From Sphingomonadaceae bacterium (GTDB lineage: Bacteria > Pseudomonadota > Alphaproteobacteria > Sphingomonadales > Sphingomonadaceae), in contig CAHJWP010000001.1 of NCBI GenBank assembly GCA_903642255.1, forward strand, positions 1 through 64,000: 64,000 nucleotides of DNA, in the 5' to 3' direction. The notes under the pieces were generated by a model, which worked only from the letters and a program-made list of their open reading frames with translations, made no database searches and was not told the DNA's origin. This document shows positions 1 to 64,000 of this stretch, piece after piece (position 1 is the stretch's first letter; the number at the start of each line of letters is the position of its first letter). A program made the translations under genes and the position numbers.

Positions 1-170
1 CCGTCGCCGCGGGCGAATTCGGCCGCCGGCAGCGAGCCGACCGCAGGATAGATGACGCCCTTGCCTGGCTTGGCGTTTGCAGGCTTGCCCGGCTTGCCTC
101 TCGCGGCGGGTCCCGCTCCAACGGGAGGGCTGCTCGCCTTGCCTGCGGGTGCCTTGCTCTTCGTCGCCAT
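1..170 (-). CDS. Hypothetical protein, N-terminal fragment cut by window edge
   Basis: Only the first 56 or so codons are visible, read leftward from an ATG whose complement is at 168-170. The N-terminus is a Lys/Ala/Pro/Gly-rich, probably disordered tail (starts MATKSKAPAGKASS) followed by a more ordered stretch (KGVIYPAVGSLPAAEF). The rest lies outside the window, so no family can be assigned. It is transcribed in the same direction as kup but is separated from it by more than 400 bp and a hairpin, so it probably has its own promoter. Confidence 0.5.
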   Translation of the reverse strand, partial: MATKSKAPAGKASSPPVGAGPAARGKPGKPANAKPGKGVIYPAVGSLPAAEFARGD

Positions 171-596
171 GATCATCTCCGCTCGGGTGTCGCGTGGAAC
201 GCGCCGCAGCGGCGGCGGGACCGGGGGCGGCCAAAATAATTCCAGCGGGTTGATTTCGCTGTCCTACAGTCCCCGGCTCGACCTAGACTCGAACGCGGTG
301 GGCCGTTTCCGGCGCCGTCGCTCTTTCTAACTGTGGGTCGTGATCGCCGGCTATTCGGCGAAAACCGCGCCGGGCCTCGTCCGCCGGGCCGGCCTCGCGG
401 GCGGAAAATATATGTCGTGGGCGCTTACTTCGTATACTTGTTCATCTTCGCGGGTGTGGGAAGCGTCGCGGCAGCGCCGCGCCGTCGGACGGGTTCGGGC
501 GTTAAGATCGCCCGACCCGCCGGCCGATCTTCGCGCGAGTCGGCCGTTAGCGGGGCAAACGCGAAGACGCGTTTGCCCGCTGACGGCGCGCCGTGC
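171..596. other. Gene-free stretch between kup and the left-edge gene
   Basis: No reading frame here has the codon pattern of its neighbours. The stretch holds the kup 3' hairpin at its right end. It presumably also holds the promoter of the leftward gene that starts at 170, but I could not pick out convincing -35/-10 boxes. Confidence 0.4.
549..581 (-). terminator. Hairpin downstream of kup
   Basis: An inverted repeat lies 16 bp past the kup stop. The arms AGCGG(G)GCAAACGCG and CGCGTTTGCCCGCT form a 14-bp stem with one bulged G and an AAGA loop. No U-tract follows on the minus strand, so it is a termination or mRNA-stabilising hairpin rather than a textbook intrinsic terminator. Confidence 0.55.
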
Positions 597-2540
597 TCAG
601 ATTTCGACCTGGCTTCCCAGCTCGACGACCCGGTTGGTCGGCAGTTTGAAGAACTCCATCGCCGACTCCGAATTGCTCAGCATCCACGCGAAGACCTTCT
701 CGCGCCAGATCGCCATGCCGGGGCGGTCGCTCGCCAGCAGCGTCTGACGAGCGAGGAAGAAGCTGGTGTCCATCATCTTGATCTTCGGGCCGCAGTTCTC
801 GACCAGCTTGAGCGTCGCCGGAATGTCGATCTCCTGCATGAAGCCGAAGCGCATGATCATCCGGTAGAAGTTGGAGCCGAGTGCGCGGACCTCCATGCGG
901 TCCTCGTCGTCGACGAACGGCACCTCGTCGATCACCACCGTCAGGATCAGGACGCGGTCGTGGAGCACCTTGTTGTGCTTGAGGTTGTGGAGCAGCGCGT
1001 GCGGCACACCCTCGGGCGAGCTCGTCATAAAGACCGCCGTACCCTGTACCCGGGTCGCCGCAGTGGCGGCCGACTTGATGAACACCTCGATCGGCATCGC
1101 GCTCTCGCGCAGCCGCAGCATCATCAGGTGCCGTCCGCGCGCCCACGTCGTCAGCAGGGTGAAGGCGAGCGCGCCGACGAGCAGCGGGAACCAGCCGCCG
1201 TCGGGGATCTTGGTGAGGTTCGAGGCGAAATAGGCCCCGTCGATCACCAGCAGGACGATCAGCAGCGGCACCGCCCACCACCGCGGCCACTTCCAGATGG
1301 TCAGCACCAGCACCGCGATCATCATCGTCGTGATCAGCATCGTGCCGGTCACCGCGATGCCGTAGGCGGCGGCGAGATTGTTCGACGTGCGGAAGCCGAG
1401 GACGAGGAGGACGACGAGGATCAGCAGCGTCCAGTTGATCATCGGGATGTAGATCTGCCCTGCCGACCGCGCGCTGGTGTGGATGATCTTGAGCCGCGGC
1501 AGAAAGCCGAGCTGCACCGACTGCTGCGCGACCGAGAACGCCCCCGAGATCACCGCCTGGCTGGCGATCACCGTCGCAGCGGTGGCAAGGATGACCAGCG
1601 GCAGGCGCGCCCAGTCGGGGGCCATCAGGAAGAACGGGTTCTGCGCCTTCGCCGGGTCGCCGAGCATCATCGCCGCCTGACCGAGATAGCTGAGCATCAG
1701 CGCCGGCAGGACGAGGTACAGCCACGCCGCCGAGATCGGCCGCCGGCCGAAGTGCCCCATGTCGGCGTACAGCGCCTCGGCCCCGGTCACCGCGAGCACC
1801 ACCGAGCCAAGCGCGAGGAAACCGAGCGCCGGATCGGCGACGAAGAACAGCACGGCATAATGCGGCGACAGCGCGAACAGGATCGTCGGGTTGGCGATCA
1901 GATGAATCACCCCGAGCACGGCGATGACGACGAGATACAGCAGCATGACGGGGCCGAACAGCGCGCCGACCTTCGCCGTGCCGCGCGACTGGAAGACGAA
2001 CAGGCCGATCAGGATGGCGATCGACAGCGGCAGGACGACGTCGGTCAGGTGCGACTGGACGGTAGTCAGCCCCTCGACCGCCGACAGCACCGAGATCGCC
2101 GGCGTGATGATGCAGTCGCCGAAGAACAGCGCGGTCGCGAGCACGCCGAGCAGGACGAGGTAGCGCGACCGGCCCGCGCCGGGCGACAGGCGCGAGATCA
2201 GCGCGAGGAGCGCCATCGACCCGCCCTCGCCGCGGTTGTCGGCGCGCATGACGATGAAGACGTACTTCACGGTGACGACCATGAAGAACGTCCAGAAGAT
2301 CAGCGAGATGACGCCGAAGATGTGCAGATGGTCGACCGCCAGCGGATGATGGCCGACGAACACCTCCTTCATCGCATAGAGCGGGCTCGTCGCGATGTCG
2401 CCGAACACGACGCCGATCGCGCCGACGGCAAGCTTGGTGAAGCTGTCGGTTCCGTGGTTGGCGGCGTTCGGCGAGCCGGCGAGGGCGACCTCGGGATGGG
2501 CGTCGACCGTCGGGGCCGCGACGGTGCCGACCGCGGTCAT
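597..2540 (-). CDS. kup: Kup-family low-affinity potassium uptake protein
   Basis: An inner-membrane K+/H+ symporter of the KUP/HAK/KT family, for constitutive potassium uptake. The hallmark N-terminus is present ([20 protein letters not shown] near residues 40-60). Roughly 12 hydrophobic segments follow (for example [20 protein letters not shown]), then a hydrophilic C-terminal cytoplasmic domain ending in [11 protein letters not shown]. At about 647 residues it is a normal length. I use the ATG at 2540 ([10 protein letters not shown]). An in-frame TTG at 2564 would add eight residues, and neither start has a strong ribosome site. It is divergent from ald and probably monocistronic, ending in a hairpin. 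Family assignment is secure. Confidence 0.95.
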
Positions 2541-2735
2541 CGACGACGCGCGGGCGGACGGCAAGCCGCGGATTGCATTGTCAGAATCACGACGCGGGGA
2601 TGCCCATGCGTTGCCACGGCGGGCGCGTTACCACGGGCGATGGTGCGCTGCAACGTGGTGCCCGCCGCCGCGCGGCACCGTGGCGGCCGGCGTCGGGAGG
2701 CGCTATAGCGCGCCCAACGCCTGGAAGGATCGGTG

Positions 2736-3829
<1,094 letters not shown>

Positions 3830-3833
<4 letters not shown>

Positions 3834-4303
3834 CCAACCCGGTCGCGATCACCAACTTCCGCCGCCTCGACGCGCGGATCACGACCTCGGGCCAGCCGAG
3901 CGAGGCGCAGCTGGCGGACATCGCCAGCCTCGGCGTGCGCCACGTCGTCAACCTCGCGCTGCACAGCCACCCGCAGGCGCTGCCCGACGAAGCGGGCAGC
4001 GTCGCAGTGCTCGGCATGACCTACACCCACATCCCGGTCGACTTCGACGCGCCGACCGAGGCGGATTACCGGCGCTTCATCGACGCGATGGCGACGGCGG
4101 GCGACGGCGCGGTCCACGTCCACTGCATCGTCAACACCCGGGTGACGGCGTTCGTCTACCGCTGGCGGCGGGACGCCGGCGGGGCGGACGACGCTCGCGC
4201 CATGCTCGACTCGGTGTGGCGTCCCGGCGGCGTGTGGGCGGTGTTCATCGGCGACGCCGCCGCGACCGACCGGCCGCACGCCTATGCCGGCCGCGACTAT
4301 TGA
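3830..4303 (+). CDS. Small tyrosine-phosphatase-like protein
   Basis: A 157-residue protein of the protein tyrosine/dual-specificity phosphatase superfamily. The N-terminal ITNFRRLDARITTSGQPS resembles the DUF442/Blh-type phosphatases. The active-site loop is VHCIVNTRV, a Cys-x4-Arg form with Asn where DUF442 enzymes have Gly. The general acid may be in the VDFDAP stretch. The substrate is unknown. It overlaps ald by four bases. Its stop lies only a few bases from the convergent yceI-like gene. Fold assignment is good, but catalytic activity is inferred from the loop only. Confidence 0.75.
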
Positions 4304-4307
4304 GGCC

Positions 4308-4919
4308 TTAGCCGACGCGTTCGAATGCCGCGTTGATGGTCAGGTCGACCGTGTCGCCGAGCGCCGGCGCGAGGAAGGTCATGCCGAAGTCCGACCGCTT
4401 GAGCGTGGTCGTCGCGACGAAGCCGACGGTCGCCTTCTTCGACAGCGGGTTGGTGCCCGCCCCGACGAACCGCGCGTCGAGCGTCACCGGCCGCGTCACG
4501 CCGTGCAGCGTCAGCAGGCCGGCGAGCGTCGCGTGCGTGCCGTTGACGGTGACCCGCGTCGACTTGAACGTGACGGCCGGGAACTTGGCGGCGTCGAAGA
4601 AGTCGGGGCTCTTGAGGTGGTCGTTCAACGCCGGCACGGTCGTCACGAGGCCGCTGACCGGTACCTCGATCGCCACCGCCGTCGCCTCGAGCCGCGCCGG
4701 ATCGAGGGTCAGCGTGCCCGTCGCGCCGCCGAAGATGCCGTCGTACAGGCTGAAGCCCAAGTGATCGATGCGCCACGCGACCTCCGTGTGGCGGGGATCG
4801 GCGGCATAGGCTCCGGCAACGACGCGCGACACGTCGGCGGCACCGGGAACCGGCATCTGCGCGGCGGCGGGCGACGCCATGATGAGGGCGAGGGCAACGG
4901 AGGCACGGCGAATGGTCAA
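4308..4919 (-). CDS. YceI-family periplasmic lipid-binding protein
   Basis: A secreted beta-barrel lipocalin-like protein of the YceI family, which binds long isoprenoid or polyprenyl lipids. The start is a TTG at 4919 preceded by AGGAG at correct spacing. It gives a short signal peptide (TIRRASVALALIMASPAAAQ). The mature chain shows YceI hallmarks: the DPRHTEVAWRIDHLGFS opening, DFFDAAKFPAVTFKSTRV in the middle, and LTLHGVTRPVTLDARF. The same frame is open far upstream, but that part is not coding-like. It converges on the phosphatase gene with almost no gap. Confidence 0.88.
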   Translation of the reverse strand: MTIRRASVALALIMASPAAAQMPVPGAADVSRVVAGAYAADPRHTEVAWRIDHLGFSLYDGIFGGATGTLTLDPARLEATAVAIEVPVSGLVTTVPALNDHLKSPDFFDAAKFPAVTFKSTRVTVNGTHATLAGLLTLHGVTRPVTLDARFVGAGTNPLSKKATVGFVATTTLKRSDFGMTFLAPALGDTVDLTINAAFERVG

Positions 4920-5008
4920 GGCGGGTCTCCTGCGACGATGGCGCCGCATACACCGGCGGACGGTCGGCGCTGAAGCGAAACAAAACCCGCCGCCCGATAG
5001 GATTTGTT

Positions 5009-6466
5009 TCAGCTCGCCGCGCCGAGAGCGGTCAGCCGTTCGCGCACCGCGACGAGATCGGCGACGAACCGGTCGAACTCCACCTCCGCCGCGGCGCGAT
5101 CCTCGATGCGCAGCAGGAAGCTCGGGTGGACGGTGATCCATGCCTCGCTGCCGTCGGCCAGCGTCAGCGCGCGCCCGCGCTCGCGCGAGATCGTCACCGC
5201 CTTGCCGGTCAGCGACCGCGCCGCCGTCGCACCGAGCGCCACCGTCACCGCCGGCTGGATCAGCGCGCGCTCGTGATCGACCCACCAGCGGCAGGCGTCG
5301 ATCTCGGAAATGTCGGGCTTGCTGTGGATGCGCCGCTTGCCGCGCTGCTCGAACTTGAAGTGCTTGACCGCGTTGGTGACATAGGCCCGGGCCCGGTCGA
5401 TCCCGGCGGCGGCGAGCGCGCGGTCGAACATCTGCCCCGCCGGGCCGATGAACGGCCGCCCGGCGAGGTCTTCGCTGTCGCCCGGCTGCTCGCCGACGAA
5501 CACCAGCCGCGCGTCGGCCGGCCCCTCGCCGAACACCATTTGCGTCGCCGGGCCGAACAGCGGGCAGCGCTTGCAGCGGTACGCGTCGTTGCGCAGCGCG
5601 ATCAGGCGGTCGGTGGGCCTGCCGTCGCCGACGAAGCGCGCCGCCGCCTGAACCGTTTCATTGCTCTGTCCGGCCGTCGTGCCTGCTGCAATCATCATCC
5701 GCGTCCGCTCCTCGGCCCCCGCGACGAGGCCCGGCACGAGCGCCGCCTCGGGCAGGTTCTTCCAGTATTTCCTCGGCATCTCGGCCGTCATCGCCTTCAC
5801 CTTCAGCCGCGCCGGGTTGAAGATGCTCGCATAGTAGGTCCGCCACGTCGCCTCGAGCGGATCGCCGTCGGGGGCGTCGGCGCGGGTCGCTGCCGGCGTG
5901 AAGGTCAGCTCGCCATCCCAGTGGACGCACTCGTCGGGGGTCAGGATCGACCAGCGCATCGTCGCGAAACGCCGCGCGAAGAAGCCGGCGTTAAGGCGGA
6001 CGATGTGGTGGTCGGGCTCGAACCACGCGACGAAGCGCCCCTCGCTGTCGGTGCCGTCGCCGTCCTCCGTCACCTCGCGGAAGCGGACGAAGGCGCGCAT
6101 CTTGTGGACGTCGCGGCGGACGCCCTTGTCGAGGTCGTACAGCGTGCGGACCAGCGGGTCGGCGGCATCGTCGAACAGCTTCGGCTGGGCCCGCAGCCGG
6201 CGCAGCGCGGCGTAGAGCAGGGCAAAGCGCTCGGCATCGCGGTGACAGATCACGCGCCGGGCGATGTCGAGGAACGCCCTCGGCACGCTGAACATCGGCT
6301 CGGTCGGAACCGGTGCCGCCGTCGGCGCCCCGCCGAGCAGGTCGGTCGCGATCGAACCGACCTGCCAGACGATCGTCTCGCCGGGCGTATCGGCCATCAC
6401 CAGCCCGCGCGCCGCCGTGCGCCAGCCGTCGAAGTCGTCAGGGCGGGCGAGGATGGCGGTGGGCAC
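5009..6466 (-). CDS. udgX: UdgX-type uracil-DNA glycosylase fused to a DUF4130 domain
   Basis: A 485-residue two-domain protein. Residues 1 to about 250 match the DUF4130 (TIGR03915-type) domain that accompanies the radical-SAM DNA-repair protein encoded just upstream. The C-terminal half is a family-4-like uracil-DNA glycosylase. It has an Fe-S cysteine pair in YRCKRCPLFG, motif A GEQPGDSED, and the UdgX signature loop KRRIHSKP, whose His is known to bond covalently to the abasic site in UdgX. The start is GTG at 6466. UdgX and DUF4130 are separate genes in some genomes and fused here. It probably protects against uracil in DNA. Only a hairpin repeat and a small gene separate it from the radical-SAM gene. 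Confidence 0.9.
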   Translation of the reverse strand: MPTAILARPDDFDGWRTAARGLVMADTPGETIVWQVGSIATDLLGGAPTAAPVPTEPMFSVPRAFLDIARRVICHRDAERFALLYAALRRLRAQPKLFDDAADPLVRTLYDLDKGVRRDVHKMRAFVRFREVTEDGDGTDSEGRFVAWFEPDHHIVRLNAGFFARRFATMRWSILTPDECVHWDGELTFTPAATRADAPDGDPLEATWRTYYASIFNPARLKVKAMTAEMPRKYWKNLPEAALVPGLVAGAEERTRMMIAAGTTAGQSNETVQAAARFVGDGRPTDRLIALRNDAYRCKRCPLFGPATQMVFGEGPADARLVFVGEQPGDSEDLAGRPFIGPAGQMFDRALAAAGIDRARAYVTNAVKHFKFEQRGKRRIHSKPDISEIDACRWWVDHERALIQPAVTVALGATAARSLTGKAVTISRERGRALTLADGSEAWITVHPSFLLRIEDRAAAEVEFDRFVADLVAVRERLTALGAAS

Positions 6467-6481
6467 TATTCCCTACCTCGG

Positions 6482-6580
6482 TCGTCATGCTGGCGCATGC
6501 CAGCATCCATGTTCGTGCCAAGGGTCAAGTCACGCGGTCTCGCGCGACTCGTGGCTGCTGGCGTGCGCCAGCCTGACTTT
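6482..6580. repeat. REP-like element with two GC hairpins
   Basis: Two related perfect hairpins lie back to back. At 6487-6506 ATGCTGGC and GCCAGCAT flank a GCAT loop. At 6557-6572 GCTGGCG and CGCCAGC flank TG. Both share the core GCTGGC/GCCAGC. Paired hairpins of this kind in a non-coding gap look like the dispersed REP/BIME elements of alphaproteobacterial chromosomes. No second copy is visible in this window. Confidence 0.5.
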
Positions 6581-6589
6581 GGAACAGGC

Positions 6590-6811
6590 TCAGCACAGAA
6601 CCGCGAACGGCTCGACACTCGCCGCGATCAGGACCTTGCCGGTGTCGTCGGTCAGCTGGACGAGATGCACGCCCCGCGCTTTCGCCGCCGCGACCACCGG
6701 CTCCAGCCCGCCCTTCGCTTCGATCACCGTCATCGCCCGCTGGCTCATCGTCAGTTCGCCCGCACGCACGCGGTCGAGCCAGTCGTCGGCCCAGAAGGGT
6801 TGATCGGTCAT
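6590..6811 (-). CDS. Small conserved-looking hypothetical protein between udgX and the radical-SAM gene
   Basis: A 73-residue acidic protein beginning MTDQPFWADDWLDRVRAGEL and ending in Cys. It has no signal peptide, membrane segment or motif I recognise. It is transcribed with the radical-SAM gene (17-bp gap) and udgX, so it may belong to the same repair operon. The part GLEPVVAAAKARGVHLVQLTDDTGKVLI reads like a small alpha/beta domain. Its function is unknown. Support comes from codon use, an ATG start and operon position. Confidence 0.55.
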   Translation of the reverse strand: MTDQPFWADDWLDRVRAGELTMSQRAMTVIEAKGGLEPVVAAAKARGVHLVQLTDDTGKVLIAASVEPFAVLC

Positions 6812-6828
6812 GGTCGTTCGACTCCTTC

Positions 6829-8070
6829 TCAGCCGAACAGTTCCAGTTGGGCGCGCGCCGCCTTGACCAAGGTCGGGCGGAGTACCGCGCTGTCGGCGAG
6901 CGCCAGCGGCCGCCAGTCGGCGGCGACGACGAACGGGCGCAGCCGCTCGATGCTCCGCGTCAGCCGGCCGAGGTCGTCAAGCCGCAGCCGGCGCTGGCGC
7001 CGCGAGCGAAGCACGGCGTTGACCGTCTTCACCCCCATGCCCGGCACGCGGAGCAGCAGCTCGCGCGGCGCGCGGTTGATGTCGACCGGGAAGTCGGCGC
7101 GGTGCTTCAAGGCCCATGCCGTCTTCGGATCGATGTCGAGCGGCAGCATGCCACCGTCGGTCGCGGCGGCGACCTCGCCGGCCGCGAAGCCGTAGAAGCG
7201 CATCAGCCAGTCGGCCTGGTATAGCCGGTGCTCGCGCATCAGCGGCGGGCGGACGAGCGGCAGGACCACGCTCGCGTCGGGGATCGGCGAGAACGCGCTG
7301 TAATAGACCCGCCGCAGGCCGAAGCTGCCGTACAGCGTCGACGCGCTCGCCACCACGTCGCTGTCGGTCGCGGCGTCGGCCCCGACGATCATCTGCGTCG
7401 ACTGGCCGGCGGGCGCGAACTTCGGCGCGCTGCGGTACTTCTTCCGCGCGTCGCGGTTGTCGTCGATGCCGGCCTTCAATTCGCGCATCGCAGTGCGGAT
7501 GCGGCCGGCGCTCTTTTCGGGGGCGAGCTGCGTCAGGCCGGGTTCGGTCGGCAGCTCGACGTTGATCGACAGCCGGTCGGCGTAGAGCCCTGCCTGCTCG
7601 ATCAGCGCCGGATCGGCGTCGGGGATCGTCTTGAGGTGGATATAGCCGCGGAAATCGTGCTCGAGCCGTAGCGTCTTCGCGACAAGCACCAGCTGCTCCA
7701 TCGTATAGTCGCTGCTGCCGATGATGCCCGACGACAGGAACAGCCCTTCGATATAGTTGCGCCGGTAGAAGCTGAGTGTCAGGCGGACGACCTCGTCGAC
7801 GGTGAAGCGCGCCCGCCGCACGTTCGACGACCGCCGGTTGATGCAATAATGGCAGTCGAAGGTGCAGCTGTTGGTCAGCAGGATCTTGAGCAGCGAGATG
7901 CACCGCCCGTCGGGGGCATAGCTGTGGCAGATGCCGTGCCCCTCGGTCGAGCCGATCCCCTTGCCACCTGCCGAATTCCGCTTGACCGTGCCCGACGACG
8001 CGCACGATGCGTCGTACTTGGCCGCATCGGCGAGGATGGCGAGCTTGGCGCGGGTATCGAGGTGCGACAT
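6829..8070 (-). CDS. Putative DNA modification/repair radical SAM protein (UdgX partner)
   Basis: A 413-residue radical-SAM enzyme of the family annotated as linked to UDG (TIGR03916). It has the unusual cluster-binding motif CTFDCHYC (C-x3-C-x2-C) near residue 75 and the N-terminal block GTVKRNSAGGKGIGSTEG. A helix-hairpin-helix DNA-binding motif lies near the C-terminus (LLLRVPGMGVKTVNAVLRS). The start ATG at 8070 gives MSHLDTRAKLAILADAAKYD. The same frame is open further upstream, but that part overlaps thiD on the other strand and is not coding-like. The reaction is unknown. The family repeatedly occurs beside UdgX/DUF4130, as here, so a role in uracil-related DNA repair is inferred. Confidence 0.92.
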   Translation of the reverse strand: MSHLDTRAKLAILADAAKYDASCASSGTVKRNSAGGKGIGSTEGHGICHSYAPDGRCISLLKILLTNSCTFDCHYCINRRSSNVRRARFTVDEVVRLTLSFYRRNYIEGLFLSSGIIGSSDYTMEQLVLVAKTLRLEHDFRGYIHLKTIPDADPALIEQAGLYADRLSINVELPTEPGLTQLAPEKSAGRIRTAMRELKAGIDDNRDARKKYRSAPKFAPAGQSTQMIVGADAATDSDVVASASTLYGSFGLRRVYYSAFSPIPDASVVLPLVRPPLMREHRLYQADWLMRFYGFAAGEVAAATDGGMLPLDIDPKTAWALKHRADFPVDINRAPRELLLRVPGMGVKTVNAVLRSRRQRRLRLDDLGRLTRSIERLRPFVVAADWRPLALADSAVLRPTLVKAARAQLELFG

Positions 8071-8121
8071 GCGTTCGGTATATGTTCTTGAGTTTGCCGG
8101 CACAAGCGGCACGGCGTCGCG

Positions 8122-8916
8122 GTGATCCCCCGCATCCTCATCGTCGCCGGGTCCGATTCGTCGGGCGGGGCAGGGGTGCAGGCCGACATCAAGACGGTGA
8201 CGCTGCTCCGCGGCTATGCGGCGAGCGCGGTCACCGCGGTGACGGTGCAGGACACGACGGGGGTGCACGCGGTCCATCCGCTCCCGGCCGACGTGGTGGC
8301 GGCGCAGATGCGGAGCGTGATCGACGACATTGGGGTCGATGCGGTCAAGCTCGGGATGCTTGGCAGCGCGGACGTGATCGCCGCCGTCGCCGAGGTGCTG
8401 CGCGGCGTGCGTGTGCCGATCGTCCTCGATCCCGTGATGGTGGCCAAGGGCGGGGCCTCGCTCCTCGACGACGATGCCGTCGCGGCGCTGATCGCGCTTT
8501 TGCCGCTGAGCGCCGTCGTCACGCCGAACACGCCCGAACTCGCCGCGCTGACCGGCGTCGAGATCGACGACGAGGGTGACGCGCTGCTCGCCGCGCAGGA
8601 ACTGCTGGGCATGGGGGCGCGCGCCGTGCTGGCCAAGGGTGGACACCTGGCGGGGGACGAGGTGGCCGACTGGCTGGTGACGCGGAACGGACATGTGCGG
8701 TTCGCCTCGCCACGGATCGCCAGCCGCCATACCCACGGCACCGGCTGCACGCTGGCGTCGGCGATCGCCGTCGGGCTGGGTCGCGGGGAGCCGCTTGAGC
8801 AAGCGGTGGCGGCGGCGCGGGCGTATGTGGTGGGGGCGATCCGTCATGCGCCGGGGTTCGGGCAGGGGCATGGGCCACTCGGGCATGGGTGGGTGCTGGG
8901 CGAACACAGTATTTGA
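8122..8916 (+). CDS. thiD: Hydroxymethylpyrimidine/phosphomethylpyrimidine kinase
   Basis: Phosphorylates HMP and then HMP-P in thiamine biosynthesis (ribokinase-like superfamily). The N-terminus ILIVAGSDSSGGAGVQADIK is diagnostic. DPVMVAKGG lies near residue 105. The C-terminal nucleotide-site motif THGTGCTLASAIA has the catalytic Cys and anion-hole GTGC. At 264 residues it is the usual length. The start is GTG at 8122 (MIPRILIV). It is divergent from the radical-SAM gene across 51 bp and is followed by a strong hairpin. I see no TPP riboswitch upstream. Confidence 0.95.
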   Translation: MIPRILIVAGSDSSGGAGVQADIKTVTLLRGYAASAVTAVTVQDTTGVHAVHPLPADVVAAQMRSVIDDIGVDAVKLGMLGSADVIAAVAEVLRGVRVPIVLDPVMVAKGGASLLDDDAVAALIALLPLSAVVTPNTPELAALTGVEIDDEGDALLAAQELLGMGARAVLAKGGHLAGDEVADWLVTRNGHVRFASPRIASRHTHGTGCTLASAIAVGLGRGEPLEQAVAAARAYVVGAIRHAPGFGQGHGPLGHGWVLGEHSI

Positions 8917-8942
8917 GGACTGCACTTGTCCCGAAGACGCGC

Positions 8943-8977
8943 CACGATCCTCCCCGGCACGGGAGGATCGTGCTTTC
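8943..8977 (+). terminator. Intrinsic-terminator-like hairpin after thiD
   Basis: A perfect 12-bp inverted repeat, CACGATCCTCCC / GGGAGGATCGTG, with a six-base loop, followed by CTTTC. It lies 26 bp past the thiD stop and separates thiD from rnhB. Confidence 0.7.
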
Positions 8978-9009
8978 GCGGTGACGGCAGTGGCGATAGA
9001 AGTGTCGCC

Positions 9010-9651
9010 ATGGCTCTCCCCACCCCCTGCCTCACCCCCGAGCGCGCGGGTCCCTGCCTCACCCGCGAACGCGCGCGCGGCGGGATCGTCGCCGGGGTCG
9101 ACGAAGCGGGGCGCGGGCCGCTCGCCGGGCCGGTGGTCGCCGCCGCGGTGGTGCTCGATACCGACTGTTATCCCGACGGGCTCAACGATTCCAAGGTGCT
9201 GACCGCCGCCCGGCGCGAGGCGCTGCTGGCCATGCTCCGCGACTGTGCCGAGATCGGCGTCGGCATCGCCAGCGTCGCCGAGATCGAGACGCTCAACATC
9301 CACTGGGCGACGATGCTGGCGATGGAGCGCGCCGTCGCCGCCCTGCCGCGCGGGCCGGGGCATGTGCTGGTCGACGGCAACCGCAAGCCGCGGTGGAGCC
9401 ATTCGACCGAGACGGTGGTCGGCGGCGACGCCCTGTGCCTGTCGATCGCCGCCGCATCGATCGTCGCCAAGGTGACGCGCGACGCGATCATGGCCGGGCT
9501 GGCGGTCGTTCATCCCGGCTACGGCTGGGCGACCAACATGGGCTATTCGACGCCCGAGCATTTCGCCGGGCTGGCAAGGCTCGGCGCGACGGTCCATCAC
9601 CGCGCCGGTTTCGCCCCCGTCGCCGCCGTGTTGCAATCGGTCGCGGCGTGA
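9010..9651 (+). CDS. rnhB: Ribonuclease HII
   Basis: Cleaves the RNA strand of RNA-DNA hybrids and removes misincorporated ribonucleotides. The first acidic motif is GVDEAGRGPLAGPV near residue 30, LNDSKVLTAARRE follows, VDGNRKP provides the second catalytic Asp, and SIAAASIVAKVTRD the third region. The start is taken as ATG at 9010 (MALPTPC). The open frame reaches 8926, but that part overlaps the thiD terminator hairpin. At 213 residues it is normal for the family. ccrM follows downstream on the same strand. Confidence 0.94.
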   Translation: MALPTPCLTPERAGPCLTRERARGGIVAGVDEAGRGPLAGPVVAAAVVLDTDCYPDGLNDSKVLTAARREALLAMLRDCAEIGVGIASVAEIETLNIHWATMLAMERAVAALPRGPGHVLVDGNRKPRWSHSTETVVGGDALCLSIAAASIVAKVTRDAIMAGLAVVHPGYGWATNMGYSTPEHFAGLARLGATVHHRAGFAPVAAVLQSVAA

Positions 9652-9681
9652 GTCCTTTCGGCAACACGCCAGCGGTGGTGG

Positions 9682-10875
<1,194 letters not shown>

Positions 10876-10957
10876 CGCGCGACCGTTGCTAATCCGTTGC
10901 AGGGAGCGTTAACCTTCCCGGAGGCATCCAGCGACGGTGCCGTTGGGGGGATAGGGC

Positions 10958-12544
10958 ATGGCTGGCAACGATTGGCTCGACCGGGAGCGGACCGTCGCCG
11001 GTCCCGGGTTCAACCGCTGGCTGGTGCCGCCCTGCGCGCTGGCGATCCATTTGTGCATCGGCATGGCGTACGGCTTCAGCGTGTTCTGGCTGCCGCTGGC
11101 CCACGCGATCGGCATCGGCGAGCCGGTGGTGTGCAAGGGCATGAGCCTCGCCACGGCGCTGACGACGACGACGTGCGACTGGCGGGTCAGCGATCTGGTG
11201 TGGACCTACACCCTGTTCTTCGTCGTCCTTGGCGCGGCGGCGGCGGTGTGGGGCGGCTGGCTCGAACGCGTCGGGCCGCGCAAGGCGGGCGTCGTCGCGG
11301 CGTTCGCCTGGTGCGGCGGGATGGGGATCGCGGCGATCGGCGTGGCGGTCCACCAATTGTGGCTGATCTGGCTCGGCTCGGGGCTGATCGGCGGGATCGG
11401 GCTGGGACTGGGCTACATCTCGCCGGTGTCGACGCTGATCAAGTGGTTCCCCGACCGGCGGGGGCTGGCGACCGGCATGGCGATCATGGGCTTCGGCGGC
11501 GGCGCGCTGATCGGAAGCCCGCTCGCCGACCGGCTGATGAAGCATTTCGCCAGCGCCACGGGCGTCGGCGTGTGGCAGACCTTCCTCGTTCTCGCCGCCG
11601 GCTACTTCGTGTACATGATGGCCGGCGCACTCGGCTACCGCGTCCCGCCCGAGGGCTACGTCCCCGCCGGCTGGACCGCGCCGGCGACAGCCGCGAGCCG
11701 CTTCGACGTCGCGCTCGCCGACGCGCACCGGACGCCGCAGTTCTGGCTGATCTGGAGCGTGCTGCTGCTCAACGTCGCCGCCTCGATCGGCATCATCGGC
11801 GTCGCCTCGCCGATGCTGCAGGAGCTGTTCGGCGGCCGGCTGATCGGCGATGCGGCCACCCTGTTCACCGGCTTCGACGCGGAGCAGAAGAAGGCGGCGG
11901 CGACGGTCGGCGCGGGCTTCGTCGGGATCATCAGCCTGTTCAACATCGGCGGCCGCTTCTTCTGGGCGGCGCTGTCGGATGCCATCGGCCGCAAGGCGCT
12001 GTACGCGGTGATGACGGCGCTCGGGGCCCTGCTCTACGGCCTCGCCGCGCCGGCGTTCGCCGCGACGGCCCTTGCGCTGTTCATCCTGACCTTCGCGGTC
12101 ATCGCGTCGATGTACGGCGGCGGGTTCGCCGCGGTCCCGGCCTATCTCGCCGACACGTTCGGGACGAAGTACGTCGGCGCGATCCACGGCCGGCTGCTCA
12201 CCGCGTGGTCGCTCGCCGGGATCGTCGGGCCGCTGTTCGTCGCCGGGGTGCGCGACGCGCGGATCGCGGCGGGGGTGCCGCGCGAGGCGGTCTACACGCC
12301 GATCTACTACGGCCTCGCGGCCCTGCTGGCGCTCGCCTTCGTCCTCAACCTGTTCGTCCGCCCGGTCGCGGCGAAGTGGCACATGGCGGCGGAGACGGCC
12401 GTCCCCAGCCCGGCGGCCGCGACCGTCGCCGGTCACACCGGCGGCCTCGACCTGCGCGTCGCGCTGGCCTGGGCCGCGGTCGGCGTGCCGATCGCGTGGG
12501 GCGTCTACATGGCGGTACTGAAGGCGGCGGTGCTGGTCCGCTAA
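10958..12544 (+). CDS. OFA-family MFS transporter
   Basis: A 528-residue inner-membrane carrier of the oxalate/formate antiporter (OFA) branch of the major facilitator superfamily. About 12 to 14 transmembrane segments are visible. The MFS loop signatures are GWLERVGPRKAG (loop 2-3) and the glycine-rich GSGLIGGIGLGLGYISPVSTLIKWFPDR typical of OFA members. Large periplasmic or cytoplasmic insertions (TALTTTTCDWRVSD, AEQKKAAATVGAGF) fit the longer OFA subgroup. The substrate, presumably a small carboxylate, is not determinable. GGGGG precedes the ATG at 10958. Its TAA overlaps the stop codon of the convergent antitoxin gene. Confidence 0.88.
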   Translation: MAGNDWLDRERTVAGPGFNRWLVPPCALAIHLCIGMAYGFSVFWLPLAHAIGIGEPVVCKGMSLATALTTTTCDWRVSDLVWTYTLFFVVLGAAAAVWGGWLERVGPRKAGVVAAFAWCGGMGIAAIGVAVHQLWLIWLGSGLIGGIGLGLGYISPVSTLIKWFPDRRGLATGMAIMGFGGGALIGSPLADRLMKHFASATGVGVWQTFLVLAAGYFVYMMAGALGYRVPPEGYVPAGWTAPATAASRFDVALADAHRTPQFWLIWSVLLLNVAASIGIIGVASPMLQELFGGRLIGDAATLFTGFDAEQKKAAATVGAGFVGIISLFNIGGRFFWAALSDAIGRKALYAVMTALGALLYGLAAPAFAATALALFILTFAVIASMYGGGFAAVPAYLADTFGTKYVGAIHGRLLTAWSLAGIVGPLFVAGVRDARIAAGVPREAVYTPIYYGLAALLALAFVLNLFVRPVAAKWHMAAETAVPSPAAATVAGHTGGLDLRVALAWAAVGVPIAWGVYMAVLKAAVLVR

Positions 12545-12834
12545 ACGAGGTCGACCCGCAACTCGCGCCCGACGGTTTTTGCCGCGCGGGTCAGTGTTTC
12601 GAGCGTTACGCCCTGTTCGTCGGGGTCGAGCACCCGGTCGAGCTGCTTGCGGCTCGTGTTCATCAATTTCGCCATGGCGACTTTGGTCAGTTTGCGCTCG
12701 CGCATCGCCTCGCCGAGCTTGATCGCGATGACGCGCTTGATCGCCGCCGCCGTTGCTTCCTCGCGCGTCCCGATCTCGTCGAGGAACTCGTCGAGGGTGC
12801 CGAAGCCGTCAATCGTCCGAAAACTGTCGGTCAT
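12541..12834 (-). CDS. XRE-type antitoxin (HigA-like)
   Basis: A 97-residue protein with a helix-turn-helix of the Xre/Cro class (LTKVAMAKLMNTSRKQLDRVLDPDE, about residues 48-72). It should neutralise the toxin encoded immediately upstream and autorepress the pair. It starts at ATG 12834, 9 bp after the toxin stop. Toxin-first order is typical of higBA-like systems. Its stop overlaps the stop of the convergent MFS gene by two bases. Confidence 0.85.
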   Translation of the reverse strand: MTDSFRTIDGFGTLDEFLDEIGTREEATAAAIKRVIAIKLGEAMRERKLTKVAMAKLMNTSRKQLDRVLDPDEQGVTLETLTRAAKTVGRELRVDLV

Positions 12835-12843
12835 TCGACCATC

Positions 12844-13179
12844 CTATCTAAACTGTTTGCGGCGCTGCTCCGCCAACCTGATCTCGGCGACAGGCGTCGC
12901 GCGCGTCTTCTTGATGAAGCCGCTGACGATGACCAGCGCCTGCGATTCGGCGCTGAAGAAGAACAGTAACCGCGCTTCACGCTTCGACGGCAGCGAGCTC
13001 CGTAACTCCCACAATCCCGAACCCAGTGATTTGCAAAGCGGAGGACCGATCGGGAACCCCAGCTGGACGACTTTCAGGTCCTCGCCGATGACCTTCTGAT
13101 CAGGCTTGGGCTGTTCGCGGATGAAATCGCGGACGACATCACCCCCAACCGGTGTCTGGTAAAAAACGACCTGCAACAT
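12844..13179 (-). CDS. RelE/Gp49-type toxin of a type II toxin-antitoxin pair
   Basis: A 111-residue basic protein of the phage-derived Gp49-like/HigB group in the RelE superfamily, ribosome-dependent mRNA interferases. Conserved features are GPPLCKSLGSGLWELRS, the basic strand KREARLLFFF and the helix GFIKKTRATPVAEIRLAEQR. It is the first gene of the pair with the downstream XRE antitoxin. The target and cleavage specificity are not readable from sequence. Confidence 0.88.
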   Translation of the reverse strand: MLQVVFYQTPVGGDVVRDFIREQPKPDQKVIGEDLKVVQLGFPIGPPLCKSLGSGLWELRSSLPSKREARLLFFFSAESQALVIVSGFIKKTRATPVAEIRLAEQRRKQFR

Positions 13180-13194
13180 TCTTGAATCCCTGGT

Positions 13195-13290
13195 TCATGT
13201 CTATCTCTTTTCCGATTGGCACCGCCGCTGAAGCGGGAGTTTTATGTACCATATATGATGCACAATGTAAGGCTATTCTTGGAGTGCCCG
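13195..13290 (-). promoter_or_regulatory. AT-rich promoter/operator region of the toxin-antitoxin pair
   Basis: A markedly AT-rich patch in GC-rich DNA upstream of the toxin gene. It contains an imperfect dyad around TGTACCATATATGATGCACA, and TTGTGC is available as a -35-like box reading leftward. An Xre antitoxin would be expected to bind such a dyad. This is inferred from position and base composition only. Confidence 0.35.
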
Positions 13291-13337
13291 GATCGTGAAT
13301 GTTGCACCTCGTTTCACCTCCGCCCATACTCACGCTC

Positions 13338-15224
13338 ATGAAAACCCTCGCCGTCGCCCTGCTCCTCGCCACCCCGGCCCTCGCCGCGCCGCCCGTCGCG
13401 ATTCTGCCGGCGATCACCCCCGACATTCCGGCGCATTTCGTCAACCCGACCGTCGCCGCCAACGCCGATTACGTGAAGCGCGAGGTCGAGATCCCGATGC
13501 GCGACGGCGTCACGCTGCACACGGTCATCGTCGTGCCCAAGGGCGCGCACGACGCGCCGATCATGCTGACGCGGACGCCGTACCACGCCGACAAGCGCGC
13601 CAACCGCAACGACAGCCCGTCGATGGCCGCCGAACTGGCGCAGGGCGACGAGGGCTTCGTCGCCGCCGGCTATATCCGCGTGTTCCAGGACGTCCGCGGC
13701 AAGTACAGGTCGAACGGCGACTACGTCATGGTCCGGCCGGTGCGCGGCCCGTTGAACCCGACGAAGGTCGATCACGGCACCGACGCGTGGGACACGATCG
13801 ACTGGCTGGTCAAACACGTCCCCGAGAGTAACGGCCGCGTCGGCATGATCGGCTCGAGCTACGAGGGCTTCACCGTCTTGATGGCGTTGACCGATCCGCA
13901 CCCGGCGCTGAAGGTCGCCGTGCCGATGTCGCCGATGGTCGACGGGTGGCGGGGCGACGACTGGTTCCACAACGGCGCGTTCCGCCAGAACAGCTGGAGC
14001 TACCACGCCGGCCAGACCGAGGCGAAGGGCGAGGGCAACGCGATCGCCACCGGCGTCTACGACGATTACGACGCCTATCTGCGCGCCGGATCGAGCGGCG
14101 ACTACGCCCGCAAGTACGGTGTCGCCGACCTGCCCTTCTCGCAGAAGGTCATGCAGCACCCGGCCTACGACAGCTTCTGGTCGGAGCAGGCGCTCGACAA
14201 GACGCTGGCTGCCCACCCGCCGAAGGTGCCGGTGATGCTCGTCGTCGGGGCGTGGGACCAGGAGGACATCTACGGGGCCTATGCCGTCTATGCCGCGCTG
14301 AAGCCGCTCGGCGTCGCGCCGGTCCACCTCGTCGTCGGGCCGTGGCGGCATTCGGGGGCGAACTACGACGGATCGAGCCTTGGGAGCCTGAAGTTCACCG
14401 GCGACACCGCGCTCGAATGGCGGCGCGACGTCCTCCAGCCGTTCCTCGATCATTATCTGCGCGCCGCGGCACCTGCCGCCGATACCCCGCCGGTGTGGGC
14501 GTACGAGACCGGCACCGACCGGTGGCGGCGGCTGGCGACGTGGCCGGCGACGACCGCGCTGACGCCGTTCTACCTGCAGGCCGGCATGGGGCTGGCGGCG
14601 ACGCCGGCGGCGGGCGGCCACGACGACTACCTCAGCGATCCGGCGCATCCCGTGCCGTTCGTCCCGCGGCCGGTGCGGATGGCGGACGGCAACGTGTGGA
14701 AGCCGTGGCTCGTGTCCGACCAGCGCCCGGCGAACGCCCGACCCGACGTGCTGAGCTACACCGGGCCGGTGCTGACCGCGCCGGTCCATATCGCCGGCCA
14801 GACGATGGTCGACCTGTTCGCGTCGACGACCGGCTCCGACGCCGACTGGGTGGTCAAGCTGATCGACGTCTACCCCGACGAGGTGCCGTCGCAGCCCGAG
14901 CTCGGCGGCTATCAGCTGGCGATCGCGCTCGACATCTTCCGCGGGCGCTATCGCGAGTCGCTGTCGACGCCGAGCGCGATCCCGGTCGACGTGGCCCAGC
15001 GGTATCGCTTCGCGCTGCCCAACGCCGACCATGTGTTCCTGCCGGGCCACCGGATCATGGTCCAGATCAGTTCGAGCCTGTTCCCGCTGTACGACCGCAA
15101 CCCGCAGACCTTCGTGCCGAACATCTTCGACGCGACCGCCGGCGACTACCGGACGGCGACGATGCGCGTGCTGCGCGGCGGGACGACGGCCAGTGCGGTC
15201 GATCTGCCGGTGGTGAACGACTGA
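13338..15224 (+). CDS. Secreted CocE/NonD-family hydrolase (X-Pro peptidase S15 type)
   Basis: A 628-residue serine hydrolase related to cocaine esterase, alpha-amino-acid ester hydrolases and X-Pro dipeptidyl peptidases. A signal peptide (MKTLAVALLLATPALAAPP) directs it to the periplasm or outside. The S15 strand VEIPMRDGVTLHTVIVVP, the oxyanion block RTPYHADKR, FQDVRGKYRSNGDY and the nucleophile elbow MIGSSYEG (Ser near residue 170) are all present. The Asp (GAWDQED) and His (GPWRHS) complete the triad. The C-terminal jelly-roll domain characteristic of the family is present. The ATG at 13338 is preferred over an upstream in-frame start because it gives the signal peptide at once. The natural substrate is unknown. 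Confidence 0.9.
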   Translation: MKTLAVALLLATPALAAPPVAILPAITPDIPAHFVNPTVAANADYVKREVEIPMRDGVTLHTVIVVPKGAHDAPIMLTRTPYHADKRANRNDSPSMAAELAQGDEGFVAAGYIRVFQDVRGKYRSNGDYVMVRPVRGPLNPTKVDHGTDAWDTIDWLVKHVPESNGRVGMIGSSYEGFTVLMALTDPHPALKVAVPMSPMVDGWRGDDWFHNGAFRQNSWSYHAGQTEAKGEGNAIATGVYDDYDAYLRAGSSGDYARKYGVADLPFSQKVMQHPAYDSFWSEQALDKTLAAHPPKVPVMLVVGAWDQEDIYGAYAVYAALKPLGVAPVHLVVGPWRHSGANYDGSSLGSLKFTGDTALEWRRDVLQPFLDHYLRAAAPAADTPPVWAYETGTDRWRRLATWPATTALTPFYLQAGMGLAATPAAGGHDDYLSDPAHPVPFVPRPVRMADGNVWKPWLVSDQRPANARPDVLSYTGPVLTAPVHIAGQTMVDLFASTTGSDADWVVKLIDVYPDEVPSQPELGGYQLAIALDIFRGRYRESLSTPSAIPVDVAQRYRFALPNADHVFLPGHRIMVQISSSLFPLYDRNPQTFVPNIFDATAGDYRTATMRVLRGGTTASAVDLPVVND

Positions 15225-15277
15225 CGCGCGGCGGTCGCGTCGCTGCGCCGGGGGGGGCACGCGCGCGGTACCGCGCC

Positions 15278-15299
15278 GCCGCGGACCGGTGTCCGCGGC
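15278..15299 (+). terminator. GC-rich hairpin after the CocE-type hydrolase
   Basis: A perfect 9-bp stem, GCCGCGGAC / GTCCGCGGC, with a CGGT loop, 53 bp past the stop of the hydrolase gene. No T-run follows, so termination is plausible but not proven. Confidence 0.45.
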
Positions 15300-15390
15300 T
15301 GATGCGGGGATGTCCGCGGGGGACGATTGAAAACAGGGGCGAATTTCCCGCGCCGGCCGGGGCGGCAGGCGAACCGAAAAGGTTCATGCA

Positions 15391-16038
15391 ATGACGCCGG
15401 ACAGGGCCGAAAGCTTCTTCGCGCGGCTGTCGGCGGGCAATCCGGCCCCGGCCACCGAACTCGACTACACCGACGCCTTCACCCTGCTCGTCGCGGTCGT
15501 CCTGTCGGCGCAAGCCACTGATATCGGGGTCAATCGCGCGACGAAAGGCCTGTTCGCCGCCGCGAGCACGCCCGCGGCGATGGTCGCATTGGGCGAGGAC
15601 GGCATCCGCCACCACATCCGCACCATCGGCCTGTTCAACACCAAGGCGAAGAACGTGCTCGCCCTCAGCGCCGCCCTGCTGACGCGCCACGAGGGCCGGG
15701 TCCCCCACGACCGCGACGCCCTCGAGGCGCTGCCCGGCGTCGGCCGCAAGACGGCAAATGTCGTGTTGAATGAGATATTTGGCGACGAAACCTGCGCCGT
15801 CGACACGCACATCTTCCGTGTCGCCAACCGCACCGGCCTCGCTCCGGGGACGACCCCCCGGGCGGTCGAGGACGGCCTGATGACAGTGATCCCGGCGGCG
15901 TACCGGCGGCACGCCCACCACTGGCTGCTGCTCCATGGCCGCTATGTCTGCCTCGCCCGGCGGCCGAAGTGCTGGACGTGCGTCGTTCGCGACCTTTGCG
16001 CCTATCCGGCCAAGACGCCGGAACCCATGGGGCAATAG
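15391..16038 (+). CDS. nth: Endonuclease III
   Basis: Bifunctional DNA glycosylase/AP lyase of base-excision repair acting on oxidised pyrimidines. The helix-hairpin-helix with catalytic Lys is LPGVGRKTANVVLNEIFG. The catalytic Asp is in CAVDTHIFRVANR. The [4Fe-4S] loop has the canonical spacing C-x6-C-x2-C-x5-C in CLARRPKCWTCVVRDLC. At 215 residues it is normal length. It starts at ATG 15391 and appears to be transcribed alone. Confidence 0.95.
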   Translation: MTPDRAESFFARLSAGNPAPATELDYTDAFTLLVAVVLSAQATDIGVNRATKGLFAAASTPAAMVALGEDGIRHHIRTIGLFNTKAKNVLALSAALLTRHEGRVPHDRDALEALPGVGRKTANVVLNEIFGDETCAVDTHIFRVANRTGLAPGTTPRAVEDGLMTVIPAAYRRHAHHWLLLHGRYVCLARRPKCWTCVVRDLCAYPAKTPEPMGQ

Positions 16039-16130
16039 CAGATGGTTAAGGGCGGGTTCAGTGGTGCTTGCCTAAGGTCGTTTCCTAGTATCTAGTTGCG
16101 TTGCGTCGAATCATTTGGTCGAAGGTGTAC

Positions 16131-16529
16131 GTGAACCGTTGGCTTATCATTGCCGGGGTGACGATCGTAGCCGCATGTAGTGGCACGCAGTCGGGTAAGC
16201 CTCCGGTCGCAGCAGCAGTTGCCGCCGATGTTCCGCCCAAGGCGACGGCGATTACCCGCTCCTGCGTCGAACTCAACCGCATTCGCGAAGCCCGCGTCGT
16301 CGACGACCGGACGATCGACTTCTACCTGAGCGGACGGCAGGTGCTGCGCAATACGCTGCCTAACGCCTGTCCGCAGCTCGGGTTCGAGAAGGCGTTCACC
16401 TATTCGACGTCGCTCAGCCAATTATGCTCGGTCGACATCATCACCGTAGTGATCCAGGGCGGCGGTCCCCGGACCGGCGCAAGCTGCGGCCTCGGCGCTT
16501 TCGTCCCCTATACCCCGATCCCCAAATAG
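16131..16529 (+). CDS. Small lipoprotein, DUF6491-like
   Basis: A 132-residue lipoprotein. The GTG at 16131 has GAAGG just upstream and gives a type II signal peptide ending in the lipobox VAAC. The mature part has NRIREARVVDDRTIDFYLSG, similar in pattern to the DUF6491 proteins common in sphingomonads. Four further cysteines could form disulfides. The open frame reaches back to 16101, but the lipobox position favours 16131. Function unknown. Confidence 0.7.
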   Translation: MNRWLIIAGVTIVAACSGTQSGKPPVAAAVAADVPPKATAITRSCVELNRIREARVVDDRTIDFYLSGRQVLRNTLPNACPQLGFEKAFTYSTSLSQLCSVDIITVVIQGGGPRTGASCGLGAFVPYTPIPK

Positions 16530-16571
16530 CGTGCTGGCGTCGTCGGGACCGCGCTGTTAAGGAACCTCGAC

Positions 16572-16648
16572 GCACCCGTAGCTCAGCTGGATAGAGCACT
16601 GCCCTCCGAAGGCAGGGGTCAGGGGTTCGAATCCCTTCGGGTGCACCA
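16572..16648 (+). tRNA. tRNA-Arg (anticodon CCG)
   Basis: A complete cloverleaf with genome-encoded CCA. The acceptor GCACCCG pairs with CGGGTGC. The D arm GCTC...GAGC, the anticodon stem CTGCC/GGCAG with loop CTCCGAA (anticodon CCG at 16606-16608) and a T loop TTCGAAT are present. tRNA genes are frequent integration sites, but no second copy of its 3' end is visible in the window. Confidence 0.97.
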
Positions 16649-17177
16649 CTTTTCAAAGACTTAGCCTCAGGCCGCCCAAGGGGTACGGAAAACGTACGAA
16701 AAACCTGTTCGGACGATCTGGGATAAAGGAGGCTCGCGGCGCGGCGACTCGTGAGCGCCATCCGCCTTGAGATTTCGGCAGTCTCGTGAATCGCTCACAC
16801 TGACAGCGACGTGGGAGCCGACAGCGGGGTCCTGTTTGCTGCGTGATGACTTTGATCGATATGGTCGTTCGCTGTCTCGGTCGTCAGGTCGCATTGACCA
16901 TCCATCCCGTCGCGCACTTTGACCGATCGATTGATCATCGCGTTCTCGAGTTCGCCCGCGTCGGTATACGTGCGCAATAAGGCGCCCGCGGGGATGGTCT
17001 GCACTTCGATACCCTGGCCCAGCGTCCGCCGGATCAGTCTGGGCGACGAACTGGTTCGCTTTGAGCACCCGAGGTGCAAGCGTCTGCTGACGATCGAACC
17101 AGGATTCGGTACTGGCCCGTCGCAACCGTAACAAGTCAAACTATCAAATATCGGGATCAAATATCTAGCATTCGGTT
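16649..17177. other. Gene-poor stretch downstream of tRNA-Arg
   Basis: About 530 bp with no frame I can match to a family. A leftward frame (16795-17271) is open for 158 codons, but its composition is unlike its neighbours and it overlaps the next gene. Such a desert immediately 3' of a tRNA gene can be what remains of an old integration, but no integrase motif (R...H-x-x-R...Y) can be read. Confidence 0.35.
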
Positions 17178-17570
17178 CTACAGGCTGGGTCGACCCGCAC
17201 CAATGACGAAATAGTCGAGCGTCGCCGCGGTCAGCATATCGGATGCATCGGTCGTCAGATGGACTGTCCAATGCTCCTCCCCAAGAACGCCACCCTCGAC
17301 GTGGACGACTTCTGCAAAATCACAGAGAATTGCCCCGTTTCGCGGGCCCTTGGCGCACCGCATATCGGCACGGCGCAGACGCTCACGCGCGTCGGGCAGC
17401 GGCAGGCCCGGTGGAAGCTGGGTTGATACGAACTCGTGCGCCGCGTTGAGGCCGCGATCGAGCGGCATCAACTCAGCGTCGCGAAAGGTGAAGCCGCCGT
17501 GCGCCCGCGCGACAAGTGGCGCGGCAACCAACGCTGCTAAGACGGCAAGAATCCGGAGAGAATTTCGCAC
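17178..17570 (-). CDS. Exported hypothetical protein
   Basis: A 130-residue protein with a clear Sec signal peptide (RNSLRILAVLAALVAAPLVARA, GTG start at 17570). The mature domain of about 107 residues contains two cysteines (ADMRCAKG and GAILCDFAEV), which could form a disulfide, and WTVHLTTDASDMLTAATLDYFV near the end. It belongs to no family I recognise. It lies downstream of the RND efflux operon on the same strand across 138 bp, so it may or may not be co-transcribed. Confidence 0.65.
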   Translation of the reverse strand: MRNSLRILAVLAALVAAPLVARAHGGFTFRDAELMPLDRGLNAAHEFVSTQLPPGLPLPDARERLRRADMRCAKGPRNGAILCDFAEVVHVEGGVLGEEHWTVHLTTDASDMLTAATLDYFVIGAGRPSL

Positions 17571-17708
17571 CTTGGTTCGCCTGCATCTAACCGACAGATC
17601 GCGCGATCGTGCGCCTGTCCACCCGGCTTATTGCCGGGACGAGTGCCCGTTGTGACGCCGACGGTTGGTGCCAACGGGGGCCGGTGACCGGCAAGGCGCG
17701 AGTGGTAT

Positions 17709-19181
17709 TCACAGTGCTGCCGCCGTGCTTCTCGGGCCCTGGGCATCAACCGGCTGGACCCACCCCCCGCCGGTCGCGCCGATGAGATTAACGCTCGTCT
17801 GCAGCCGCCGCCCTCGAAGAACGATCGCAGCGCGTCGCGTCCGCAACGCGGTGGTCTGCGCCGTTACGACGTCGAGATAGGTCGAGGCCCCTTCGACATA
17901 GCGGTGGAGCGACAGCTGTTCGGTGATCCCCGCCTGCCGGACCGCTTCGTCCTCGGCCGCCGCCTCGTCGGCGAGGTGGGCCGACAAGGCGAGATCGTCC
18001 TCGACCTCCTGGAACGCCTGCAACACGGTCGCGCGGTACTCGTCGGCGGCGAGTTCGCGGGCCGCACGGGCGATGGCCAGCTGGGCGCGGCGGCGGCCGC
18101 CGTCGAGCAGGGCCAGCACCGCTCCCGGACCGATCGACCACAGGGTGTTGCCGCCGGTAAGCAACGGGCCGCCGGTGTTCTGGAAGCCGCCCGACCCGCC
18201 GAGCGTGATCGCCGGGAAGAAGGCGGCGCGGGCGACGCCGATCTCGGCGTTGGCCGCGGCGACACGGCGCTCGGCGGCGGCGACATCTGGCCGCCGCTCG
18301 AGCAGGGTCGAGGGCACGCCGACCGGGGTCGCAGGAATCGGCAACGCCGCCGGGGCCGCAGCCAGCGTGAACGACGAGGCGGGAGTGCCGACGAGGCTGG
18401 CGATGGCGTGTTCGATCAGTGCGCGCGAGGCAACGACGTCGTCCCGTTCGGCCTCCGCCTCTTTGAGCTGGGCTCCCGACCGGCTGGTGTCGAGGCCGGA
18501 AGCGATCCCGCCCTCGAAACGGCGGCGGTTGAGGACGTCGGCCTGGGCATAGGCGGCGACGGTATCTTCGAGCAGCTTCAGCTCCTGATCGTATCCGCGC
18601 AGCCGCATGTATTGTGTCGCGACCTCCCCCTGCAGGCTGAGCTTGATCGCGGCGACGTCGGCATCGCTCGCCTGCGCGGCTGCCCGGCCCGCGGCGACGG
18701 CGTTGCGGACGCGACCCCACAGGTCGAGTTCGTAGCTGAACATGCCACTGATGGTGTTCGCACCGTAGAAGCTCGGCTGGTCGGCACTGCGCAGGGGGCG
18801 GTTGTCCGATTGCCGGTTGCGGGTAAAGCTGGTGTCGATCTCAGCCTGCGGTCCCGCGCCGGCCTCCGCGACCGCGAGATAGGCCTGCGCCTGGTCGTAG
18901 CGCGACAGGGCACCTGCGAGCGTCGAGTTGGCGGCGGCGACGCGGGCCTCCAGACCGTTGAGGACCGGATCGTCGAACACCGTCCACCAGTCGCCGCGCG
19001 GCCGGGTGTCGGCGGGATCGGCGATGCGCCACGGCCCGCCCTCCTTGAACGCCGGCGGGACGTCGATCGCCGGCCGGGCATAGGGAGGAGCGAGCGAGCA
19101 GCCTGCGACGCTCGCCAACGCCAGCATCGCGCCGAGTCGGGCAGCAACCCGAGTCACCGCCGACCTAGCCACGGCCGGCAA
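17709..19181 (-). CDS. NodT-family outer-membrane efflux lipoprotein
   Basis: The outer-membrane channel (OprM/NodT type, TolC superfamily) of a tripartite RND pump. The N-terminus is a lipoprotein signal with lipobox SVAGC, then SLAPPYARPAIDVPPAF as in NodT proteins. Two outer-membrane-efflux repeats follow, with the long helices PDVAAAERRVAAANAEIGVARAAFFP and the conserved DVVTAQTTAL near the end. The frame opens at TTG 19181. A GTG at 19172 in frame may be the actual start. It overlaps the end of the adaptor gene, consistent with one operon. Confidence 0.9.
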   Translation of the reverse strand: MPAVARSAVTRVAARLGAMLALASVAGCSLAPPYARPAIDVPPAFKEGGPWRIADPADTRPRGDWWTVFDDPVLNGLEARVAAANSTLAGALSRYDQAQAYLAVAEAGAGPQAEIDTSFTRNRQSDNRPLRSADQPSFYGANTISGMFSYELDLWGRVRNAVAAGRAAAQASDADVAAIKLSLQGEVATQYMRLRGYDQELKLLEDTVAAYAQADVLNRRRFEGGIASGLDTSRSGAQLKEAEAERDDVVASRALIEHAIASLVGTPASSFTLAAAPAALPIPATPVGVPSTLLERRPDVAAAERRVAAANAEIGVARAAFFPAITLGGSGGFQNTGGPLLTGGNTLWSIGPGAVLALLDGGRRRAQLAIARAARELAADEYRATVLQAFQEVEDDLALSAHLADEAAAEDEAVRQAGITEQLSLHRYVEGASTYLDVVTAQTTALRTRRAAIVLRGRRLQTSVNLIGATGGGWVQPVDAQGPRSTAAAL

Positions 19182-20322
19182 CGACGCGGACCAGTTCGCC
19201 GTCGGCGAGCGAGTCGGGCGGGTTGTCGACGACGCGCTCGCCCGCGCTCAGCCCGGCGGCGACCTCGACGCTCGGGCCGAGATCACGGCCGATGGTGATT
19301 CTATGGAGGTGGACGTGGCCGCTCGCATCGACCGTCGCCACCTGCGAGCCGGCGTCGCGGAAGATCAGCGCGCTCGACGCGATCTGGACCGCGGCCGCCG
19401 CCGCGGGTACGCCGAGGCTAACCTGGACATAGCTGCCCGGCTTGAGCGCGCCGTCGGGGTTGGCCGCCAACAGCTGGACGAGCAGCGTCCCGGTGCCGGT
19501 GGCGATCGCTCCCGACGTCGCGACGACCGTCGCCGGGAAGGTCCGGCCGGGGTAATCGGGCAGGGCGAGCGTTGCCGAGAGGCCCGGCTTGAGGACTGCG
19601 GTATAGTTCTGCGGCACGTTGACGTAGACGCGAATCTTGCGGACGTCGGCGACGGCGAACAGCGGCTCGGTGTTGCTCGTGCCGGTGCCGACGAGGTCGC
19701 CGATGTCGGCGTTGCGCGCCGTGACGACGCCGGCGAACGGCGCGGTGATCGTCGCGAAGCGCTTGGTCGCCAGCAGCCGGTCGAGGTTGGCGACCTGCGC
19801 ATTGACCAGGGCCGACTTGACCGCGAAGTCGCCGTTCTTCTCGTCCGCTTCCTGCCGCGACACCGACGTCGTCTCGAGCAGCTTCGACCAGCGTTTTGCC
19901 GTCGTTTCCGACAGGGTCTGGTTGGCGCGGGCGCTGGCGAGGTCGGCGCGCGCCTGGATGATTTGCTGGTCGAGTTCGGGCGTATCGATCAGGCCGAGCG
20001 GAGTGCCTGCTGCGACGTGGGCGCCGATATCCTTATACCATGCCTTAAGATAGCCGCCGACGCGCGCGTAGAGCTTGGCGGAGGTGAACGCCTCGAGCGT
20101 GCCCGGCAGCGTCAGCGCGTTGCTCGCCCCGCCCGCCGTCGCGGCGATCAGGTGGACCGCGGGGATAGCTTGGGCGTTCGACCACGTCTGTGTCGCGGCG
20201 AGCTCGTGGATTCGCCCGAACGCGCCGTACGCGACGACCCCGGCGGCGACGACGACCGCGACGACGCCGGCCGTCGCCAGCCCCTTCGGCGGGGCCGGCC
20301 GGGCGGGCATGTCAGGCTGCAT
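19165..20322 (-). CDS. RND efflux periplasmic adaptor (HlyD/AcrA family)
   Basis: A membrane-fusion protein that bridges the inner-membrane pump and the NodT channel. It has an N-terminal membrane anchor (about residues 15-35). The split lipoyl domain (SAKLYARVGGYLKAWYKDIGAHVAAGTPLGLIDTP, then FAGVVTARNADIGDLVG) flanks a helical hairpin rich in Ala/Arg/Gln. Beta-barrel and membrane-proximal domains follow. At 385 residues it is typical. It starts 11 bp inside the end of the permease gene, so the two are translationally linked. Confidence 0.92.
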   Translation of the reverse strand: MQPDMPARPAPPKGLATAGVVAVVVAAGVVAYGAFGRIHELAATQTWSNAQAIPAVHLIAATAGGASNALTLPGTLEAFTSAKLYARVGGYLKAWYKDIGAHVAAGTPLGLIDTPELDQQIIQARADLASARANQTLSETTAKRWSKLLETTSVSRQEADEKNGDFAVKSALVNAQVANLDRLLATKRFATITAPFAGVVTARNADIGDLVGTGTSNTEPLFAVADVRKIRVYVNVPQNYTAVLKPGLSATLALPDYPGRTFPATVVATSGAIATGTGTLLVQLLAANPDGALKPGSYVQVSLGVPAAAAAVQIASSALIFRDAGSQVATVDASGHVHLHRITIGRDLGPSVEVAAGLSAGERVVDNPPDSLADGELVRVVAGRG

Positions 20323-23300
20323 AGGCGAGGTCTCCGGTGGGCGCGGTGACTGGGCGCGGCTTGCGGTGCGCGAGGCTGAACAGGACGGGGACGAACATCA
20401 GCGTCGCGACCGTCGCGACGATCAGCCCGCCGATCACAGCGCGGCCGAGCGGGGCGTTCTGCTCGCCGCCGTCGCCCATGCCGAGCGCCATCGGGGCCAT
20501 TCCGATGATCATCGCCAGCGCCGTCATGATGACCGGCCGGAAGCGCGTCGCGCCGGCCTCGACGGCCGCCCGGACGCCGTCGTCCAGTGCGTCGAGGCGC
20601 TCGCGGGCGAAGCTGATGACGAGAACGCTGTTCGCCGTCGCGACGCCCATGCACATGATCGCCCCCGTCAGCGCCGGCACCGACAGCGGCGTGTGCGTCG
20701 CGAACAGCATCCAGACTATTCCGGCGAGTGCGGCCGGCAGCGCCGAGACGATGATCAGCGGGTCGATCCACGACTGGAAGTTGACGACGATCAGCAGATA
20801 GATGAGGACGACTGCGCCGAGCAGGCCGAACTCGAGCCCGCTGAAGGCGGTGTTCATCGTCTCGACCTGGCCGCGCAGCGTTACCGTCGCGCCTTTCGGC
20901 CGGCCGGTGGCGTGGTCGTGGACGATCTTGTTGATGTCGGTCGCGACCGCCCCGAGGTCGCGCCCCTGCGTCGTCGCATAAACGTCGAACACCGGCGCGA
21001 TCGCATAATGCGAGATGACCGCCGGGCTCGGACCACGGGAGATCGCGCCGAGCCCGCCGAGGATCTGATAGCTTCCCGCCCGGCTGCCGGTGACTGGCAG
21101 GTTGTCGACCTGATTGACGGTATCTACGCGGTACTCTGGCGTCTGGACGACGATCGGGTACGACACGCCGTTCTTCGGGTTGAGCCAGAAGACCGGCGCG
21201 GTCTGCAGGCTGCCGCCGAGGTTGACCGCAAGACTGTTGGTGACGTCGCGCGCGGTGATGCCGAGCCGATCGGCCTGCGACCGGTCGACGGTGAAGTTCA
21301 ACTGCGGATAGGTCGACGACTGTTGGACGCGAACGTCGGCGATGCCGGCGACGTGGCGCATCGCAGCCGCCAGCGTCCGAGCATAGGCCTCGCCCCCGGT
21401 CGCATCGGGGCCGGCGACCTGCAGGTCGATCGGCGCCGGCGCGCCGAAGTTCAGGATCTGGCTGACGATGTCGGCCGGCAAGAAGGCGAAGTCGGTGCCG
21501 GGGAAGGACTGCGGCAGCGCGCGACGCAACTGCGTGACATAGGCCGCGGTCGGCCGGTGGTCGGCGACTAGCGTGACGAAAATGTCGCCGTCCTGCGGGC
21601 CAATACCGCCGGTGTTCAAATAGGCCTGGTTGATGCCGCTGACCGACATGCCGATATTGTCGACGATCGAGGCGATCTGGTCGGGCGGGACGACCTGTCG
21701 GATGCGGCTCTCGACATGGTCGAACAGCGCCGCGGTTTCCTCGATTCTCGTCCCGATTGGCCCGCGGACATGAATGGTTATCGCGCCCGAATCGACCACC
21801 GGGAAAAAGTTGCGCCCGAGCATCGGCACGAGCAGGAATGAGAGCAGGACGACGGCCGCGAACCCGATCAGGAACATTGGCCGGTTGACCAGCGCATATT
21901 CGAGGACGCCGACATAGTAGCGGCGGATGCGCTCGAAGCGCTGCTCGAAGCCGTGCTGGAAGCGCCGCAGCGGATTGCGGCTCGTCGCGCGGCCGGCCAT
22001 CGCGTCGTGCGCCTCCGACACTTCGGCGCCGTGGCCGCCTACCTGGGTGCGCAGCAGGTAGTTGGCTATCGTTGGGACGAGCGTCCGCGACAGGACGAAC
22101 GAGCCGATCATGGCGAACACCACCGCCTCGGCAAGCGGCGCGAACAGGAAGCCGCTCACGCCCGGCAGGAAGAACATCGGCAAAAAGGCGATGCAAATGC
22201 ACAGCAGCGAGACGAACGCCGGACCGACGATCTGCTCGGCGCCGTCGAGGATCGCCTGCTTGACCGGCTTGCCGAGTTCGAGGTGGTAGTTGATGTTCTC
22301 GATCGTCACCGTCGCATCGTCGACGAGGATGCCGACGGCGAGCGCGAGGCCGCCGAGCGTCATGATGTTGAGCGTCTGCCCCGCCGCGGCCAGTGCCGCG
22401 ACCGAGAACAGGATCGCGAGCGGGATCGACAGAGCGATGATTACCGTCGACCGCCACGACCCGAGGAACAGCAGGATCATCAGGCTGGTCAGCGTCGCGG
22501 CGATCGCGCCCTCCTTGACGACGCCCGAGATGGCGCTTTTGACGAACAGCGACTGGTCGGCGATCGGCGCGATGCGGAGCGCCGATGGCAGCGTCTCCTC
22601 GAGCCGCGGCAGCAGCGCCTTGACCTCGTCGACGATGGCAATGGTCGAGGCGGAGCCCGACTTCAGCACCGTCATCAGCACCGCGCGGCCGCCATCGACG
22701 CGGACGACGTTGATCTGCGGCGGCGACCCGTCGCGGACATGGGCGACATCGCGCATGTAGATCGTCGAGCCGCCGACGGTCTTGATCGGCAGGTCGTTCA
22801 GCGCGTCGATCGCGCTCGGGCTGCTGTTGAGGCGGAAATTATATTGGAACCCGCCGATCTTGGTTGTCCCGGCCGGAATGATCAGGTTCTGCGCCGCGAG
22901 CGCCGCGCCGACATCGCTCGCTGACAACTGGCGCGCGCGCAGCGCCGCCGGGTCGAGGTCGATCTGGATCTGCCGCACCTTGCCGCCGGCAGGCGACGGG
23001 ATCGCCGTGCCCTGGACCGAGGCGAGCGCCGGGCGAATGAAGTTTTGGCCGAGGTCGAAGATTTTCTGCTCCGTCAGCGACGCGCTCGACAGCGCCAGCT
23101 GGAGGATGGGGACGGTCGAGGCATTGTAGTTGATGATCAGCGGCGGCGTGATGCCCGGCGGCATCTGTTTGAGCACGGTTTGCGAGATCGACGTCACCTG
23201 CGCCGTCGCGGTGCGGATATCGACGCCGGGCCGGAAGAAGATCTTGACGATGCCGACGCCGGCCAGCGACTGGCTCTCGACATGGTCCATATCGTTGACC

Positions 23301-23524
23301 GTCGCCGACAGCTGGCGCTCGTAATAATAGACGATGCGTCCCGCCATGTCTTCGGGCGGCAGGCCGTTGTACGTCCATACCGCCGCGATTACCGGGATGC
23401 GAATGTCGGGGAAGATGTCGGTCGGCGTCCGGACCGCGGCGATGCCGCCGAACAGCGCGATCAGGATCGCCAGCACGACGAAGGTATAGGGCTTGCTGAG
23501 GGCGAGCCTGACGAGCTGGATCAC
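20312..23524 (-). CDS. RND-family efflux permease
   Basis: A 1070-residue inner-membrane proton-driven pump of the AcrB/MexF superfamily. The N-terminal TM1 is followed by TPTDIFPDIRIPVIAAVWTYNGLPPEDMA. The porter domain has two large periplasmic loops. TM4 carries the proton-relay Asp pair in GILVDDATVTIENINYH, and GVATANSVLVISFARERLDA lies in the second half. GTG start at 23524. The sequence alone does not separate drug from other substrates. Its place in an operon with an adaptor, NodT channel and two-component system suggests inducible efflux. Confidence 0.93.
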   Translation of the reverse strand: MIQLVRLALSKPYTFVVLAILIALFGGIAAVRTPTDIFPDIRIPVIAAVWTYNGLPPEDMAGRIVYYYERQLSATVNDMDHVESQSLAGVGIVKIFFRPGVDIRTATAQVTSISQTVLKQMPPGITPPLIINYNASTVPILQLALSSASLTEQKIFDLGQNFIRPALASVQGTAIPSPAGGKVRQIQIDLDPAALRARQLSASDVGAALAAQNLIIPAGTTKIGGFQYNFRLNSSPSAIDALNDLPIKTVGGSTIYMRDVAHVRDGSPPQINVVRVDGGRAVLMTVLKSGSASTIAIVDEVKALLPRLEETLPSALRIAPIADQSLFVKSAISGVVKEGAIAATLTSLMILLFLGSWRSTVIIALSIPLAILFSVAALAAAGQTLNIMTLGGLALAVGILVDDATVTIENINYHLELGKPVKQAILDGAEQIVGPAFVSLLCICIAFLPMFFLPGVSGFLFAPLAEAVVFAMIGSFVLSRTLVPTIANYLLRTQVGGHGAEVSEAHDAMAGRATSRNPLRRFQHGFEQRFERIRRYYVGVLEYALVNRPMFLIGFAAVVLLSFLLVPMLGRNFFPVVDSGAITIHVRGPIGTRIEETAALFDHVESRIRQVVPPDQIASIVDNIGMSVSGINQAYLNTGGIGPQDGDIFVTLVADHRPTAAYVTQLRRALPQSFPGTDFAFLPADIVSQILNFGAPAPIDLQVAGPDATGGEAYARTLAAAMRHVAGIADVRVQQSSTYPQLNFTVDRSQADRLGITARDVTNSLAVNLGGSLQTAPVFWLNPKNGVSYPIVVQTPEYRVDTVNQVDNLPVTGSRAGSYQILGGLGAISRGPSPAVISHYAIAPVFDVYATTQGRDLGAVATDINKIVHDHATGRPKGATVTLRGQVETMNTAFSGLEFGLLGAVVLIYLLIVVNFQSWIDPLIIVSALPAALAGIVWMLFATHTPLSVPALTGAIMCMGVATANSVLVISFARERLDALDDGVRAAVEAGATRFRPVIMTALAMIIGMAPMALGMGDGGEQNAPLGRAVIGGLIVATVATLMFVPVLFSLAHRKPRPVTAPTGDLAYAA

Positions 23525-23593
23525 GAGGCGCTTCCATCGCGGCGGAAGACCTCCCTTGCGGCGTCGCGGCGGCCGCGGCGAGTGAAACTAATT

Positions 23594-24937
23594 TCACCTC
23601 GCCGGTGGTGGCAGCGTCAGACGGACGATTAGCCCCGGCGCGGCGTCGTCGAGGGCGAGCTCCGCCCGGTGAAGGTGGGCGATCGCCGCGACGAGACTGA
23701 GGCCAAGGCCCGATCCCGGTGCGCCCTGCGCCTCCGCGCCGCGGTAGAAGCGCCGCAGCACGGCAAAGCGCTCGGCGACGACGATTCCTGGCCCGGAGTC
23801 GCACACCGACAGGCACGGCCGGCCGGCCACGGCGTTTAGCTCGACCTTGACGCTCCCACCTTCAGGCGTGAACTTGATGGCGTTATCGATGAGGTTGCCA
23901 ACCGCCTCGAACAATAGCTCTGGGTCGGCCTCGACGACGGCGTCGGCGGCCCGGACAAACGTCAGTAGCTGCCCCCGCTCGTCGGCTATGGGTGCATAGA
24001 GATCGACGACGCTGGCGAGCAGCGCGCCGAGATCGACCTCGGAAAAGCGCGCTTCACCACGGGCGGCCTCCAGTTCGGAGATCCTTAACAGCGCCGCGAA
24101 GCGCTCGAGCACGGCGTCGAGATCGCCGAGCATGGCGGTCACCTCGCCGTCGCCGCCGTCGTTCCGGCGCAGGCGCTCGAGGCGCGACCGCAGCCGCGCC
24201 AGCGGCGTCCGCAGGTCGTGCGCGACCGCGTCGGTGACGATCTTGACTTGGCCGACGACCCGCTCAACCTGCTCGATCATTTCGTTGACGGTGCGGGCGA
24301 ACATATCCAGCTCGTCGCCGCGCCCGGCCAGCGGCATCCGCACCGTCAGGTCGCCGCGGCCGATCACGCGCGCTGCCGCCGATAGCGCCTGGACTCGGCG
24401 CAGCGGCCGCAGGCTCAACAGGACACCAGTCGCCGTGCCGGCGACGACGATCGCTGCGCCGGTCCACAGCAGGATGGCGCGGATCGTGTCGCGGAGACTG
24501 TCTATCTGGCTGACGTCACGCCCGACGATCAGGGTCTCACCGGTGCCGGTGCGGACGGCGAGCAGGCGGATCGGCTTTCCCGTCGCGCGGTCGCGCGTAT
24601 CCAGTGCCGTCCCGCTCCGCAGCCCCGGCGGCGGCGTGACATTGCCGGCGACCCGTTCGCCATCGGCCGCCAGCAGTGCGGCATAGCGAAGATTGGCCGG
24701 GCTGCCGGCGTTCTCGTCGGCGATGATCTGCGGCAGGCGATCGGGCGACGCGGCGAGCAGCGTCGCGGCGTGCGTCGTGAGGATGTGGTCGGTCCGGGCG
24801 GTCAGTTCACGCGCCGTCTGGAGATAGACGAGCGCGAGCAGCACGACCATGCCGGTCGCGAAGATCGCGCCGAACAGCATGCTCAGCCGGAAGGTGCTGG
24901 TGTCGCGGATATCGCGCAGGCGCAGCCTATCCGGCAT
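23594..24937 (-). CDS. HAMP-domain sensor histidine kinase
   Basis: A 447-residue membrane sensor. Two transmembrane segments (about residues 18-38 and 160-182) flank a periplasmic sensing domain. A HAMP linker (LRPLRRVQALSAAARVIGRGD) follows. The H-box is DAVAHDLRTPLARLRSRLER with the phospho-His. The ATPase domain has an N-box (VGNLIDNAIKFT), G1 (CDSGPGI) and G2 (GSGLGLSLV). It overlaps the response-regulator gene by 11 bp and sits 69 bp upstream of the RND permease, so it probably controls that pump. Confidence 0.93.
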   Translation of the reverse strand: MPDRLRLRDIRDTSTFRLSMLFGAIFATGMVVLLALVYLQTARELTARTDHILTTHAATLLAASPDRLPQIIADENAGSPANLRYAALLAADGERVAGNVTPPPGLRSGTALDTRDRATGKPIRLLAVRTGTGETLIVGRDVSQIDSLRDTIRAILLWTGAAIVVAGTATGVLLSLRPLRRVQALSAAARVIGRGDLTVRMPLAGRGDELDMFARTVNEMIEQVERVVGQVKIVTDAVAHDLRTPLARLRSRLERLRRNDGGDGEVTAMLGDLDAVLERFAALLRISELEAARGEARFSEVDLGALLASVVDLYAPIADERGQLLTFVRAADAVVEADPELLFEAVGNLIDNAIKFTPEGGSVKVELNAVAGRPCLSVCDSGPGIVVAERFAVLRRFYRGAEAQGAPGSGLGLSLVAAIAHLHRAELALDDAAPGLIVRLTLPPPAR

Positions 24938-25598
24938 CGAGCCGATACCCTTCGCCCTTGACCGTCGCGATCAGCGACGGCTGCCCCGGGCGGTCGAGCT
25001 TGCGCCGCAGCCGGGCGATATGGACGTTGATCAGGTTGGCTCCGGGATCGAAGTGATAGCCCCAGACCTTCTCGAAGATCAGCTGGCGGCTGACCGCCTG
25101 GCCGGCGTGACCGGCGAGGAAATCGAGCAGGCGATATTCAGCCTGCAGCAGCCGGACGGCCTCGCCATCGACCCGCACCTCACGTTTCAGCACGTCGATC
25201 TCTAGACGGCCGAGCCGCCGCGACAGGGCGGGAGCCGTGCCGCGACGCAGTAGGGCCTCGACGCGCATCGCCATTTCCTCGGGGGCAAACGGCTTGACCA
25301 GATAGTCGTCGCCGCCTGCGCGCAGTCCGGCGATTCGTTCATCGACGTCGCTCAGCGCGCTGATCATCAGGACCGGAACAGTACTACCGCGCTTGCGCAG
25401 GGTCGCAACGATGCTCAGGCCATCGATGTGCGGGAGCATCCGGTCGAGGGTGATCGCATCGAACGCGCCGGTCGTCGCCCGGTGGAGGCCTGACACCCCG
25501 TCGGCGGCGACTTCGACGCGGTGCCCGTGCCGCTCCAGCTCCGCCGCAATCAGGCGCGTCGCCTCGGGATCGTCGTCGATGATCAGGATGGGTGGCAT
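24927..25598 (-). CDS. OmpR-family response regulator
   Basis: A 223-residue transcription regulator. The receiver domain has the acidic pair IIDDDPEAT, the phospho-acceptor Asp in ITLDRMLPHIDG, the switch residue in VLMISALS and the Lys in YLVKPF. The C-terminal winged helix is of OmpR/PhoB type (SRQLIFEKVWGYHFDPGANLINVHIARLRRKLD). It is the first gene of the leftward regulator-kinase-pump operon. ATG start at 25598. Confidence 0.95.
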   Translation of the reverse strand: MPPILIIDDDPEATRLIAAELERHGHRVEVAADGVSGLHRATTGAFDAITLDRMLPHIDGLSIVATLRKRGSTVPVLMISALSDVDERIAGLRAGGDDYLVKPFAPEEMAMRVEALLRRGTAPALSRRLGRLEIDVLKREVRVDGEAVRLLQAEYRLLDFLAGHAGQAVSRQLIFEKVWGYHFDPGANLINVHIARLRRKLDRPGQPSLIATVKGEGYRLDAG

Positions 25599-25776
25599 GA
25601 CGCGGGCAGTCGGCTGCGAAAAACCCGGGAATAGCCGGGGTTGCCCTGGCCGCCTAGTCGAACCGCGTCGCCCGTGCCGGCCGAACCATGGTCGAGCATC
25701 GCATTCGCCGGTACCGGCTTCCGCTCGTGCGCGCGCTCGCTTATGCCGCCGCGATGGACCGGTCTCACGCAGCGGC

Positions 25777-26408
25777 GCGCGGCACCTGGTCGATGCCAGT
25801 CAGGCAGCCGGGCGCATCGACATGAAACACGTTGTGGCCGCCGATCTCGTCGTCGTTAGCGGGGCCAAGCTCTACGGTCCCCGTCGCGCCGGCGCACTCA
25901 TCGGCAGTTTGGCCTCTTCGGCCGCCACCTTGGCGTATGACGTCTTTGGCAGTCCCGACGTGCCGGCGGCCGCGACGCTCGCCTTCGCCGCGCAACTGCG
26001 AGCGGAGGAGTCCGGCGAGCACGAAGCGCGCCTCCTGCTGATGCGCGACGCACTTCAGGCGCGCCTGCTCTATGCCGTGGAGGGGCTCAGAATCAACGGG
26101 AGCCCCGACCAACGGCTGGCGGGGAGCCTGCACGTTTTTCCACGCCTCACGTGACAGGGGATGTCGCCGTCAGCCGCCTGTGGGACCGTGTAGCGGTATC
26201 GACCGACGCGGCTTGCCAGTCCAGCGTGCCCGGGCCCTCGCATGTGCTCACGGCGATGAGCCTTCCCGACTGGGCGAGGGAGGGTGCGGTGCGCATCGGT
26301 TTGGGCAAGATGAATACGGCGCAGGAGGTCGAGGAGGCTGGAGCACTTATCGCCGCAGCCCTCTCTTCTGCCGAACCCCGTCCGGAGATATGCTTGAACG
26401 CCGCTGCC
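25777..26408 (+). pseudogene. Broken cysteine desulfurase (SspA/DndA-like)
   Basis: The C-terminal two thirds of a PLP-dependent NifS-type cysteine desulfurase, the enzyme that supplies sulfur for DNA phosphorothioation. Visible parts are LVDASQAAGRIDMKHVVAADL, the PLP-Lys region VVSGAKLYGPRRAGALIG, and FGSPDVPAAATLAFAAQL. After a one-base slip in a T-run near 26140, the reading continues with VAVSTDAACQSSVPGPSHVL (active-site Cys) and AVRIGLGKMNTAQEVEEAGALIAAAL. The N-terminal third is missing. It runs straight into a DUF4007 remnant, the neighbour expected in an Ssp-type locus. Family call is firm; assignment to Ssp rather than a housekeeping desulfurase rests on context. Confidence 0.8.
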
Positions 26409-27053
26409 ACCCGTCCCCGCTTCAGCGGGCATGAGACGTTCGCGTGCCGCTTCGCGTGACTGCCCAAGTCGGTGCGTCTCATCGCGAGAGATCCCGCTCC
26501 CCTCCAGGACGACGAGCGAGCGATCCTCGAGCGGGGCCTCGGCAAGAACATGGTGCGATTCCTGCGGTTCTGGCTAGAGGCATTCGGCGCGCGGCGGCAC
26601 GTGGAAGTTGCTGCCGTTCGGTGAGGAGTCTTCGCGGAAGGAGGCCTGGATCCCTGCATCGAACGGGTCGAAACCCAGTGGCTTCTGCACTGGCAGCTGA
26701 GCATACCGGTGGAGAACCCTCTCTTCGCGTGGCGCCATATTCTCTACCGCCGCACGCGACCCGACTTCACTCGCTCTGAACTGCTCGCGGAGATGCGCCT
26801 CGAGGGTCAGCGGCTCGGATACGACCATTCTGACGTGACACTGGTCCAGCACGGCGACATCTTCTTTCACAGCTATCTCGGTTGACTGAGCTCGGCGTCG
26901 CCGTAAGACGCCCTCGACGGACCGCTCGTAAATCTGGGTCTTGTCACCAGGCTTGGCCGACGACGCGGCGGCGTCGACCGGATTGAGCCAGTGTTCGCGC
27001 TGTCGCGCATCCCCATCTCCGATATCGGTGCCCGGGTCGTGCGCTTGCTCTAG
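26409..27053 (+). pseudogene. Broken DUF4007 protein (SspB-like DNA nickase)
   Basis: The start TRPRFSGHETFACRFA is the signature of DUF4007, the family of SspB, the nickase of the SspABCD phosphorothioation system. The frame then meets TGA where TGG (Trp) is expected. It resumes with LPKSVRLIARDP, GLGKNMVRFLRFWLEAFG, a second stop, GGLDPCIERVETQWLLHWQL and NPLFAWRHILYRR. A frameshift near 26880 leads to DALDGPLVNLGLV and GVDRIEPVFALSRIPI. At least two stops and one shift make it dead. It is contiguous with the desulfurase remnant upstream and the ATPase remnant downstream. Confidence 0.8.
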
Positions 27054-27137
27054 CGCTGGTCCAGGCACTCGACCCCGGCTGAGCGACCAGGCCATGCCGG
27101 TGCGTCGGCTGTCGAGTCCGTTGGCGGTGCGCCCCGC

Positions 27138-28131
27138 ATGTTTCCGCTTCTCGTTACCGGGTTGCGTGACGGACTTGCGTCTGCCCTGACCTCCTCGATC
27201 CGCCAAGTCGTCGCCACGAAGGAGCTGCTCAGCGCGAAGGCATCAGGGGAGGTGCTAAGGGTCGAGGATCCCTTCGCGGCGATCGTAAAGCTGCGCGACA
27301 GGCTGCGCGCTACGGGCCAGTTCGATGGCCTGCTGCTCGTCGTCGACGAGATGGGCAAGTTCGTCGAGAGTACGGGCGATGACGACGGCGCCGACGTCTA
27401 CCAGCTGCAGGCGCTGGCCGAGGCGGCCTCTCGCTCTCGGGACGCCCCGCTCTCTGTAATCCTCATCCTCCACAAGGGCTTCCAGTCCTACGGCGAGGAT
27501 TGGCGCGCCGCCCGAAGAACCGAATGGCAGAAGGTAGCCGAGCGTTTCGAGGAGCTGGTGTTCGACCATCCCTCTCGCATACGGCCGCCCTTCTATCTGC
27601 GGCGTCGGGTGTCGAGGAAGCCTCACTGCCAGCAAAGGTTCGCAAGACGCACGACGACGCCGTCCGGCGGGTCCGTGCACTCGGTTGGCTTGGACCTCGC
27701 AACGGCACCGCCGCAGCCGGCTGCTGGCCGGTCCATCCATCGGCTGTCCCGGTCATGGCGAGGTTCTTCGCGATCTTCGGCCAGAACGAGCGCTCGCTGT
27801 TCGGTTTCGCCGCGAGCGAGGAGCCGAACAGCCTCAGGGCGTTCGCCGCCGCGAGGCCGGTGGCCGATGGCTCTACGGGATCCACCACTTCTTCGACTAC
27901 GTCGCCTCGTCCTTCGGTTATCGTCTTATCTCGCGTGCAGGAACGAGCGAGTGGGACCGCATTGGCGCGGTCCTTGAACAGGCGGCTGATGCAGACCCGA
28001 TCGAGACGGCGGTCCTCAAGACCATCGGTGTTCTGAATCTGCTCGACGCGCCTGACCTCGCGGCAAGCATGGATAGCGTTCGAGACGTCCTCGTCCCGGC
28101 ATTCTCCGCGGACGAAGTCGGGGGCGCTATC
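27138..28131 (+). pseudogene. Broken P-loop ATPase of the phosphorothioation locus (SspC-like)
   Basis: A large ATPase in pieces. Frame 1 gives MFPLLVTGLRDGLASALTSS and the Walker B-like FDGLLLVVDEMGKFVES to about 27590. A shifted frame continues with EASLPAKVRKTHDDAVRRVR and FGQNERSLFGFAASEEPNSLR to about 27850. A third frame gives WLYGIHHFFDYVASSFGYRL and DADPIETAVLKTIGVLNLLD to about 28130. The N-terminal Walker A is absent and the C-terminus is cut where ParB-derived DNA begins. Two frameshifts and two truncations are visible. Placement after a DUF4007 remnant supports an SspC-type identity, though the exact ATPase subfamily cannot be settled by eye. Confidence 0.7.
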
Positions 28132-28943
28132 GGATACAATGCGCGAACAGACTCGCACGGTCGTCGTCGCCGAAGGCGACGAGCGCATCCCACAAGTCGC
28201 CGGGGTCACGCGGCAACCGCTCGGCATAGTCGCGATGCCGGGCGTCGATTGTGGTCGCCGCCACAGAATCGTTGAGATCGGGGACGCCCGACCCGAACGA
28301 CACGTTCTTGATGTCGATTTCGACGCAGCTGTCCTGGGCGTAGTGGTAGAACAGCTTGAGGCAGAGCGCATGCAGCGCCGCGGTGAACGCGACCTGCGGT
28401 GACCGGCCGATCGCCTCGCGCAGTGCCACAGTCCGACACGCGGTCGGTTCGGTCAACAGCCGGTCCGGCAACGGGTTGAGGCCTTCGTCTTCCTCGGGTT
28501 CGGCCGTCCCCGTGCCAATGCCGGCGCAAGACCCTTCGACGCCGTTTTGCTCGCCGCCGCCGATCTTGGTGGTGGCCGTCTCCTCGCCGCTGCCCATTGC
28601 ATCGTCGAGCAGCGCCGCGATCGGCAGTTCGTCCTCGGGCCGGACGTAACCCCGCTCGATCCCCAGCTTGCCGCTGCCGTCGATGCTGACGAACGCACCG
28701 GCAATGGCGAGGTCCTCGGACCGGTAGACCGCCGGGCGGTTGTCATAGGCCTGGAGCGCGGTCTCGATCTCGCCGAGCCGCGCGTCAGCCTCGTCAGGCA
28801 GATCGGCGTCACCTGCGTTAGCAGCTTTGCTCGATGCCCACGCCCGCCTTGACGTGGCGGACGTTCGACTGGGCGAGCACCAATTTATCGAAGGGAATGT
28901 CGCGCGAGGTGCTGAGCGCGATTCTACGGACGGACTTGGTCAC
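28127..28943 (-). pseudogene. Broken plasmid-type ParB
   Basis: Read leftward from a GTG at 28943, the first 40 codons (VTKSVRRIALSTSRDIPFDKL ... QSNVRHVKAGVGIEQ) are the N-terminus of a plasmid ParB/Srx-type partition protein. They end in stops at about 28818. A different frame then gives a downstream part of the same family (LPDEADARLGEIETALQAYD, SIDGSGKLGIERGYVRPEDE, LREAIGRSPQVAFTAALHAL) and stops at 28127. The HTH and catalytic-like middle are gone, so there was an internal deletion with loss of frame and a 3' truncation. Confidence 0.75.
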
Positions 28944-29112
28944 GGGGCTTCTCCATGACGGGATGGTCGCAAGCCTCTCTCTCGACCCTGAACCCGTTAC
29001 GAAACTCCAGCCCACCTTTTCCTCTGGGAAGCGGCGAGCCGGAGAACCGAAGATTGAAGCGGCGTAAGACCGAACATCCGTAGAGCCGCCGAAGCGGCTC
29101 TACGGATCGGCG

Positions 29113-30196
29113 CTACCCTGCGCTCGCCATCAACTTGGCGGCGCGGGCCTCAAGCTCGAGGCGGGCGTCCTGGTGCGGGCGGTCGCGCGCGACGGCGGTG
29201 ATGCCCTAGACGAAGTCGTAGATGCTCTTCGGTGGACGGCCTTCCTCGCCGAGCACGGTGGCGATGATCGTCGTCGTCTCGGCTTTCGAGAATCGGCGCT
29301 TGCGCAAGAAGGTCTCGCGGTCCTTGTCGCTGCGCGCGACGATGCGCTCGCGGGCTGCCCGGATGCCGCTGACGAACGCCCCCGCCGAGCTGTCGGCAAA
29401 GCGTTCGAGCGCGGGTGCGGCCTGGTGCGCGAAGCGGTGCGCCGCGAACTTGCTGTGGCGGATCGAGACCTCCTCGAAGCCCTCGGCACCCCAGATATTG
29501 CGGTTCATGCAGACGGCACGCAGGAAGAACGACGCCATCCCCAGCGTCTTCGAGCCGACCTCCGAGTTCCAGCAGTAGAAGCCGCGGAAGTAGAGATCGG
29601 GATCGCCGTTCGGTAGCCGACCCGCCTCGATCGGGTGGGTGTCATCGACGAGGAAAGAAAGACGTCGCGGTCGCTGGCGTACAGGGTCGTCGTATCCTTG
29701 GTCACCTCCACGAACGGGTTATGCGTCATCGTCGACCATCGAGCGTGCCGGGCACCTTCCAGCGCGTGTCGCCGACGCCGACGCCGGCGATCCGCATCAC
29801 CGCCTCGACCGTTCGTGATCCCAGATCCGGCCACAGTCGGGACCGGTGACTGCACGGAGTTCGACACGGCCGTCATCGGCCTCGAGCGTCTTGACCAGTT
29901 CCGCTCGGTGCGATGCCAGCCGTGCTGAAGGTTGATGCCGGCGAGCGGCGCAGGCAGCTGGCGCAGGTATCCGGCAGGCGCACCGACGAGTCCGCACAGT
30001 TGGCCGAACGACCAGTGGGTCGGGACGACCGGTTCGGGACAATCGGGGATCGCCAGCGACAGGCGGCTGACGTCGTTGGTGCGTGTCTCGACGTGCAGCG
30101 ACTTGGTATCGACGGTGCGGGCGGTGGCGCGTTCGGCGCGGCTGCGCACCGCGTCGTGCAGGACGCTGACTGGCGGCGCAGCCAGCTATCGGCCAT
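29113..30196 (-). pseudogene. Broken DUF932 (phage/plasmid-like) protein
   Basis: The leftward reading starts near ATG 30196 (MADSWLRRQ) and shifts frame to VLHDAVRSRAERATARTVDTK and PTHWSFGQLCGLVGAPAGYL. It shifts again through AELVKTLEADDGRVELRAVTG and WSTMTHNPFVEVTKDTTTLY. It ends with MASFFLRAVCMNRNIWGAEGF and KAETTTIIATVLGEEGRPPK. An amber codon (TAG at 29206-29208) then interrupts IYDFV before GITAVARDRPHQDARLELEA, where homologues have Gln. The frame closes at 29113. At least three frameshifts and one nonsense codon are present. DUF932 proteins are common accessory genes of sphingomonad plasmids. Confidence 0.75.
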
Positions 30197-30406
30197 CTGT
30201 GTGCACACCTGCTCGGCCGCCGCAGGCACGGCGGCGGCGAACGGAGCGTCTGCGTCCCAATCGTGACGACGCGCCGTGTGCCGGACCATCGTCGCCGGTG
30301 GCGCCAACACCCTCCGTGCCAGCTGCCGATCTGTAAAATAGCGCGCCTTGGTAGCGCGCACCGGCGGCAGGCCGGAGCGGGTCGGTGCGAAGCACAACAC
30401 ATGCTC
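30197..30406 (-). pseudogene. TraG/VirD4 fragment with internal deletion
   Basis: Leftward reading EHVLCFAPTRSG is joined directly to LPPVRATKARYFTDRQLARR, then RHDWDADAPFAAAVPAAAEQ. These match two distant parts of the intact traG in this window: the start of Walker A near residue 150 and the C-terminal region near residue 530. About 370 codons are missing between them. Both sides carry Ser-Gly at the joint, so the deletion may have used microhomology. It differs from the local traG at several residues, so it derives from a related rather than identical element. Confidence 0.8.
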
Positions 30407-30564
30407 AACCGCTACCATGCTCAAGAGCTGAGCCTCGCCACCGCGGCGATCGGCGACCTCCGTGTCACCGGTGCGTTCCGGGCAAGCGACCTCGAAGGCT
30501 TCGCCCAAGCGGTGGCGGCTGCGTTCAACCTGAGCGTCGTGCATCAGCCCGGCGGCTCCATCAT
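30407..30564 (+). pseudogene. Inverted partial copy of the FecR gene 3' part
   Basis: About 158 bp that match, in reverse orientation and with roughly ten mismatches, the segment 33000-33157 encoding the C-terminal part of the FecR protein (ATAAIGDLRVTGAFRASDLE, FNLSVVHQPGGSI). It is flanked by the TraG fragment on one side and the cut end of IS66 on the other. It has no start or promoter of its own and is a scrap of a duplication or of a related sigma/FecR cassette. Confidence 0.8.
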
Positions 30565-30753
30565 GAAGGCCGCGATGATGCTGTTCAGCCGCGCGATCTC
30601 GCCATCGGCTTCGGCCTGGGCGATGGCCCTCAACTCGGCGTCGGCGTTGATGCGCTCGACCTCCGCCGTAAGAAGCTCGGTCTTGGCGTTGGCGGCGACG
30701 ATCATGGCGCGGAGCACCTCGGGATCGTCGGGAAGATCAGCTGCAGCGAGCAT
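30565..30753 (-). pseudogene. tnpC: IS66 transposase TnpC, N-terminal remnant
   Basis: Leftward from ATG 30753 the reading LAAADLPDDPEVLRAMIVAA, then ELLTAEVERINADAELRA and EIARLNSII, is the coiled-coil N-terminus of the IS66 transposase. The catalytic DDE domain, more than 400 residues, is absent. The last codons of the open frame (EPPG) come from the FecR fragment. Confidence 0.8.
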
Positions 30754-30832
30754 GACAGGGGCAGTGAATCACGCGCGCACGCGCATCGAGGGCTTCGGCC
30801 GATATGAGTCAATCTACCGCAGATACAATGCG

Positions 30833-31195
30833 TTAGCCTGATATCTGCGACACTCTGGTCCGCCTTGCCTGATGCACGCGACGCCAGTCCAGGCCTTCGA
30901 GCAAGGCGCCGAGCTGGGCGGCGGTCAGCCGCATCACACCATCATGGACCGACGGCCAGCTGAAGGCACCGGCCTCCAGCTTCTTGGCCATCAGGCACAG
31001 GCCCGATCCATCCCGCCAGACCAGCTTCACCCGGTCGGCCTTCTTGGCGCGGAACACATAAACGACGCCGGAGAACGGATCGCCGCTGAGTTGCGCCGTC
31101 ACCAGTGCCGCCAACCCGTCCATCCCCTTGCGGAAATCCACCGGCCGCGTCGCGACCAGCACGCGGGTCGCACCGTTCGGCCCCGGCGCCGTCAA
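30833..31195 (-). CDS. tnpB: IS66 family accessory protein TnpB
   Basis: A 120-residue IS66 Orf2-like protein. The characteristic block RPVDFRKGMDGLAALV is followed by DPFSGVVYVFRAKKADRVKL and LVWRDGSGLCLMAKKLEAG. TTG start at 31195 overlaps the tnpA stop (TTGA), the usual coupling within IS66. The gene is intact although its element is not. Confidence 0.9.
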   Translation of the reverse strand: MTAPGPNGATRVLVATRPVDFRKGMDGLAALVTAQLSGDPFSGVVYVFRAKKADRVKLVWRDGSGLCLMAKKLEAGAFSWPSVHDGVMRLTAAQLGALLEGLDWRRVHQARRTRVSQISG

Positions 31196-31650
31196 CGACT
31201 GCCCTTCAGCGCATCCAGTACCGCCGCGATCAGCGTCGCATCGGTACCGCGGCCGATCCGCACCGAAATACCGTCCATGCTCACCTCGATCGAGGCTGGG
31301 CTACTGCCGCGACGCGCAGACCAACGTCGTCACGGAGATGTGGCCGCCCGTGTTACCGGTAGCGGTGCCGGAACGTCTTCAGGCTCGACAATCACCGGTA
31401 CGAACAATGGCGGTTCGGCGGTCTCCACCGGACGGCGCAGCTGCCGCCGCCACGTGAACAGCTGGCTGGGGCAGATGCCGTTGCGGCGCGCCACGTCACA
31501 GACGGTGATGCCGTCGCCAGCATAGCTCTCGGCAACGATCCGCGCCTTCTCATCATCGGACCAGGGTCGCCGCCGCCTCGTGCCGGTGAAAAGCTCAATC
31601 CACGCCGCACGACCGCCCATCGAGCTAGCATCGTCACATGACATCATCAT
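31192..31650 (-). pseudogene. tnpA: IS66 accessory protein TnpA, interrupted by an in-frame stop
   Basis: From ATG 31650 the HTH part is clear (WSDDEKARIVAESYAGDG, DVARRNGICPSQLFTWRRQL). A TGA at 31330-31332 stops the frame. The same frame continues downstream with the normal C-terminus SIEVSMDGISVRIGRGTDAT and LIAAVLDALKG to the true stop at 31192. A single nonsense change therefore separates the two halves. Confidence 0.75.
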
Positions 31651-31749
31651 AGCATCAGCACCGCCAGCCGAGGGGACCAGCAGGACTCGCGGGTTACGCT
31701 GTCATCAGCAAGGCGGGGTCAGCACAGCGCTTACATCGAAGGCCTTTGC

Positions 31750-32862
31750 TTAAACTGACAGCGATCTCGGAGAGCACGTCAGGGGTACGACCGACATGGT
31801 CGCCCCTCCGGCATGGAGGATGGCATCTTCCAACGTCCGGCCATCGGCGGCGATGATCGTCCCCGGATTGGAAAAGTCCTTCCGGTAATCTGGTCCGCCG
31901 AACGGGCGGAGGTCTTCGGTCGCATAGGCCCGGTCGCTGGCGGGTAGGTGCCCGCGCTGGTAATATTCATAGCCGATGACGAAGTGGCCGGTCGACCAGT
32001 GGTGACCGAACAACTGGCTGATCTGGGCTTCGTCGAAGCCGTTCGCCACGCCGTAGCGCGCGCGGGTTTCGGCACCGTCGAAGTCGTTGCGCAGCTTGAT
32101 GTTGACGACACCGGCGACGGCGTCCGAGCCGTAGAGTGCCGACGCACCGTCGGCGAGGACCTCGATTCGGTCGATCGCCGATGACGGGATCAGACTGAGA
32201 TCGCTGAAGGCCCCGAACAGGCCCCCGAGCGCGGGCCGATTGCCGTCGATCAGGACCAGCGTCGAGGTGGTGCCAAGGCCGCGCAGGTTGACGCTCGATC
32301 CGAACCCGGTGTTGGCGGTGGCGTCGTTGCGAACCGAGACGCCGACCGACGCTTCGTTGGGGCCGCCGCCGAAGTTCTGCGGCAGCGACTGGAGGATTTG
32401 CTGCGTCGTCGCATAGCCGCTGCGGTCGATCTCGGCCCGGTCGATGGTGATGACCGACGACCCGACCGGACCGGCACCGTGAATGCGGGTGCCGGTGACG
32501 ACGATGTCGGTCGTCGCCGGGCGCTCGGCGACGGCCGGCGGGTCGGCGGGTTTGACGACGAGGCTCTGACCGACGACGATGGTATGCAGGCCGGAACCTT
32601 GCAGCAGAATCGCGATCGCCTGATCGGCCGTGTACCGCCCGGTCAGTGCCGATGCCTGTTTGCCGTCGAGGAGGCTGGTCGGCGCGACGAGGTTGCGGCC
32701 CGAGGCCAGGGCGACGGCGCGCAGCGAGGTGCCAAGCGCCTGCGCCGGAAGGTGGAAATCATGTTGACCGGTGCCCTGCGCGAGGGCCGCGGACGCCGCG
32801 ATCAGCACCGCGGCGCAGCCCACACCGCGTGCCGCGGTCGCCAACAGTCGTGCCGGTTTCAT
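31750..32862 (-). pseudogene. TonB-dependent receptor truncated beside IS66
   Basis: Intact 5' part of a transducer-type TonB receptor. It has a signal peptide (MKPARLLATAARGVGCAAVL), an STN domain for signalling to an anti-sigma factor (DFHLPAQALGTSLRAVALAS, then YTADQAIAILLQGSGL) and a plug domain (IVVTGTRIHG, LIDGNRPALGG, VLADGASALYGSDAVAGVVN). It ends after 370 codons, about 15 bp before the IS66 terminus, without the beta-barrel (intact receptors run to 700-1000 residues). It cannot form a channel, although the STN/plug part might still be made. It sits downstream of the FecR gene. Confidence 0.88.
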
Positions 32863-32941
32863 GGTTGTTTCCCCACCTGGACGCCGATTAGCGGCGTCGC
32901 TCGAAGGAGGGGACGACAGTGGGAGCGTTTGCCCCCCGGAT

Positions 32942-33973
32942 TTATTTTAGGGGCGCTGCCGTGCCGGCCGCGGCGAGGATGATGGAGCCGCCGGGCTGAT
33001 GCACGACGCTCAGGTTGAACGCAGCCGCCATCGCCTCGGCGAAGCCTTCGAGGTCGCTCGCCCGGAACGCACCGGTGACCCGGAGGTCGCCGATCGCCGC
33101 GGTGGCGAGGCTCAGCTTCTCGGCATGGTAGCGATTGATTGCCGTGACCGCCTCGTCAAGCCGGATGTCGTTGAAGTCGAGCATCCCGGATGCCCAGAGC
33201 CGGTCGCCGTCCCGGGCTGGCACGGGTGCGGCGAGCTGATGGACGGCGTCGAATGTCATTTCCTGATCGGGTTCGAGGGTGCGCGACGTCGCGCCCGGAC
33301 CCTCAGCCGCCGGCCGGCGCACTTCGATCGCCCCCCGCAGGAGGACGACCTTGACGCCGGCCGGTGTCAGGCTGACCTCGAAGATCGTCCCATGGGCGAT
33401 CACCATCCCGATGCCGACGTGAACGACGAACGGCCGGCGAAGATCGTGGGCGACCTCGAACCGCGCGCGGCCGGCATCGAGCCACAACTGCCGTTGCGAC
33501 CCGGAAAAATCGGTCCTGACGACCGACGCGGTATCGATCGTCAGCCGCGACCCGTCGGCCAGCAGCACGGTGCGCACCTCGCCGATTCCGGTCGTGAACC
33601 GCGGTTCTGCGGCGGCGATCTCGCGCGTCGGCGATAAAGCCGCGAAGTACCGACTGCCGATCGGGATGCCGAACAGCGCAACCGCCACAAGGCCCGCCGC
33701 CGCAGCGTAACCCGCGCTTGGATGCCGCGCGAGGAAGCCTGCGCGCCGCAACCGGCGCGCCCTGCCGAATTCGGTGTTGCCGATGAAGGCGGTTCGCTCG
33801 GAAGTCTGCGTGAGCCGGTCGTAGGCGATGCCGTGCGCCGGATCGGCCGCGCGCCAGGCGTCGAACCGCGCCACGTCAGCGTCGTCGTACGGACCGTGGA
33901 GCCGCGCGAACCACGCGGCCGCCTCCCGGCGAACCGCTTCGCCGAGCGGGTCACGGCGGCTGGGGCCGGTCAT
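32942..33973 (-). CDS. FecR-family anti-sigma/transmembrane sensor
   Basis: A 343-residue inner-membrane regulator. The N-terminal DUF4880 domain (AAAWFARLHGPYDDADVARFDAW) is cytoplasmic and binds the sigma factor. One transmembrane segment lies near residues 85-105 (YAAAAGLVAVALFGIPIG). The periplasmic FecR domain (EVRTVLLADGSRLTIDTASV, then RPFVVHVGIGMVIAHGTIFEV) and a C-terminal STN-contacting part follow. ATG at 33973 overlaps the sigma-factor stop by 4 bp. Its 3' part is duplicated in inverted form at 30407-30564. Confidence 0.9.
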   Translation of the reverse strand: MTGPSRRDPLGEAVRREAAAWFARLHGPYDDADVARFDAWRAADPAHGIAYDRLTQTSERTAFIGNTEFGRARRLRRAGFLARHPSAGYAAAAGLVAVALFGIPIGSRYFAALSPTREIAAAEPRFTTGIGEVRTVLLADGSRLTIDTASVVRTDFSGSQRQLWLDAGRARFEVAHDLRRPFVVHVGIGMVIAHGTIFEVSLTPAGVKVVLLRGAIEVRRPAAEGPGATSRTLEPDQEMTFDAVHQLAAPVPARDGDRLWASGMLDFNDIRLDEAVTAINRYHAEKLSLATAAIGDLRVTGAFRASDLEGFAEAMAAAFNLSVVHQPGGSIILAAAGTAAPLK

Positions 33974-34464
33974 CGGTCGGTGAGAAGCCGATCGAGGTGG
34001 GCAATGGCGCGGCTCATCTGCTTCTCGACACCTTTGATACTCAATCCCGTTCGCGCGGCGATCTCGGCATAGGTATAGCCATCAAGCCGATGCGCCATGA
34101 AAATTTCGCGGGTCAGCGGCTTCAGCCGGGCCATCGCCTGCTCGAGCCGCTTGAGCATGTCGCGCGCTTCCAGTCGGGCGATGGCATCGGTAACCGGAAG
34201 CAGATCCTCCTCGCCGTCCCAGAGCTGAAGGTGAGCCGGCCGTCGACTCGCCGCTTTGGCGGCATCGCGCGCGAGATTTTGTGCGCTTTTGTGCAGATAG
34301 CCTTCGGGACAATCGATCGCCATCAGGCGCTCGGGAGGAAGCGCGAGAACACGCAGGAAGGTCGCCTGGAGCAGATCATCGGCGCCGTCGGACGTCGCAT
34401 GACGCCGCAGAAAACGCAGCAATCGCGCCTTCTGCTGCCTATAGAGGGTATCGAAGGACGGCAT
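33970..34464 (-). CDS. ECF RNA polymerase sigma factor (FecI-like)
   Basis: A 164-residue sigma-70 factor of the extracytoplasmic-function group. Region 2 is TLYRQQKARLLRFLRR and DDLLQATFLRVLALP. Region 4 HTH is YTYAEIAARTGLSIKGVEKQMSRAIAHLD. I place the start at ATG 34464 (MPSFDTLY). The open frame extends upstream, but that part is low-complexity and unlike sigma factors. With FecR and the STN receptor it forms a cell-surface signalling cassette whose receptor is now broken. Confidence 0.9.
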   Translation of the reverse strand: MPSFDTLYRQQKARLLRFLRRHATSDGADDLLQATFLRVLALPPERLMAIDCPEGYLHKSAQNLARDAAKAASRRPAHLQLWDGEEDLLPVTDAIARLEARDMLKRLEQAMARLKPLTREIFMAHRLDGYTYAEIAARTGLSIKGVEKQMSRAIAHLDRLLTDR

Positions 34465-35010
34465 CGTTCCTTCGAACGACCGGTCCGGCGGCGACGGATC
34501 CGGCAGCGGACTCTCCAGCGGCGGTCGCGTCGCCGTCAGACGCACGGGAGCAATTCCGCGTCGTATGTGATGGGTACAGGTGAGACGATGGGCATCCTGT
34601 CGGCTCCGCTGGCGAGGCGAAGCCGGCGGAAGCCGGGTGTTGAGAACATGCTTGAACATGCGCCGACGCTTTTAGCCGCGAACGGCCTTGACATAGGCGT
34701 CGGCCACCCGGCCGCACCGATGGCGGGTTCGTGTTCCAAGCGAGGTTCTCACGCCTCGGCGCCGCATCCGGGCAACGCCGTATCAGACTAGAATCATTGG
34801 TCGCCAATGCAAGCGTCGACGCCGCCGCGGTCAGCCGTGCCGTGTCAGATGGATTGCCCGGCCGATCCGATCAGCCGACCTTCCAGGGGTGGGGGTCGAT
34901 TTCTGCGAGATCGATTATCGACCTCCCCCACCGCCGTTTCCGGCCGCCATGGTGCTCGTCAGAACCCGCCGCCTTGTCGCGGCGCGCCACGCCAGCTCAG
35001 GAGCCGCAAC
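34465..35010. other. Gene-free junction between sigma cassette and mobile backbone
   Basis: About 545 bp with no supportable gene. A long imperfect inverted repeat lies at about 34888-34933 (GTGGGGGTCGAT against ATCGACCTCCCCCAC), overlapping smaller GATCGAT/ATCGAC symmetry. This is the transition from the sigma/FecR cassette to the plasmid-type genes and probably includes the promoter of the HTH gene and an element boundary. Confidence 0.4.
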
Positions 35011-35292
35011 ATGTCCGCCAACGCCGCCGGTCTTCCGCCGCGCTACCTGCGAACGCCCGAGGCCGCGCGAATCCTGAGCCTCTCGTACCGTACCCTCGAG
35101 AAGCATCGCTGCTACGGGACAGGGCCGCGCTACTCGAAGGTCGGCGGCCGCGTCGTCTACCGGCTCGACGATCTCGAGGCGTGGGTCGATCGCGGCATGA
35201 AGTCGTCGACCAGCGATCCCGGCATCGACACGGTGCTACCCGCCAAGCGTCACGCTGCCATCGCGCCGGCGTACGTCGGCGGCAATCGCTGA
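35011..35292 (+). CDS. Small helix-turn-helix protein (AlpA/excisionase-like)
   Basis: A 93-residue DNA-binding protein. The winged HTH of the MerR/excisionase type is RYLRTPEAARILSLSYRTLEKHRCYGTGPRYSKVGGRVVYRLDDLEAWVD. AGGAG lies 9 bp ahead of ATG 35011. Proteins of this type regularly precede the RepA/ParA block of sphingomonad plasmids and ICEs, where they regulate replication or excision. Confidence 0.85.
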   Translation: MSANAAGLPPRYLRTPEAARILSLSYRTLEKHRCYGTGPRYSKVGGRVVYRLDDLEAWVDRGMKSSTSDPGIDTVLPAKRHAAIAPAYVGGNR

Positions 35293-35304
35293 GCCAGTCG
35301 CACC

Positions 35305-36354
35305 GTGTCACGGACATCCCGCATACGAGCTTCCGAGCGCGACCAACTCGAACTGTTCCGCCCGACCGCGCGTAACATCGCCCCGCGCGATGCGCAGGAT
35401 CTCATGGCCTATCCGTTCTTTAGCCTGGCGAAGTCGCGGCGGACCAAGCCGATCGATTTTCACGCCGGCGACATCAGCGTCCGCGTCGATGCCGATCATG
35501 CTATCGGCATGGCGACGATCTGGGACGCTGATATCCTGATTTGGGCGGCGAGCCAGATCGTCGATGCTCGCGACGCAGGGTTTCCGACATCGCGCCTGAT
35601 GGCGACGACACCGCACGAAATCCTGACCTTCATCGGTCGCGGCACCTCGGTACGCGACTACCTCCGGCTCAAGGCCGCGCTCGACCGCCTGCAGGCGACC
35701 ACCATCGCGACCTCGATCCGGCAGCCGACTGGCCGGCGAATGCACCGCTTCTCGTGGATCAACGAGTGGAAGGAGCGTGCCGACGTGCAAGGGCGCGTCA
35801 TGGGCGTTGAGCTGATCCTGCCCGACTGGTTCTATTCCGCAGTGCTCGACGACGCCCTCGTCCTAACCATCGACCCGGCATATTTCGAGCTGCTCGGCGG
35901 GCTGGAGCGCTGGCTCTACCGCGTCGTCCGCAAGCACGGCGGCCATCAGCGCGGCGGATGGCAGTTCGATCTCCGCCATCTGCACCTGAAGTCGGGTAGC
36001 CTGTCGCCGCTGCGCCGGTTCGCGTTCGAACTACGCGAGCTCGTCCGCCGTCAGCCGTTGCCGGGCTACCGGCTCGGCCTCGTCATCGAGCCAAGGCGGA
36101 CACTGCTGACATTCGCACTCGCTTGTGGACAGCCTGTGAAACCGCTCGTGCTATCGGGAACATCGGGGCACGTGCTATCGGGAACACCCGGCTCGTGCTA
36201 TCGGGAACAAAAATCCGGCCTAAGCCTCGGATATCATGCGGCGATCTCGCTCCGTAACTTAGAGTCTAACCAAGTATCTAACTTGGTTGTAGAGCGTGGA
36301 CGATCTGGAGGTGGTTCTCGAGCCGTCAGTGCCACGCGCAGGCCGACGCGATGA
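35305..36354 (+). CDS. repA: Plasmid replication initiator RepA (RPA family)
   Basis: A 349-residue protein of the replication-initiator family found on alphaproteobacterial plasmids. Typical parts are [60 protein letters not shown] and [23 protein letters not shown] start at 35305. The last 60 or so codons are low-complexity because they contain three DNA repeats (VLSGTSG / VLSGTPG), which look like iterons embedded in the gene. Its TGA overlaps the parA ATG (ATGA). The presence of RepA means the element may replicate autonomously or be an ICE that uses RepA after excision. Confidence 0.88.
36147..36209 (+). repeat. Three 16-bp iteron-like direct repeats in the repA 3' end
   Basis: CGTGCTATCGGGAACA occurs exactly at 36147-36162, 36171-36186 and 36194-36209, a pitch of 24 and 23 bp. 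Perfect conservation across a repeat that is read in shifting frames (VLSG, VLSG, CYRE) shows that selection or origin is at the DNA level. RepA-binding iterons are the natural interpretation. Confidence 0.7.
36268..36288. promoter_or_regulatory. Perfect palindrome before parA
   Basis: AACCAAGT and ACTTGGTT flank ATCTA, inside a locally AT-rich patch at the very end of repA and 63 bp before the parA ATG. The position suits a ParA/RHH-protein operator or centromere-like site. Confidence 0.5.
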
Positions 36355-36989
36355 TCGTCGCCTTGCTCAACCAGAAGGGTGGGGTCGGCAAGACCACGCT
36401 GGCGCTCCACCTCGCCGGTCGATGGGCCGGAAAGGGAAGGCGAGTTCTCGTCGTCGATGCCGATCCGCAGGGGTCGGCACTCGACTGGTCGGAGCAGCGC
36501 GCCAGTCTTGGCCATCCCAGGTTGTTCGGTGTCCTCGGGCTGCCACGCGAGACGCTGCACCGCGAGCTTCCGGCGATCGCCGCCGACGTCGATCACGTCA
36601 TCGTCGATGGTGCGCCGCGCATTGCCGGCGTCGCGCGATCGGCGTTGCTGGCGGCCGATGTCGTTATCGTGCCCGCGACGCCGTCGCCGCTCGATGGCTG
36701 GGCCTCGGCCGAGATGCTGCGCTTGCTCGACGAGGCGCGCGTGTTCCGGCCTGACCTCATCGCGCGGATGGTGCTCAATCGCTGCGCGACCCGGACTGTC
36801 ATCGCCCGCGAGACCGCCGAGGCGATGGCCGGCCAGGAGCCGCCGGTGCTTGCCGCCCGTATCGGGCAGCGCGTCATCTTCGCCGAGGCGGCCGCAACCG
36901 GCCAGCTCGCTCACGAACTTGATCCCGGCAGCCTCGCCGCGGCCGAGATCGCGGCGCTGGCGGCCGAAGTCGAAGGATTCAAGCGGTGA
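36351..36989 (+). CDS. parA: ParA-family partition ATPase
   Basis: A 212-residue Walker-type ATPase without an N-terminal HTH (type Ib-like). The deviant Walker A is [20 protein letters not shown], Walker A' [11 protein letters not shown], and Walker [18 protein letters not shown]. It segregates the element with the small RHH protein encoded next. It overlaps repA (ATGA) and the RHH gene (GTGA), giving one operon. Confidence 0.93.
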
Positions 36990-37228
36990 GCGCGTCCCAA
37001 AAGCCCGCCCGCTTCACCGCGAGACCCGGCAATCCGGATGCGTGGGTCAAGGCCAGCGAACCGCCGCAAGCCAGGGCCGGGCAGTACGATGCCCGGCTGA
37101 CCGTCGATGTCACGACGACACTCCGGGGCCAGATCAAGGTCGCCGCGTTTCGTCGCGGCCTGACCGTCGCCGACATGTTGCGGGCCCTCCTCGCGCGCGA
37201 GTTCGGTGACGACGAGGCGTCGTCATGA
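36986..37228 (+). CDS. Small ribbon-helix-helix partition protein
   Basis: An 80-residue protein with a disordered basic N-terminus and a C-terminal ribbon-helix-helix ([20 protein letters not shown], then [20 protein letters not shown]). It resembles ParG-type centromere-binding partners of short ParA proteins. GTG start overlaps parA by 4 bp. It probably binds the palindrome upstream of parA; that is inference. Confidence 0.75.
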
Positions 37229-37689
37229 CCGCGGCGGTCACCGAGGTCGAGCTGACCCATATTCCCGGCCGCATCGAGCGCTGGCTCCGGTTCGGGGCAC
37301 CGGTGCGTGACCGCATCGTCGATCGGCGACGGCGCGTGCTCGAGTTCGTGCCCGGCCAAGTATTCGCCTTCGTCCGCTGGGCAGCCAACGACCACGGCAC
37401 GGTCCTCAGCCGGATCGATATCCTGCGCACCGTCGAGGCGGGGCAGTCGCTCGTGACCATCCCGTGCGTTCACCCCGGCGGCGACAGCCTGCTCCGCCAG
37501 TCGGGCTGGCCGAAGGTCGAGGCGGTGCTTGCCGCCATCGACGCCGCCGAGCAGGTTGCGCCGGCGGTCGACGTCTGCCCCGACCATTGGCGCCACGTCC
37601 ACCAGCGGCTGACGGTGGGCGAGCCGCGCCGGGCCTATTCACTGCCCCAGCATCGGGCATGGCTGCTTCGCCGGCGGATTGGCTCGTGA
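37225..37689 (+). CDS. DUF2840 domain protein
   Basis: A 154-residue protein matching DUF2840, found almost only in conjugative elements of alphaproteobacteria, between the partition genes and the TraF-type peptidase, as here. Recognisable parts are IERWLRFGAPVRDRIVDRRR and GQVFAFVRWAANDHGTVLSR. Function unknown. ATGA overlap upstream and GTGA overlap downstream indicate tight coupling. Confidence 0.85.
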   Translation: MTAAVTEVELTHIPGRIERWLRFGAPVRDRIVDRRRRVLEFVPGQVFAFVRWAANDHGTVLSRIDILRTVEAGQSLVTIPCVHPGGDSLLRQSGWPKVEAVLAAIDAAEQVAPAVDVCPDHWRHVHQRLTVGEPRRAYSLPQHRAWLLRRRIGS

Positions 37690-38207
37690 CGCCGTGGCGA
37701 TCACTGCTCGGTGTCGCCGGCACCGCGTCGCTCGTTACAGCCGTTGCGGCGACCATCGCTGTCGATATGCCCCGTCGCGTCATCTGGAACGTATCGGCAA
37801 GCGTTCCGCTCGGGCTTTACGTTACGACGCCGGTACACCGCCTTCGCGTCGGCGAGCTGGTCGCGGTCAGGCCGCCGGAGAAGCTGGCGACGTTCATGGC
37901 CTCGCGCCGCTATCTCGGCGCGGGTGTGCCGATGCTCAAACATGTTGCCGCACTTCCCGGTCAGTCGGTCTGCAGGCGCAGATTACGGATCCGGATCGAT
38001 GGCCGACCCGTCGCTTCCGCGCGATTGGCGGACAGCCTTGGACGACCATTGCCGGCATGGCGCGGGTGCCACCGGCTCACAGACGACGAGGTGTTTCTCC
38101 TCAACGCAGAAGTCAGCGACAGCTTCGACGGCCGCTACTTCGGTGCCGTGCCGCGATCGAAGGTGATCGCGCGCGCGGTTCCGGTTTGGACATGGCGGGC
38201 GCGATGA
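37686..38207 (+). CDS. traF: S26-family signal peptidase, TraF-like
   Basis: A 173-residue membrane serine peptidase of the conjugation-specific TraF type, which matures and cyclises the TrbC pilin. One N-terminal TM segment lies at about residues 6-26. The nucleophile region is NVSASVPLGLYVTTP (Ser), the general-base Lys is in GVPMLKHVAALPGQ, and the C-terminal GRYFGAVPRSKVIARAVPVW is typical. The GTG at 37686 is set by the GTGA overlap. TrbC is encoded at 61027. Confidence 0.87.
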   Translation: MTPWRSLLGVAGTASLVTAVAATIAVDMPRRVIWNVSASVPLGLYVTTPVHRLRVGELVAVRPPEKLATFMASRRYLGAGVPMLKHVAALPGQSVCRRRLRIRIDGRPVASARLADSLGRPLPAWRGCHRLTDDEVFLLNAEVSDSFDGRYFGAVPRSKVIARAVPVWTWRAR

Positions 38208-38899
38208 GCCGGATGAGGCGCTGCCATCTGGTTTTGGCGCTGGTGGGCATCGTCGTATTGCCGACGACCGCTGTCGCCGAGCCGGCACGCTCGCCATCGT
38301 GTCGTGATTTCGCGGTCGAGGCGGCGCAGATAGCCGGCTTGCCGCTGCCGTGGATCGACGCGGTGATGCGCGCCGAGAGTGGCGGCAATGCCCGTGCGAT
38401 CTCGGCGGCCGGTGCGCTCGGCTGCATGCAGATCCTGCCGTCGACCTGGCACGAGCTGCGCGGCCGCGGCGTTGCCGGGCCCGACCCGTTCGATCCGCGC
38501 GCCAACATGAGCGCCGGTGCCGTGTACCTGCGCACGATGCACGACCGCTACGGCTGGCCCGACGCGCTCGCCGCCTATCACGCCGGCATCGGACGGTTCG
38601 AGGAGTATCTCACAAGCGGACGACCGCTGCCGGCCGCGACACTTGCCTACGTTACCCGTATCTCGGCATGGCTTGGTCACGCGGGGCCGGCGACGCTGGT
38701 TCCATCCGGCGTGGGCCAGTTAAAGTCCTGGACCGAAGCGCCGATTTTCATCGCCAGCGGCACCCCGCTGCAAAATGCCGATGGAAATCAGGTCGGGCCG
38801 AGCACCTCTGTCTCGCTTGTCGGTGAAGTCGCCAAATTGCCCGTCGAGCAGGTCGAGCAGAGCGCTCGAGACACGATCTTCGTGCTCCATCACCGGTGA
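38204..38899 (+). CDS. Lytic transglycosylase (conjugation-associated)
   Basis: A 231-residue exported peptidoglycan-cutting enzyme that opens the wall for the transfer apparatus. The signal peptide is RRCHLVLALVGIVVLPTTAVAEP. The SLT domain has the catalytic Glu in AVMRAESGGNARAISAAGALG, and GCMQILPSTWHEL, NMSAGAVYLRTMHDRYG and ALAAYHAGIGRFEEY. ATG at 38204 overlaps the S26 gene by 4 bp. The last 60 residues are a low-complexity tail. Confidence 0.88.
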   Translation: MSRMRRCHLVLALVGIVVLPTTAVAEPARSPSCRDFAVEAAQIAGLPLPWIDAVMRAESGGNARAISAAGALGCMQILPSTWHELRGRGVAGPDPFDPRANMSAGAVYLRTMHDRYGWPDALAAYHAGIGRFEEYLTSGRPLPAATLAYVTRISAWLGHAGPATLVPSGVGQLKSWTEAPIFIASGTPLQNADGNQVGPSTSVSLVGEVAKLPVEQVEQSARDTIFVLHHR

Positions 38900-39145
38900 T
38901 CTGCCTCCACTACATCGATCGTAGGTTTTCGCACACTGGAGTGCTGGTGTGTGGGGAGCAACTCATTGGGAGGGCAAGGATACGGGAGGGCAGGATAAAA
39001 GCCGCAAGGTGCGGGGCGGTCGGGGAGGCAAATAGCGCAGTGATATCAAGCTGCGCGAGCACCTTGCGATCAAGCATGCAAATGTTAGCCAACGCGGAAA
39101 ACGTCGGCGTTCCGCCATTTAACGCACCTTGCGTCGAAAATAGCC
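38900..39145. other. Non-coding gap before the relaxase, candidate oriT
   Basis: About 245 bp with AT-richer composition. CGCAAGGTGC at 39003-39012 is matched by the reverse complement GCACCTTGCG at 39059-39068 and again at 39124-39133, the last 13 bp before the relaxase ATG. Inverted repeats just upstream of a relaxase gene are where oriT usually lies. Short open frames on both strands here lack coding character. The nic site cannot be named from sequence alone. Confidence 0.5.
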
Positions 39146-40870
39146 ATGTCCATTGACGACGAACTTCGCATTCGCCCTGGACGCGTCAGGGGCGGTGGCC
39201 CACGCGTCGAGCCGTTCCTGAACAAGGTCATCCGCGCCGCGCAAAAGGCGGGCGGTCTCCGCGCTGGGACCGGCAAGGCCAGTCGCTTTGGTCGCGGTCG
39301 ATCGGCGACACTAGCTGCCTCGCATCGACTCAGCGACCGTTCACGCGGCGCGATGATCAAGGCGCGGGTCGTGCGCCGGATGCGGACACCGGGAGCGCTG
39401 GCGGCCCATCTCCGCTATCTCGGCCGCGACGGCACGACCCGTGACGGCGAAGCCGGCCGCCTGTTCGACGCGCAGGTAGATACGGCGGACCCCCATGACT
39501 TCGCGGACCGATGCGACGGCGATCGCCATCACTTCCGCTTCATCGTCTCGCCCGACGACGCGACCGAACTCGGGGACCTGAAAACCTTCGCCCGCGAGTT
39601 GATGATCCAAGCCGAGCGCGATCTCGGCACGAAGCTCGACTGGGTCGCGGTCGATCACTGGAACACCGAGCACCCGCACGTCCACGTTCTCGTCCGCGGT
39701 CGCACCGACACGAGCGAGGACCTCGTAATCAGCCGCGACTACATCAGCCGCGGACTGCGCGCGCGGGCGGCCGACCTGGTTACCCTCGAACTCGGCCCGC
39801 GCTCAGAAATCGATCTGCGCCGCAGCCTCGACGCGCAGGTCGACGCCGACCGCTGGACGAAGCTCGACCACGCACTGGCGACGGAGGCTCGCGACGGCAT
39901 TGTCGATCTTCGCCCAGACCCGTTTGTTGTTCCCGATCCACTGCGCGAAACCAAGATCGGGCGAATGCGCAAGCTCGAACGCCTCGGGCTTGCGGAGCCT
40001 ATCGGTGCCGCCTGCTGGCGGCTCGACGCCGAAGTCGAGCCGCGCCTCCGCGCGCTCGGCGAGCGCGACGACATCATCAAGAGGCTGCACCGCAGCCTCG
40101 GCAACGATCGTAGCGCAAGACTAGTTCTCGACGGCGAGCGCCAGCCAACCGGCGTCGTCGGTCGTCTCGTCGCGCGCGGCCTCGACGACGAATTGCGCGG
40201 CAGCGCCTTTGCCATCGTCGAGGGCATCGACGGCAAGGCGCATCATCTCCGCCTCGGCAGTTTGGAGGCGACGGGAGACGGTCAAGTTGGCTCGATCGTC
40301 GAGCTGCGGCGGTTTGCCGACGCCAAGGGACAGGAGAGAGCCGCGCTCGCGGTGCGCTCGGATCTCGGTCTCGAACAACAGATCAACGCAGACGGCGCGA
40401 CCTGGCTCGACCGGCAGCTGGTTGCGCGGGCACCGCTGCCGCTGGTCGAAGCCGGTTTCGGCAGCGATGTCCGCCAGGCGCTTGGCGACCGGGCGGAATA
40501 TTTGGTGAAGCAGGGTTTCGGGACGCGAGACGGCACCGGGCAATTCTCGGCAGTACGAAATCTGCTCGAACGGCTGCGCGACCGCGAGATCGCAGTGACA
40601 GGTCAGCGCCTCGCCGCCGACACCGGCCTGACGCCGCACCCGCACGTGCCCAGCGAACTCGACGCCGGCTTGCCGGTCTCGGGCACCTACCGCCAACGTC
40701 TGACGCTGGCATCGGGCAGGTTCGCGATGATCGATGACGGCCTGGGTTTCCAGCTTGTCCCGTGGTCGCCCGGGCTCGAGCGACATCTCGGGCAGGCGGT
40801 CTCTGGCATCACCATGCCCGGCGGTGGGATCGATTGGACGATCGGACGCAAGCGCGACCTCGAGATCTGA
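39146..40870 (+). CDS. Relaxase (VirD2-like, DUF3363)
   Basis: A 574-residue nickase that cuts oriT and pilots the strand. The N-terminus is basic. The three-His metal motif is HWNTEHPHVHVLVRGRTDTS near residue 172. The candidate catalytic Tyr lies in HLRYLGRDG or ISRDYISRG. The C-terminal half is DUF3363 (RRFADAKGQERAALAVRSDL, then HVPSELDAGLPVSGTYRQRL). This architecture is standard in sphingomonad and rhizobial conjugative elements, directly upstream of traG. Confidence 0.92.
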   Translation: MSIDDELRIRPGRVRGGGPRVEPFLNKVIRAAQKAGGLRAGTGKASRFGRGRSATLAASHRLSDRSRGAMIKARVVRRMRTPGALAAHLRYLGRDGTTRDGEAGRLFDAQVDTADPHDFADRCDGDRHHFRFIVSPDDATELGDLKTFARELMIQAERDLGTKLDWVAVDHWNTEHPHVHVLVRGRTDTSEDLVISRDYISRGLRARAADLVTLELGPRSEIDLRRSLDAQVDADRWTKLDHALATEARDGIVDLRPDPFVVPDPLRETKIGRMRKLERLGLAEPIGAACWRLDAEVEPRLRALGERDDIIKRLHRSLGNDRSARLVLDGERQPTGVVGRLVARGLDDELRGSAFAIVEGIDGKAHHLRLGSLEATGDGQVGSIVELRRFADAKGQERAALAVRSDLGLEQQINADGATWLDRQLVARAPLPLVEAGFGSDVRQALGDRAEYLVKQGFGTRDGTGQFSAVRNLLERLRDREIAVTGQRLAADTGLTPHPHVPSELDAGLPVSGTYRQRLTLASGRFAMIDDGLGFQLVPWSPGLERHLGQAVSGITMPGGGIDWTIGRKRDLEI

Positions 40871-40963
40871 CGATTATCCCTTGTGTGCGCTGGGCTGCGA
40901 CCGACTACGCTCATCGGTGATGCGCGCTTGAGCATCGCCGTCGGCGGTGGCGAACATCGCGCG

Positions 40964-42934
40964 GTGTCTGCAACCCGCATCCTTTGGGGCCAGTTGCTCC
41001 TTGTCGTGACGATCGCGTTCGGCTTTGTCTGGGGCGCGACCGAGTGGGCGGCGTGGCGGCTCGGCTTCCAAGCTGAGCTCGGGACACCGTGGTTCATGCT
41101 CGGCCATTGGCCGATCTATCTCCCGTTGAAGCTTTTCTTCTGGTGGTACTGGTTCGACGTCTACGCGCCACACGTTTTCGAGCAGGGCGGCGCGATGGCC
41201 GTGTCGGGCACGATCCTCGCCATCGCCGCCGCACTGGCGCTGTCAGTGCGGCGCGCCCGCGAGGCGAGCGAGGTGACCACTTACGGCTCGGCACGCTGGG
41301 CGACGCGCGACGAGGTGCAGGCTGCCGGCATGACCGGCGACGCCGGCGTCATTCTCGGTCGTTACGACGAGCACTACCTCCGCCACGACGGACCCGAGCA
41401 CGTGCTGTGCTTCGCGCCGACACGGTCGGGCAAGGGCGTCGGGCTGGTGGTGCCGACCCTGCTGACCTGGCCGGCGTCATGCATCGTCCACGACATTAAG
41501 GGCGAGAACTGGACCCTCACCGCCGGCTGGCGTGCGAAGTTCGGCCGCGTCCTCCTGTTCGATCCGACCAACGTGGCGAGCGATGCCTACAATCCGCTCC
41601 TCGAGATTCGCCGCGGCGCCCGCGAGATCCGCGACGCCCAAAATATCGCCGACATCCTGGTAGATCCCGAAGGCGCGCTCGAACGCCGGTCGCATTGGGA
41701 GAAGACCAGCCATGCCCTGCTCGTTGGGGCGATCCTGCATGTGCTCTACGCGGAGGCCGACAAGACGCTCGCCGGCGTCGCCAACTTCCTGTCCGATCCC
41801 CAGCGGACGATCGATGTCACGCTAAAGGCGATGCTGGCGACGCCGCACCTCGGCGACCGCCCCCACCCGGTCGTCGCCTCGGCGGCGCGCGAACTGCTCA
41901 ACAAGTCCGACAACGAACGCTCGGGCGTGCTGTCGACCGCCATGTCGTTCCTCGGCCTCTACCGGGATCCGGTCGTGGCGAAGGTGACAGCGCGGTGCGA
42001 CTGGCGGATCGACGATCTGGTTTCAGGTGACCGGCCGACGACGCTCTACCTCGTCGTGCCGCCGTCTGATATCGCCCGGACCAAGCCGCTGATCCGGCTA
42101 GTGCTCAACCAGATCGGCCGCCGGCTGACGGAGCGGCTCGACCAGACCGGTCATCGTCATCGCCTGCTGCTGATGCTCGACGAGTTTCCCGCGCTCGGTC
42201 GCCTCGACTTCTTCGAAAGCCAGCTGGCCTTCATGGCGGGCTATGGCATCCGCGGCTTCCTGATCGCCCAGAGCCTCAACCAGCTCGAGCGTGCCTACGG
42301 CCCGAATCATGCCATCCTCGACAACTGCCATGTCCGCGTCGCGTTCTCGACCAACGACGAGCGGACCGCGAAGCGCGTGTCGGACGCCCTCGGCACCGCC
42401 ACTGAAATCCGCGATGCGCGCAACTACGCAGGCCACCGCATGGCACCGTGGCTCGGGCATCTGATGGTCAGCCGGCAGGAGACGGCGCGACCGTTGCTGA
42501 CGCCGGGGGATGTAATGCAATTGTGCCCAACCGAGGCGGTCGTACTGGTCTCGGGATTACCGCCAGTACGGGCGACCAAAGCGCGCTACTTTGCAGATCG
42601 ACAGCTATCGCATCGTGTGCTGCCGCCGCCGGCGTCCATCTTCCGGCGTCTGAGGCGCGAGCACGACTGGGACGCGACCGCCCCGCTGCCGGCTGCCGTG
42701 CCGGCGGCCACCGAGCAGATCCGGGAAGAGACGCACGATGGTGGGCTATGTCGTGAGCTCGAGCTGCCGGAGCACGAGCGCGCGACGCAATGGCCGACCG
42801 TAGACGAGCAAGCCCCAGCGCTGGATAACGAATTCGAAAACAACGTCGTGCGGGTACGATCGCTCAACGGCCAGCAGCGGGTGGCGGCGCGGCAGGCATC
42901 GCTCGATCCAGGCGATGGGCTGGAATTCTACTGA
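40964..42934 (+). CDS. traG: Conjugal transfer coupling protein TraG/VirD4
   Basis: A type IV coupling ATPase that delivers the relaxosome to the mating channel. Two or three N-terminal TM segments (ILWGQLLLVVTIAFGFVWGA) are followed by Walker A CFAPTRSGKGVGLVVPTLLT (about residue 150). Walker B is RLLLMLDEFPALGRL (about residue 400), and GFLIAQSLNQLERAYG follows. The GTG at 40964 gives the usual family start MSATRILWGQ. The frame is open back to 40883. Its end overlaps copG by one base. A deleted relative of this gene lies at 30197-30406. Confidence 0.93.
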   Translation: MSATRILWGQLLLVVTIAFGFVWGATEWAAWRLGFQAELGTPWFMLGHWPIYLPLKLFFWWYWFDVYAPHVFEQGGAMAVSGTILAIAAALALSVRRAREASEVTTYGSARWATRDEVQAAGMTGDAGVILGRYDEHYLRHDGPEHVLCFAPTRSGKGVGLVVPTLLTWPASCIVHDIKGENWTLTAGWRAKFGRVLLFDPTNVASDAYNPLLEIRRGAREIRDAQNIADILVDPEGALERRSHWEKTSHALLVGAILHVLYAEADKTLAGVANFLSDPQRTIDVTLKAMLATPHLGDRPHPVVASAARELLNKSDNERSGVLSTAMSFLGLYRDPVVAKVTARCDWRIDDLVSGDRPTTLYLVVPPSDIARTKPLIRLVLNQIGRRLTERLDQTGHRHRLLLMLDEFPALGRLDFFESQLAFMAGYGIRGFLIAQSLNQLERAYGPNHAILDNCHVRVAFSTNDERTAKRVSDALGTATEIRDARNYAGHRMAPWLGHLMVSRQETARPLLTPGDVMQLCPTEAVVLVSGLPPVRATKARYFADRQLSHRVLPPPASIFRRLRREHDWDATAPLPAAVPAATEQIREETHDGGLCRELELPEHERATQWPTVDEQAPALDNEFENNVVRVRSLNGQQRVAARQASLDPGDGLEFY

Positions 42935-43383
42935 TGCGGAAGCGGCAGCTCACCGTGTATCTAGAACTGAGGACGTTTAACGATCTTGCAACCTACGCCG
43001 CCCGGCAAGGCCGTCCCAAATCGCTGGTGGCCGAGGCAGCCATCGCATCGTTTCTGTCGCCCGACGCGGCGGGTCGGCAGGAAGCGGCGATCTCCAAGCG
43101 TCTCGATCGGATCGTCCGGGTGCTCGAGCGGCTCGAAAGGAACGACGGTATTGCGCTGGAGACCCTGGCGCTGTTCATTCGTGCCTGGTTGACGGCGAAC
43201 CCGGCAACCACCGACCAGGGTTCTGCGGCGGCGCGAGCGAAAGGTGCCGAACGCTACGATCGATTTGTCGAGGCACTTGGCCGAAGGCTCGCGGCGGGCG
43301 CGTCGCTGGCGCGAGAGGTCTTGGAGGAGGAGACTCGTTTGAAAAGCGGACCACTTGAACCCAGAGGGCCCGCAAATCCTTAA
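42934..43383 (+). CDS. CopG-family ribbon-helix-helix protein
   Basis: A 149-residue protein that in related elements sits between traG and trbB. The N-terminal RHH is QLTVYLELRTFNDLATYAAR with GRPKSLVAEAAIASFLSPD. A helical central domain (RLDRIVRVLERLERNDGIAL, then FIRAWLTANP) and YDRFVEALGRRLAAGASLAR follow. The last 20 residues after REVLEEE look unlike homologues I know, so the C-terminus may have been altered where the catabolic island joined. It presumably autoregulates the transfer operon. Confidence 0.85.
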   Translation: MRKRQLTVYLELRTFNDLATYAARQGRPKSLVAEAAIASFLSPDAAGRQEAAISKRLDRIVRVLERLERNDGIALETLALFIRAWLTANPATTDQGSAAARAKGAERYDRFVEALGRRLAAGASLAREVLEEETRLKSGPLEPRGPANP

Positions 43384-43429
43384 GGTCATGGCGTATATTA
43401 GGAAGGGTTCGTTCGAAAGTTAAGGTCAT
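43380..43429 (+). repeat. 10-bp direct repeat at the left edge of the catabolic island
   Basis: TTAAGGTCAT occurs at 43380-43389, overlapping the copG stop, and again at 43420-43429, just before the stop of the first island gene. It could be a footprint of the insertion. No copy is visible at the right edge. Confidence 0.35.
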
Positions 43430-43434
43430 CTCAA

Positions 43435-45015
43435 TTACCAAGCTGCGACGATTCCGTCAGCTCGCGGGTCCGCTGCTCCTTCGAGTAAGCCGGAGCGGTG
43501 ACTGACGATAGCGCCGGCATGACCTACTATTGGGGAAAAGGCGGGCAATAACTCAACGACATGGCCTGCGGCTATCAAAGCAGTGATCAACGCAGGATCA
43601 AAGCGATCTTCAAGCTTCAGCGATGTGCTCTCCTCGCCCCAGGTTCGGCCTAGCAGCCAGCGTGGTGCTGTCACACTTGCTTGCAGCGCATGTCCGAAGC
43701 GCGCGTAGCGGGTGAACACAGCCGCCTGGGTCTGCGGCTGTCCCTCGCCGCCCATCGTGCCATAGGCCATCACACGGCCGTCGTTGAAGCAGGCCAGCCC
43801 CGGGCTGAGTGTATGGAAGGGCCGACGTCGTGGACGAAGTGCATTCCAGCCGTGAGCCGCGAGGCGAAAGCCGGCACCGCGATTCTGCCAAACAATCCCT
43901 GTTTCGGGCAGTACGAGTCCCGATCCAAATTCGAAATACGTGGACTGAATGCAACTGACCACTTGGCCGCGCTTATCCGCAGCAGCAAACCAAGTGGTGT
44001 CGCCCAGAGCGGACTTGTGTGGCCAAGGAAGCGCTCGGTGTGCGTCGATGTCGGAGGCCATAGCAACGAGCGCGGAACTGTTGTCGAGCAGCAGTTGCGG
44101 ATCCGATTCCATGTAGGCCGGGTCGCCACAATAGCGATCGCGCCAGAGGAAAGCTTGCTTGGTCGCCTCAATCAATCCGTGGATATGCGCGAAACCATCC
44201 GCATCCGCCGCTTCTATTCGATCAAACAGCGCGAGAATGAGAAGCGCCGCGATGCCTTGCGTCGGTGGTGCGGTGTTGAATAACATCGCCTCTCGGACGC
44301 GGACGCGAAGAGGCGCAGGTGTGAGAGCGCGGTGGTCGGCGAGATCGTCGCGGGAGAGAGGGCTTCCGAGGGCAGCGAGATCGGTCGCGATTGCGTCCGC
44401 CAGTTCGCCGTAGTAAAAATCATCCAGCCCATTTTCCGCCAGTCTGACGAAGCTCCTGGCGAGCGCCGGTTGCCGCAGAATTTCGCCCTCCAACATTGGA
44501 CGGCCCTCCGACTCAAAAATAGCGGCATAGTTGCCAGGTTGCGCGCGGAGTTCGGTACCTTTGGCGGCTGCTACTTCGGCACCGCCGGCTGTGATCACGA
44601 CGCCCTCGTCGGCCAGCGTAATTGCATCACGGAGCAACCGTGCGACCGGTAATTGACACGCGTCGTTCTTTAGGGCGGCCGCCCAGCCAGAGACCGTTCC
44701 CGCGACAGTGATGGCGGCAAGAGGACCGCGCCAGGGAATAGTCGTCATCCCTTTATAGAGTGTCTGGTCGACGGCTTGGCCGGCGGCACCGCACGCATCG
44801 ACTGTATGGACGTGGCCGTCCGGCTCAGCGATCACCCAAAATCCATCGCCGCCAATTCCGGTCATATGGGGATAGACGACGGCGAGGGTGGCCGCGACCG
44901 TCACGCAGGCCTCAACCGCGGTACCGCCGTCGCGCAATATGTCGCGTCCGGCTTGCGCAGCGAGGTGGTGCGGCGCGACGACCATGCCTTGTCGGCTTCG
45001 CGGCGTGTTGAGCAT
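43435..45015 (-). CDS. Gamma-glutamyltransferase-family amidohydrolase (HpxW/oxamate hydrolase-like)
   Basis: A 526-residue N-terminal-nucleophile hydrolase precursor of the GGT family. The opening block GMVVAPHHLAAQAGRDILRDGGTAVEACV and GIGGDGFWVI are typical. The self-processing Thr nucleophile lies in LGDTTWFAAADKRGQVVSCI near residue 337, and the C-terminal GTMGGEGQPQTQAAVFTRYA follows. No signal peptide is seen, so it is cytoplasmic, unlike glutathione-degrading GGTs. Its position after AtzG, AtzE and AtzH homologues matches the hpxWXYZ block of Klebsiella, where HpxW hydrolyses oxamate to oxalate and ammonia. It is the last gene of the eight-gene operon. The oxamate activity is an inference from synteny. 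Confidence 0.85.
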   Translation of the reverse strand: MLNTPRSRQGMVVAPHHLAAQAGRDILRDGGTAVEACVTVAATLAVVYPHMTGIGGDGFWVIAEPDGHVHTVDACGAAGQAVDQTLYKGMTTIPWRGPLAAITVAGTVSGWAAALKNDACQLPVARLLRDAITLADEGVVITAGGAEVAAAKGTELRAQPGNYAAIFESEGRPMLEGEILRQPALARSFVRLAENGLDDFYYGELADAIATDLAALGSPLSRDDLADHRALTPAPLRVRVREAMLFNTAPPTQGIAALLILALFDRIEAADADGFAHIHGLIEATKQAFLWRDRYCGDPAYMESDPQLLLDNSSALVAMASDIDAHRALPWPHKSALGDTTWFAAADKRGQVVSCIQSTYFEFGSGLVLPETGIVWQNRGAGFRLAAHGWNALRPRRRPFHTLSPGLACFNDGRVMAYGTMGGEGQPQTQAAVFTRYARFGHALQASVTAPRWLLGRTWGEESTSLKLEDRFDPALITALIAAGHVVELLPAFSPIVGHAGAIVSHRSGLLEGAADPRADGIVAAW

Positions 45016-45023
45016 CGTTTCAG

Positions 45024-45407
45024 CTAGGAAGTTGCGCTGATCAGCGAGACGTGGGCCGACACGATCCGCCAGCCTTCTTCAAATCGTACCCAACTCTGGG
45101 TTTGGCGACCTACGGCAGCTGTGCCGGTGCGCTTAAACTCGACGTTGATAACGCCCATCTCGTGTCCAAAACTGGTAATGGTCGTTCGGATGACCTTTCG
45201 CGGCGGCGAACCGCCGGTGCGAGCAGCGCGAAAGGCCGCGATCGCGTCGATGCCATAGAGATTCTCACCGATGCCGAGCCGGACAACATCGGGCGATTGC
45301 CAGAACATCGCATCCAGCGCCGACAAGTCATTCGCCATAAGCGCAGCCTCGTACCGATTAGCAAGTCTGGTCAACTCGACGACAACTGACGGGTCATTGA
45401 TTATCAT
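45024..45407 (-). CDS. AtzH/HpxZ-like protein (DUF3225, SnoaL-like fold)
   Basis: A 127-residue NTF2-like protein. Conserved stretches are NRYEAALMANDLSALDAMFW, VRLGIGENLYGIDAIAAFRA and QTQSWVRFEEGWRIVSAHVS. DUF3225 proteins accompany AtzE-type amidases: AtzH in s-triazine degradation and HpxZ in oxalurate catabolism. Their exact role is uncertain (proposed accessory hydrolase or stabiliser). It overlaps atzE by 14 bp and is followed within 8 bp by the GGT-family gene. Confidence 0.87.
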   Translation of the reverse strand: MIINDPSVVVELTRLANRYEAALMANDLSALDAMFWQSPDVVRLGIGENLYGIDAIAAFRAARTGGSPPRKVIRTTITSFGHEMGVINVEFKRTGTAAVGRQTQSWVRFEEGWRIVSAHVSLISATS

Positions 45408-46824
45408 GCTGAGTCTCTAAATTCGCCAGTTTAGCGATTGGCGCACTGGCCGTCCCCGCGCGCTCGAGTGCCGCGGCGACACCCAAGGTCAGGCCTTCGC
45501 ACCAACGCGGAGCCATGATCTGTATGCCCGCCGGCATCTCGCCCGCGGAATGGACAGGCACAACGACGACGGGCAATCCAACGAAACTGAACGGCTGCGT
45601 ATAAAGCCCTAGGCTGGCGCGAACGGATAATGTCTCCCCGCTACAAACGACTGTGGCTTCGCCCAGCAACGGTGCCGTGAACGGCGTGGCCGGCGCGAGT
45701 AGGACATCTACCGTTTCGAACAGAGCATCGACCTCGCGAGCGTACTCGCAACGGATATCATACGCCATGGAGAGGATCGATGCCGGTAGCATGGCACCGG
45801 CGATCAAGCGACTTCGCGTAGCCGGATCAAATTCTGCGGCACGAGTACGTAGCATCGGCAGGTGCCGCGTGCCTCCCTCGGTCGCCGTTATGCAGAAGGC
45901 AGCGGCACGGGCAATGTGGCTGTGCGGCAACTCGACCATATTACTGCTGCCGAGCATTGCAGCGGCTCGACTGACGGCGGCCGATATCCCGGGGCCGACA
46001 TATCGAGCGAACCAACCACCGAGCACCCCGATCCGCAATCCTCTTATGGGGAGATCAAGCAAGGGTGCAGTCGGCTCTAGCGGACGTTCGATTTGGTGTG
46101 GATCCGCTCCATCTCGGCCTTGAAGAACGTCGTAGGCAACCGCCAGATCGCGGACCGAGCGTGCAAACAGGCCAACATGATCGAGGCTGTCGATAAAGGG
46201 GTAGATGCCGGTTCTCGAAAGGCGTGCAAAGCTGGGTTTCATCCCAAACACGCCGCAAAGCGCGGCGGGCACGCGAACCGAACCGTTGGTATCAGTGCCA
46301 AGCGTAAGCGGCACTAATCCCGCAGCGACCGCTGCTGCTGAGCCGCCCGACGACCCGCCCGCAATCCGACCCGGATCGTGTGGATTGCGAGTGGCGCCAT
46401 AGTGCGCGTTCTCGGTCGAGAAGCCATAGGCAAACTCGTCCATGTTAAGCGTACCGATCAGAATGGCACCTGCCGCTTCAAGCTGCGCGACCGCGAAAGC
46501 GTCGCGTTGTGCGGGCGGTGCGTCACGCATTATGACCGAACCCGCGATCGTGGTTATGTCGGCGACGTCGAACAGGTTTTTCACCGCGAAGGGCACACCG
46601 GCCAGCGGACCGACATCCTGCCCTGCGGCGATGCGGGCGTCGATCCGCGCCGCAGCGGTGCGCGCGCGCTCGATGAGGATAGCAGTAAAGCAGTTGAGCT
46701 GCGGATCTAGCCGAGCAATGCGCTCGAGCGTCGCTTCGACGACGCCAACGGCAAACCGCGAACCCGTGCGGACTTCGGTAGCGATCGCGACCGCGTCGAG
46801 CGTCTCCAGTGGCGGCGTATTCAT
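45394..46824 (-). CDS. AtzE/HpxY-family amidohydrolase (amidase signature)
   Basis: A 476-residue amidase-signature enzyme with a complete Ser-cisSer-Lys triad: Lys82 (VPFAVKNLFD), cis-Ser158 (GGSSGGSAAA) and nucleophile Ser182 (GTDTNGSVRVPA). In Pseudomonas sp. ADP AtzE with AtzG hydrolyses 1-carboxybiuret. In Klebsiella HpxY belongs to the oxalurate cluster. A carboxylated ureide is therefore the likely kind of substrate. It overlaps the small atzG-like gene by 4 bp, consistent with the known AtzE-AtzG complex. Confidence 0.9.
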   Translation of the reverse strand: MNTPPLETLDAVAIATEVRTGSRFAVGVVEATLERIARLDPQLNCFTAILIERARTAAARIDARIAAGQDVGPLAGVPFAVKNLFDVADITTIAGSVIMRDAPPAQRDAFAVAQLEAAGAILIGTLNMDEFAYGFSTENAHYGATRNPHDPGRIAGGSSGGSAAAVAAGLVPLTLGTDTNGSVRVPAALCGVFGMKPSFARLSRTGIYPFIDSLDHVGLFARSVRDLAVAYDVLQGRDGADPHQIERPLEPTAPLLDLPIRGLRIGVLGGWFARYVGPGISAAVSRAAAMLGSSNMVELPHSHIARAAAFCITATEGGTRHLPMLRTRAAEFDPATRSRLIAGAMLPASILSMAYDIRCEYAREVDALFETVDVLLAPATPFTAPLLGEATVVCSGETLSVRASLGLYTQPFSFVGLPVVVVPVHSAGEMPAGIQIMAPRWCEGLTLGVAAALERAGTASAPIAKLANLETQHDNQ

Positions 46825-46991
46825 TTCCTGGCCGGTTCTCGAGAGTACGCGAGAACCGGCGCAACCTGATTTATGACAACCCGCATCGCGTCGCGTACTT
46901 CCGCTAGCGCCTCATCGTCGAGCTGCAAGCCGAGTATGGCGGCGGAGGTGGCGACGAAGGCTGCTACCTCGGCATCCGTTTGCGCGATCAC
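46821..46991 (-). CDS. AtzG/HpxX-like small subunit (DUF4089)
   Basis: A 56-residue helical protein from a GTG at 46991 (VIAQTDAEVAAFVATSAAIL, then LQLDDEALAEVRDAMRVVIN). DUF4089 proteins form the small subunit of AtzE-type amidases. The start is fixed by a GTGA overlap with the upstream cysteine hydrolase, and the stop overlaps the atzE ATG. The frame is open further upstream, but that DNA codes for the hydrolase in another frame. Confidence 0.82.
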   Translation of the reverse strand: MIAQTDAEVAAFVATSAAILGLQLDDEALAEVRDAMRVVINQVAPVLAYSREPARK

Positions 46992-47782
46992 ACCATCGCC
47001 CCGATGGTAACCGTCTCCTTCGACAATGCAGCGGCCACCGCGGCGCATGATGCGACGAAGCCATAGCATTGTCGAACGTTGTACAAGGTGGCAGCGACGC
47101 AATAGCCGGGCGATGTCGTTGCACAGCAATCCTCGACAAGCACGCAATCGTACCCGCGAAAACTGGCATCCTGCAGCGTATTCAACACACATTGGTCGAG
47201 GTTCACGCCCCCAAATAACAATGTTGTCACACCCAGATTGCGCAAAATGCTGTCGAGCGGCGTATCCCAGAAGCCCGACATCGCGAACTTGGCAACGTGG
47301 ATGTCGCTGCTTGCATCGATAAGTTCGTCGACGACCGCCGCCGACCAGCTTCCCTGCTCCAAGACGTGTGCGCCGTTGCCCAAAGGGTCTCCGAGACCGG
47401 GGCCAAGCCCGGCCCGATCGTAGACATGATGTGTCGAGGGGCCGAGGTTGAGCCGATCAGGACGATTACCCCAGTTGAGCCAGATGACCGGAATATTCCG
47501 CAAGCGGACGATCGGCAGCATTTGCTGTATAGGTGCAATCGCCGCCCGCGCCGGTGCTACATCGACGCCGATCGTCGCCAGCCAGCCTTCCGGATGACAA
47601 AAATCATTCTGCATGTCGATGACGACGAAGGCGGTGGTAGCAACGTCAAGCCGGATATCCTGCGGCGTGGCAGCAACTTCGACTGGCTGGGGGCGATTCG
47701 GGATACGTACAAAATCGACGGAGGTCTCATCGACCATCCAGCAATTTGTCCGCCCGCTGCCGATGGCGCGACGCGTGCTCAC
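46988..47782 (-). CDS. Isochorismatase-like cysteine hydrolase
   Basis: A 264-residue cysteine amidohydrolase of the isochorismatase fold (relatives: N-carbamoylsarcosine amidase, ureidoacrylate amidase RutB, biuret hydrolase). The triad is visible: Asp56 (VVIDMQNDF), Lys165 (HVAKFAMSGFWDT) and Cys198 (GGVNLDQCVLNTLQD). It would remove a carbamoyl group or amide from a linear ureide. GTG start at 47782 overlaps the cupin stop (GTGA). The precise substrate cannot be chosen from sequence. Confidence 0.88.
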   Translation of the reverse strand: MSTRRAIGSGRTNCWMVDETSVDFVRIPNRPQPVEVAATPQDIRLDVATTAFVVIDMQNDFCHPEGWLATIGVDVAPARAAIAPIQQMLPIVRLRNIPVIWLNWGNRPDRLNLGPSTHHVYDRAGLGPGLGDPLGNGAHVLEQGSWSAAVVDELIDASSDIHVAKFAMSGFWDTPLDSILRNLGVTTLLFGGVNLDQCVLNTLQDASFRGYDCVLVEDCCATTSPGYCVAATLYNVRQCYGFVASCAAVAAALSKETVTIGAMV

Positions 47783-48231
47783 CCTGTCGCTCCTCCACGC
47801 AAGACGAGGAGGTCCTCGTCGTCCAGCGTAACCGGTTGCCCTGCCAGGATCAGTTCCGCAAATCCTTCATTCGGGATCATGAAGGTCAACGTATATAATT
47901 TGCCGCAACCCGTGTTTTCGATGACGTGCTCGCTACCAGGGCGCAGCATCAGTGCATCCCCCTTGGCGATCGGGTAGGAGAGGCCTCCGCACCGAGCGAT
48001 CCCATCCCCTGACAAGACGTAAAAGAATTCGTGCGCATGACGATGGGAATTGGGCGGCGTTGTGCCTCCAACCGTAAAGATCTCCACCACACACACAGAG
48101 CCAATGGCATCGGACGCTGGATCGAAGAGCAGTGCGAAATAATTCGTGTCGGCAGGAGCAATTCGACGTGCTTCCACGGTAGCAACTGATCGAAAAACGA
48201 CCGGCGGCAGCGCGGTATCGACGCGAACCAT
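47779..48231 (-). CDS. Cupin-domain protein
   Basis: A 150-residue single-domain cupin. The metal-binding motif 1 is PPNSHRHAHEFFYVLSGDGI (two His and a Glu). Motif 2 is LMLRPGSEHVIENTG (His). A mononuclear metal enzyme or small-molecule-binding role is possible. Ureidoglycolate lyase and similar ureide enzymes have related folds, so a catalytic role in the same pathway is plausible but unproven. Start and stop overlap both neighbours. Confidence 0.82.
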   Translation of the reverse strand: MVRVDTALPPVVFRSVATVEARRIAPADTNYFALLFDPASDAIGSVCVVEIFTVGGTTPPNSHRHAHEFFYVLSGDGIARCGGLSYPIAKGDALMLRPGSEHVIENTGCGKLYTLTFMIPNEGFAELILAGQPVTLDDEDLLVLRGGATG

Positions 48232-49070
48232 CAGGCTTGCGGAGCGCTGCGATAACGCAGCCGGTCAAGCGGAAAACGCATTACTTCGCCGACCAAGAGG
48301 ATGAACGAGTCCACCATATGTTGAGCAAGCCGTGCACCACGCTCAGCATCAGCAGCAGTGGCGTTGCCGCACACGCCCCAGGAGTTGAGATCTTGTGCTT
48401 GCCAACCGAAGCCGATGTGGCCCTCAGGCGCAAGGAATTGGTACTCTTTCTCCATCTCCTGTCCCAGTGACATGAAGTTTTGTGTCTGGGTCATATCGAC
48501 CAAATCAGGACGGAGGTGCAGCATAAGCGACGTTTCGACTTCGCCACCGTGAATGCCGTGCCGACATTCATCGGCCGGGAACAAGCCTTCAGGTATTCCG
48601 AAGGCAAACCACGCCGCGTTGACCACCAGCATACCACATCTAATACGAAGCTCACGTGCGACGATGTCCAGTACCTGCGGCTGGCCGCCATGCGAGTTCA
48701 GCAAGATCAGCTTTTGTATCCCAGCACGCCGCACGCTCTCACCCAGCTCGACAAGAATAGCGCCCAACGTCGTGTTCGATAGGCTCAGCGTACCTGGAAA
48801 AGCTTCATGTTCATTGCTCTTGCCGACCGCTTGGATTGGAAGCGCTAAGACCGAGAGCGACGCGGGAATTGCCGCCAGCGCTCGCTCGAGCAGGAGTTCG
48901 TTGATACACGAGTCTACCCAGACCGGCAGATGCGGCCCGTGCTGCTCGATCGCTCCGATCGGAAGTATCGCCACCGTTTCTTTCGGCAGAGTCTCGAACA
49001 TTGGCGACGAAATCTCATGCCAGTGCCGCGGCGGCTTTTTATCAAGGCGCGCGTTCATCGAGCTGCTCAA
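48231..49070 (-). CDS. Creatininase-family amidohydrolase
   Basis: A 279-residue metal-dependent cyclic amidohydrolase related to creatininase, which opens the five-membered lactam of creatinine. Metal-binding stretches are ILPIGAIEQHGPHLPVWVDS (Glu, His, Asp), LLNSHGGQPQVLD and GIHGGEVETSLML (His, Glu). ATG at 49070 overlaps the Rieske gene stop (ATGA), and its stop shares a base with the cupin ATG. In this context ring opening of an oxidised hydantoin/parabanate-like or pyrimidine ring is my inference. Confidence 0.88.
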   Translation of the reverse strand: MSSSMNARLDKKPPRHWHEISSPMFETLPKETVAILPIGAIEQHGPHLPVWVDSCINELLLERALAAIPASLSVLALPIQAVGKSNEHEAFPGTLSLSNTTLGAILVELGESVRRAGIQKLILLNSHGGQPQVLDIVARELRIRCGMLVVNAAWFAFGIPEGLFPADECRHGIHGGEVETSLMLHLRPDLVDMTQTQNFMSLGQEMEKEYQFLAPEGHIGFGWQAQDLNSWGVCGNATAADAERGARLAQHMVDSFILLVGEVMRFPLDRLRYRSAPQA

Positions 49071-50119
49071 TGACTTAGGGGCATGGCATCGTCGCCCTTC
49101 GCACGATGGTTGGTCGCCTCCGGTTCGTCGTGCGCGGCAAGAAGGTCGCGCAGCATCTCACGGATCAACAAGCCCGGCCTGTCGCTGGCCATGCTCGCCT
49201 CGATCCCGCGATAATCAAGCGGGACGTCATAGTCGGTACCTTCCAGAATGTATTTGTCCTCCTCGACGACCGCGTTGTCGAAACGGATCACGTCGGCGGT
49301 CGATGTCTCGGATTCAGTATCATTTCTGAAACAGAACTGCACGATTTGCGACCTCGCATCGTCGATAGGCGTGGCTGCAGTAACGATCGAATGTACGAGG
49401 CCTGTCGGATATTTGATCCTCGTTTTACGGAGGAAAGGGATGTACCATATCGCCTGTGAACTACGCACCGTCGTATCATCGCTGATACCTAGAACCTCTT
49501 TTTGAAGATCTCGATTTACGACAGGGACTTCGGACTCCATGACAAAGCCGTCGGCAGTCTTCGTAATCGTGAAGGCTGCAGGTTTGGGGCTACCGGCATC
49601 GCCGAAGGTGTCGCGATGAACGAAGGCGATGTGCGCCATGTCAAAGCTGTTTTCCATCAGCCTCAATCCGGCACACTGCCAAACGTCATAGAACTGATCG
49701 ATCTTTCGATAGCTGGGCGATGCGGCCTCTTCGAATTCTGGAATAGCAAACAGCGGATCGCCCAATGCGACCCATACGTACCCGTAGCGCTCCGCTGCAT
49801 TGAACGCTGGCGTTCGCATCGCCGATCGATGATCGCGCCCTTCCCCGACTTGCGGCACCCTCACGACCGCACCGCTCCTGTCATACTGCCAGCCATGATA
49901 GCCGCAGACGATCCGGCCCGCTTCGCAATAGCCGCGTGACAGCTTTGCCGTCCGATGGCAGCAACGGTCAGCGATTGCGGCGGGGGTGCCATCGGCCGTC
50001 ATCCAGAGTACGATATCGACACCTAGCAGTCGAAACGGCTTTGGCCCATCGGTCAGGTGGGCAACCGGCATGACGGGATACCAGAAGCGCCGAAGGAGAG
50101 ACTGTTTGGTGACTAGCAC
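49067..50119 (-). CDS. Rieske non-haem iron oxygenase, catalytic subunit
   Basis: A 350-residue oxygenase of the VanA/PaO-like group (ring hydroxylation or O/N-demethylation). Rieske cluster ligands are Cys53-x-His55 (DRCCHRTAKLSRG) and Cys72-x2-His75 (CGYHGWQYD). The mononuclear iron site and bridging Asp are in LMENSFDMAHIAFVHRDTFG. No ferredoxin reductase is encoded nearby, so electrons must come from a host reductase. It is the first gene of the eight-gene leftward operon, divergent from the TonB receptor. Confidence 0.92.
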   Translation of the reverse strand: MLVTKQSLLRRFWYPVMPVAHLTDGPKPFRLLGVDIVLWMTADGTPAAIADRCCHRTAKLSRGYCEAGRIVCGYHGWQYDRSGAVVRVPQVGEGRDHRSAMRTPAFNAAERYGYVWVALGDPLFAIPEFEEAASPSYRKIDQFYDVWQCAGLRLMENSFDMAHIAFVHRDTFGDAGSPKPAAFTITKTADGFVMESEVPVVNRDLQKEVLGISDDTTVRSSQAIWYIPFLRKTRIKYPTGLVHSIVTAATPIDDARSQIVQFCFRNDTESETSTADVIRFDNAVVEEDKYILEGTDYDVPLDYRGIEASMASDRPGLLIREMLRDLLAAHDEPEATNHRAKGDDAMPLSH

Positions 50120-50386
50120 ATTTACGTTCCATCAGCGCAGCGCACGTCGCAAACAGCATGATAAAGCTTCCGATTGAAGCATCAAAAAGTGGGCTGGGCG
50201 CTGCCAAAATAAGACGCCGCCCTACCATGCGGTGCAAGTGTTTATTGATCGCTTAATAGCAGCGCAGCGGTCACATTAATATGCTTTAGGAGCTCGCGGC
50301 CGGATCCTAGCCTCTTTGTGATAGTAGCGGCACCGCAAGAGTGACTGCCTCGGGGAGAGTGGCTGAACGACAGCAAGGGGCGCGTC
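50120..50386. promoter_or_regulatory. Divergent promoter region between the Rieske operon and the TonB receptor
   Basis: A 267-bp AT-richer gap that must contain both outward promoters of the two main transcripts of the island. AATAGCAGCG, CACATTAATATG and a GGGGAG ahead of the receptor gene are visible. I see no clear copy of the T-N11-A dyad found next to the LysR gene. Confidence 0.45.
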
Positions 50387-52729
50387 ATGACGAAACTGTC
50401 TAATCGAAAAGTCCGTTTCGCACTACTCACAGCGACATCGCTATCGGCAGCTCTGTCGGCTACACCGATAAGCGCCCAGCTTGTGCAGACCGAGCCGCAG
50501 GGCGCGCCTTCCCGGGCGTCCGGTTTAGAGTCCGCCCAGCTAGAGGACATTGTCGTCGTCGCCGACAAGCGGGAGGTGAACCTGCAGAAAGCGCCCCTCG
50601 CCATCACCGCGCTGAGTGCAGATACGCTCAAGGTTGCTAATATTTTGAGCTCCGTTGATCTGAACGGTTATGTTCCAGGTCTGACGGTTGCGCGAACCGA
50701 GGGTGTCAACAGAGTCGTCAGCATACGTGGTATCGGCAATGAGGCAAACCAGAATGACGGCGCCCAGCCCGGAGTCGCTTACCATATCGACGGCGTCTAT
50801 ATCGCCAGCCCAGTAGCGTTGAATGCCGATTTTCTGGACGTCGAACGGGTCGATGTGCTGCGTGGTCCCCAAGGCACGGTCTTTGGCCAAAACTCAACAG
50901 GGGGCACGATCAACGTGATCTCCCGCCAACCCAAGCTCGACGAAACATCGGGCTACGTCGACCTCAGCGGTGGCAACTACAACTATTTTCGTGGCGAAGC
51001 CGCCTTGAACGTGCCGATCAGTTCGACGATTGCCGTACGCGGGGCTATTCTGGGCATTCGCCACGACGGCTTTGCCACGGCCACGGCAGTACCCGGTTAT
51101 CCAAACGGCTATGGTCTCGACAATGAGAGCACCGTGGAAGGCCGGGTATTCGCGTTGTGGCAGCCAACCAGCAACTTCAAGCTGATTTTAGGGTTTGAGG
51201 ACGACAATCTTGATGAGAACGATCGGGCCCAGAAGAGCATCTTTGATCCTAATCCCGATCCGCGTCAGCTGACCCAGGACTACCCGGGAAGGTTTTATGT
51301 CGCCAGCCAGATTTACAGCGCGCGGGCGGAATGGGATCTGGGTGGCGTCACCCTCAAGGATACAACGAGTTTCCAGCACTTGATAAACCATCATTCCTTC
51401 GACCGTGATCGGTTGACCGCAGCGCTCTCGAATCCGCACGACCTCAATCCATTCGCTGACCGGAACTTTCATGCTTATACTGAAGAGTTGAACCTCTCTT
51501 CGAATGGAGACGGCCGGCTCCAATGGACGGTCGGCGGGTTCTATCTGAAACAGCGCAGCAAATTGTGCGTTCTCGAGTTTTCGCAGAATCCGGGTGCGAC
51601 ACTGCCGACCGAGTGCCAGGTGCTCCAGCCTGGTATCTCGATCTACGACATTGCCTTCCAAACTAATTCGACACAAAGCCGGGAGTCTTGGTCGGGTTAC
51701 GGCCAGGCAACGTATAAATTCAGCGACGCACTCCGTCTGACTGCAGGTGCCCGTTACACGCAAGACACCGTCTCAGCGCTTATCAGCAATTACTTCAATG
51801 CCTACGGTCCGCCGACTAGTGCCGCAATTCGTAGCCGGGCATTAACCGGAAAAGTCTCACTCGAAGGCGATCTGTCTCAGCAGAATCTACTCTACGCGAC
51901 AGTATCCCGTGGCTTCAAGCCGGGGGGCAGCAACCTGTCGCAAGACCCGATTGTGGTGCCGGTATTGTTCAAGCCCGAGCGGGTAACGGCCTATGAGCTG
52001 GGATCTAAGAATCGGTTCGCCGACGATGCCATCCAGCTCAACCTCGCTGCCTATTACTACGATTACAAAAACTTACAGCTTCAGCTCGATGACCCAGTGC
52101 CTTTCCAAGGCGGTGTTGGTAACGTCGACAAGTCCGAAATTTATGGCTTCGAAGCCGAGACATCGATCATCCTGCCGGCCGATTTTCGCCTGAACGGCGT
52201 CGTCGGTCTCGAGGGCAGCAAAATCCTATCAAACCAACTGCTGCTAGACGGCTATGAAGGAAACTTGGCTCAGCTTGCGCTGCAAGCCCAAGGCTTCGGT
52301 GCTTTTGCTCCACAGACGATCGCAGCTCGCGCTGCTGCCTCAAAGAGCGCTTATGGGAATGCTGTTCCGAAACTGCCTTCCGTGACAGGCAGCGCAACGC
52401 TCTACAAAACCGTTGCTTTCGATTCCGGTTCTAAGCTGCTGGCAAACTTTGGCCTTGTCTACCGCGGGTCATATGAAGCGCGCGTCTTCAACGAGCCGAT
52501 CGATCGCGTGCCCGACTATCTATTGCTCAATACAGGCATTCGTTTTGTCCCGAACCACGGCGCCTGGGAGGTAGGCATAGTCGCCACTAACCTGACCAAT
52601 AAAGCCGGCATCAATTCGCGCTTCATCGACGCATTCTCCATAGCGTCGGACGCGAACGGGCGTGGTGTGGTGACCCAGGAATATGTTCCGCCTCGCCAGG
52701 TAATCGCGACAGTACATTACAGCTTCTAA
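50387..52729 (+). CDS. TonB-dependent outer-membrane receptor
   Basis: A 780-residue receptor of the sphingomonad type, for active uptake across the outer membrane. A signal peptide (about residues 1-29) is followed by a TonB box/plug start LEDIVVVADKREVNLQKAPL. The plug motifs IRGIGNEANQNDGAQPGVAYHIDGV and VLRGPQGTVFGQNSTGGTIN and a full beta-barrel follow, ending in the classical VIATVHYSF with terminal Phe. No STN domain is present, so it does not signal through a sigma factor. It probably imports the island's substrate. Confidence 0.93.
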   Translation: MTKLSNRKVRFALLTATSLSAALSATPISAQLVQTEPQGAPSRASGLESAQLEDIVVVADKREVNLQKAPLAITALSADTLKVANILSSVDLNGYVPGLTVARTEGVNRVVSIRGIGNEANQNDGAQPGVAYHIDGVYIASPVALNADFLDVERVDVLRGPQGTVFGQNSTGGTINVISRQPKLDETSGYVDLSGGNYNYFRGEAALNVPISSTIAVRGAILGIRHDGFATATAVPGYPNGYGLDNESTVEGRVFALWQPTSNFKLILGFEDDNLDENDRAQKSIFDPNPDPRQLTQDYPGRFYVASQIYSARAEWDLGGVTLKDTTSFQHLINHHSFDRDRLTAALSNPHDLNPFADRNFHAYTEELNLSSNGDGRLQWTVGGFYLKQRSKLCVLEFSQNPGATLPTECQVLQPGISIYDIAFQTNSTQSRESWSGYGQATYKFSDALRLTAGARYTQDTVSALISNYFNAYGPPTSAAIRSRALTGKVSLEGDLSQQNLLYATVSRGFKPGGSNLSQDPIVVPVLFKPERVTAYELGSKNRFADDAIQLNLAAYYYDYKNLQLQLDDPVPFQGGVGNVDKSEIYGFEAETSIILPADFRLNGVVGLEGSKILSNQLLLDGYEGNLAQLALQAQGFGAFAPQTIAARAAASKSAYGNAVPKLPSVTGSATLYKTVAFDSGSKLLANFGLVYRGSYEARVFNEPIDRVPDYLLLNTGIRFVPNHGAWEVGIVATNLTNKAGINSRFIDAFSIASDANGRGVVTQEYVPPRQVIATVHYSF

Positions 52730-52771
52730 GGAAGCGCGGCGAGAGCGTTCCGTTCGAATGCCGGGCCGAGT

Positions 52772-53710
52772 TCAAGGATAGTCGATGATCGCACTCAGGA
52801 TCATGTTAATCACTTCCGAGTTCTTGAGCGCCGTACAGAGCTTGACGGGGCGGCGGCCCGCAAAGGGCGACGGACGGCTGCGCTGCATCTCGCCCGGCCT
52901 TCGATCGAAGACGACCATGCCGGTGGTAAGCGACCCGGCGAGTTCGACCGCGGCGCGATAATCCGTGTAGGTCGCAAGGGACGGTTGCAGGTAGGGCAGA
53001 ACCGCGCACGCGTCGTGCTGGGGCGCAATATCGAGTCCCGTGACCGCCAACTGACGCGCGCGATAGAAGCGCATGACCTTCCCGATGAAACTCGCCACCC
53101 GGTGCCCGCTGGTTTCGAGGCAGTCGATCTGGCTTTCTGTAAAGCCCGTGCGGGAGGTTATGTCATAGCCGACCATGTACATCGGAATGGCCGACGCCAA
53201 AACGATGTCGAGCGCTTCAGGATCGCTGCACGCGTTAAATTCGGCCATCGGCGTCGTGTTGCCTGGTCCGGCTGAGCCGCCCATGACCGAGAGCGAGGCG
53301 ATCCCCGACTCGATATGGGAATAGGCTGACAAGGCCCTGGCCAGATTGGTGAGCGGGCCTGTGGCAATAATTGAAACCCCGCCGGGAAGCGACGCCTGTT
53401 CGGCGATGAAGTCGATCGCGCTCGTGATTTCCGGCTGGCGCGACGATGCTGGTAATTGCGCACCATCGAGGCCCGATCGACCATGAACATTGGCATCGAT
53501 TCTCGATCGTTGCAGCGGTGTTCCAGAGCCTCGGAAAACTGGAATGTCCAAGCCAGCCATGTCAAGGAAACCTAAGGCGTTGCGCGTAGTCAGCTCGACC
53601 GGGGCGTTGCCGTAGACCGTGGTGACGCCCGATATCGTCAAGGCTCTCGCCGCCAGAAGAATGGCGACAGCATCGTCATGACCAGGGTCGCAATCGATGA
53701 TGTAGCGCAT
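52772..53710 (-). CDS. Nucleoside hydrolase (inosine-uridine preferring family)
   Basis: A 312-residue N-glycosidase that releases free ribose from nucleosides. The Ca2+-binding signature DCDPGHDDA is at the N-terminus. IIATGPLTNLARALSAYS and VMGGSAGPGNTTPMAEFNACSDPEA match the family, and APQHDACAVLPYL carries the C-terminal His-Asp. ATG at 53710 lies one base past the ribokinase stop, so the two genes are coupled. No signal peptide is seen, so it is cytoplasmic. Base preference cannot be read from the sequence. Confidence 0.92.
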   Translation of the reverse strand: MRYIIDCDPGHDDAVAILLAARALTISGVTTVYGNAPVELTTRNALGFLDMAGLDIPVFRGSGTPLQRSRIDANVHGRSGLDGAQLPASSRQPEITSAIDFIAEQASLPGGVSIIATGPLTNLARALSAYSHIESGIASLSVMGGSAGPGNTTPMAEFNACSDPEALDIVLASAIPMYMVGYDITSRTGFTESQIDCLETSGHRVASFIGKVMRFYRARQLAVTGLDIAPQHDACAVLPYLQPSLATYTDYRAAVELAGSLTTGMVVFDRRPGEMQRSRPSPFAGRRPVKLCTALKNSEVINMILSAIIDYP

Positions 53711-53711
53711 A

Positions 53712-54653
53712 TCAGGCGTCCTTACGCACCGCAGGATGGGTGTGCGCCGCCGCATCTTTCGATCGGTCAATCTCGCCGCGAAACGGCATAGCGTCACACG
53801 CGCCAATCCGGGTCACAGCAACAGCCGCGGCCGCCGATGCAAATCGCGCCGCAGCGAGGGGACTGGCGCCCTCTATAAGCGCAACGGCAAACGCACCATT
53901 GAACGAGTCCCCCGCCGCCGTTGTGTCGATCGCCTGGACCCGAATGGCGGGTATGAAAACGGGCTCTGCATTCTTGGCGAGCAGCAACGATCCGCGCGCG
54001 CCCAGTTTCATGACGACGTTATCGACACCCATGGCCTGGATTTGGAAAGCTGATGCGAGCGGGTCGATTGCGCCGTGCGGCTGATTAAGTAGGAACCGCG
54101 CCTCGGTCTCGTTCGGCGTTAGCCATCCGACCTGGGCGAGTAATTCGCGCGGTAACAACGTGGCGGGTGCGGGGTCGAGGACGAACGTCGCGCCGGCCGC
54201 GCGAGCCAGCTCTGCTGCACGTAAGACCGTCGTCGTAGGGATTTCAAGCTGACACAGGACGATGCGCTTGCCGGCGAACTGCTTCGCGTCGAGCGCTGAA
54301 GGATGCAGCGTTGCATTGGCACCAGGCACTACGATGATCATATTGTCGCCACCCACCGCCGTCAAAACCACGGCGACCCCGGACGGCGTGGAGCTCACAG
54401 CGACATCCTCGACCCCGATTCCCTCAGCTACTAGCGCAGCCAAAAGGGCCTCGCCGAGATCGTCGTTTCCAATCCGCGCAACCAAGTCGACCGACCCGCC
54501 AGCGCGGGCCGCGGCGACCGCCTGGTTGAGGCCTTTGCCCCCTAAATATCGTTCGAATTTGTCTGCATTGATTGTCTCACCTGCTCCGGGCAGCCGCGGC
54601 ACGACCAAAGTGTAATCAACATTTGCACTGCCGATGACGAGAATGCTGGCCAT
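53712..54653 (-). CDS. rbsK: Ribokinase (PfkB family)
   Basis: A 313-residue sugar kinase, ribose to ribose-5-phosphate. Signature 1 is RYLGGKGLNQAVAAARAGG. The substrate Asn/Asp pair is in VIGSANVDYTLVV, and signature 2 is DTTAAGDSFNGAFAVAL with catalytic Asp. ATG at 54653 is preferred to an in-frame start further upstream. Co-transcription with the nucleoside hydrolase shows that ribose freed from a nucleoside is the likely substrate. Confidence 0.92.
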   Translation of the reverse strand: MASILVIGSANVDYTLVVPRLPGAGETINADKFERYLGGKGLNQAVAAARAGGSVDLVARIGNDDLGEALLAALVAEGIGVEDVAVSSTPSGVAVVLTAVGGDNMIIVVPGANATLHPSALDAKQFAGKRIVLCQLEIPTTTVLRAAELARAAGATFVLDPAPATLLPRELLAQVGWLTPNETEARFLLNQPHGAIDPLASAFQIQAMGVDNVVMKLGARGSLLLAKNAEPVFIPAIRVQAIDTTAAGDSFNGAFAVALIEGASPLAAARFASAAAAVAVTRIGACDAMPFRGEIDRSKDAAAHTHPAVRKDA

Positions 54654-54780
54654 GCGCCCTGCTTCACTTCCCCAATGCAGCAATTACCCATCCTCGGCAG
54701 GCGCTCGATTTATGGGCGAGGCTGCCGATTAGCTTACGGCCGACGGTTTCGCACGGCATAACATTCGCCACAAATACGGC

Positions 54781-56067
54781 TCAGTGTGCTGACCGGGCCG
54801 CTAGCCCGCTTGCTATGAAGGGTTTGGTGCCGCCCGATGGATCGATCTCCTCAGAAGCGACCAGGACAGGCCGGTACACCGGTAGAAGGAAAATCAGGAT
54901 GGCGCTGCAGAGCAGGGCGACGGCGATCAACACCAGCGCGAGAGCATAATTGCCTCGCATATCAAACGTCAGGCCCATGAGTATCGGCGTGAAGCCCGAC
55001 ACCAAAATGGAGACGCCGAAGATCGAGCCATAGATAGCGCTGAAGGCTCTGACGCCAAAATAGCGCTGTATCACGCAGGGTAACAGCCCGTACTCGGTGC
55101 CGCTGCCGATTCCGACCAGCGCCGCGCCACCGATCAGCCACGCCGGACCGGTGGCTGACCCGATAAGCGCAAGCCCCGCGATAGCCGTAATGAGGAATGC
55201 GCCAGCGAATCGGGGCGAGCGGGTCCGGTCAAGCATCGCTCCAATGACGATCTGCCAGCTGGCATTACACAGGGCCGTCGTCGCGAACACCGACGTTGCG
55301 AAAGTCAAGGCGATGCCGCGGTCGGTCAGCATCGGGATCATATGCGTCAGCATTGCACTGAGCGAACCCGCGCCAAGCGCAACGCTGAACATGAGCAGCC
55401 AGAATTCAGGCCGCCGCCGAGCTTCTCGTACAGTGAGACCAGTGGTCGTCGCGTCGGACAGGATCAAACCGGCCGCCGCACGAGGAGGGTCTCTCAATAG
55501 TATCATCGCGGGGCAACCGACCGCAAAGGTGAAGGCCCCCAAGCCTGCATAGGCTGCACGCCAGCCGTAATTAGCCGTGATCGCCTTGACCAGGAACGGC
55601 AGGACGGCGATTCCTATATTGATCCCGAAGGCTCCGGTGAGCGCGAACAACAAGCCCTGGTGACGCGTAAACCATAGCGAGATGGGCTTCATGAGCAGCA
55701 CGCAACTGGAGAGGGTTCCGGCGAGGCCGACAAGCGCGTAGAGTCCATACACGAGGTAGCGATTGCCGTTTGAGAACGCCAATCCGGCCACGCACAGGGC
55801 GAATGATGCATTGCCGATCAAGGCCACAGGACGGACGCCATAACGATCCGCGAGCCGTCCGGCGACGGGGTATCCAACCACCCCCACAATCGCCATTACG
55901 AGCAACACCACCGAAAAATCCGTTCTCGACCAACCAAGCGCATGAGTAACTGGAACGAGAAAGATACCGAAAGTACCATTGATCACTGGCGTAACGCTCA
56001 CCAGGTTACCAAATGCACACCCAAGGATGACACCGGCCCCGCCCCAAGCCTGGTTTCTGGTTGCCAC
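54781..56067 (-). CDS. Major facilitator superfamily transporter
   Basis: A 428-residue inner-membrane carrier with 12 predicted TM segments. The loop 2-3 signature is GYPVAGRLADRYGVRPVALIG. The monocarboxylate-transporter-like opening (GVILGCAFGNLVSVTPVING) and GFTPILMGLTFDMRG near the end suggest the MCT/OFA-like branch. It is divergent from the deaminase gene and upstream of the ribokinase pair. It is likely to carry the imported compound or an intermediate across the inner membrane. Confidence 0.88.
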   Translation of the reverse strand: MATRNQAWGGAGVILGCAFGNLVSVTPVINGTFGIFLVPVTHALGWSRTDFSVVLLVMAIVGVVGYPVAGRLADRYGVRPVALIGNASFALCVAGLAFSNGNRYLVYGLYALVGLAGTLSSCVLLMKPISLWFTRHQGLLFALTGAFGINIGIAVLPFLVKAITANYGWRAAYAGLGAFTFAVGCPAMILLRDPPRAAAGLILSDATTTGLTVREARRRPEFWLLMFSVALGAGSLSAMLTHMIPMLTDRGIALTFATSVFATTALCNASWQIVIGAMLDRTRSPRFAGAFLITAIAGLALIGSATGPAWLIGGAALVGIGSGTEYGLLPCVIQRYFGVRAFSAIYGSIFGVSILVSGFTPILMGLTFDMRGNYALALVLIAVALLCSAILIFLLPVYRPVLVASEEIDPSGGTKPFIASGLAARSAH

Positions 56068-56238
56068 TGCGACGCTGCTCCGACCGTCAAGCTAGCGAGC
56101 GTCCCATACGAAACCAAGCTTTGACAGCAGCATAATCGCATCGGATCGATCACTTTTTGTGTCTTGGCTCGGTATCACGACGGCTTAGAGATATTCACGG
56201 TCGATTGCGGGCACCGTGTCTGAACATAGGTAGGAAGC
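56068..56238. promoter_or_regulatory. Divergent promoter region between the MFS and deaminase genes
   Basis: A 171-bp gap that must drive both genes. An AT-rich patch (GCATAATCGC, then CACTTTTTG at 56151-56159) is visible. The same 9-mer appears in reverse at 50183-50191 in the other divergent island promoter, which could be a shared site or chance. GGTAGGAAGC precedes the deaminase ATG. Confidence 0.4.
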
Positions 56239-57555
56239 ATGACGATCCGCGACCAATTAGAATCCGGTGCGTTCGTCCTGAGGAACTGCTCCGTTCCGGC
56301 AATCTTCCTCGCTGACACCACCGTGCAACAGGTGTGCGAAATCGCATGCTGCGATATCGGCGTAGCGGCCGGAAAGATCGTCGCGGTCTTGCCGCCGAAC
56401 ACCGGTTGGGGGATGACGGCGGACTGCGCCGGCATCGACGTCGCGCGTGCGATGATATGGCCTTGCTTCACCGACGTGCACTGCCACCTCGACAAAGGGC
56501 AGACCGTCGACCGGGCGCCTCCTAACGACGGAACCTTCGTTTCTGCGCTCGACGCTGTCGCATCGGACAGGCAGCATTGGACTAGCGCCGACACCCTAAA
56601 ACGCATGGACTTCGGGCTGCGCTGCGCGTTTGCACACGGCTGCTCGGCCGTGCGCACCCATATAGACTCCGATCATGCGTCGGCACTGGCAAGCTGGGAT
56701 GCATTCGAAGAGTTGCGTGATCGCTGGACGGGCCGCGTCGACCTTCAGGCGGTCTCGCTCGTCCAGATCGGCGCGCTTGCCGATCCAACGTTGTCCTGCG
56801 CGGTCGCGGACCGCGTCGCGCATTTCGGTGGCATCTTGGGCGCGTCCACCCGACAGGTGCCTGAACTCGACGACACCATCGACAGCCTATTCTCACTTGC
56901 CGAAGAGCGGGGCCTCGACCTCGATTTCCATGTCGATGAAACGGGCGATCCCGCCGCGACAGCTCTCGGAGTCATTGCGCGAACCGCGCTACGAAGGCGA
57001 TTTGCGGGACAAGTTGTGGTCGGCCACTGCTGCAGTATCGCCGTTCAGGACTATGATTTGGTCGATCGGACCTTGGACATAGTCGCCCAGGCGGGCCTTG
57101 CGGTCGTGACCTTACCAGTGCTGAATCTTCAGCTTCAAGACCGTAGGGAAGGTCGTACTCCCCGCTGGCGCGGGATCACGCTGGTCCATGAAATGCGAGC
57201 TCGGGGCATCCCCATTGCGGTCGGCGGCGATAATGTGCGTGACCCGCTTCACCCGTACGGCGATCACGATATGTTGCAAGCATACCGTGATGCGACGCTT
57301 ATCGGCCATCTCGACGCGCCTATCGGAAACTGGCCGCTCAGCGTGACGGCTGTACCTCGGGGTCTGATGGGCCTTCCGGCGCGCCAGATTGCCCCCGGCC
57401 ATCCGGCCGACTTCATCGTATTCTCAGCGCGGACCTACAGCGAACTACTGGCGCGCCCCCAATCAGATCGGATCGTTGTCCGCGACGGACGGCCGTGCTC
57501 GGCACGTGTTCCCAGCTTTACTGAATTGGACGACCTGTTTAAGCGAGATCTTTGA
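56239..57555 (+). CDS. Cytosine deaminase/AtzC-type amidohydrolase
   Basis: A 438-residue metal-dependent hydrolase of the CodA branch of the amidohydrolase superfamily, whose members deaminate cytosine, isoguanine or N-alkyl-ammelides (AtzC). Metal ligands are FTDVHCHLDKGQTVD, the His-Val-Asp-Glu block LDFHVDETGDPAAT, VVGHCCSIAV, and the final Asp in AVGGDNVRDPLHPYGDHDML. The length is close to CodA (about 427). It would strip an amino group from the base. The substrate is unassigned. Confidence 0.9.
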   Translation: MTIRDQLESGAFVLRNCSVPAIFLADTTVQQVCEIACCDIGVAAGKIVAVLPPNTGWGMTADCAGIDVARAMIWPCFTDVHCHLDKGQTVDRAPPNDGTFVSALDAVASDRQHWTSADTLKRMDFGLRCAFAHGCSAVRTHIDSDHASALASWDAFEELRDRWTGRVDLQAVSLVQIGALADPTLSCAVADRVAHFGGILGASTRQVPELDDTIDSLFSLAEERGLDLDFHVDETGDPAATALGVIARTALRRRFAGQVVVGHCCSIAVQDYDLVDRTLDIVAQAGLAVVTLPVLNLQLQDRREGRTPRWRGITLVHEMRARGIPIAVGGDNVRDPLHPYGDHDMLQAYRDATLIGHLDAPIGNWPLSVTAVPRGLMGLPARQIAPGHPADFIVFSARTYSELLARPQSDRIVVRDGRPCSARVPSFTELDDLFKRDL

Positions 57556-57569
57556 CAGCCGGGCCGCCG

Positions 57570-58589
57570 TTACGAGCCATAAGTGCGAAGCACTTTCTCG
57601 CGAATATGATCCCGCGCTAAGATCGGCGCATATCGAGCTGACCTCGCGGCGGAGGTACAACCTGGCAGACACTTGATTTCGGCATCTTCGCGGGGACCGG
57701 TGAAGAAGACGATCGACAGCCGACGGCTCGACCCGCCGGCATCGGCGGGCGGATTGACTACGCGATGTACGTTGGAAACCCAGCGGTCATTCGTCCATCG
57801 CTGCAGCAGATCACCTGTGTTGATCACGAGCGTGCCTGGTACACCGGGGACGTCGATCCATTTCCCGTTGGCCATCAAAACCTGCAATCCGCCGGGAGCG
57901 TTATCCTGCAAAAGGATAGTAAAGCCGGCAAAATCGGTGTGGGGGGCGTTGCGCAGTTGCCCAGGTTCTGGCGGTACGACCTGTTCTGGATAATAGGCGA
58001 GGCGCAATTTATGCTGCATGGGGGTATAAAGCTCTTCGAAGAAATCCTCGGAAAGCCCGAGCGCTGCAGCACTAAGCCGCATCAGCCGCTGACCTAGCGA
58101 ATAGGCAGCATCGGCATAAGCACAGATCGACTCCACAAGCTCTTCTTGCATCCCTTGCTGTGTTGTTAAGCCCGGCAAGGTGGTGCCAGCATTACCTGCA
58201 AGATCCGAAAAGCTGAGCGACTCTACAATGTCAGGAACGCCTGAACCGCCAGCAGCCCGGCCGACATTCTCTTGCATTGGGGCAATGTAGCCCATCGTGC
58301 CGCGATACTTCGGATCCATTATCGTATGCTTAAGTTTGACGTCAATGGGTTGTTCAAAAAACTGACATGCTTGACGGTGTAGATTAGTCGCCAATGCTTC
58401 AGATATTCCGTGACCATGAACGGTAACGAAACCGATGGCATCGAGCGCGTCGCGCCACTCCGACACCACTTTCGCCTTTTGATCAGAGTCGTTTGCATCG
58501 AACCCTGAGATGTCGATCAACGGTATAGCCAACGTTCGTTCTCTTATTTCAAGAAGATGAGGATCAGCCCATTCCGACGACGATAGCAT
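57570..58589 (-). CDS. 2-oxoglutarate/Fe(II) oxygenase, isopenicillin N synthase-like
   Basis: A 339-residue dioxygenase. The N-terminal DIOX_N domain is LAIPLIDISGFDANDSDQKA and GFVTVHGHGISEALATNLHR. The 2OG-FeII core has iron ligands His-x-Asp in NAPHTDFAGFTILLQD and a distal His in VSNVHRVVNPP, with the 2OG-binding Arg-x-Ser in SRRLSIVFFTG. It could hydroxylate or N-demethylate the base, as fungal XanA-type and thymine hydroxylases of this superfamily do. It is convergent with the deaminase gene (14-bp gap) and divergent from the LysR gene. Confidence 0.88.
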   Translation of the reverse strand: MLSSSEWADPHLLEIRERTLAIPLIDISGFDANDSDQKAKVVSEWRDALDAIGFVTVHGHGISEALATNLHRQACQFFEQPIDVKLKHTIMDPKYRGTMGYIAPMQENVGRAAGGSGVPDIVESLSFSDLAGNAGTTLPGLTTQQGMQEELVESICAYADAAYSLGQRLMRLSAAALGLSEDFFEELYTPMQHKLRLAYYPEQVVPPEPGQLRNAPHTDFAGFTILLQDNAPGGLQVLMANGKWIDVPGVPGTLVINTGDLLQRWTNDRWVSNVHRVVNPPADAGGSSRRLSIVFFTGPREDAEIKCLPGCTSAARSARYAPILARDHIREKVLRTYGS

Positions 58590-58600
58590 TGGTGGGATGC

Positions 58601-58618
58601 CATTCTAGCACGAGAATG
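58601..58618. promoter_or_regulatory. LysR-type operator dyad between oxygenase and regulator genes
   Basis: CATTCT and AGAATG flank AGCACG in the 51-bp gap between the divergent 2OG-oxygenase and LysR genes. The dyad satisfies T-N11-A (T604 to A616 in window numbering 58604-58616), the consensus of LysR-type recognition sites. Autoregulation and control of the oxygenase are the natural reading. Confidence 0.6.
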
Positions 58619-58640
58619 TGTCTCGACGAAGCTCATTTCC

Positions 58641-59615
58641 ATGCTACATGCCAATGCCGCCAAGCTGGTTCGGGAGGCCTCTTTGCGTTTGCTGCATTCA
58701 CAGCTCTTGAGATACGTCGACGAGGTCGCCCGGGCTGGATCGATACGCAAGGCATCGGTCAAGTTAAACATTGCCTCCTCTTCGATCAATCGTCAGATAT
58801 TGGCGCTAGAAGCTGAGTTGGGCAGCCCGATTTTCCACCGGCTTCATCGTCGGCTTCGGCTGACGCCTGTGGGCGAGATCTTGGTAGATCATGTGCGGCG
58901 AACGTTGAAGGATCTCGGCCGCGCCGTCGGGCAGATCGAGGACTTGAAAGGGATTCGTCGCGGCACCGTGACAGTCGCCCTTGTTGGTGGCTTGGCTTCA
59001 TCGCTAATCATTCGCGTGTGCTCGGATTTCCGCGAGCGCTATCCGATGATCAAATTAGTCTTCCGCCGATATGACGGGGACAAGATTGCGGCGGCTGTCA
59101 CCTCCGGGGAATGTGATCTGGGCTTGTCATTCCTTTTACCTGACGATCCCAACCTGGCAGTTGTCGCCGCAATCGATTGTTACGTCGGTGCAATTGTCCC
59201 CAAGGATCATCCGCTTGCTAAGCGTGCCTCAGTCAGGATTAGCGATTGCGTCGGTTTTCCGATGGTTTTACCGGATGAAACCATGATGGTTCGCGGCGTT
59301 ATTAATACCGGTTTTGAGCGGCTCAGTATGGCATTGTATCCCGAGATGGAAAGCAATTCTATTGAAATGATTAGAGGATTTGTCGCTTCGGGACAGGGAA
59401 TTTCATTTTTAAATCAGATCAACGTAAATGATGAGCGTGCTCAAGGGTCGATAGTGTTCATTCCAATTATTGATAAGCTCCGGCCGCTTAATTTACGGAT
59501 CGTTCGCAGAGCAAAGGATCAGCAGATCATACCTAATTTGCTGGCAACCGCTATAAGAGCGGCGGTAGAGGAGCTTGAACCGGGCAGCAGCTTACTAATA
59601 AGTAAGTTAGTTTAG
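58641..59615 (+). CDS. LysR-type transcriptional regulator
   Basis: A 324-residue regulator. The winged HTH is HSQLLRYVDEVARAGSIRKASVKLNIASSSINRQILALEAELG (residues about 20-62). The substrate-binding domain resembles regulators of aromatic and N-heterocycle catabolism (GTVTVALVGGLASSLI, then VTSGECDLGLSFLL and VASGQGISFLNQ). The last third of the gene is visibly AT-richer than the rest of the window (GTTATTAATACCG, TTTTTAAATC), a sign of foreign origin. It is the only regulator in the island, so it probably controls the catabolic genes. Confidence 0.93.
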   Translation: MLHANAAKLVREASLRLLHSQLLRYVDEVARAGSIRKASVKLNIASSSINRQILALEAELGSPIFHRLHRRLRLTPVGEILVDHVRRTLKDLGRAVGQIEDLKGIRRGTVTVALVGGLASSLIIRVCSDFRERYPMIKLVFRRYDGDKIAAAVTSGECDLGLSFLLPDDPNLAVVAAIDCYVGAIVPKDHPLAKRASVRISDCVGFPMVLPDETMMVRGVINTGFERLSMALYPEMESNSIEMIRGFVASGQGISFLNQINVNDERAQGSIVFIPIIDKLRPLNLRIVRRAKDQQIIPNLLATAIRAAVEELEPGSSLLISKLV

Positions 59616-60055
59616 GTAAAAATTCATCATTACAAAGTATTTGTGCGAATACTGTGTGAAACTCCGTTGCTACACTACGGCCTGCCATAAATCAACATAT
59701 GACGGCTGAGTCTAATCATCTGCGAGAACCACATTTATAGCGGATTGCTGAACATTCTAATTTGTCAACGACGTGGTAGGCTGAGGTTTATAACTCGTTC
59801 ATGAACCTTGATGGATGATGCAGCTGACCAGCGTGCTCGAGGAGGTAGCACGTTTACAAGGCCTGCCGCCACAGGACCGCCTGCAGCGCCCGTTACTGAC
59901 AGCAGTCACGAGACTGCGGAAGAGAAAAGGGGCAGGTCTTACGAATCTAAAGACCGAAGTCCGCCTGCTTTCATTCGCCATTCTACGCCTGCCGAAATGC
60001 GATGTTGATTCGGCACTGATAGGCGCTTCTTTGCTCATCCCCATCGTCCTCGGGG
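59616..60055. other. AT-rich gap at the right edge of the island, upstream of trbB
   Basis: About 440 bp. The first 200 bp are strongly AT-rich. From about 59,800 the base composition returns to that of the backbone. A frame opens at ATG 59815 (MMQLTSVLEEVARLQGLPPQ) and runs in another frame into trbB, but I see no family resemblance and no separate stop before trbB, so I do not call a gene. The island/backbone junction must lie here. Confidence 0.4.
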
Positions 60056-60058
60056 ATG
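60036..60058 (+). promoter_or_regulatory. Hairpin that sequesters the trbB start
   Basis: CATCCCC (60036-60042) pairs perfectly with GGGGATG (60052-60058) across a 9-base loop. The 3' arm contains both the GGGG ribosome-binding stretch and the ATG of trbB. Such a helix could hold trbB silent unless opened, which matters because the natural upstream coupling to copG has been lost here. Confidence 0.45.
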
Positions 60059-61030
60059 CAAATGACCGTCCGGCCGCTCCATTCAGAGACCTTCGCCCGC
60101 GGTGCCCGCATGCTGCGCACCGCGCTGGGTCCGACGATCGCCGGCCTGCTCGCAGACTCGTCCATCGTCGAAGTTATGCTCAACCCCGATGGTTGCCTTT
60201 GGGTCGACCGCCTCGGCGTCGGGCTTGCCGATACGGGCGAGCACTTCTCGCCGGCCGACGGCGAGCGGATCGTCCGCCTCGTTGCCCATCACGTCGGCGC
60301 CGAGGTGCACGCCGGATCGCCACGCGTCTCGGCCGAGCTGCCCGAGACCGGCGAGCGCTTCGAGGGCCTGCTTCCGCCCGTTGTCGCCGCCCCCTGCTTC
60401 GCCATCCGCAAGCCCGCCGTCGCGGTGTTTACCCTCGACGACTACGCCGCCACCTCGGTGATGACGACGGCCCAAGCATGCCTGCTCCGCGATGCTGTCG
60501 CCCAGCGGCGCAACATTCTCGTCGCTGGCGGCACCTCGACCGGCAAGACGACGCTGACCAACGCGCTGCTAGCCGAGGTCGCCAAAAGCCAAGACCGCAT
60601 CATCCTCATCGAAGACACGCGCGAGCTACAGTGCCTGACCCCCAACCTCGTCGCACTGCGCACCAAGGACGGCGTCGCGACGATGGTGGAGCTGGTCCGC
60701 TCGGCGCTCCGCCTGCGTCCTGACCGCATTCCGATTGGCGAGGTCCGGGGGGCCGAGGCGCTCGACCTGATCAAGGCGTGGGGCACCGGCCACCCCGGCG
60801 GCATCGCCACCATCCACGCCGGCTCGGCGATCGGCGCGCTGCGGCGGCTCGAGCAGTTGGCCCAGGAGGCGGTGGTCACGGTGCCGCGCGCGCTGATCGC
60901 CGAGACCATCGACCTGATCGCCGTGCTTGCCGGCCACGGCAGCGAGCGCCGCCTCGTCGAGCTCGCCCGCGTCACCGGGCTCACCCCGTCCGGTGACTAC
61001 GCCCTTCACCCCGCAGGAGACCCGTCATGA
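60056..61030 (+). CDS. trbB: Conjugal transfer ATPase TrbB
   Basis: A 324-residue VirB11-type secretion ATPase of the mating-pair apparatus. It has [20 protein letters not shown] at the N-terminus and Walker [21 protein letters not shown] near residue 158. The Asp box is [20 protein letters not shown], Walker [21 protein letters not shown], and the His box [15 protein letters not shown]. It starts at ATG 60056; a second ATG lies two codons later. It overlaps trbC by 4 bp. Confidence 0.95.
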
Positions 61031-61353
61031 CCTTGTCTGCCCGTACCCGCGCGCGCTTGTCCGGCGCGGCGCTCGCAATGGCTGCTGCGCTGACTGCAGC
61101 ACCTGCCAGTGCCGCCGGTTCGAACATGCCGTGGGAAGCCCCGCTCCAGTCGATCCTCGACTCGATTCAAGGGCCGGTGGCCAAGATCATCGCGGTGATC
61201 ATCATCATCGTCACCGGCCTCACCCTGGCGTTCGGCGACACTAGCGGCGGCTCGCGCAAGCTGATCCAGATCGTCTTCGGCCTGTCGATCGCCTTTGCCG
61301 CGAGCTCATTCTTCCTCAGCTTCTTCAGCTTCGGCGGCGGCGCGCTTGTATGA
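61027..61353 (+). CDS. trbC: Conjugal transfer pilin TrbC
   Basis: A 108-residue pilin precursor (VirB2 type). The long signal peptide (ARTRARLSGAALAMAAALTA) is followed by a mature part with two TM helices (VAKIIAVIIIIVTGLTLAFG and LIQIVFGLSIAFAASSFFLS). It is expected to be processed, and in RP4-like systems cyclised, by the TraF peptidase encoded at 37686. 4-bp overlaps on both sides. Confidence 0.93.
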   Translation: MTLSARTRARLSGAALAMAAALTAAPASAAGSNMPWEAPLQSILDSIQGPVAKIIAVIIIIVTGLTLAFGDTSGGSRKLIQIVFGLSIAFAASSFFLSFFSFGGGALV

Positions 61354-61613
61354 ATGACGCCACGCCCGGGTTTAGCGTCGCCGTCCATCGGTCGCTGACT
61401 GAGCACATGCTGCTCGGCGGTGCCCCTCGTGGGCTCGCTATTGCCAACGGCACGCTGGCGGCAGCCCTCGGGCTCGGCCTGCGGCTATGGTTCGTCGGGC
61501 TGGGGTTCTGGCTGATCGGTCATCTCGCCGGCGTATGGGCGGCACGGCGCGACGCCCAGTTCGTCGACGTTGTCCGTCGTCACCTGCGCTACCCGGCGCA
61601 TTTCGGCGTCTGA
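61350..61613 (+). CDS. trbD: Conjugal transfer protein TrbD
   Basis: An 87-residue VirB3-like inner-membrane protein. PGFSVAVHRSLTEHMLLGGA is followed by two hydrophobic segments (GLAIANGTLAAALGLGLRLW and FVGLGFWLIGHLAGVWAARR) and the conserved FVDVVRRHLRYPAHF. It precedes trbE by 3 bp, and in many systems the two proteins interact. Confidence 0.92.
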   Translation: MNDATPGFSVAVHRSLTEHMLLGGAPRGLAIANGTLAAALGLGLRLWFVGLGFWLIGHLAGVWAARRDAQFVDVVRRHLRYPAHFGV

Positions 61614-61616
61614 GCG

Positions 61617-64000
61617 ATGTTCAACCTCGCCGAGTATCGCGCGCAGCCGAACCGCCTCGCCGACTTCCTGCCGTGGGCGGCGCTGGTCGCCGACGGCGTC
61701 GTCCTCAACAAGGACGGCAGCTTCCAGCGCTCGGCGCGGTTCCGCGGTCCCGACCTCGACTCGGCGACCCCGACCGAACTGGTCGCTGTGACTGCGCGGC
61801 TTAACGCTGCTCTGCGCCGGCTCGGTTCGGGCTGGGCAGTGTATGTCGAGGCGCAGCGAACCGCCGCCGGTCATTATCCGCTGAGCGAGTTTCTCGATCC
61901 GGTCTCGGCGCTGGTCGACCGCGAGCGCCGGGCGCAATTCGAAGAAGAGGGGGCGCATTTTGAGAGCGGCTATTTCCTGACGTTGGCCTGGCTGCCCCCG
62001 CCCGATAGCGCGGCGCGAGCCGAGGGGTGGCTGTACGAAGGCGGCGCGCGCGGAAGTCGCGACGACGACTGGCGCGAGCGGCTGAAGAGCTTCGTTGATC
62101 GTACCGACCGCGTTCTCGACCTCCTCGACGGGTTCGTCCCCGAAGCGGCGTGGCTGTCCGACGCCGAGACCCTGACCTATCTCCATTCGACGATCTCGAG
62201 CCGCCGCCAGCGCGTCGCGGTGCCGGCGACACCGATGCACCTCGATGCGCTGCTCGCCGACGAAGCGCTGACCGGCGGCCTCGCACCGATGCTGGGCAAC
62301 CAGCGTCTGCGGACGCTGAGCATCACCGGCCTGCCCGGCGCGACCGAGCCCGGCATCCTCGACGAGCTCAACCGCCTGCCGTTCGCCTATCGCTGGTCGA
62401 CCCGGGCGGTCTGCCTCGACAAGGCCGATGCCGCCAGGCTGCTCGGCCGCATCCGCCGCCAGTGGTTCGCCAAACGCAAGTCGGTCGCGGCGATTCTCAA
62501 GGAGGTGCTTACCAACGAGGCAAGCGTGCTCGTTGACAACGACGCCAGCAACAAGGCCGCCGACGCCGATGAGGCACTGCAGCTGCTCGGGGCCGACGTC
62601 GCCGGCTGGGCCTATGTCACCGCGACGATTACCGTCTCGCACCGCGACGCGCGCATCGCCGACGCGCGGTTGAAGGCGGTCGAAAAGATCGTCCAGGGCC
62701 GCGACTTCACCTGCATCCCCGAAACCCTCAACGCGCTCGAAGCTTGGCTCGGGTCGCTACCCGGCCACGCCTACGCCAATGTCCGCCAGCCGCCGATCTC
62801 GACGCTCAACCTCGCGCATATGATCCCGCTGTCAGCGGTTTGGGCTGGGCCGGAGGCCAACGAGCATCTTGGCGGTCCGCCGCTGTTCTTCGCCCGCACC
62901 GAGGGTTCGACCCCGTTCCGGTTCTCGAACCATGTTGGCGATGTTGGCCATACACTGGTCGTTGGTCCGACCGGAGCCGGCAAGTCGGTGCTGCTGGCAT
63001 TCATGGCGCTGCAGTTCCGCCGCTACGCAGGCGCGCAGGTCTTCGCGTTCGACTTCGGCGGCAGCATCCGCGCCGCGACGCTGGCGATGGTGGGCGACTG
63101 GCACGATCTCGGCGGCGGCCTCGCCGGGAACGAGGGCGCGGCAAACGCCGCACCATCGCTGCAGCCGCTGGCGCGGATTGACGAGCCCGGCGAGCGCGCC
63201 TGGGCGGCGGAGTGGCTCGCCGGGCTATTGTCCCGCGAGGGCGTCGCGGTCGGTCCGGAGATCAAGGAACTGCTGTGGTCGGCGCTCGCCAGCCTCGCGT
63301 CGGCACCGGTGTCCGAGCGCACGTTGACCGGCCTGACCGTGCTGCTTCAGTCGTCGGCGCTCAAGCAGGCGCTGCAGCCGTATACGCTCGATGGGCCGTG
63401 GGGCCGTCTGCTCGACGGCGACCACGAAGCGCTCGGCACCGGCAGCGTCCAGGCGTTCGAGACCGAGGGGCTAGTCGGCACCGCGGCCGCCGCCGCCGTC
63501 CTCGCCTACCTGTTCCACCGCATCGGCGACCGACTAACCGGTGCCCCGACGATGATAATCGTCGACGAAGGCTGGCTGGCGTTGGACGACGCCGAGTTCG
63601 GGCGGCAGCTGCGCGAGTGGCTGAAGACGCTGCGCAAGAAGAACGCGTCCGTCGTGTTCGCCACCCAGAGTCTCGCCGACATCGACGGCTCGGCGATCGC
63701 CCCGGCGATCATCGAGAGCTGCCCGACCCGGCTGTTCCTGCCCAACGAGCGCGCGCTCGAGCCGCAGATCGCCGCGATCTACCGGCGGTTCGGGCTGAAC
63801 GACCGCCAGCTCGAGATCGTCGCACGGGCGACGCCGAAGCGCGACTATTACTGTCAAAGCCGGCGAGGCAACCGGCTGTTCGAGCTGGGCCTCAGCAATG
63901 TCGCGCTGGCATTCACCGCCACCTCGTCGCGCGCCGACCAGATCGCAATTGAGCGGCTGCTCGCCGAGCATGGCGGGCAAGCGTTCGCAGCCGCGTGGCT
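61617..64000 (+). CDS. trbE: Conjugal transfer ATPase TrbE (VirB4), C-terminus beyond window
   Basis: The frame is open from ATG 61617 (MFNLAEYRAQPNRLADFLPW) to the window edge, 794 codons, so only the last few residues of a VirB4-type ATPase are missing. The N-terminal CagE/TrbE domain is LVADGVVLNKDGSFQRSARF and GSLPGHAYANVRQPPISTLN. Walker A is TLVVGPTGAGKSVLLAFMAL near residue 450, and Walker B MIIVDEGWLALDDAEFGRQL near residue 646. NASVVFATQSLADIDGS is also typical. It energises pilus assembly and transfer. Confidence 0.95.
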   Translation, partial: MFNLAEYRAQPNRLADFLPWAALVADGVVLNKDGSFQRSARFRGPDLDSATPTELVAVTARLNAALRRLGSGWAVYVEAQRTAAGHYPLSEFLDPVSALVDRERRAQFEEEGAHFESGYFLTLAWLPPPDSAARAEGWLYEGGARGSRDDDWRERLKSFVDRTDRVLDLLDGFVPEAAWLSDAETLTYLHSTISSRRQRVAVPATPMHLDALLADEALTGGLAPMLGNQRLRTLSITGLPGATEPGILDELNRLPFAYRWSTRAVCLDKADAARLLGRIRRQWFAKRKSVAAILKEVLTNEASVLVDNDASNKAADADEALQLLGADVAGWAYVTATITVSHRDARIADARLKAVEKIVQGRDFTCIPETLNALEAWLGSLPGHAYANVRQPPISTLNLAHMIPLSAVWAGPEANEHLGGPPLFFARTEGSTPFRFSNHVGDVGHTLVVGPTGAGKSVLLAFMALQFRRYAGAQVFAFDFGGSIRAATLAMVGDWHDLGGGLAGNEGAANAAPSLQPLARIDEPGERAWAAEWLAGLLSREGVAVGPEIKELLWSALASLASAPVSERTLTGLTVLLQSSALKQALQPYTLDGPWGRLLDGDHEALGTGSVQAFETEGLVGTAAAAAVLAYLFHRIGDRLTGAPTMIIVDEGWLALDDAEFGRQLREWLKTLRKKNASVVFATQSLADIDGSAIAPAIIESCPTRLFLPNERALEPQIAAIYRRFGLNDRQLEIVARATPKRDYYCQSRRGNRLFELGLSNVALAFTATSSRADQIAIERLLAEHGGQAFAAAW

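Follow-up and report, generated by a model that had tools for sequence, protein, structure and literature searches.

In the HPX pathway of Klebsiella (hpxDE ... hpxWXYZ), oxidation of hypoxanthine and xanthine by a two-component Rieske system, HpxD and HpxE, takes the place of xanthine dehydrogenase. NdmA-like Rieske enzymes, which include the methylxanthine N-demethylases NdmA and NdmB, are able to demethylate N-methyl purines. A riboswitch of the RF03054 type binds xanthine or urate and controls pcbC-like 2-oxoglutarate (2OG) oxygenases, NMT1 proteins and Rieske oxygenases; its operons combine 2OG oxygenases resembling IPNS and Rieske oxygenases with deaminases, and the substrates of these oxygenases have been left open (PMC7373994). 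An AtzG-AtzE-AtzH trio is part of the cyanuric acid operon AtzDGEHF (PMC6219798). Adjacent and codirectional genes for a ribonucleoside hydrolase and a ribokinase make up generic salvage pairs.

Here we compare with these systems a catabolic gene set found in the window, i.e. the whole stretch of 64,000 nucleotides of a Sphingomonadaceae contig that was analysed. With a probability of roughly 0.6, this gene set is a mobile, LysR-linked island for the catabolism of a purine ring, in which nucleoside hydrolase (NH) and ribokinase (RK) provide an optional entry.

Gene content of the catabolic cargo

According to the annotation of the window, the catabolic cargo lies within a conjugative element, surrounded by transfer genes; its GC content is 0.52-0.62, as against 0.63-0.70 in the transfer backbone. 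No near copies of the island were found on plasmids, where the matches consisted of the trb backbone and short stretches only.

An operon on the minus strand has the order Rieske oxygenase (49067-50119; PF00355, 1.3e-20; VanA_C, 1.5e-19), creatininase-family cyclic amidohydrolase (48231-49070; PF02633, 3.1e-69), small cupin (47779-48231; Cupin_2, 3.5e-12), isochorismatase-fold amidohydrolase with RutB/BiuH-like family matches (46988-47737), HpxX, HpxY, HpxZ and HpxW. The genes named in the initial annotation are all present, with family matches far beyond chance: a TonB-dependent receptor (50387-52729, plus strand; Pfam TonB barrel, 2.7e-34), NH of the IU_nuc_hydro family (52772-53710, minus; PF01156, 4.2e-81), RK (53712-54653, minus), an MFS carrier (54781-56067, minus), a CodA/AtzC-like deaminase (56239-57555, plus; NF005759/PRK07583, 550 bits, cut-off 403) and a 2OG/Fe(II) oxygenase resembling thymine 7-hydroxylase (57570-58589, minus). 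These genes had been described as flanking the ring-degrading operon, but they all lie on one side of it, and transfer genes follow past its other end. Two genes can be added to that earlier list, a LysR regulator (58641-59615, plus; family match), divergent from the 2OG gene and also part of the cargo, and the HpxX-like open reading frame inside the operon.

The last four genes, all on the minus strand, form one run. HpxX, an AtzG-like small subunit of 56 aa (46821-46991), is matched weakly: AtzG-like is its sole Pfam match (E 0.0076, under the cut-off), its GTG start overlaps the isochorismatase stop, and its position and length fit. HpxY, an AtzE-type amidase (45394-46824), scores 658 and 643 bits with the NCBIfam AtzE family, above the cut-offs, and HpxZ, an AtzH-like protein (45024-45407), scores 162.8 bits with the NCBIfam HpxZ equivalog (cut-off 135; Pfam AtzH-like, 2.7e-52). 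The last gene encodes an HpxW-type oxamate amidohydrolase of the gamma-glutamyltranspeptidase (GGT) fold (43435-45015; PF01019, 1.2e-118), whose best PDB match is 5hft, which we take to be Klebsiella HpxW (chains A and B, 1.9e-86 and 3.5e-70), with E. coli GGT behind at 3e-53; Thr occupies the position (340) that matches the first residue of 5hft chain B, as autocleavage requires. As judged from these family matches, HpxXYZW is the known tail of purine catabolism that leads from oxalurate via oxamate to oxalate.

The preceding creatininase-cupin-isochorismatase core appears to be uncharacterised. The isochorismatase is nearest to RutB, and its relatives with 55-68% identity are sited in purine-type loci. 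The cupin-isochorismatase pair is kept in L010, L011, L035, L062, L149, L155 and L156, and in a sample of 397 genomes, isochorismatase and Rieske homologues co-occur (p about 8e-6, uncorrected for common descent); the context of a Streptomyces isochorismatase revealed no shared pathway. Relatives of the core adjoin ABC transporters of the PnrA/BMP type, which mildly supports uptake of nucleosides or purines. The core recurs across Alpha-, Beta- and Gammaproteobacteria, at times without an oxygenase and beside PnrA-type transporters.

The Rieske oxygenase and the nature of the ring

A sequence search of the structure database gave NdmA (2.6e-34) and NdmB (9.8e-23) as the nearest solved structures to the Rieske oxygenase, and its metal ligands are conserved in the family alignment. 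The column of NdmA Asn282 holds Asp or Glu in all 61 of 61 family rows. For comparison we used 44 other loci whose Rieske proteins share 40% identity or more, fetching flanks of up to 10 kb. Genes for a creatininase (12 loci), 2OG oxygenase (nine), CodA (seven), isochorismatase (six) and cupin (six) recur there, and further neighbours of the Rieske relatives include HpxO, OHCU decarboxylase, HIU hydrolase, xanthine permease, 8-oxoguanine deaminase, PuuE and allantoate amidohydrolase. The closest relatives, L016 and L017, retain the Rieske, 2OG, CodA and LysR genes, the 2OG relative of L017 (53%) lying close to the other three. A TonB receptor homologue adjoins the Rieske relative in L048, and in L016, L017, L048 and L011 LysR relatives are oriented divergently to a Rieske, TonB or cupin gene.

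An RF03054 xanthine riboswitch precedes the Rieske operons in seven of the 24 scanned loci (L013, L015, L038, L043, L044, L046 and L047). Rfam gave no match, RF03054 included, at positions 42000-61000 of the window (up to E 1), and the scanned loci of the window's own Rieske clade contain no riboswitch either; the link to xanthine thus exists by family and not at this locus. Since the Rieske oxygenase is nearest to NdmA, its relatives have purine neighbours and the riboswitch, and L016 and L017 keep the deaminase, 2OG and LysR genes, the ring is probably a purine, and ordinary or oxidised purines fit better than an exotic drug-like nucleoside. Besides the missing riboswitch, further observations count against the purine island: the cargo has no gene for a Rieske reductase, and CodA-type enzymes and the 2OG oxygenase, with thymine dioxygenase as its nearest structure, also fit a pyrimidine. 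The proposal that the island serves nitrogen-heterocycle catabolism through two oxygenases and ureide-type downstream enzymes is supported, as is the mention of a purine as a possible base.

It is true of the window that xanthine dehydrogenase is absent, as are other textbook purine genes, uricase included. Genome-wide absence was tested through family searches of the 71%-complete MAG, which has molybdenum-hydroxylase domains elsewhere, none of them reaching the XdhB cut-off, and in which no OHCU decarboxylase was found. Urate hydroxylase HpxO, HIU hydrolase, OHCU decarboxylase and allantoinase are all missing from the cargo genes, so the ring-opening steps would differ from the known ones, another point against the purine island. 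From the absence of a standard route the initial annotation had argued for an unusual nucleoside, but members of these Rieske and 2OG oxygenase families are themselves tied to ordinary xanthine and urate metabolism. A purine route through such oxygenases is an alternative that was overlooked.

Proposed pathway

Gene content, order, family membership and conservation of context were established directly, and from them we infer each reaction and the reaction order. The TonB receptor would mediate uptake across the outer membrane. For a compound taken up in nucleoside form, NH would free the base and ribose, and RK would turn the latter into ribose-5-phosphate. The CodA-like enzyme may deaminate an amino-purine or a ring derived from one, and the 2OG and Rieske oxygenases would hydroxylate the ring, taking over the role of the molybdenum-dependent xanthine dehydrogenase and maybe that of urate oxidase. 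Any five-membered ring that remains is predicted to be opened by the creatininase-family enzyme; the cupin, the isochorismatase-fold hydrolase and HpxX-HpxY-HpxZ would then strip ureido and amide nitrogen via oxalurate and oxamate, and HpxW would free the last ammonia, leaving oxalate.

More speculatively, and with the odds against it, creatininase, cupin, isochorismatase and HpxXYZW might form a branch, so far undescribed, that handles over-oxidised purines independently of allantoin, with NH-RK admitting oxidised nucleosides directly. A hydantoin- or parabanate-type ring, produced by the Rieske and 2OG enzymes or by damage to guanine or urate, would then be opened to oxalurate and converted to oxalate.

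Nucleoside hydrolase and ribokinase

As described initially, 1 bp separates the RK stop from the NH start. An alignment showed the DxDxxxDD motif and the remaining invariant residues all present in NH, which therefore looks intact; RK passes the TIGR02152 threshold narrowly (300.5 vs 299.65 bits). In a comparison with RihA and RihC, which relied on sequence only, the NH residues did not decide between purines and pyrimidines. Neither gene was found near the Rieske gene at any of the 44 other loci (flanks of up to 10 kb), no Rieske-island genes turned up in the broader surroundings of the closest NH relatives, and RK-NH pairs were found in unrelated contexts (L140 and L141). An NH gene beside a 2OG gene (L092/L134) was judged generic, the matches being just 32-35%. 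Given the absence at related loci and the generic pairs elsewhere, the claim that NH-RK identifies the substrate of the island is not supported; we infer a locus-specific, optional entry module outside the conserved pathway, which is no proof of a ribosylated substrate.

The cargo could instead be composite, with NH-RK, possibly together with the MFS gene, as a functionally unlinked passenger; this is doubtful, although compatible with a purine reading of the rest. NH-RK is unique to this locus among the sampled Rieske loci and forms a separate transcription unit. A search for a LysR-site motif common to the NH-RK/MFS and Rieske promoters gave no clear site beyond a short match, TTGATGCTT, shared by the gap that separates the Rieske and TonB genes and the promoters of L016 and L017, and many unrelated sites ranked equal or higher in the scan. 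Against a passenger, NH-RK sits between the TonB and the MFS, CodA and 2OG genes rather than at an edge, and its base composition is like that of its neighbours and unlike that of the transfer backbone.

In the view of the initial annotation, the island would serve a single modified, oxidised or N-alkylated ribonucleoside or a nucleoside antibiotic, with NH and RK as obligatory first enzymes. In its favour, the two genes are intact, adjacent and within the cargo, the PnrA/BMP family next to relatives of the hydrolytic core includes purine-nucleoside receptors, and demethylation of an N-methyl purine would be possible for an NdmA-like enzyme. This view is nevertheless unlikely, given the 44 loci that have neither gene, the generic nature of the pair, the lack of a clear common site in the motif search and the MFS carrier, which resembles L-lactate and oxalate/formate carriers (under the equivalog cut-offs) and not known nucleoside carriers.

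Degradation of a pyrimidine or another dioxo-pyrimidine or hydantoin, with CodA acting on a cytosine-like base and the 2OG enzyme like thymine 7-hydroxylase, is similarly improbable: the deaminase belongs to the cytosine deaminase equivalog (best PDB match, E. coli cytosine deaminase, 4.8e-29; an Aminobacter CodA context showed no shared pathway), thymine dioxygenase is nearest to the 2OG enzyme (4.9e-37), pyrimidine-specific RihA to NH and RutB to the isochorismatase, but the xanthine ring has the same dioxo-pyrimidine edge, so that such resemblances cannot separate the two, whereas the HpxXYZW tail belongs to purine and oxalurate metabolism and the Rieske relatives accompany purine genes and xanthine riboswitches.

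Comparison with known systems

The purine island appears to be a variant of HPX-type catabolism not seen before in that form. It points to widespread molybdenum-free purine oxidation by Rieske and 2OG oxygenases and to the small, seemingly uncharacterised hydrolytic core that recurs in Alpha-, Beta- and Gammaproteobacteria, and presents a putative oxygenase-based purine route travelling as conjugative cargo. The Rieske/2OG family also supplies concrete enzymes for the substrate question left by PMC7373994. The oxygenases and deaminase are of the same families as in those operons, but the window has TonB, MFS and LysR genes instead of the riboswitch and an NMT1 substrate-binding protein.

NdmA and NdmB, although the nearest solved structures, are distant in sequence from the window's Rieske protein, which has Asp in place of Asn282, and the NdmC/D/E partners are missing from the cargo. 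Unlike generic salvage pairs, the adjacent and codirectional NH-RK genes are placed within an oxygenase catabolic island. The window shares the AtzG-AtzE-AtzH trio with the cyanuric acid operon but has neither AtzD nor AtzF, ending in GGT/HpxW like the common clusters of Enterobacteriaceae (PMC6219798). With the Klebsiella HPX pathway it has in common the HpxX, HpxY, HpxZ and HpxW run, LysR regulation and, as predicted here, a Rieske-type oxygenase that oxidises the ring instead of xanthine dehydrogenase. It lacks the HpxO/HpxT/HpxQ, allantoinase and allantoate amidohydrolase genes of that pathway, and its Rieske oxygenase is NdmA-like with no adjacent reductase, in contrast to the HpxD-HpxE pair; beyond the Klebsiella set, it carries the creatininase, cupin, isochorismatase, 2OG oxygenase, CodA-like deaminase, NH and RK genes.

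The Rieske operon and its predicted oxalurate/oxamate tail

Reading leftward from position 50119, the Rieske operon encodes a Rieske oxygenase, a creatininase, a cupin, an isochorismatase and HpxX-like, HpxY/AtzE, HpxZ/AtzH and HpxW/GGT proteins. The HpxZ and AtzE equivalogs score above the NCBIfam cut-offs, and the best match of the GGT protein is 5hft (Klebsiella HpxW). The HpxX/AtzG-like ORF (46821–46991, minus strand; 56 aa) has a GTG start that overlaps the isochorismatase stop, and its sole Pfam match, to AtzG-like proteins, is below the cut-off (E = 0.0076). It overlaps both of its neighbours, and such ORFs are easily missed by gene callers. In Enterobacteriaceae, GGT with atzG-atzE-atzH is the commonest setting of this trio, which lies near allantoate amidohydrolase (PMC6219798); HpxY is described as an oxalurate amidohydrolase (PMC12625717) and HpxW, as cited in PMC5270733, converts oxamate to oxalate and ammonium. 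Taken together, these matches and published roles identify the predicted tail of the pathway as the oxalurate/oxamate branch of purine catabolism.

Urate reacts with singlet oxygen to give parabanic acid, which is hydrolysed to oxaluric acid (PMC5703782); by this chemistry, a creatininase-like enzyme that opens a hydantoin or parabanate ring could feed HpxXY. In the literature searched, no paper dealt with a creatininase-cupin-isochorismatase purine cluster. Homologues of the cupin and isochorismatase are adjacent in related loci of other genomes (L010, L011, L035, L062, L149, L155 and L156). Among 397 sampled genomes, six carry the Rieske homologue, four the isochorismatase homologue and three both (p ∼ 8e-6, uncorrected for ancestry).

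Clusters of creatininase-cupin-isochorismatase or isochorismatase-amidase-GGT lacking an oxygenase were seen in L155, L149, L156 and L159. The Pantoea plasmid cluster comprises creatininase, LysR, a BMP/ABC transporter, cupin, isochorismatase and an 8-oxoguanine-deaminase-like amidohydrolase, with no oxygenase among the clustered genes; Roseomonas mucosa (L156) has isochorismatase, cupin, creatininase, amidase, HpxZ and LysR, and Rhizobium has GGT, BMP/ABC, isochorismatase and amidase. The BMP proteins are PnrA-like (tested on L149 and L150), and transporters of this type adjoin three of the four oxygenase-less clusters, R. mucosa having another ABC type. These clusters may take up and hydrolyse purine products that are already oxidised. 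A Streptomyces plasmid isochorismatase homologue (L157:11010–11726; 59%) lies in a biosynthesis-like setting with ATP-grasp and methyltransferase genes.

Rieske oxygenase family

Among solved structures, the Rieske protein is nearest to the methylxanthine N-demethylase NdmA. A scan of genome contigs and 398 proteobacterial genomes yielded 44 loci with a relative at least 40% identical. In the flanking DNA retrieved for these loci (at most 10 kb, and shorter where a contig ended), the partners counted as best matches were NMT1-type binding proteins (20), ABC components (20), FAD_binding_4 oxidase (16), 8-oxoguanine-deaminase-like proteins (14), creatininase (12), 2OG oxygenase (9), CodA (7), isochorismatase, cupin and OHCU decarboxylase (6 each), HIU hydrolase and LysR (5 each), HpxO and allantoate amidohydrolase (4 each), HpxY, PuuE and xanthine permease (3 each), HpxZ (2) and TonB (1); purine gene names were checked against NCBIfam on one representative each. 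The Fe-S and iron ligands are conserved. The column of NdmA Asn282, a xanthine-contacting residue in NdmA structures, holds Asp in 59 of 61 rows and Glu in two.

In a tree of 62 Rieske proteins, that of the island clusters together with L016, L017 and five sequences from roseomonads (support 99/96). Both L016 and L017 combine the Rieske gene with 2OG (32–53%), CodA (46–47%) and LysR (47–49%) genes, and neither nucleoside hydrolase nor ribokinase was found in these fetched loci. Of the 24 loci scanned for it, seven (L013, L015, L038, L043, L044, L046 and L047) have the xanthine (NMT1) riboswitch RF03054 upstream of their Rieske operon. This riboswitch binds xanthine and urate, and the gene families downstream of it are the same as in the Rieske loci (PMC7373994). 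The riboswitch-bearing loci, which often include a Rieske reductase as well as an 8-oxoguanine-deaminase-like enzyme, are candidate molybdenum-free purine oxidation operons; they occupy another part of the tree, so the purine link applies to the Rieske family rather than to this locus itself.

In cyanobacteria (L037:10001–20765, L040:9956–20252 and L025:7631–11017) the Rieske gene adjoins those for HpxO, HIU hydrolase, OHCU decarboxylase, xanthine permease and 8-oxoguanine deaminase; in L037 and L040 it is followed by the genes for the permease, HpxO, the OHCU decarboxylase and the deaminase. The cyanobacterial Rieske enzyme could make 8-oxopurines. Elsewhere, TauD-type 2OG dioxygenases, possibly analogous to fungal xanthine dioxygenase, replace the IPNS-like 2OG gene beside the Rieske gene (L035:6682–9325, three in a row; L048:7889–8758).

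Genomic setting

The source MAG, possibly from a sphingomonad-type alphaproteobacterium judging by its relatives, comprises 2.5 Mb in 280 contigs. Family searches of this 71%-complete genome found no OHCU decarboxylase and no XdhB above the cut-off, absences that, because of the incompleteness, lend weak support to a molybdenum-free route; four molybdenum-hydroxylase domains are present elsewhere in the genome. The catabolic genes (43435–59615) are flanked by TraG/CopG-like genes and by trbB. On one side lie relaxase-like (39146–40870) and TraG/VirD4-like (40883–42934) genes, both assigned by eye from the sequence, and a small gene (42934–43383); on the far side is a T2SSE/TrbB-type ATPase gene (60056–61030), where DNA at 60.1–60.4 kb matches Paracoccus trbB. 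Given these transfer genes, the trbB match and a G+C content of 0.52–0.62 versus 0.63–0.70 in the backbone, the region is most plausibly cargo carried by a conjugative element.

Nucleoside hydrolase and ribokinase

The genes named in the initial annotation were confirmed, with correct coordinates. Nucleoside hydrolase (52772–53710) and ribokinase (53712–54653), both on the minus strand, are separated by 1 bp. The hydrolase retains the DxDxxxDD motif as well as every column that is invariant in an alignment of itself, RihA, RihC and one relative, and the pair would, as the annotation held, cleave a ribonucleoside and save its ribose. The top matches of the MFS carrier, below the cut-offs, are L-lactate and oxalate/formate carriers. 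Although 18 of 35 genomes chosen for holding a Rieske relative carry genes of the hydrolase family, neither hydrolase, ribokinase nor the MFS carrier occurs in the fetched flanks (10 kb or less, some limited by contig ends) of the 44 Rieske loci, and adjacent ribokinase-hydrolase pairs occur elsewhere (L140 and L141). The pair is therefore an add-on at this locus, which may be functionally tied to the ring pathway or be a mere passenger, and it should not serve as the basis for naming the island's substrate. A LysR-site search revealed no clear motif common to the promoters of the pair and of the Rieske operon. The annotation's interpretation is partly borne out: a purine-type base and nucleoside entry are plausible, with purine nucleosides as plausible inputs since PnrA-type transporters adjoin the hydrolytic core; an exotic nucleoside is unneeded. 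The island appears to encode a variant of the Klebsiella-type (HPX) purine catabolism, with predicted reactions.
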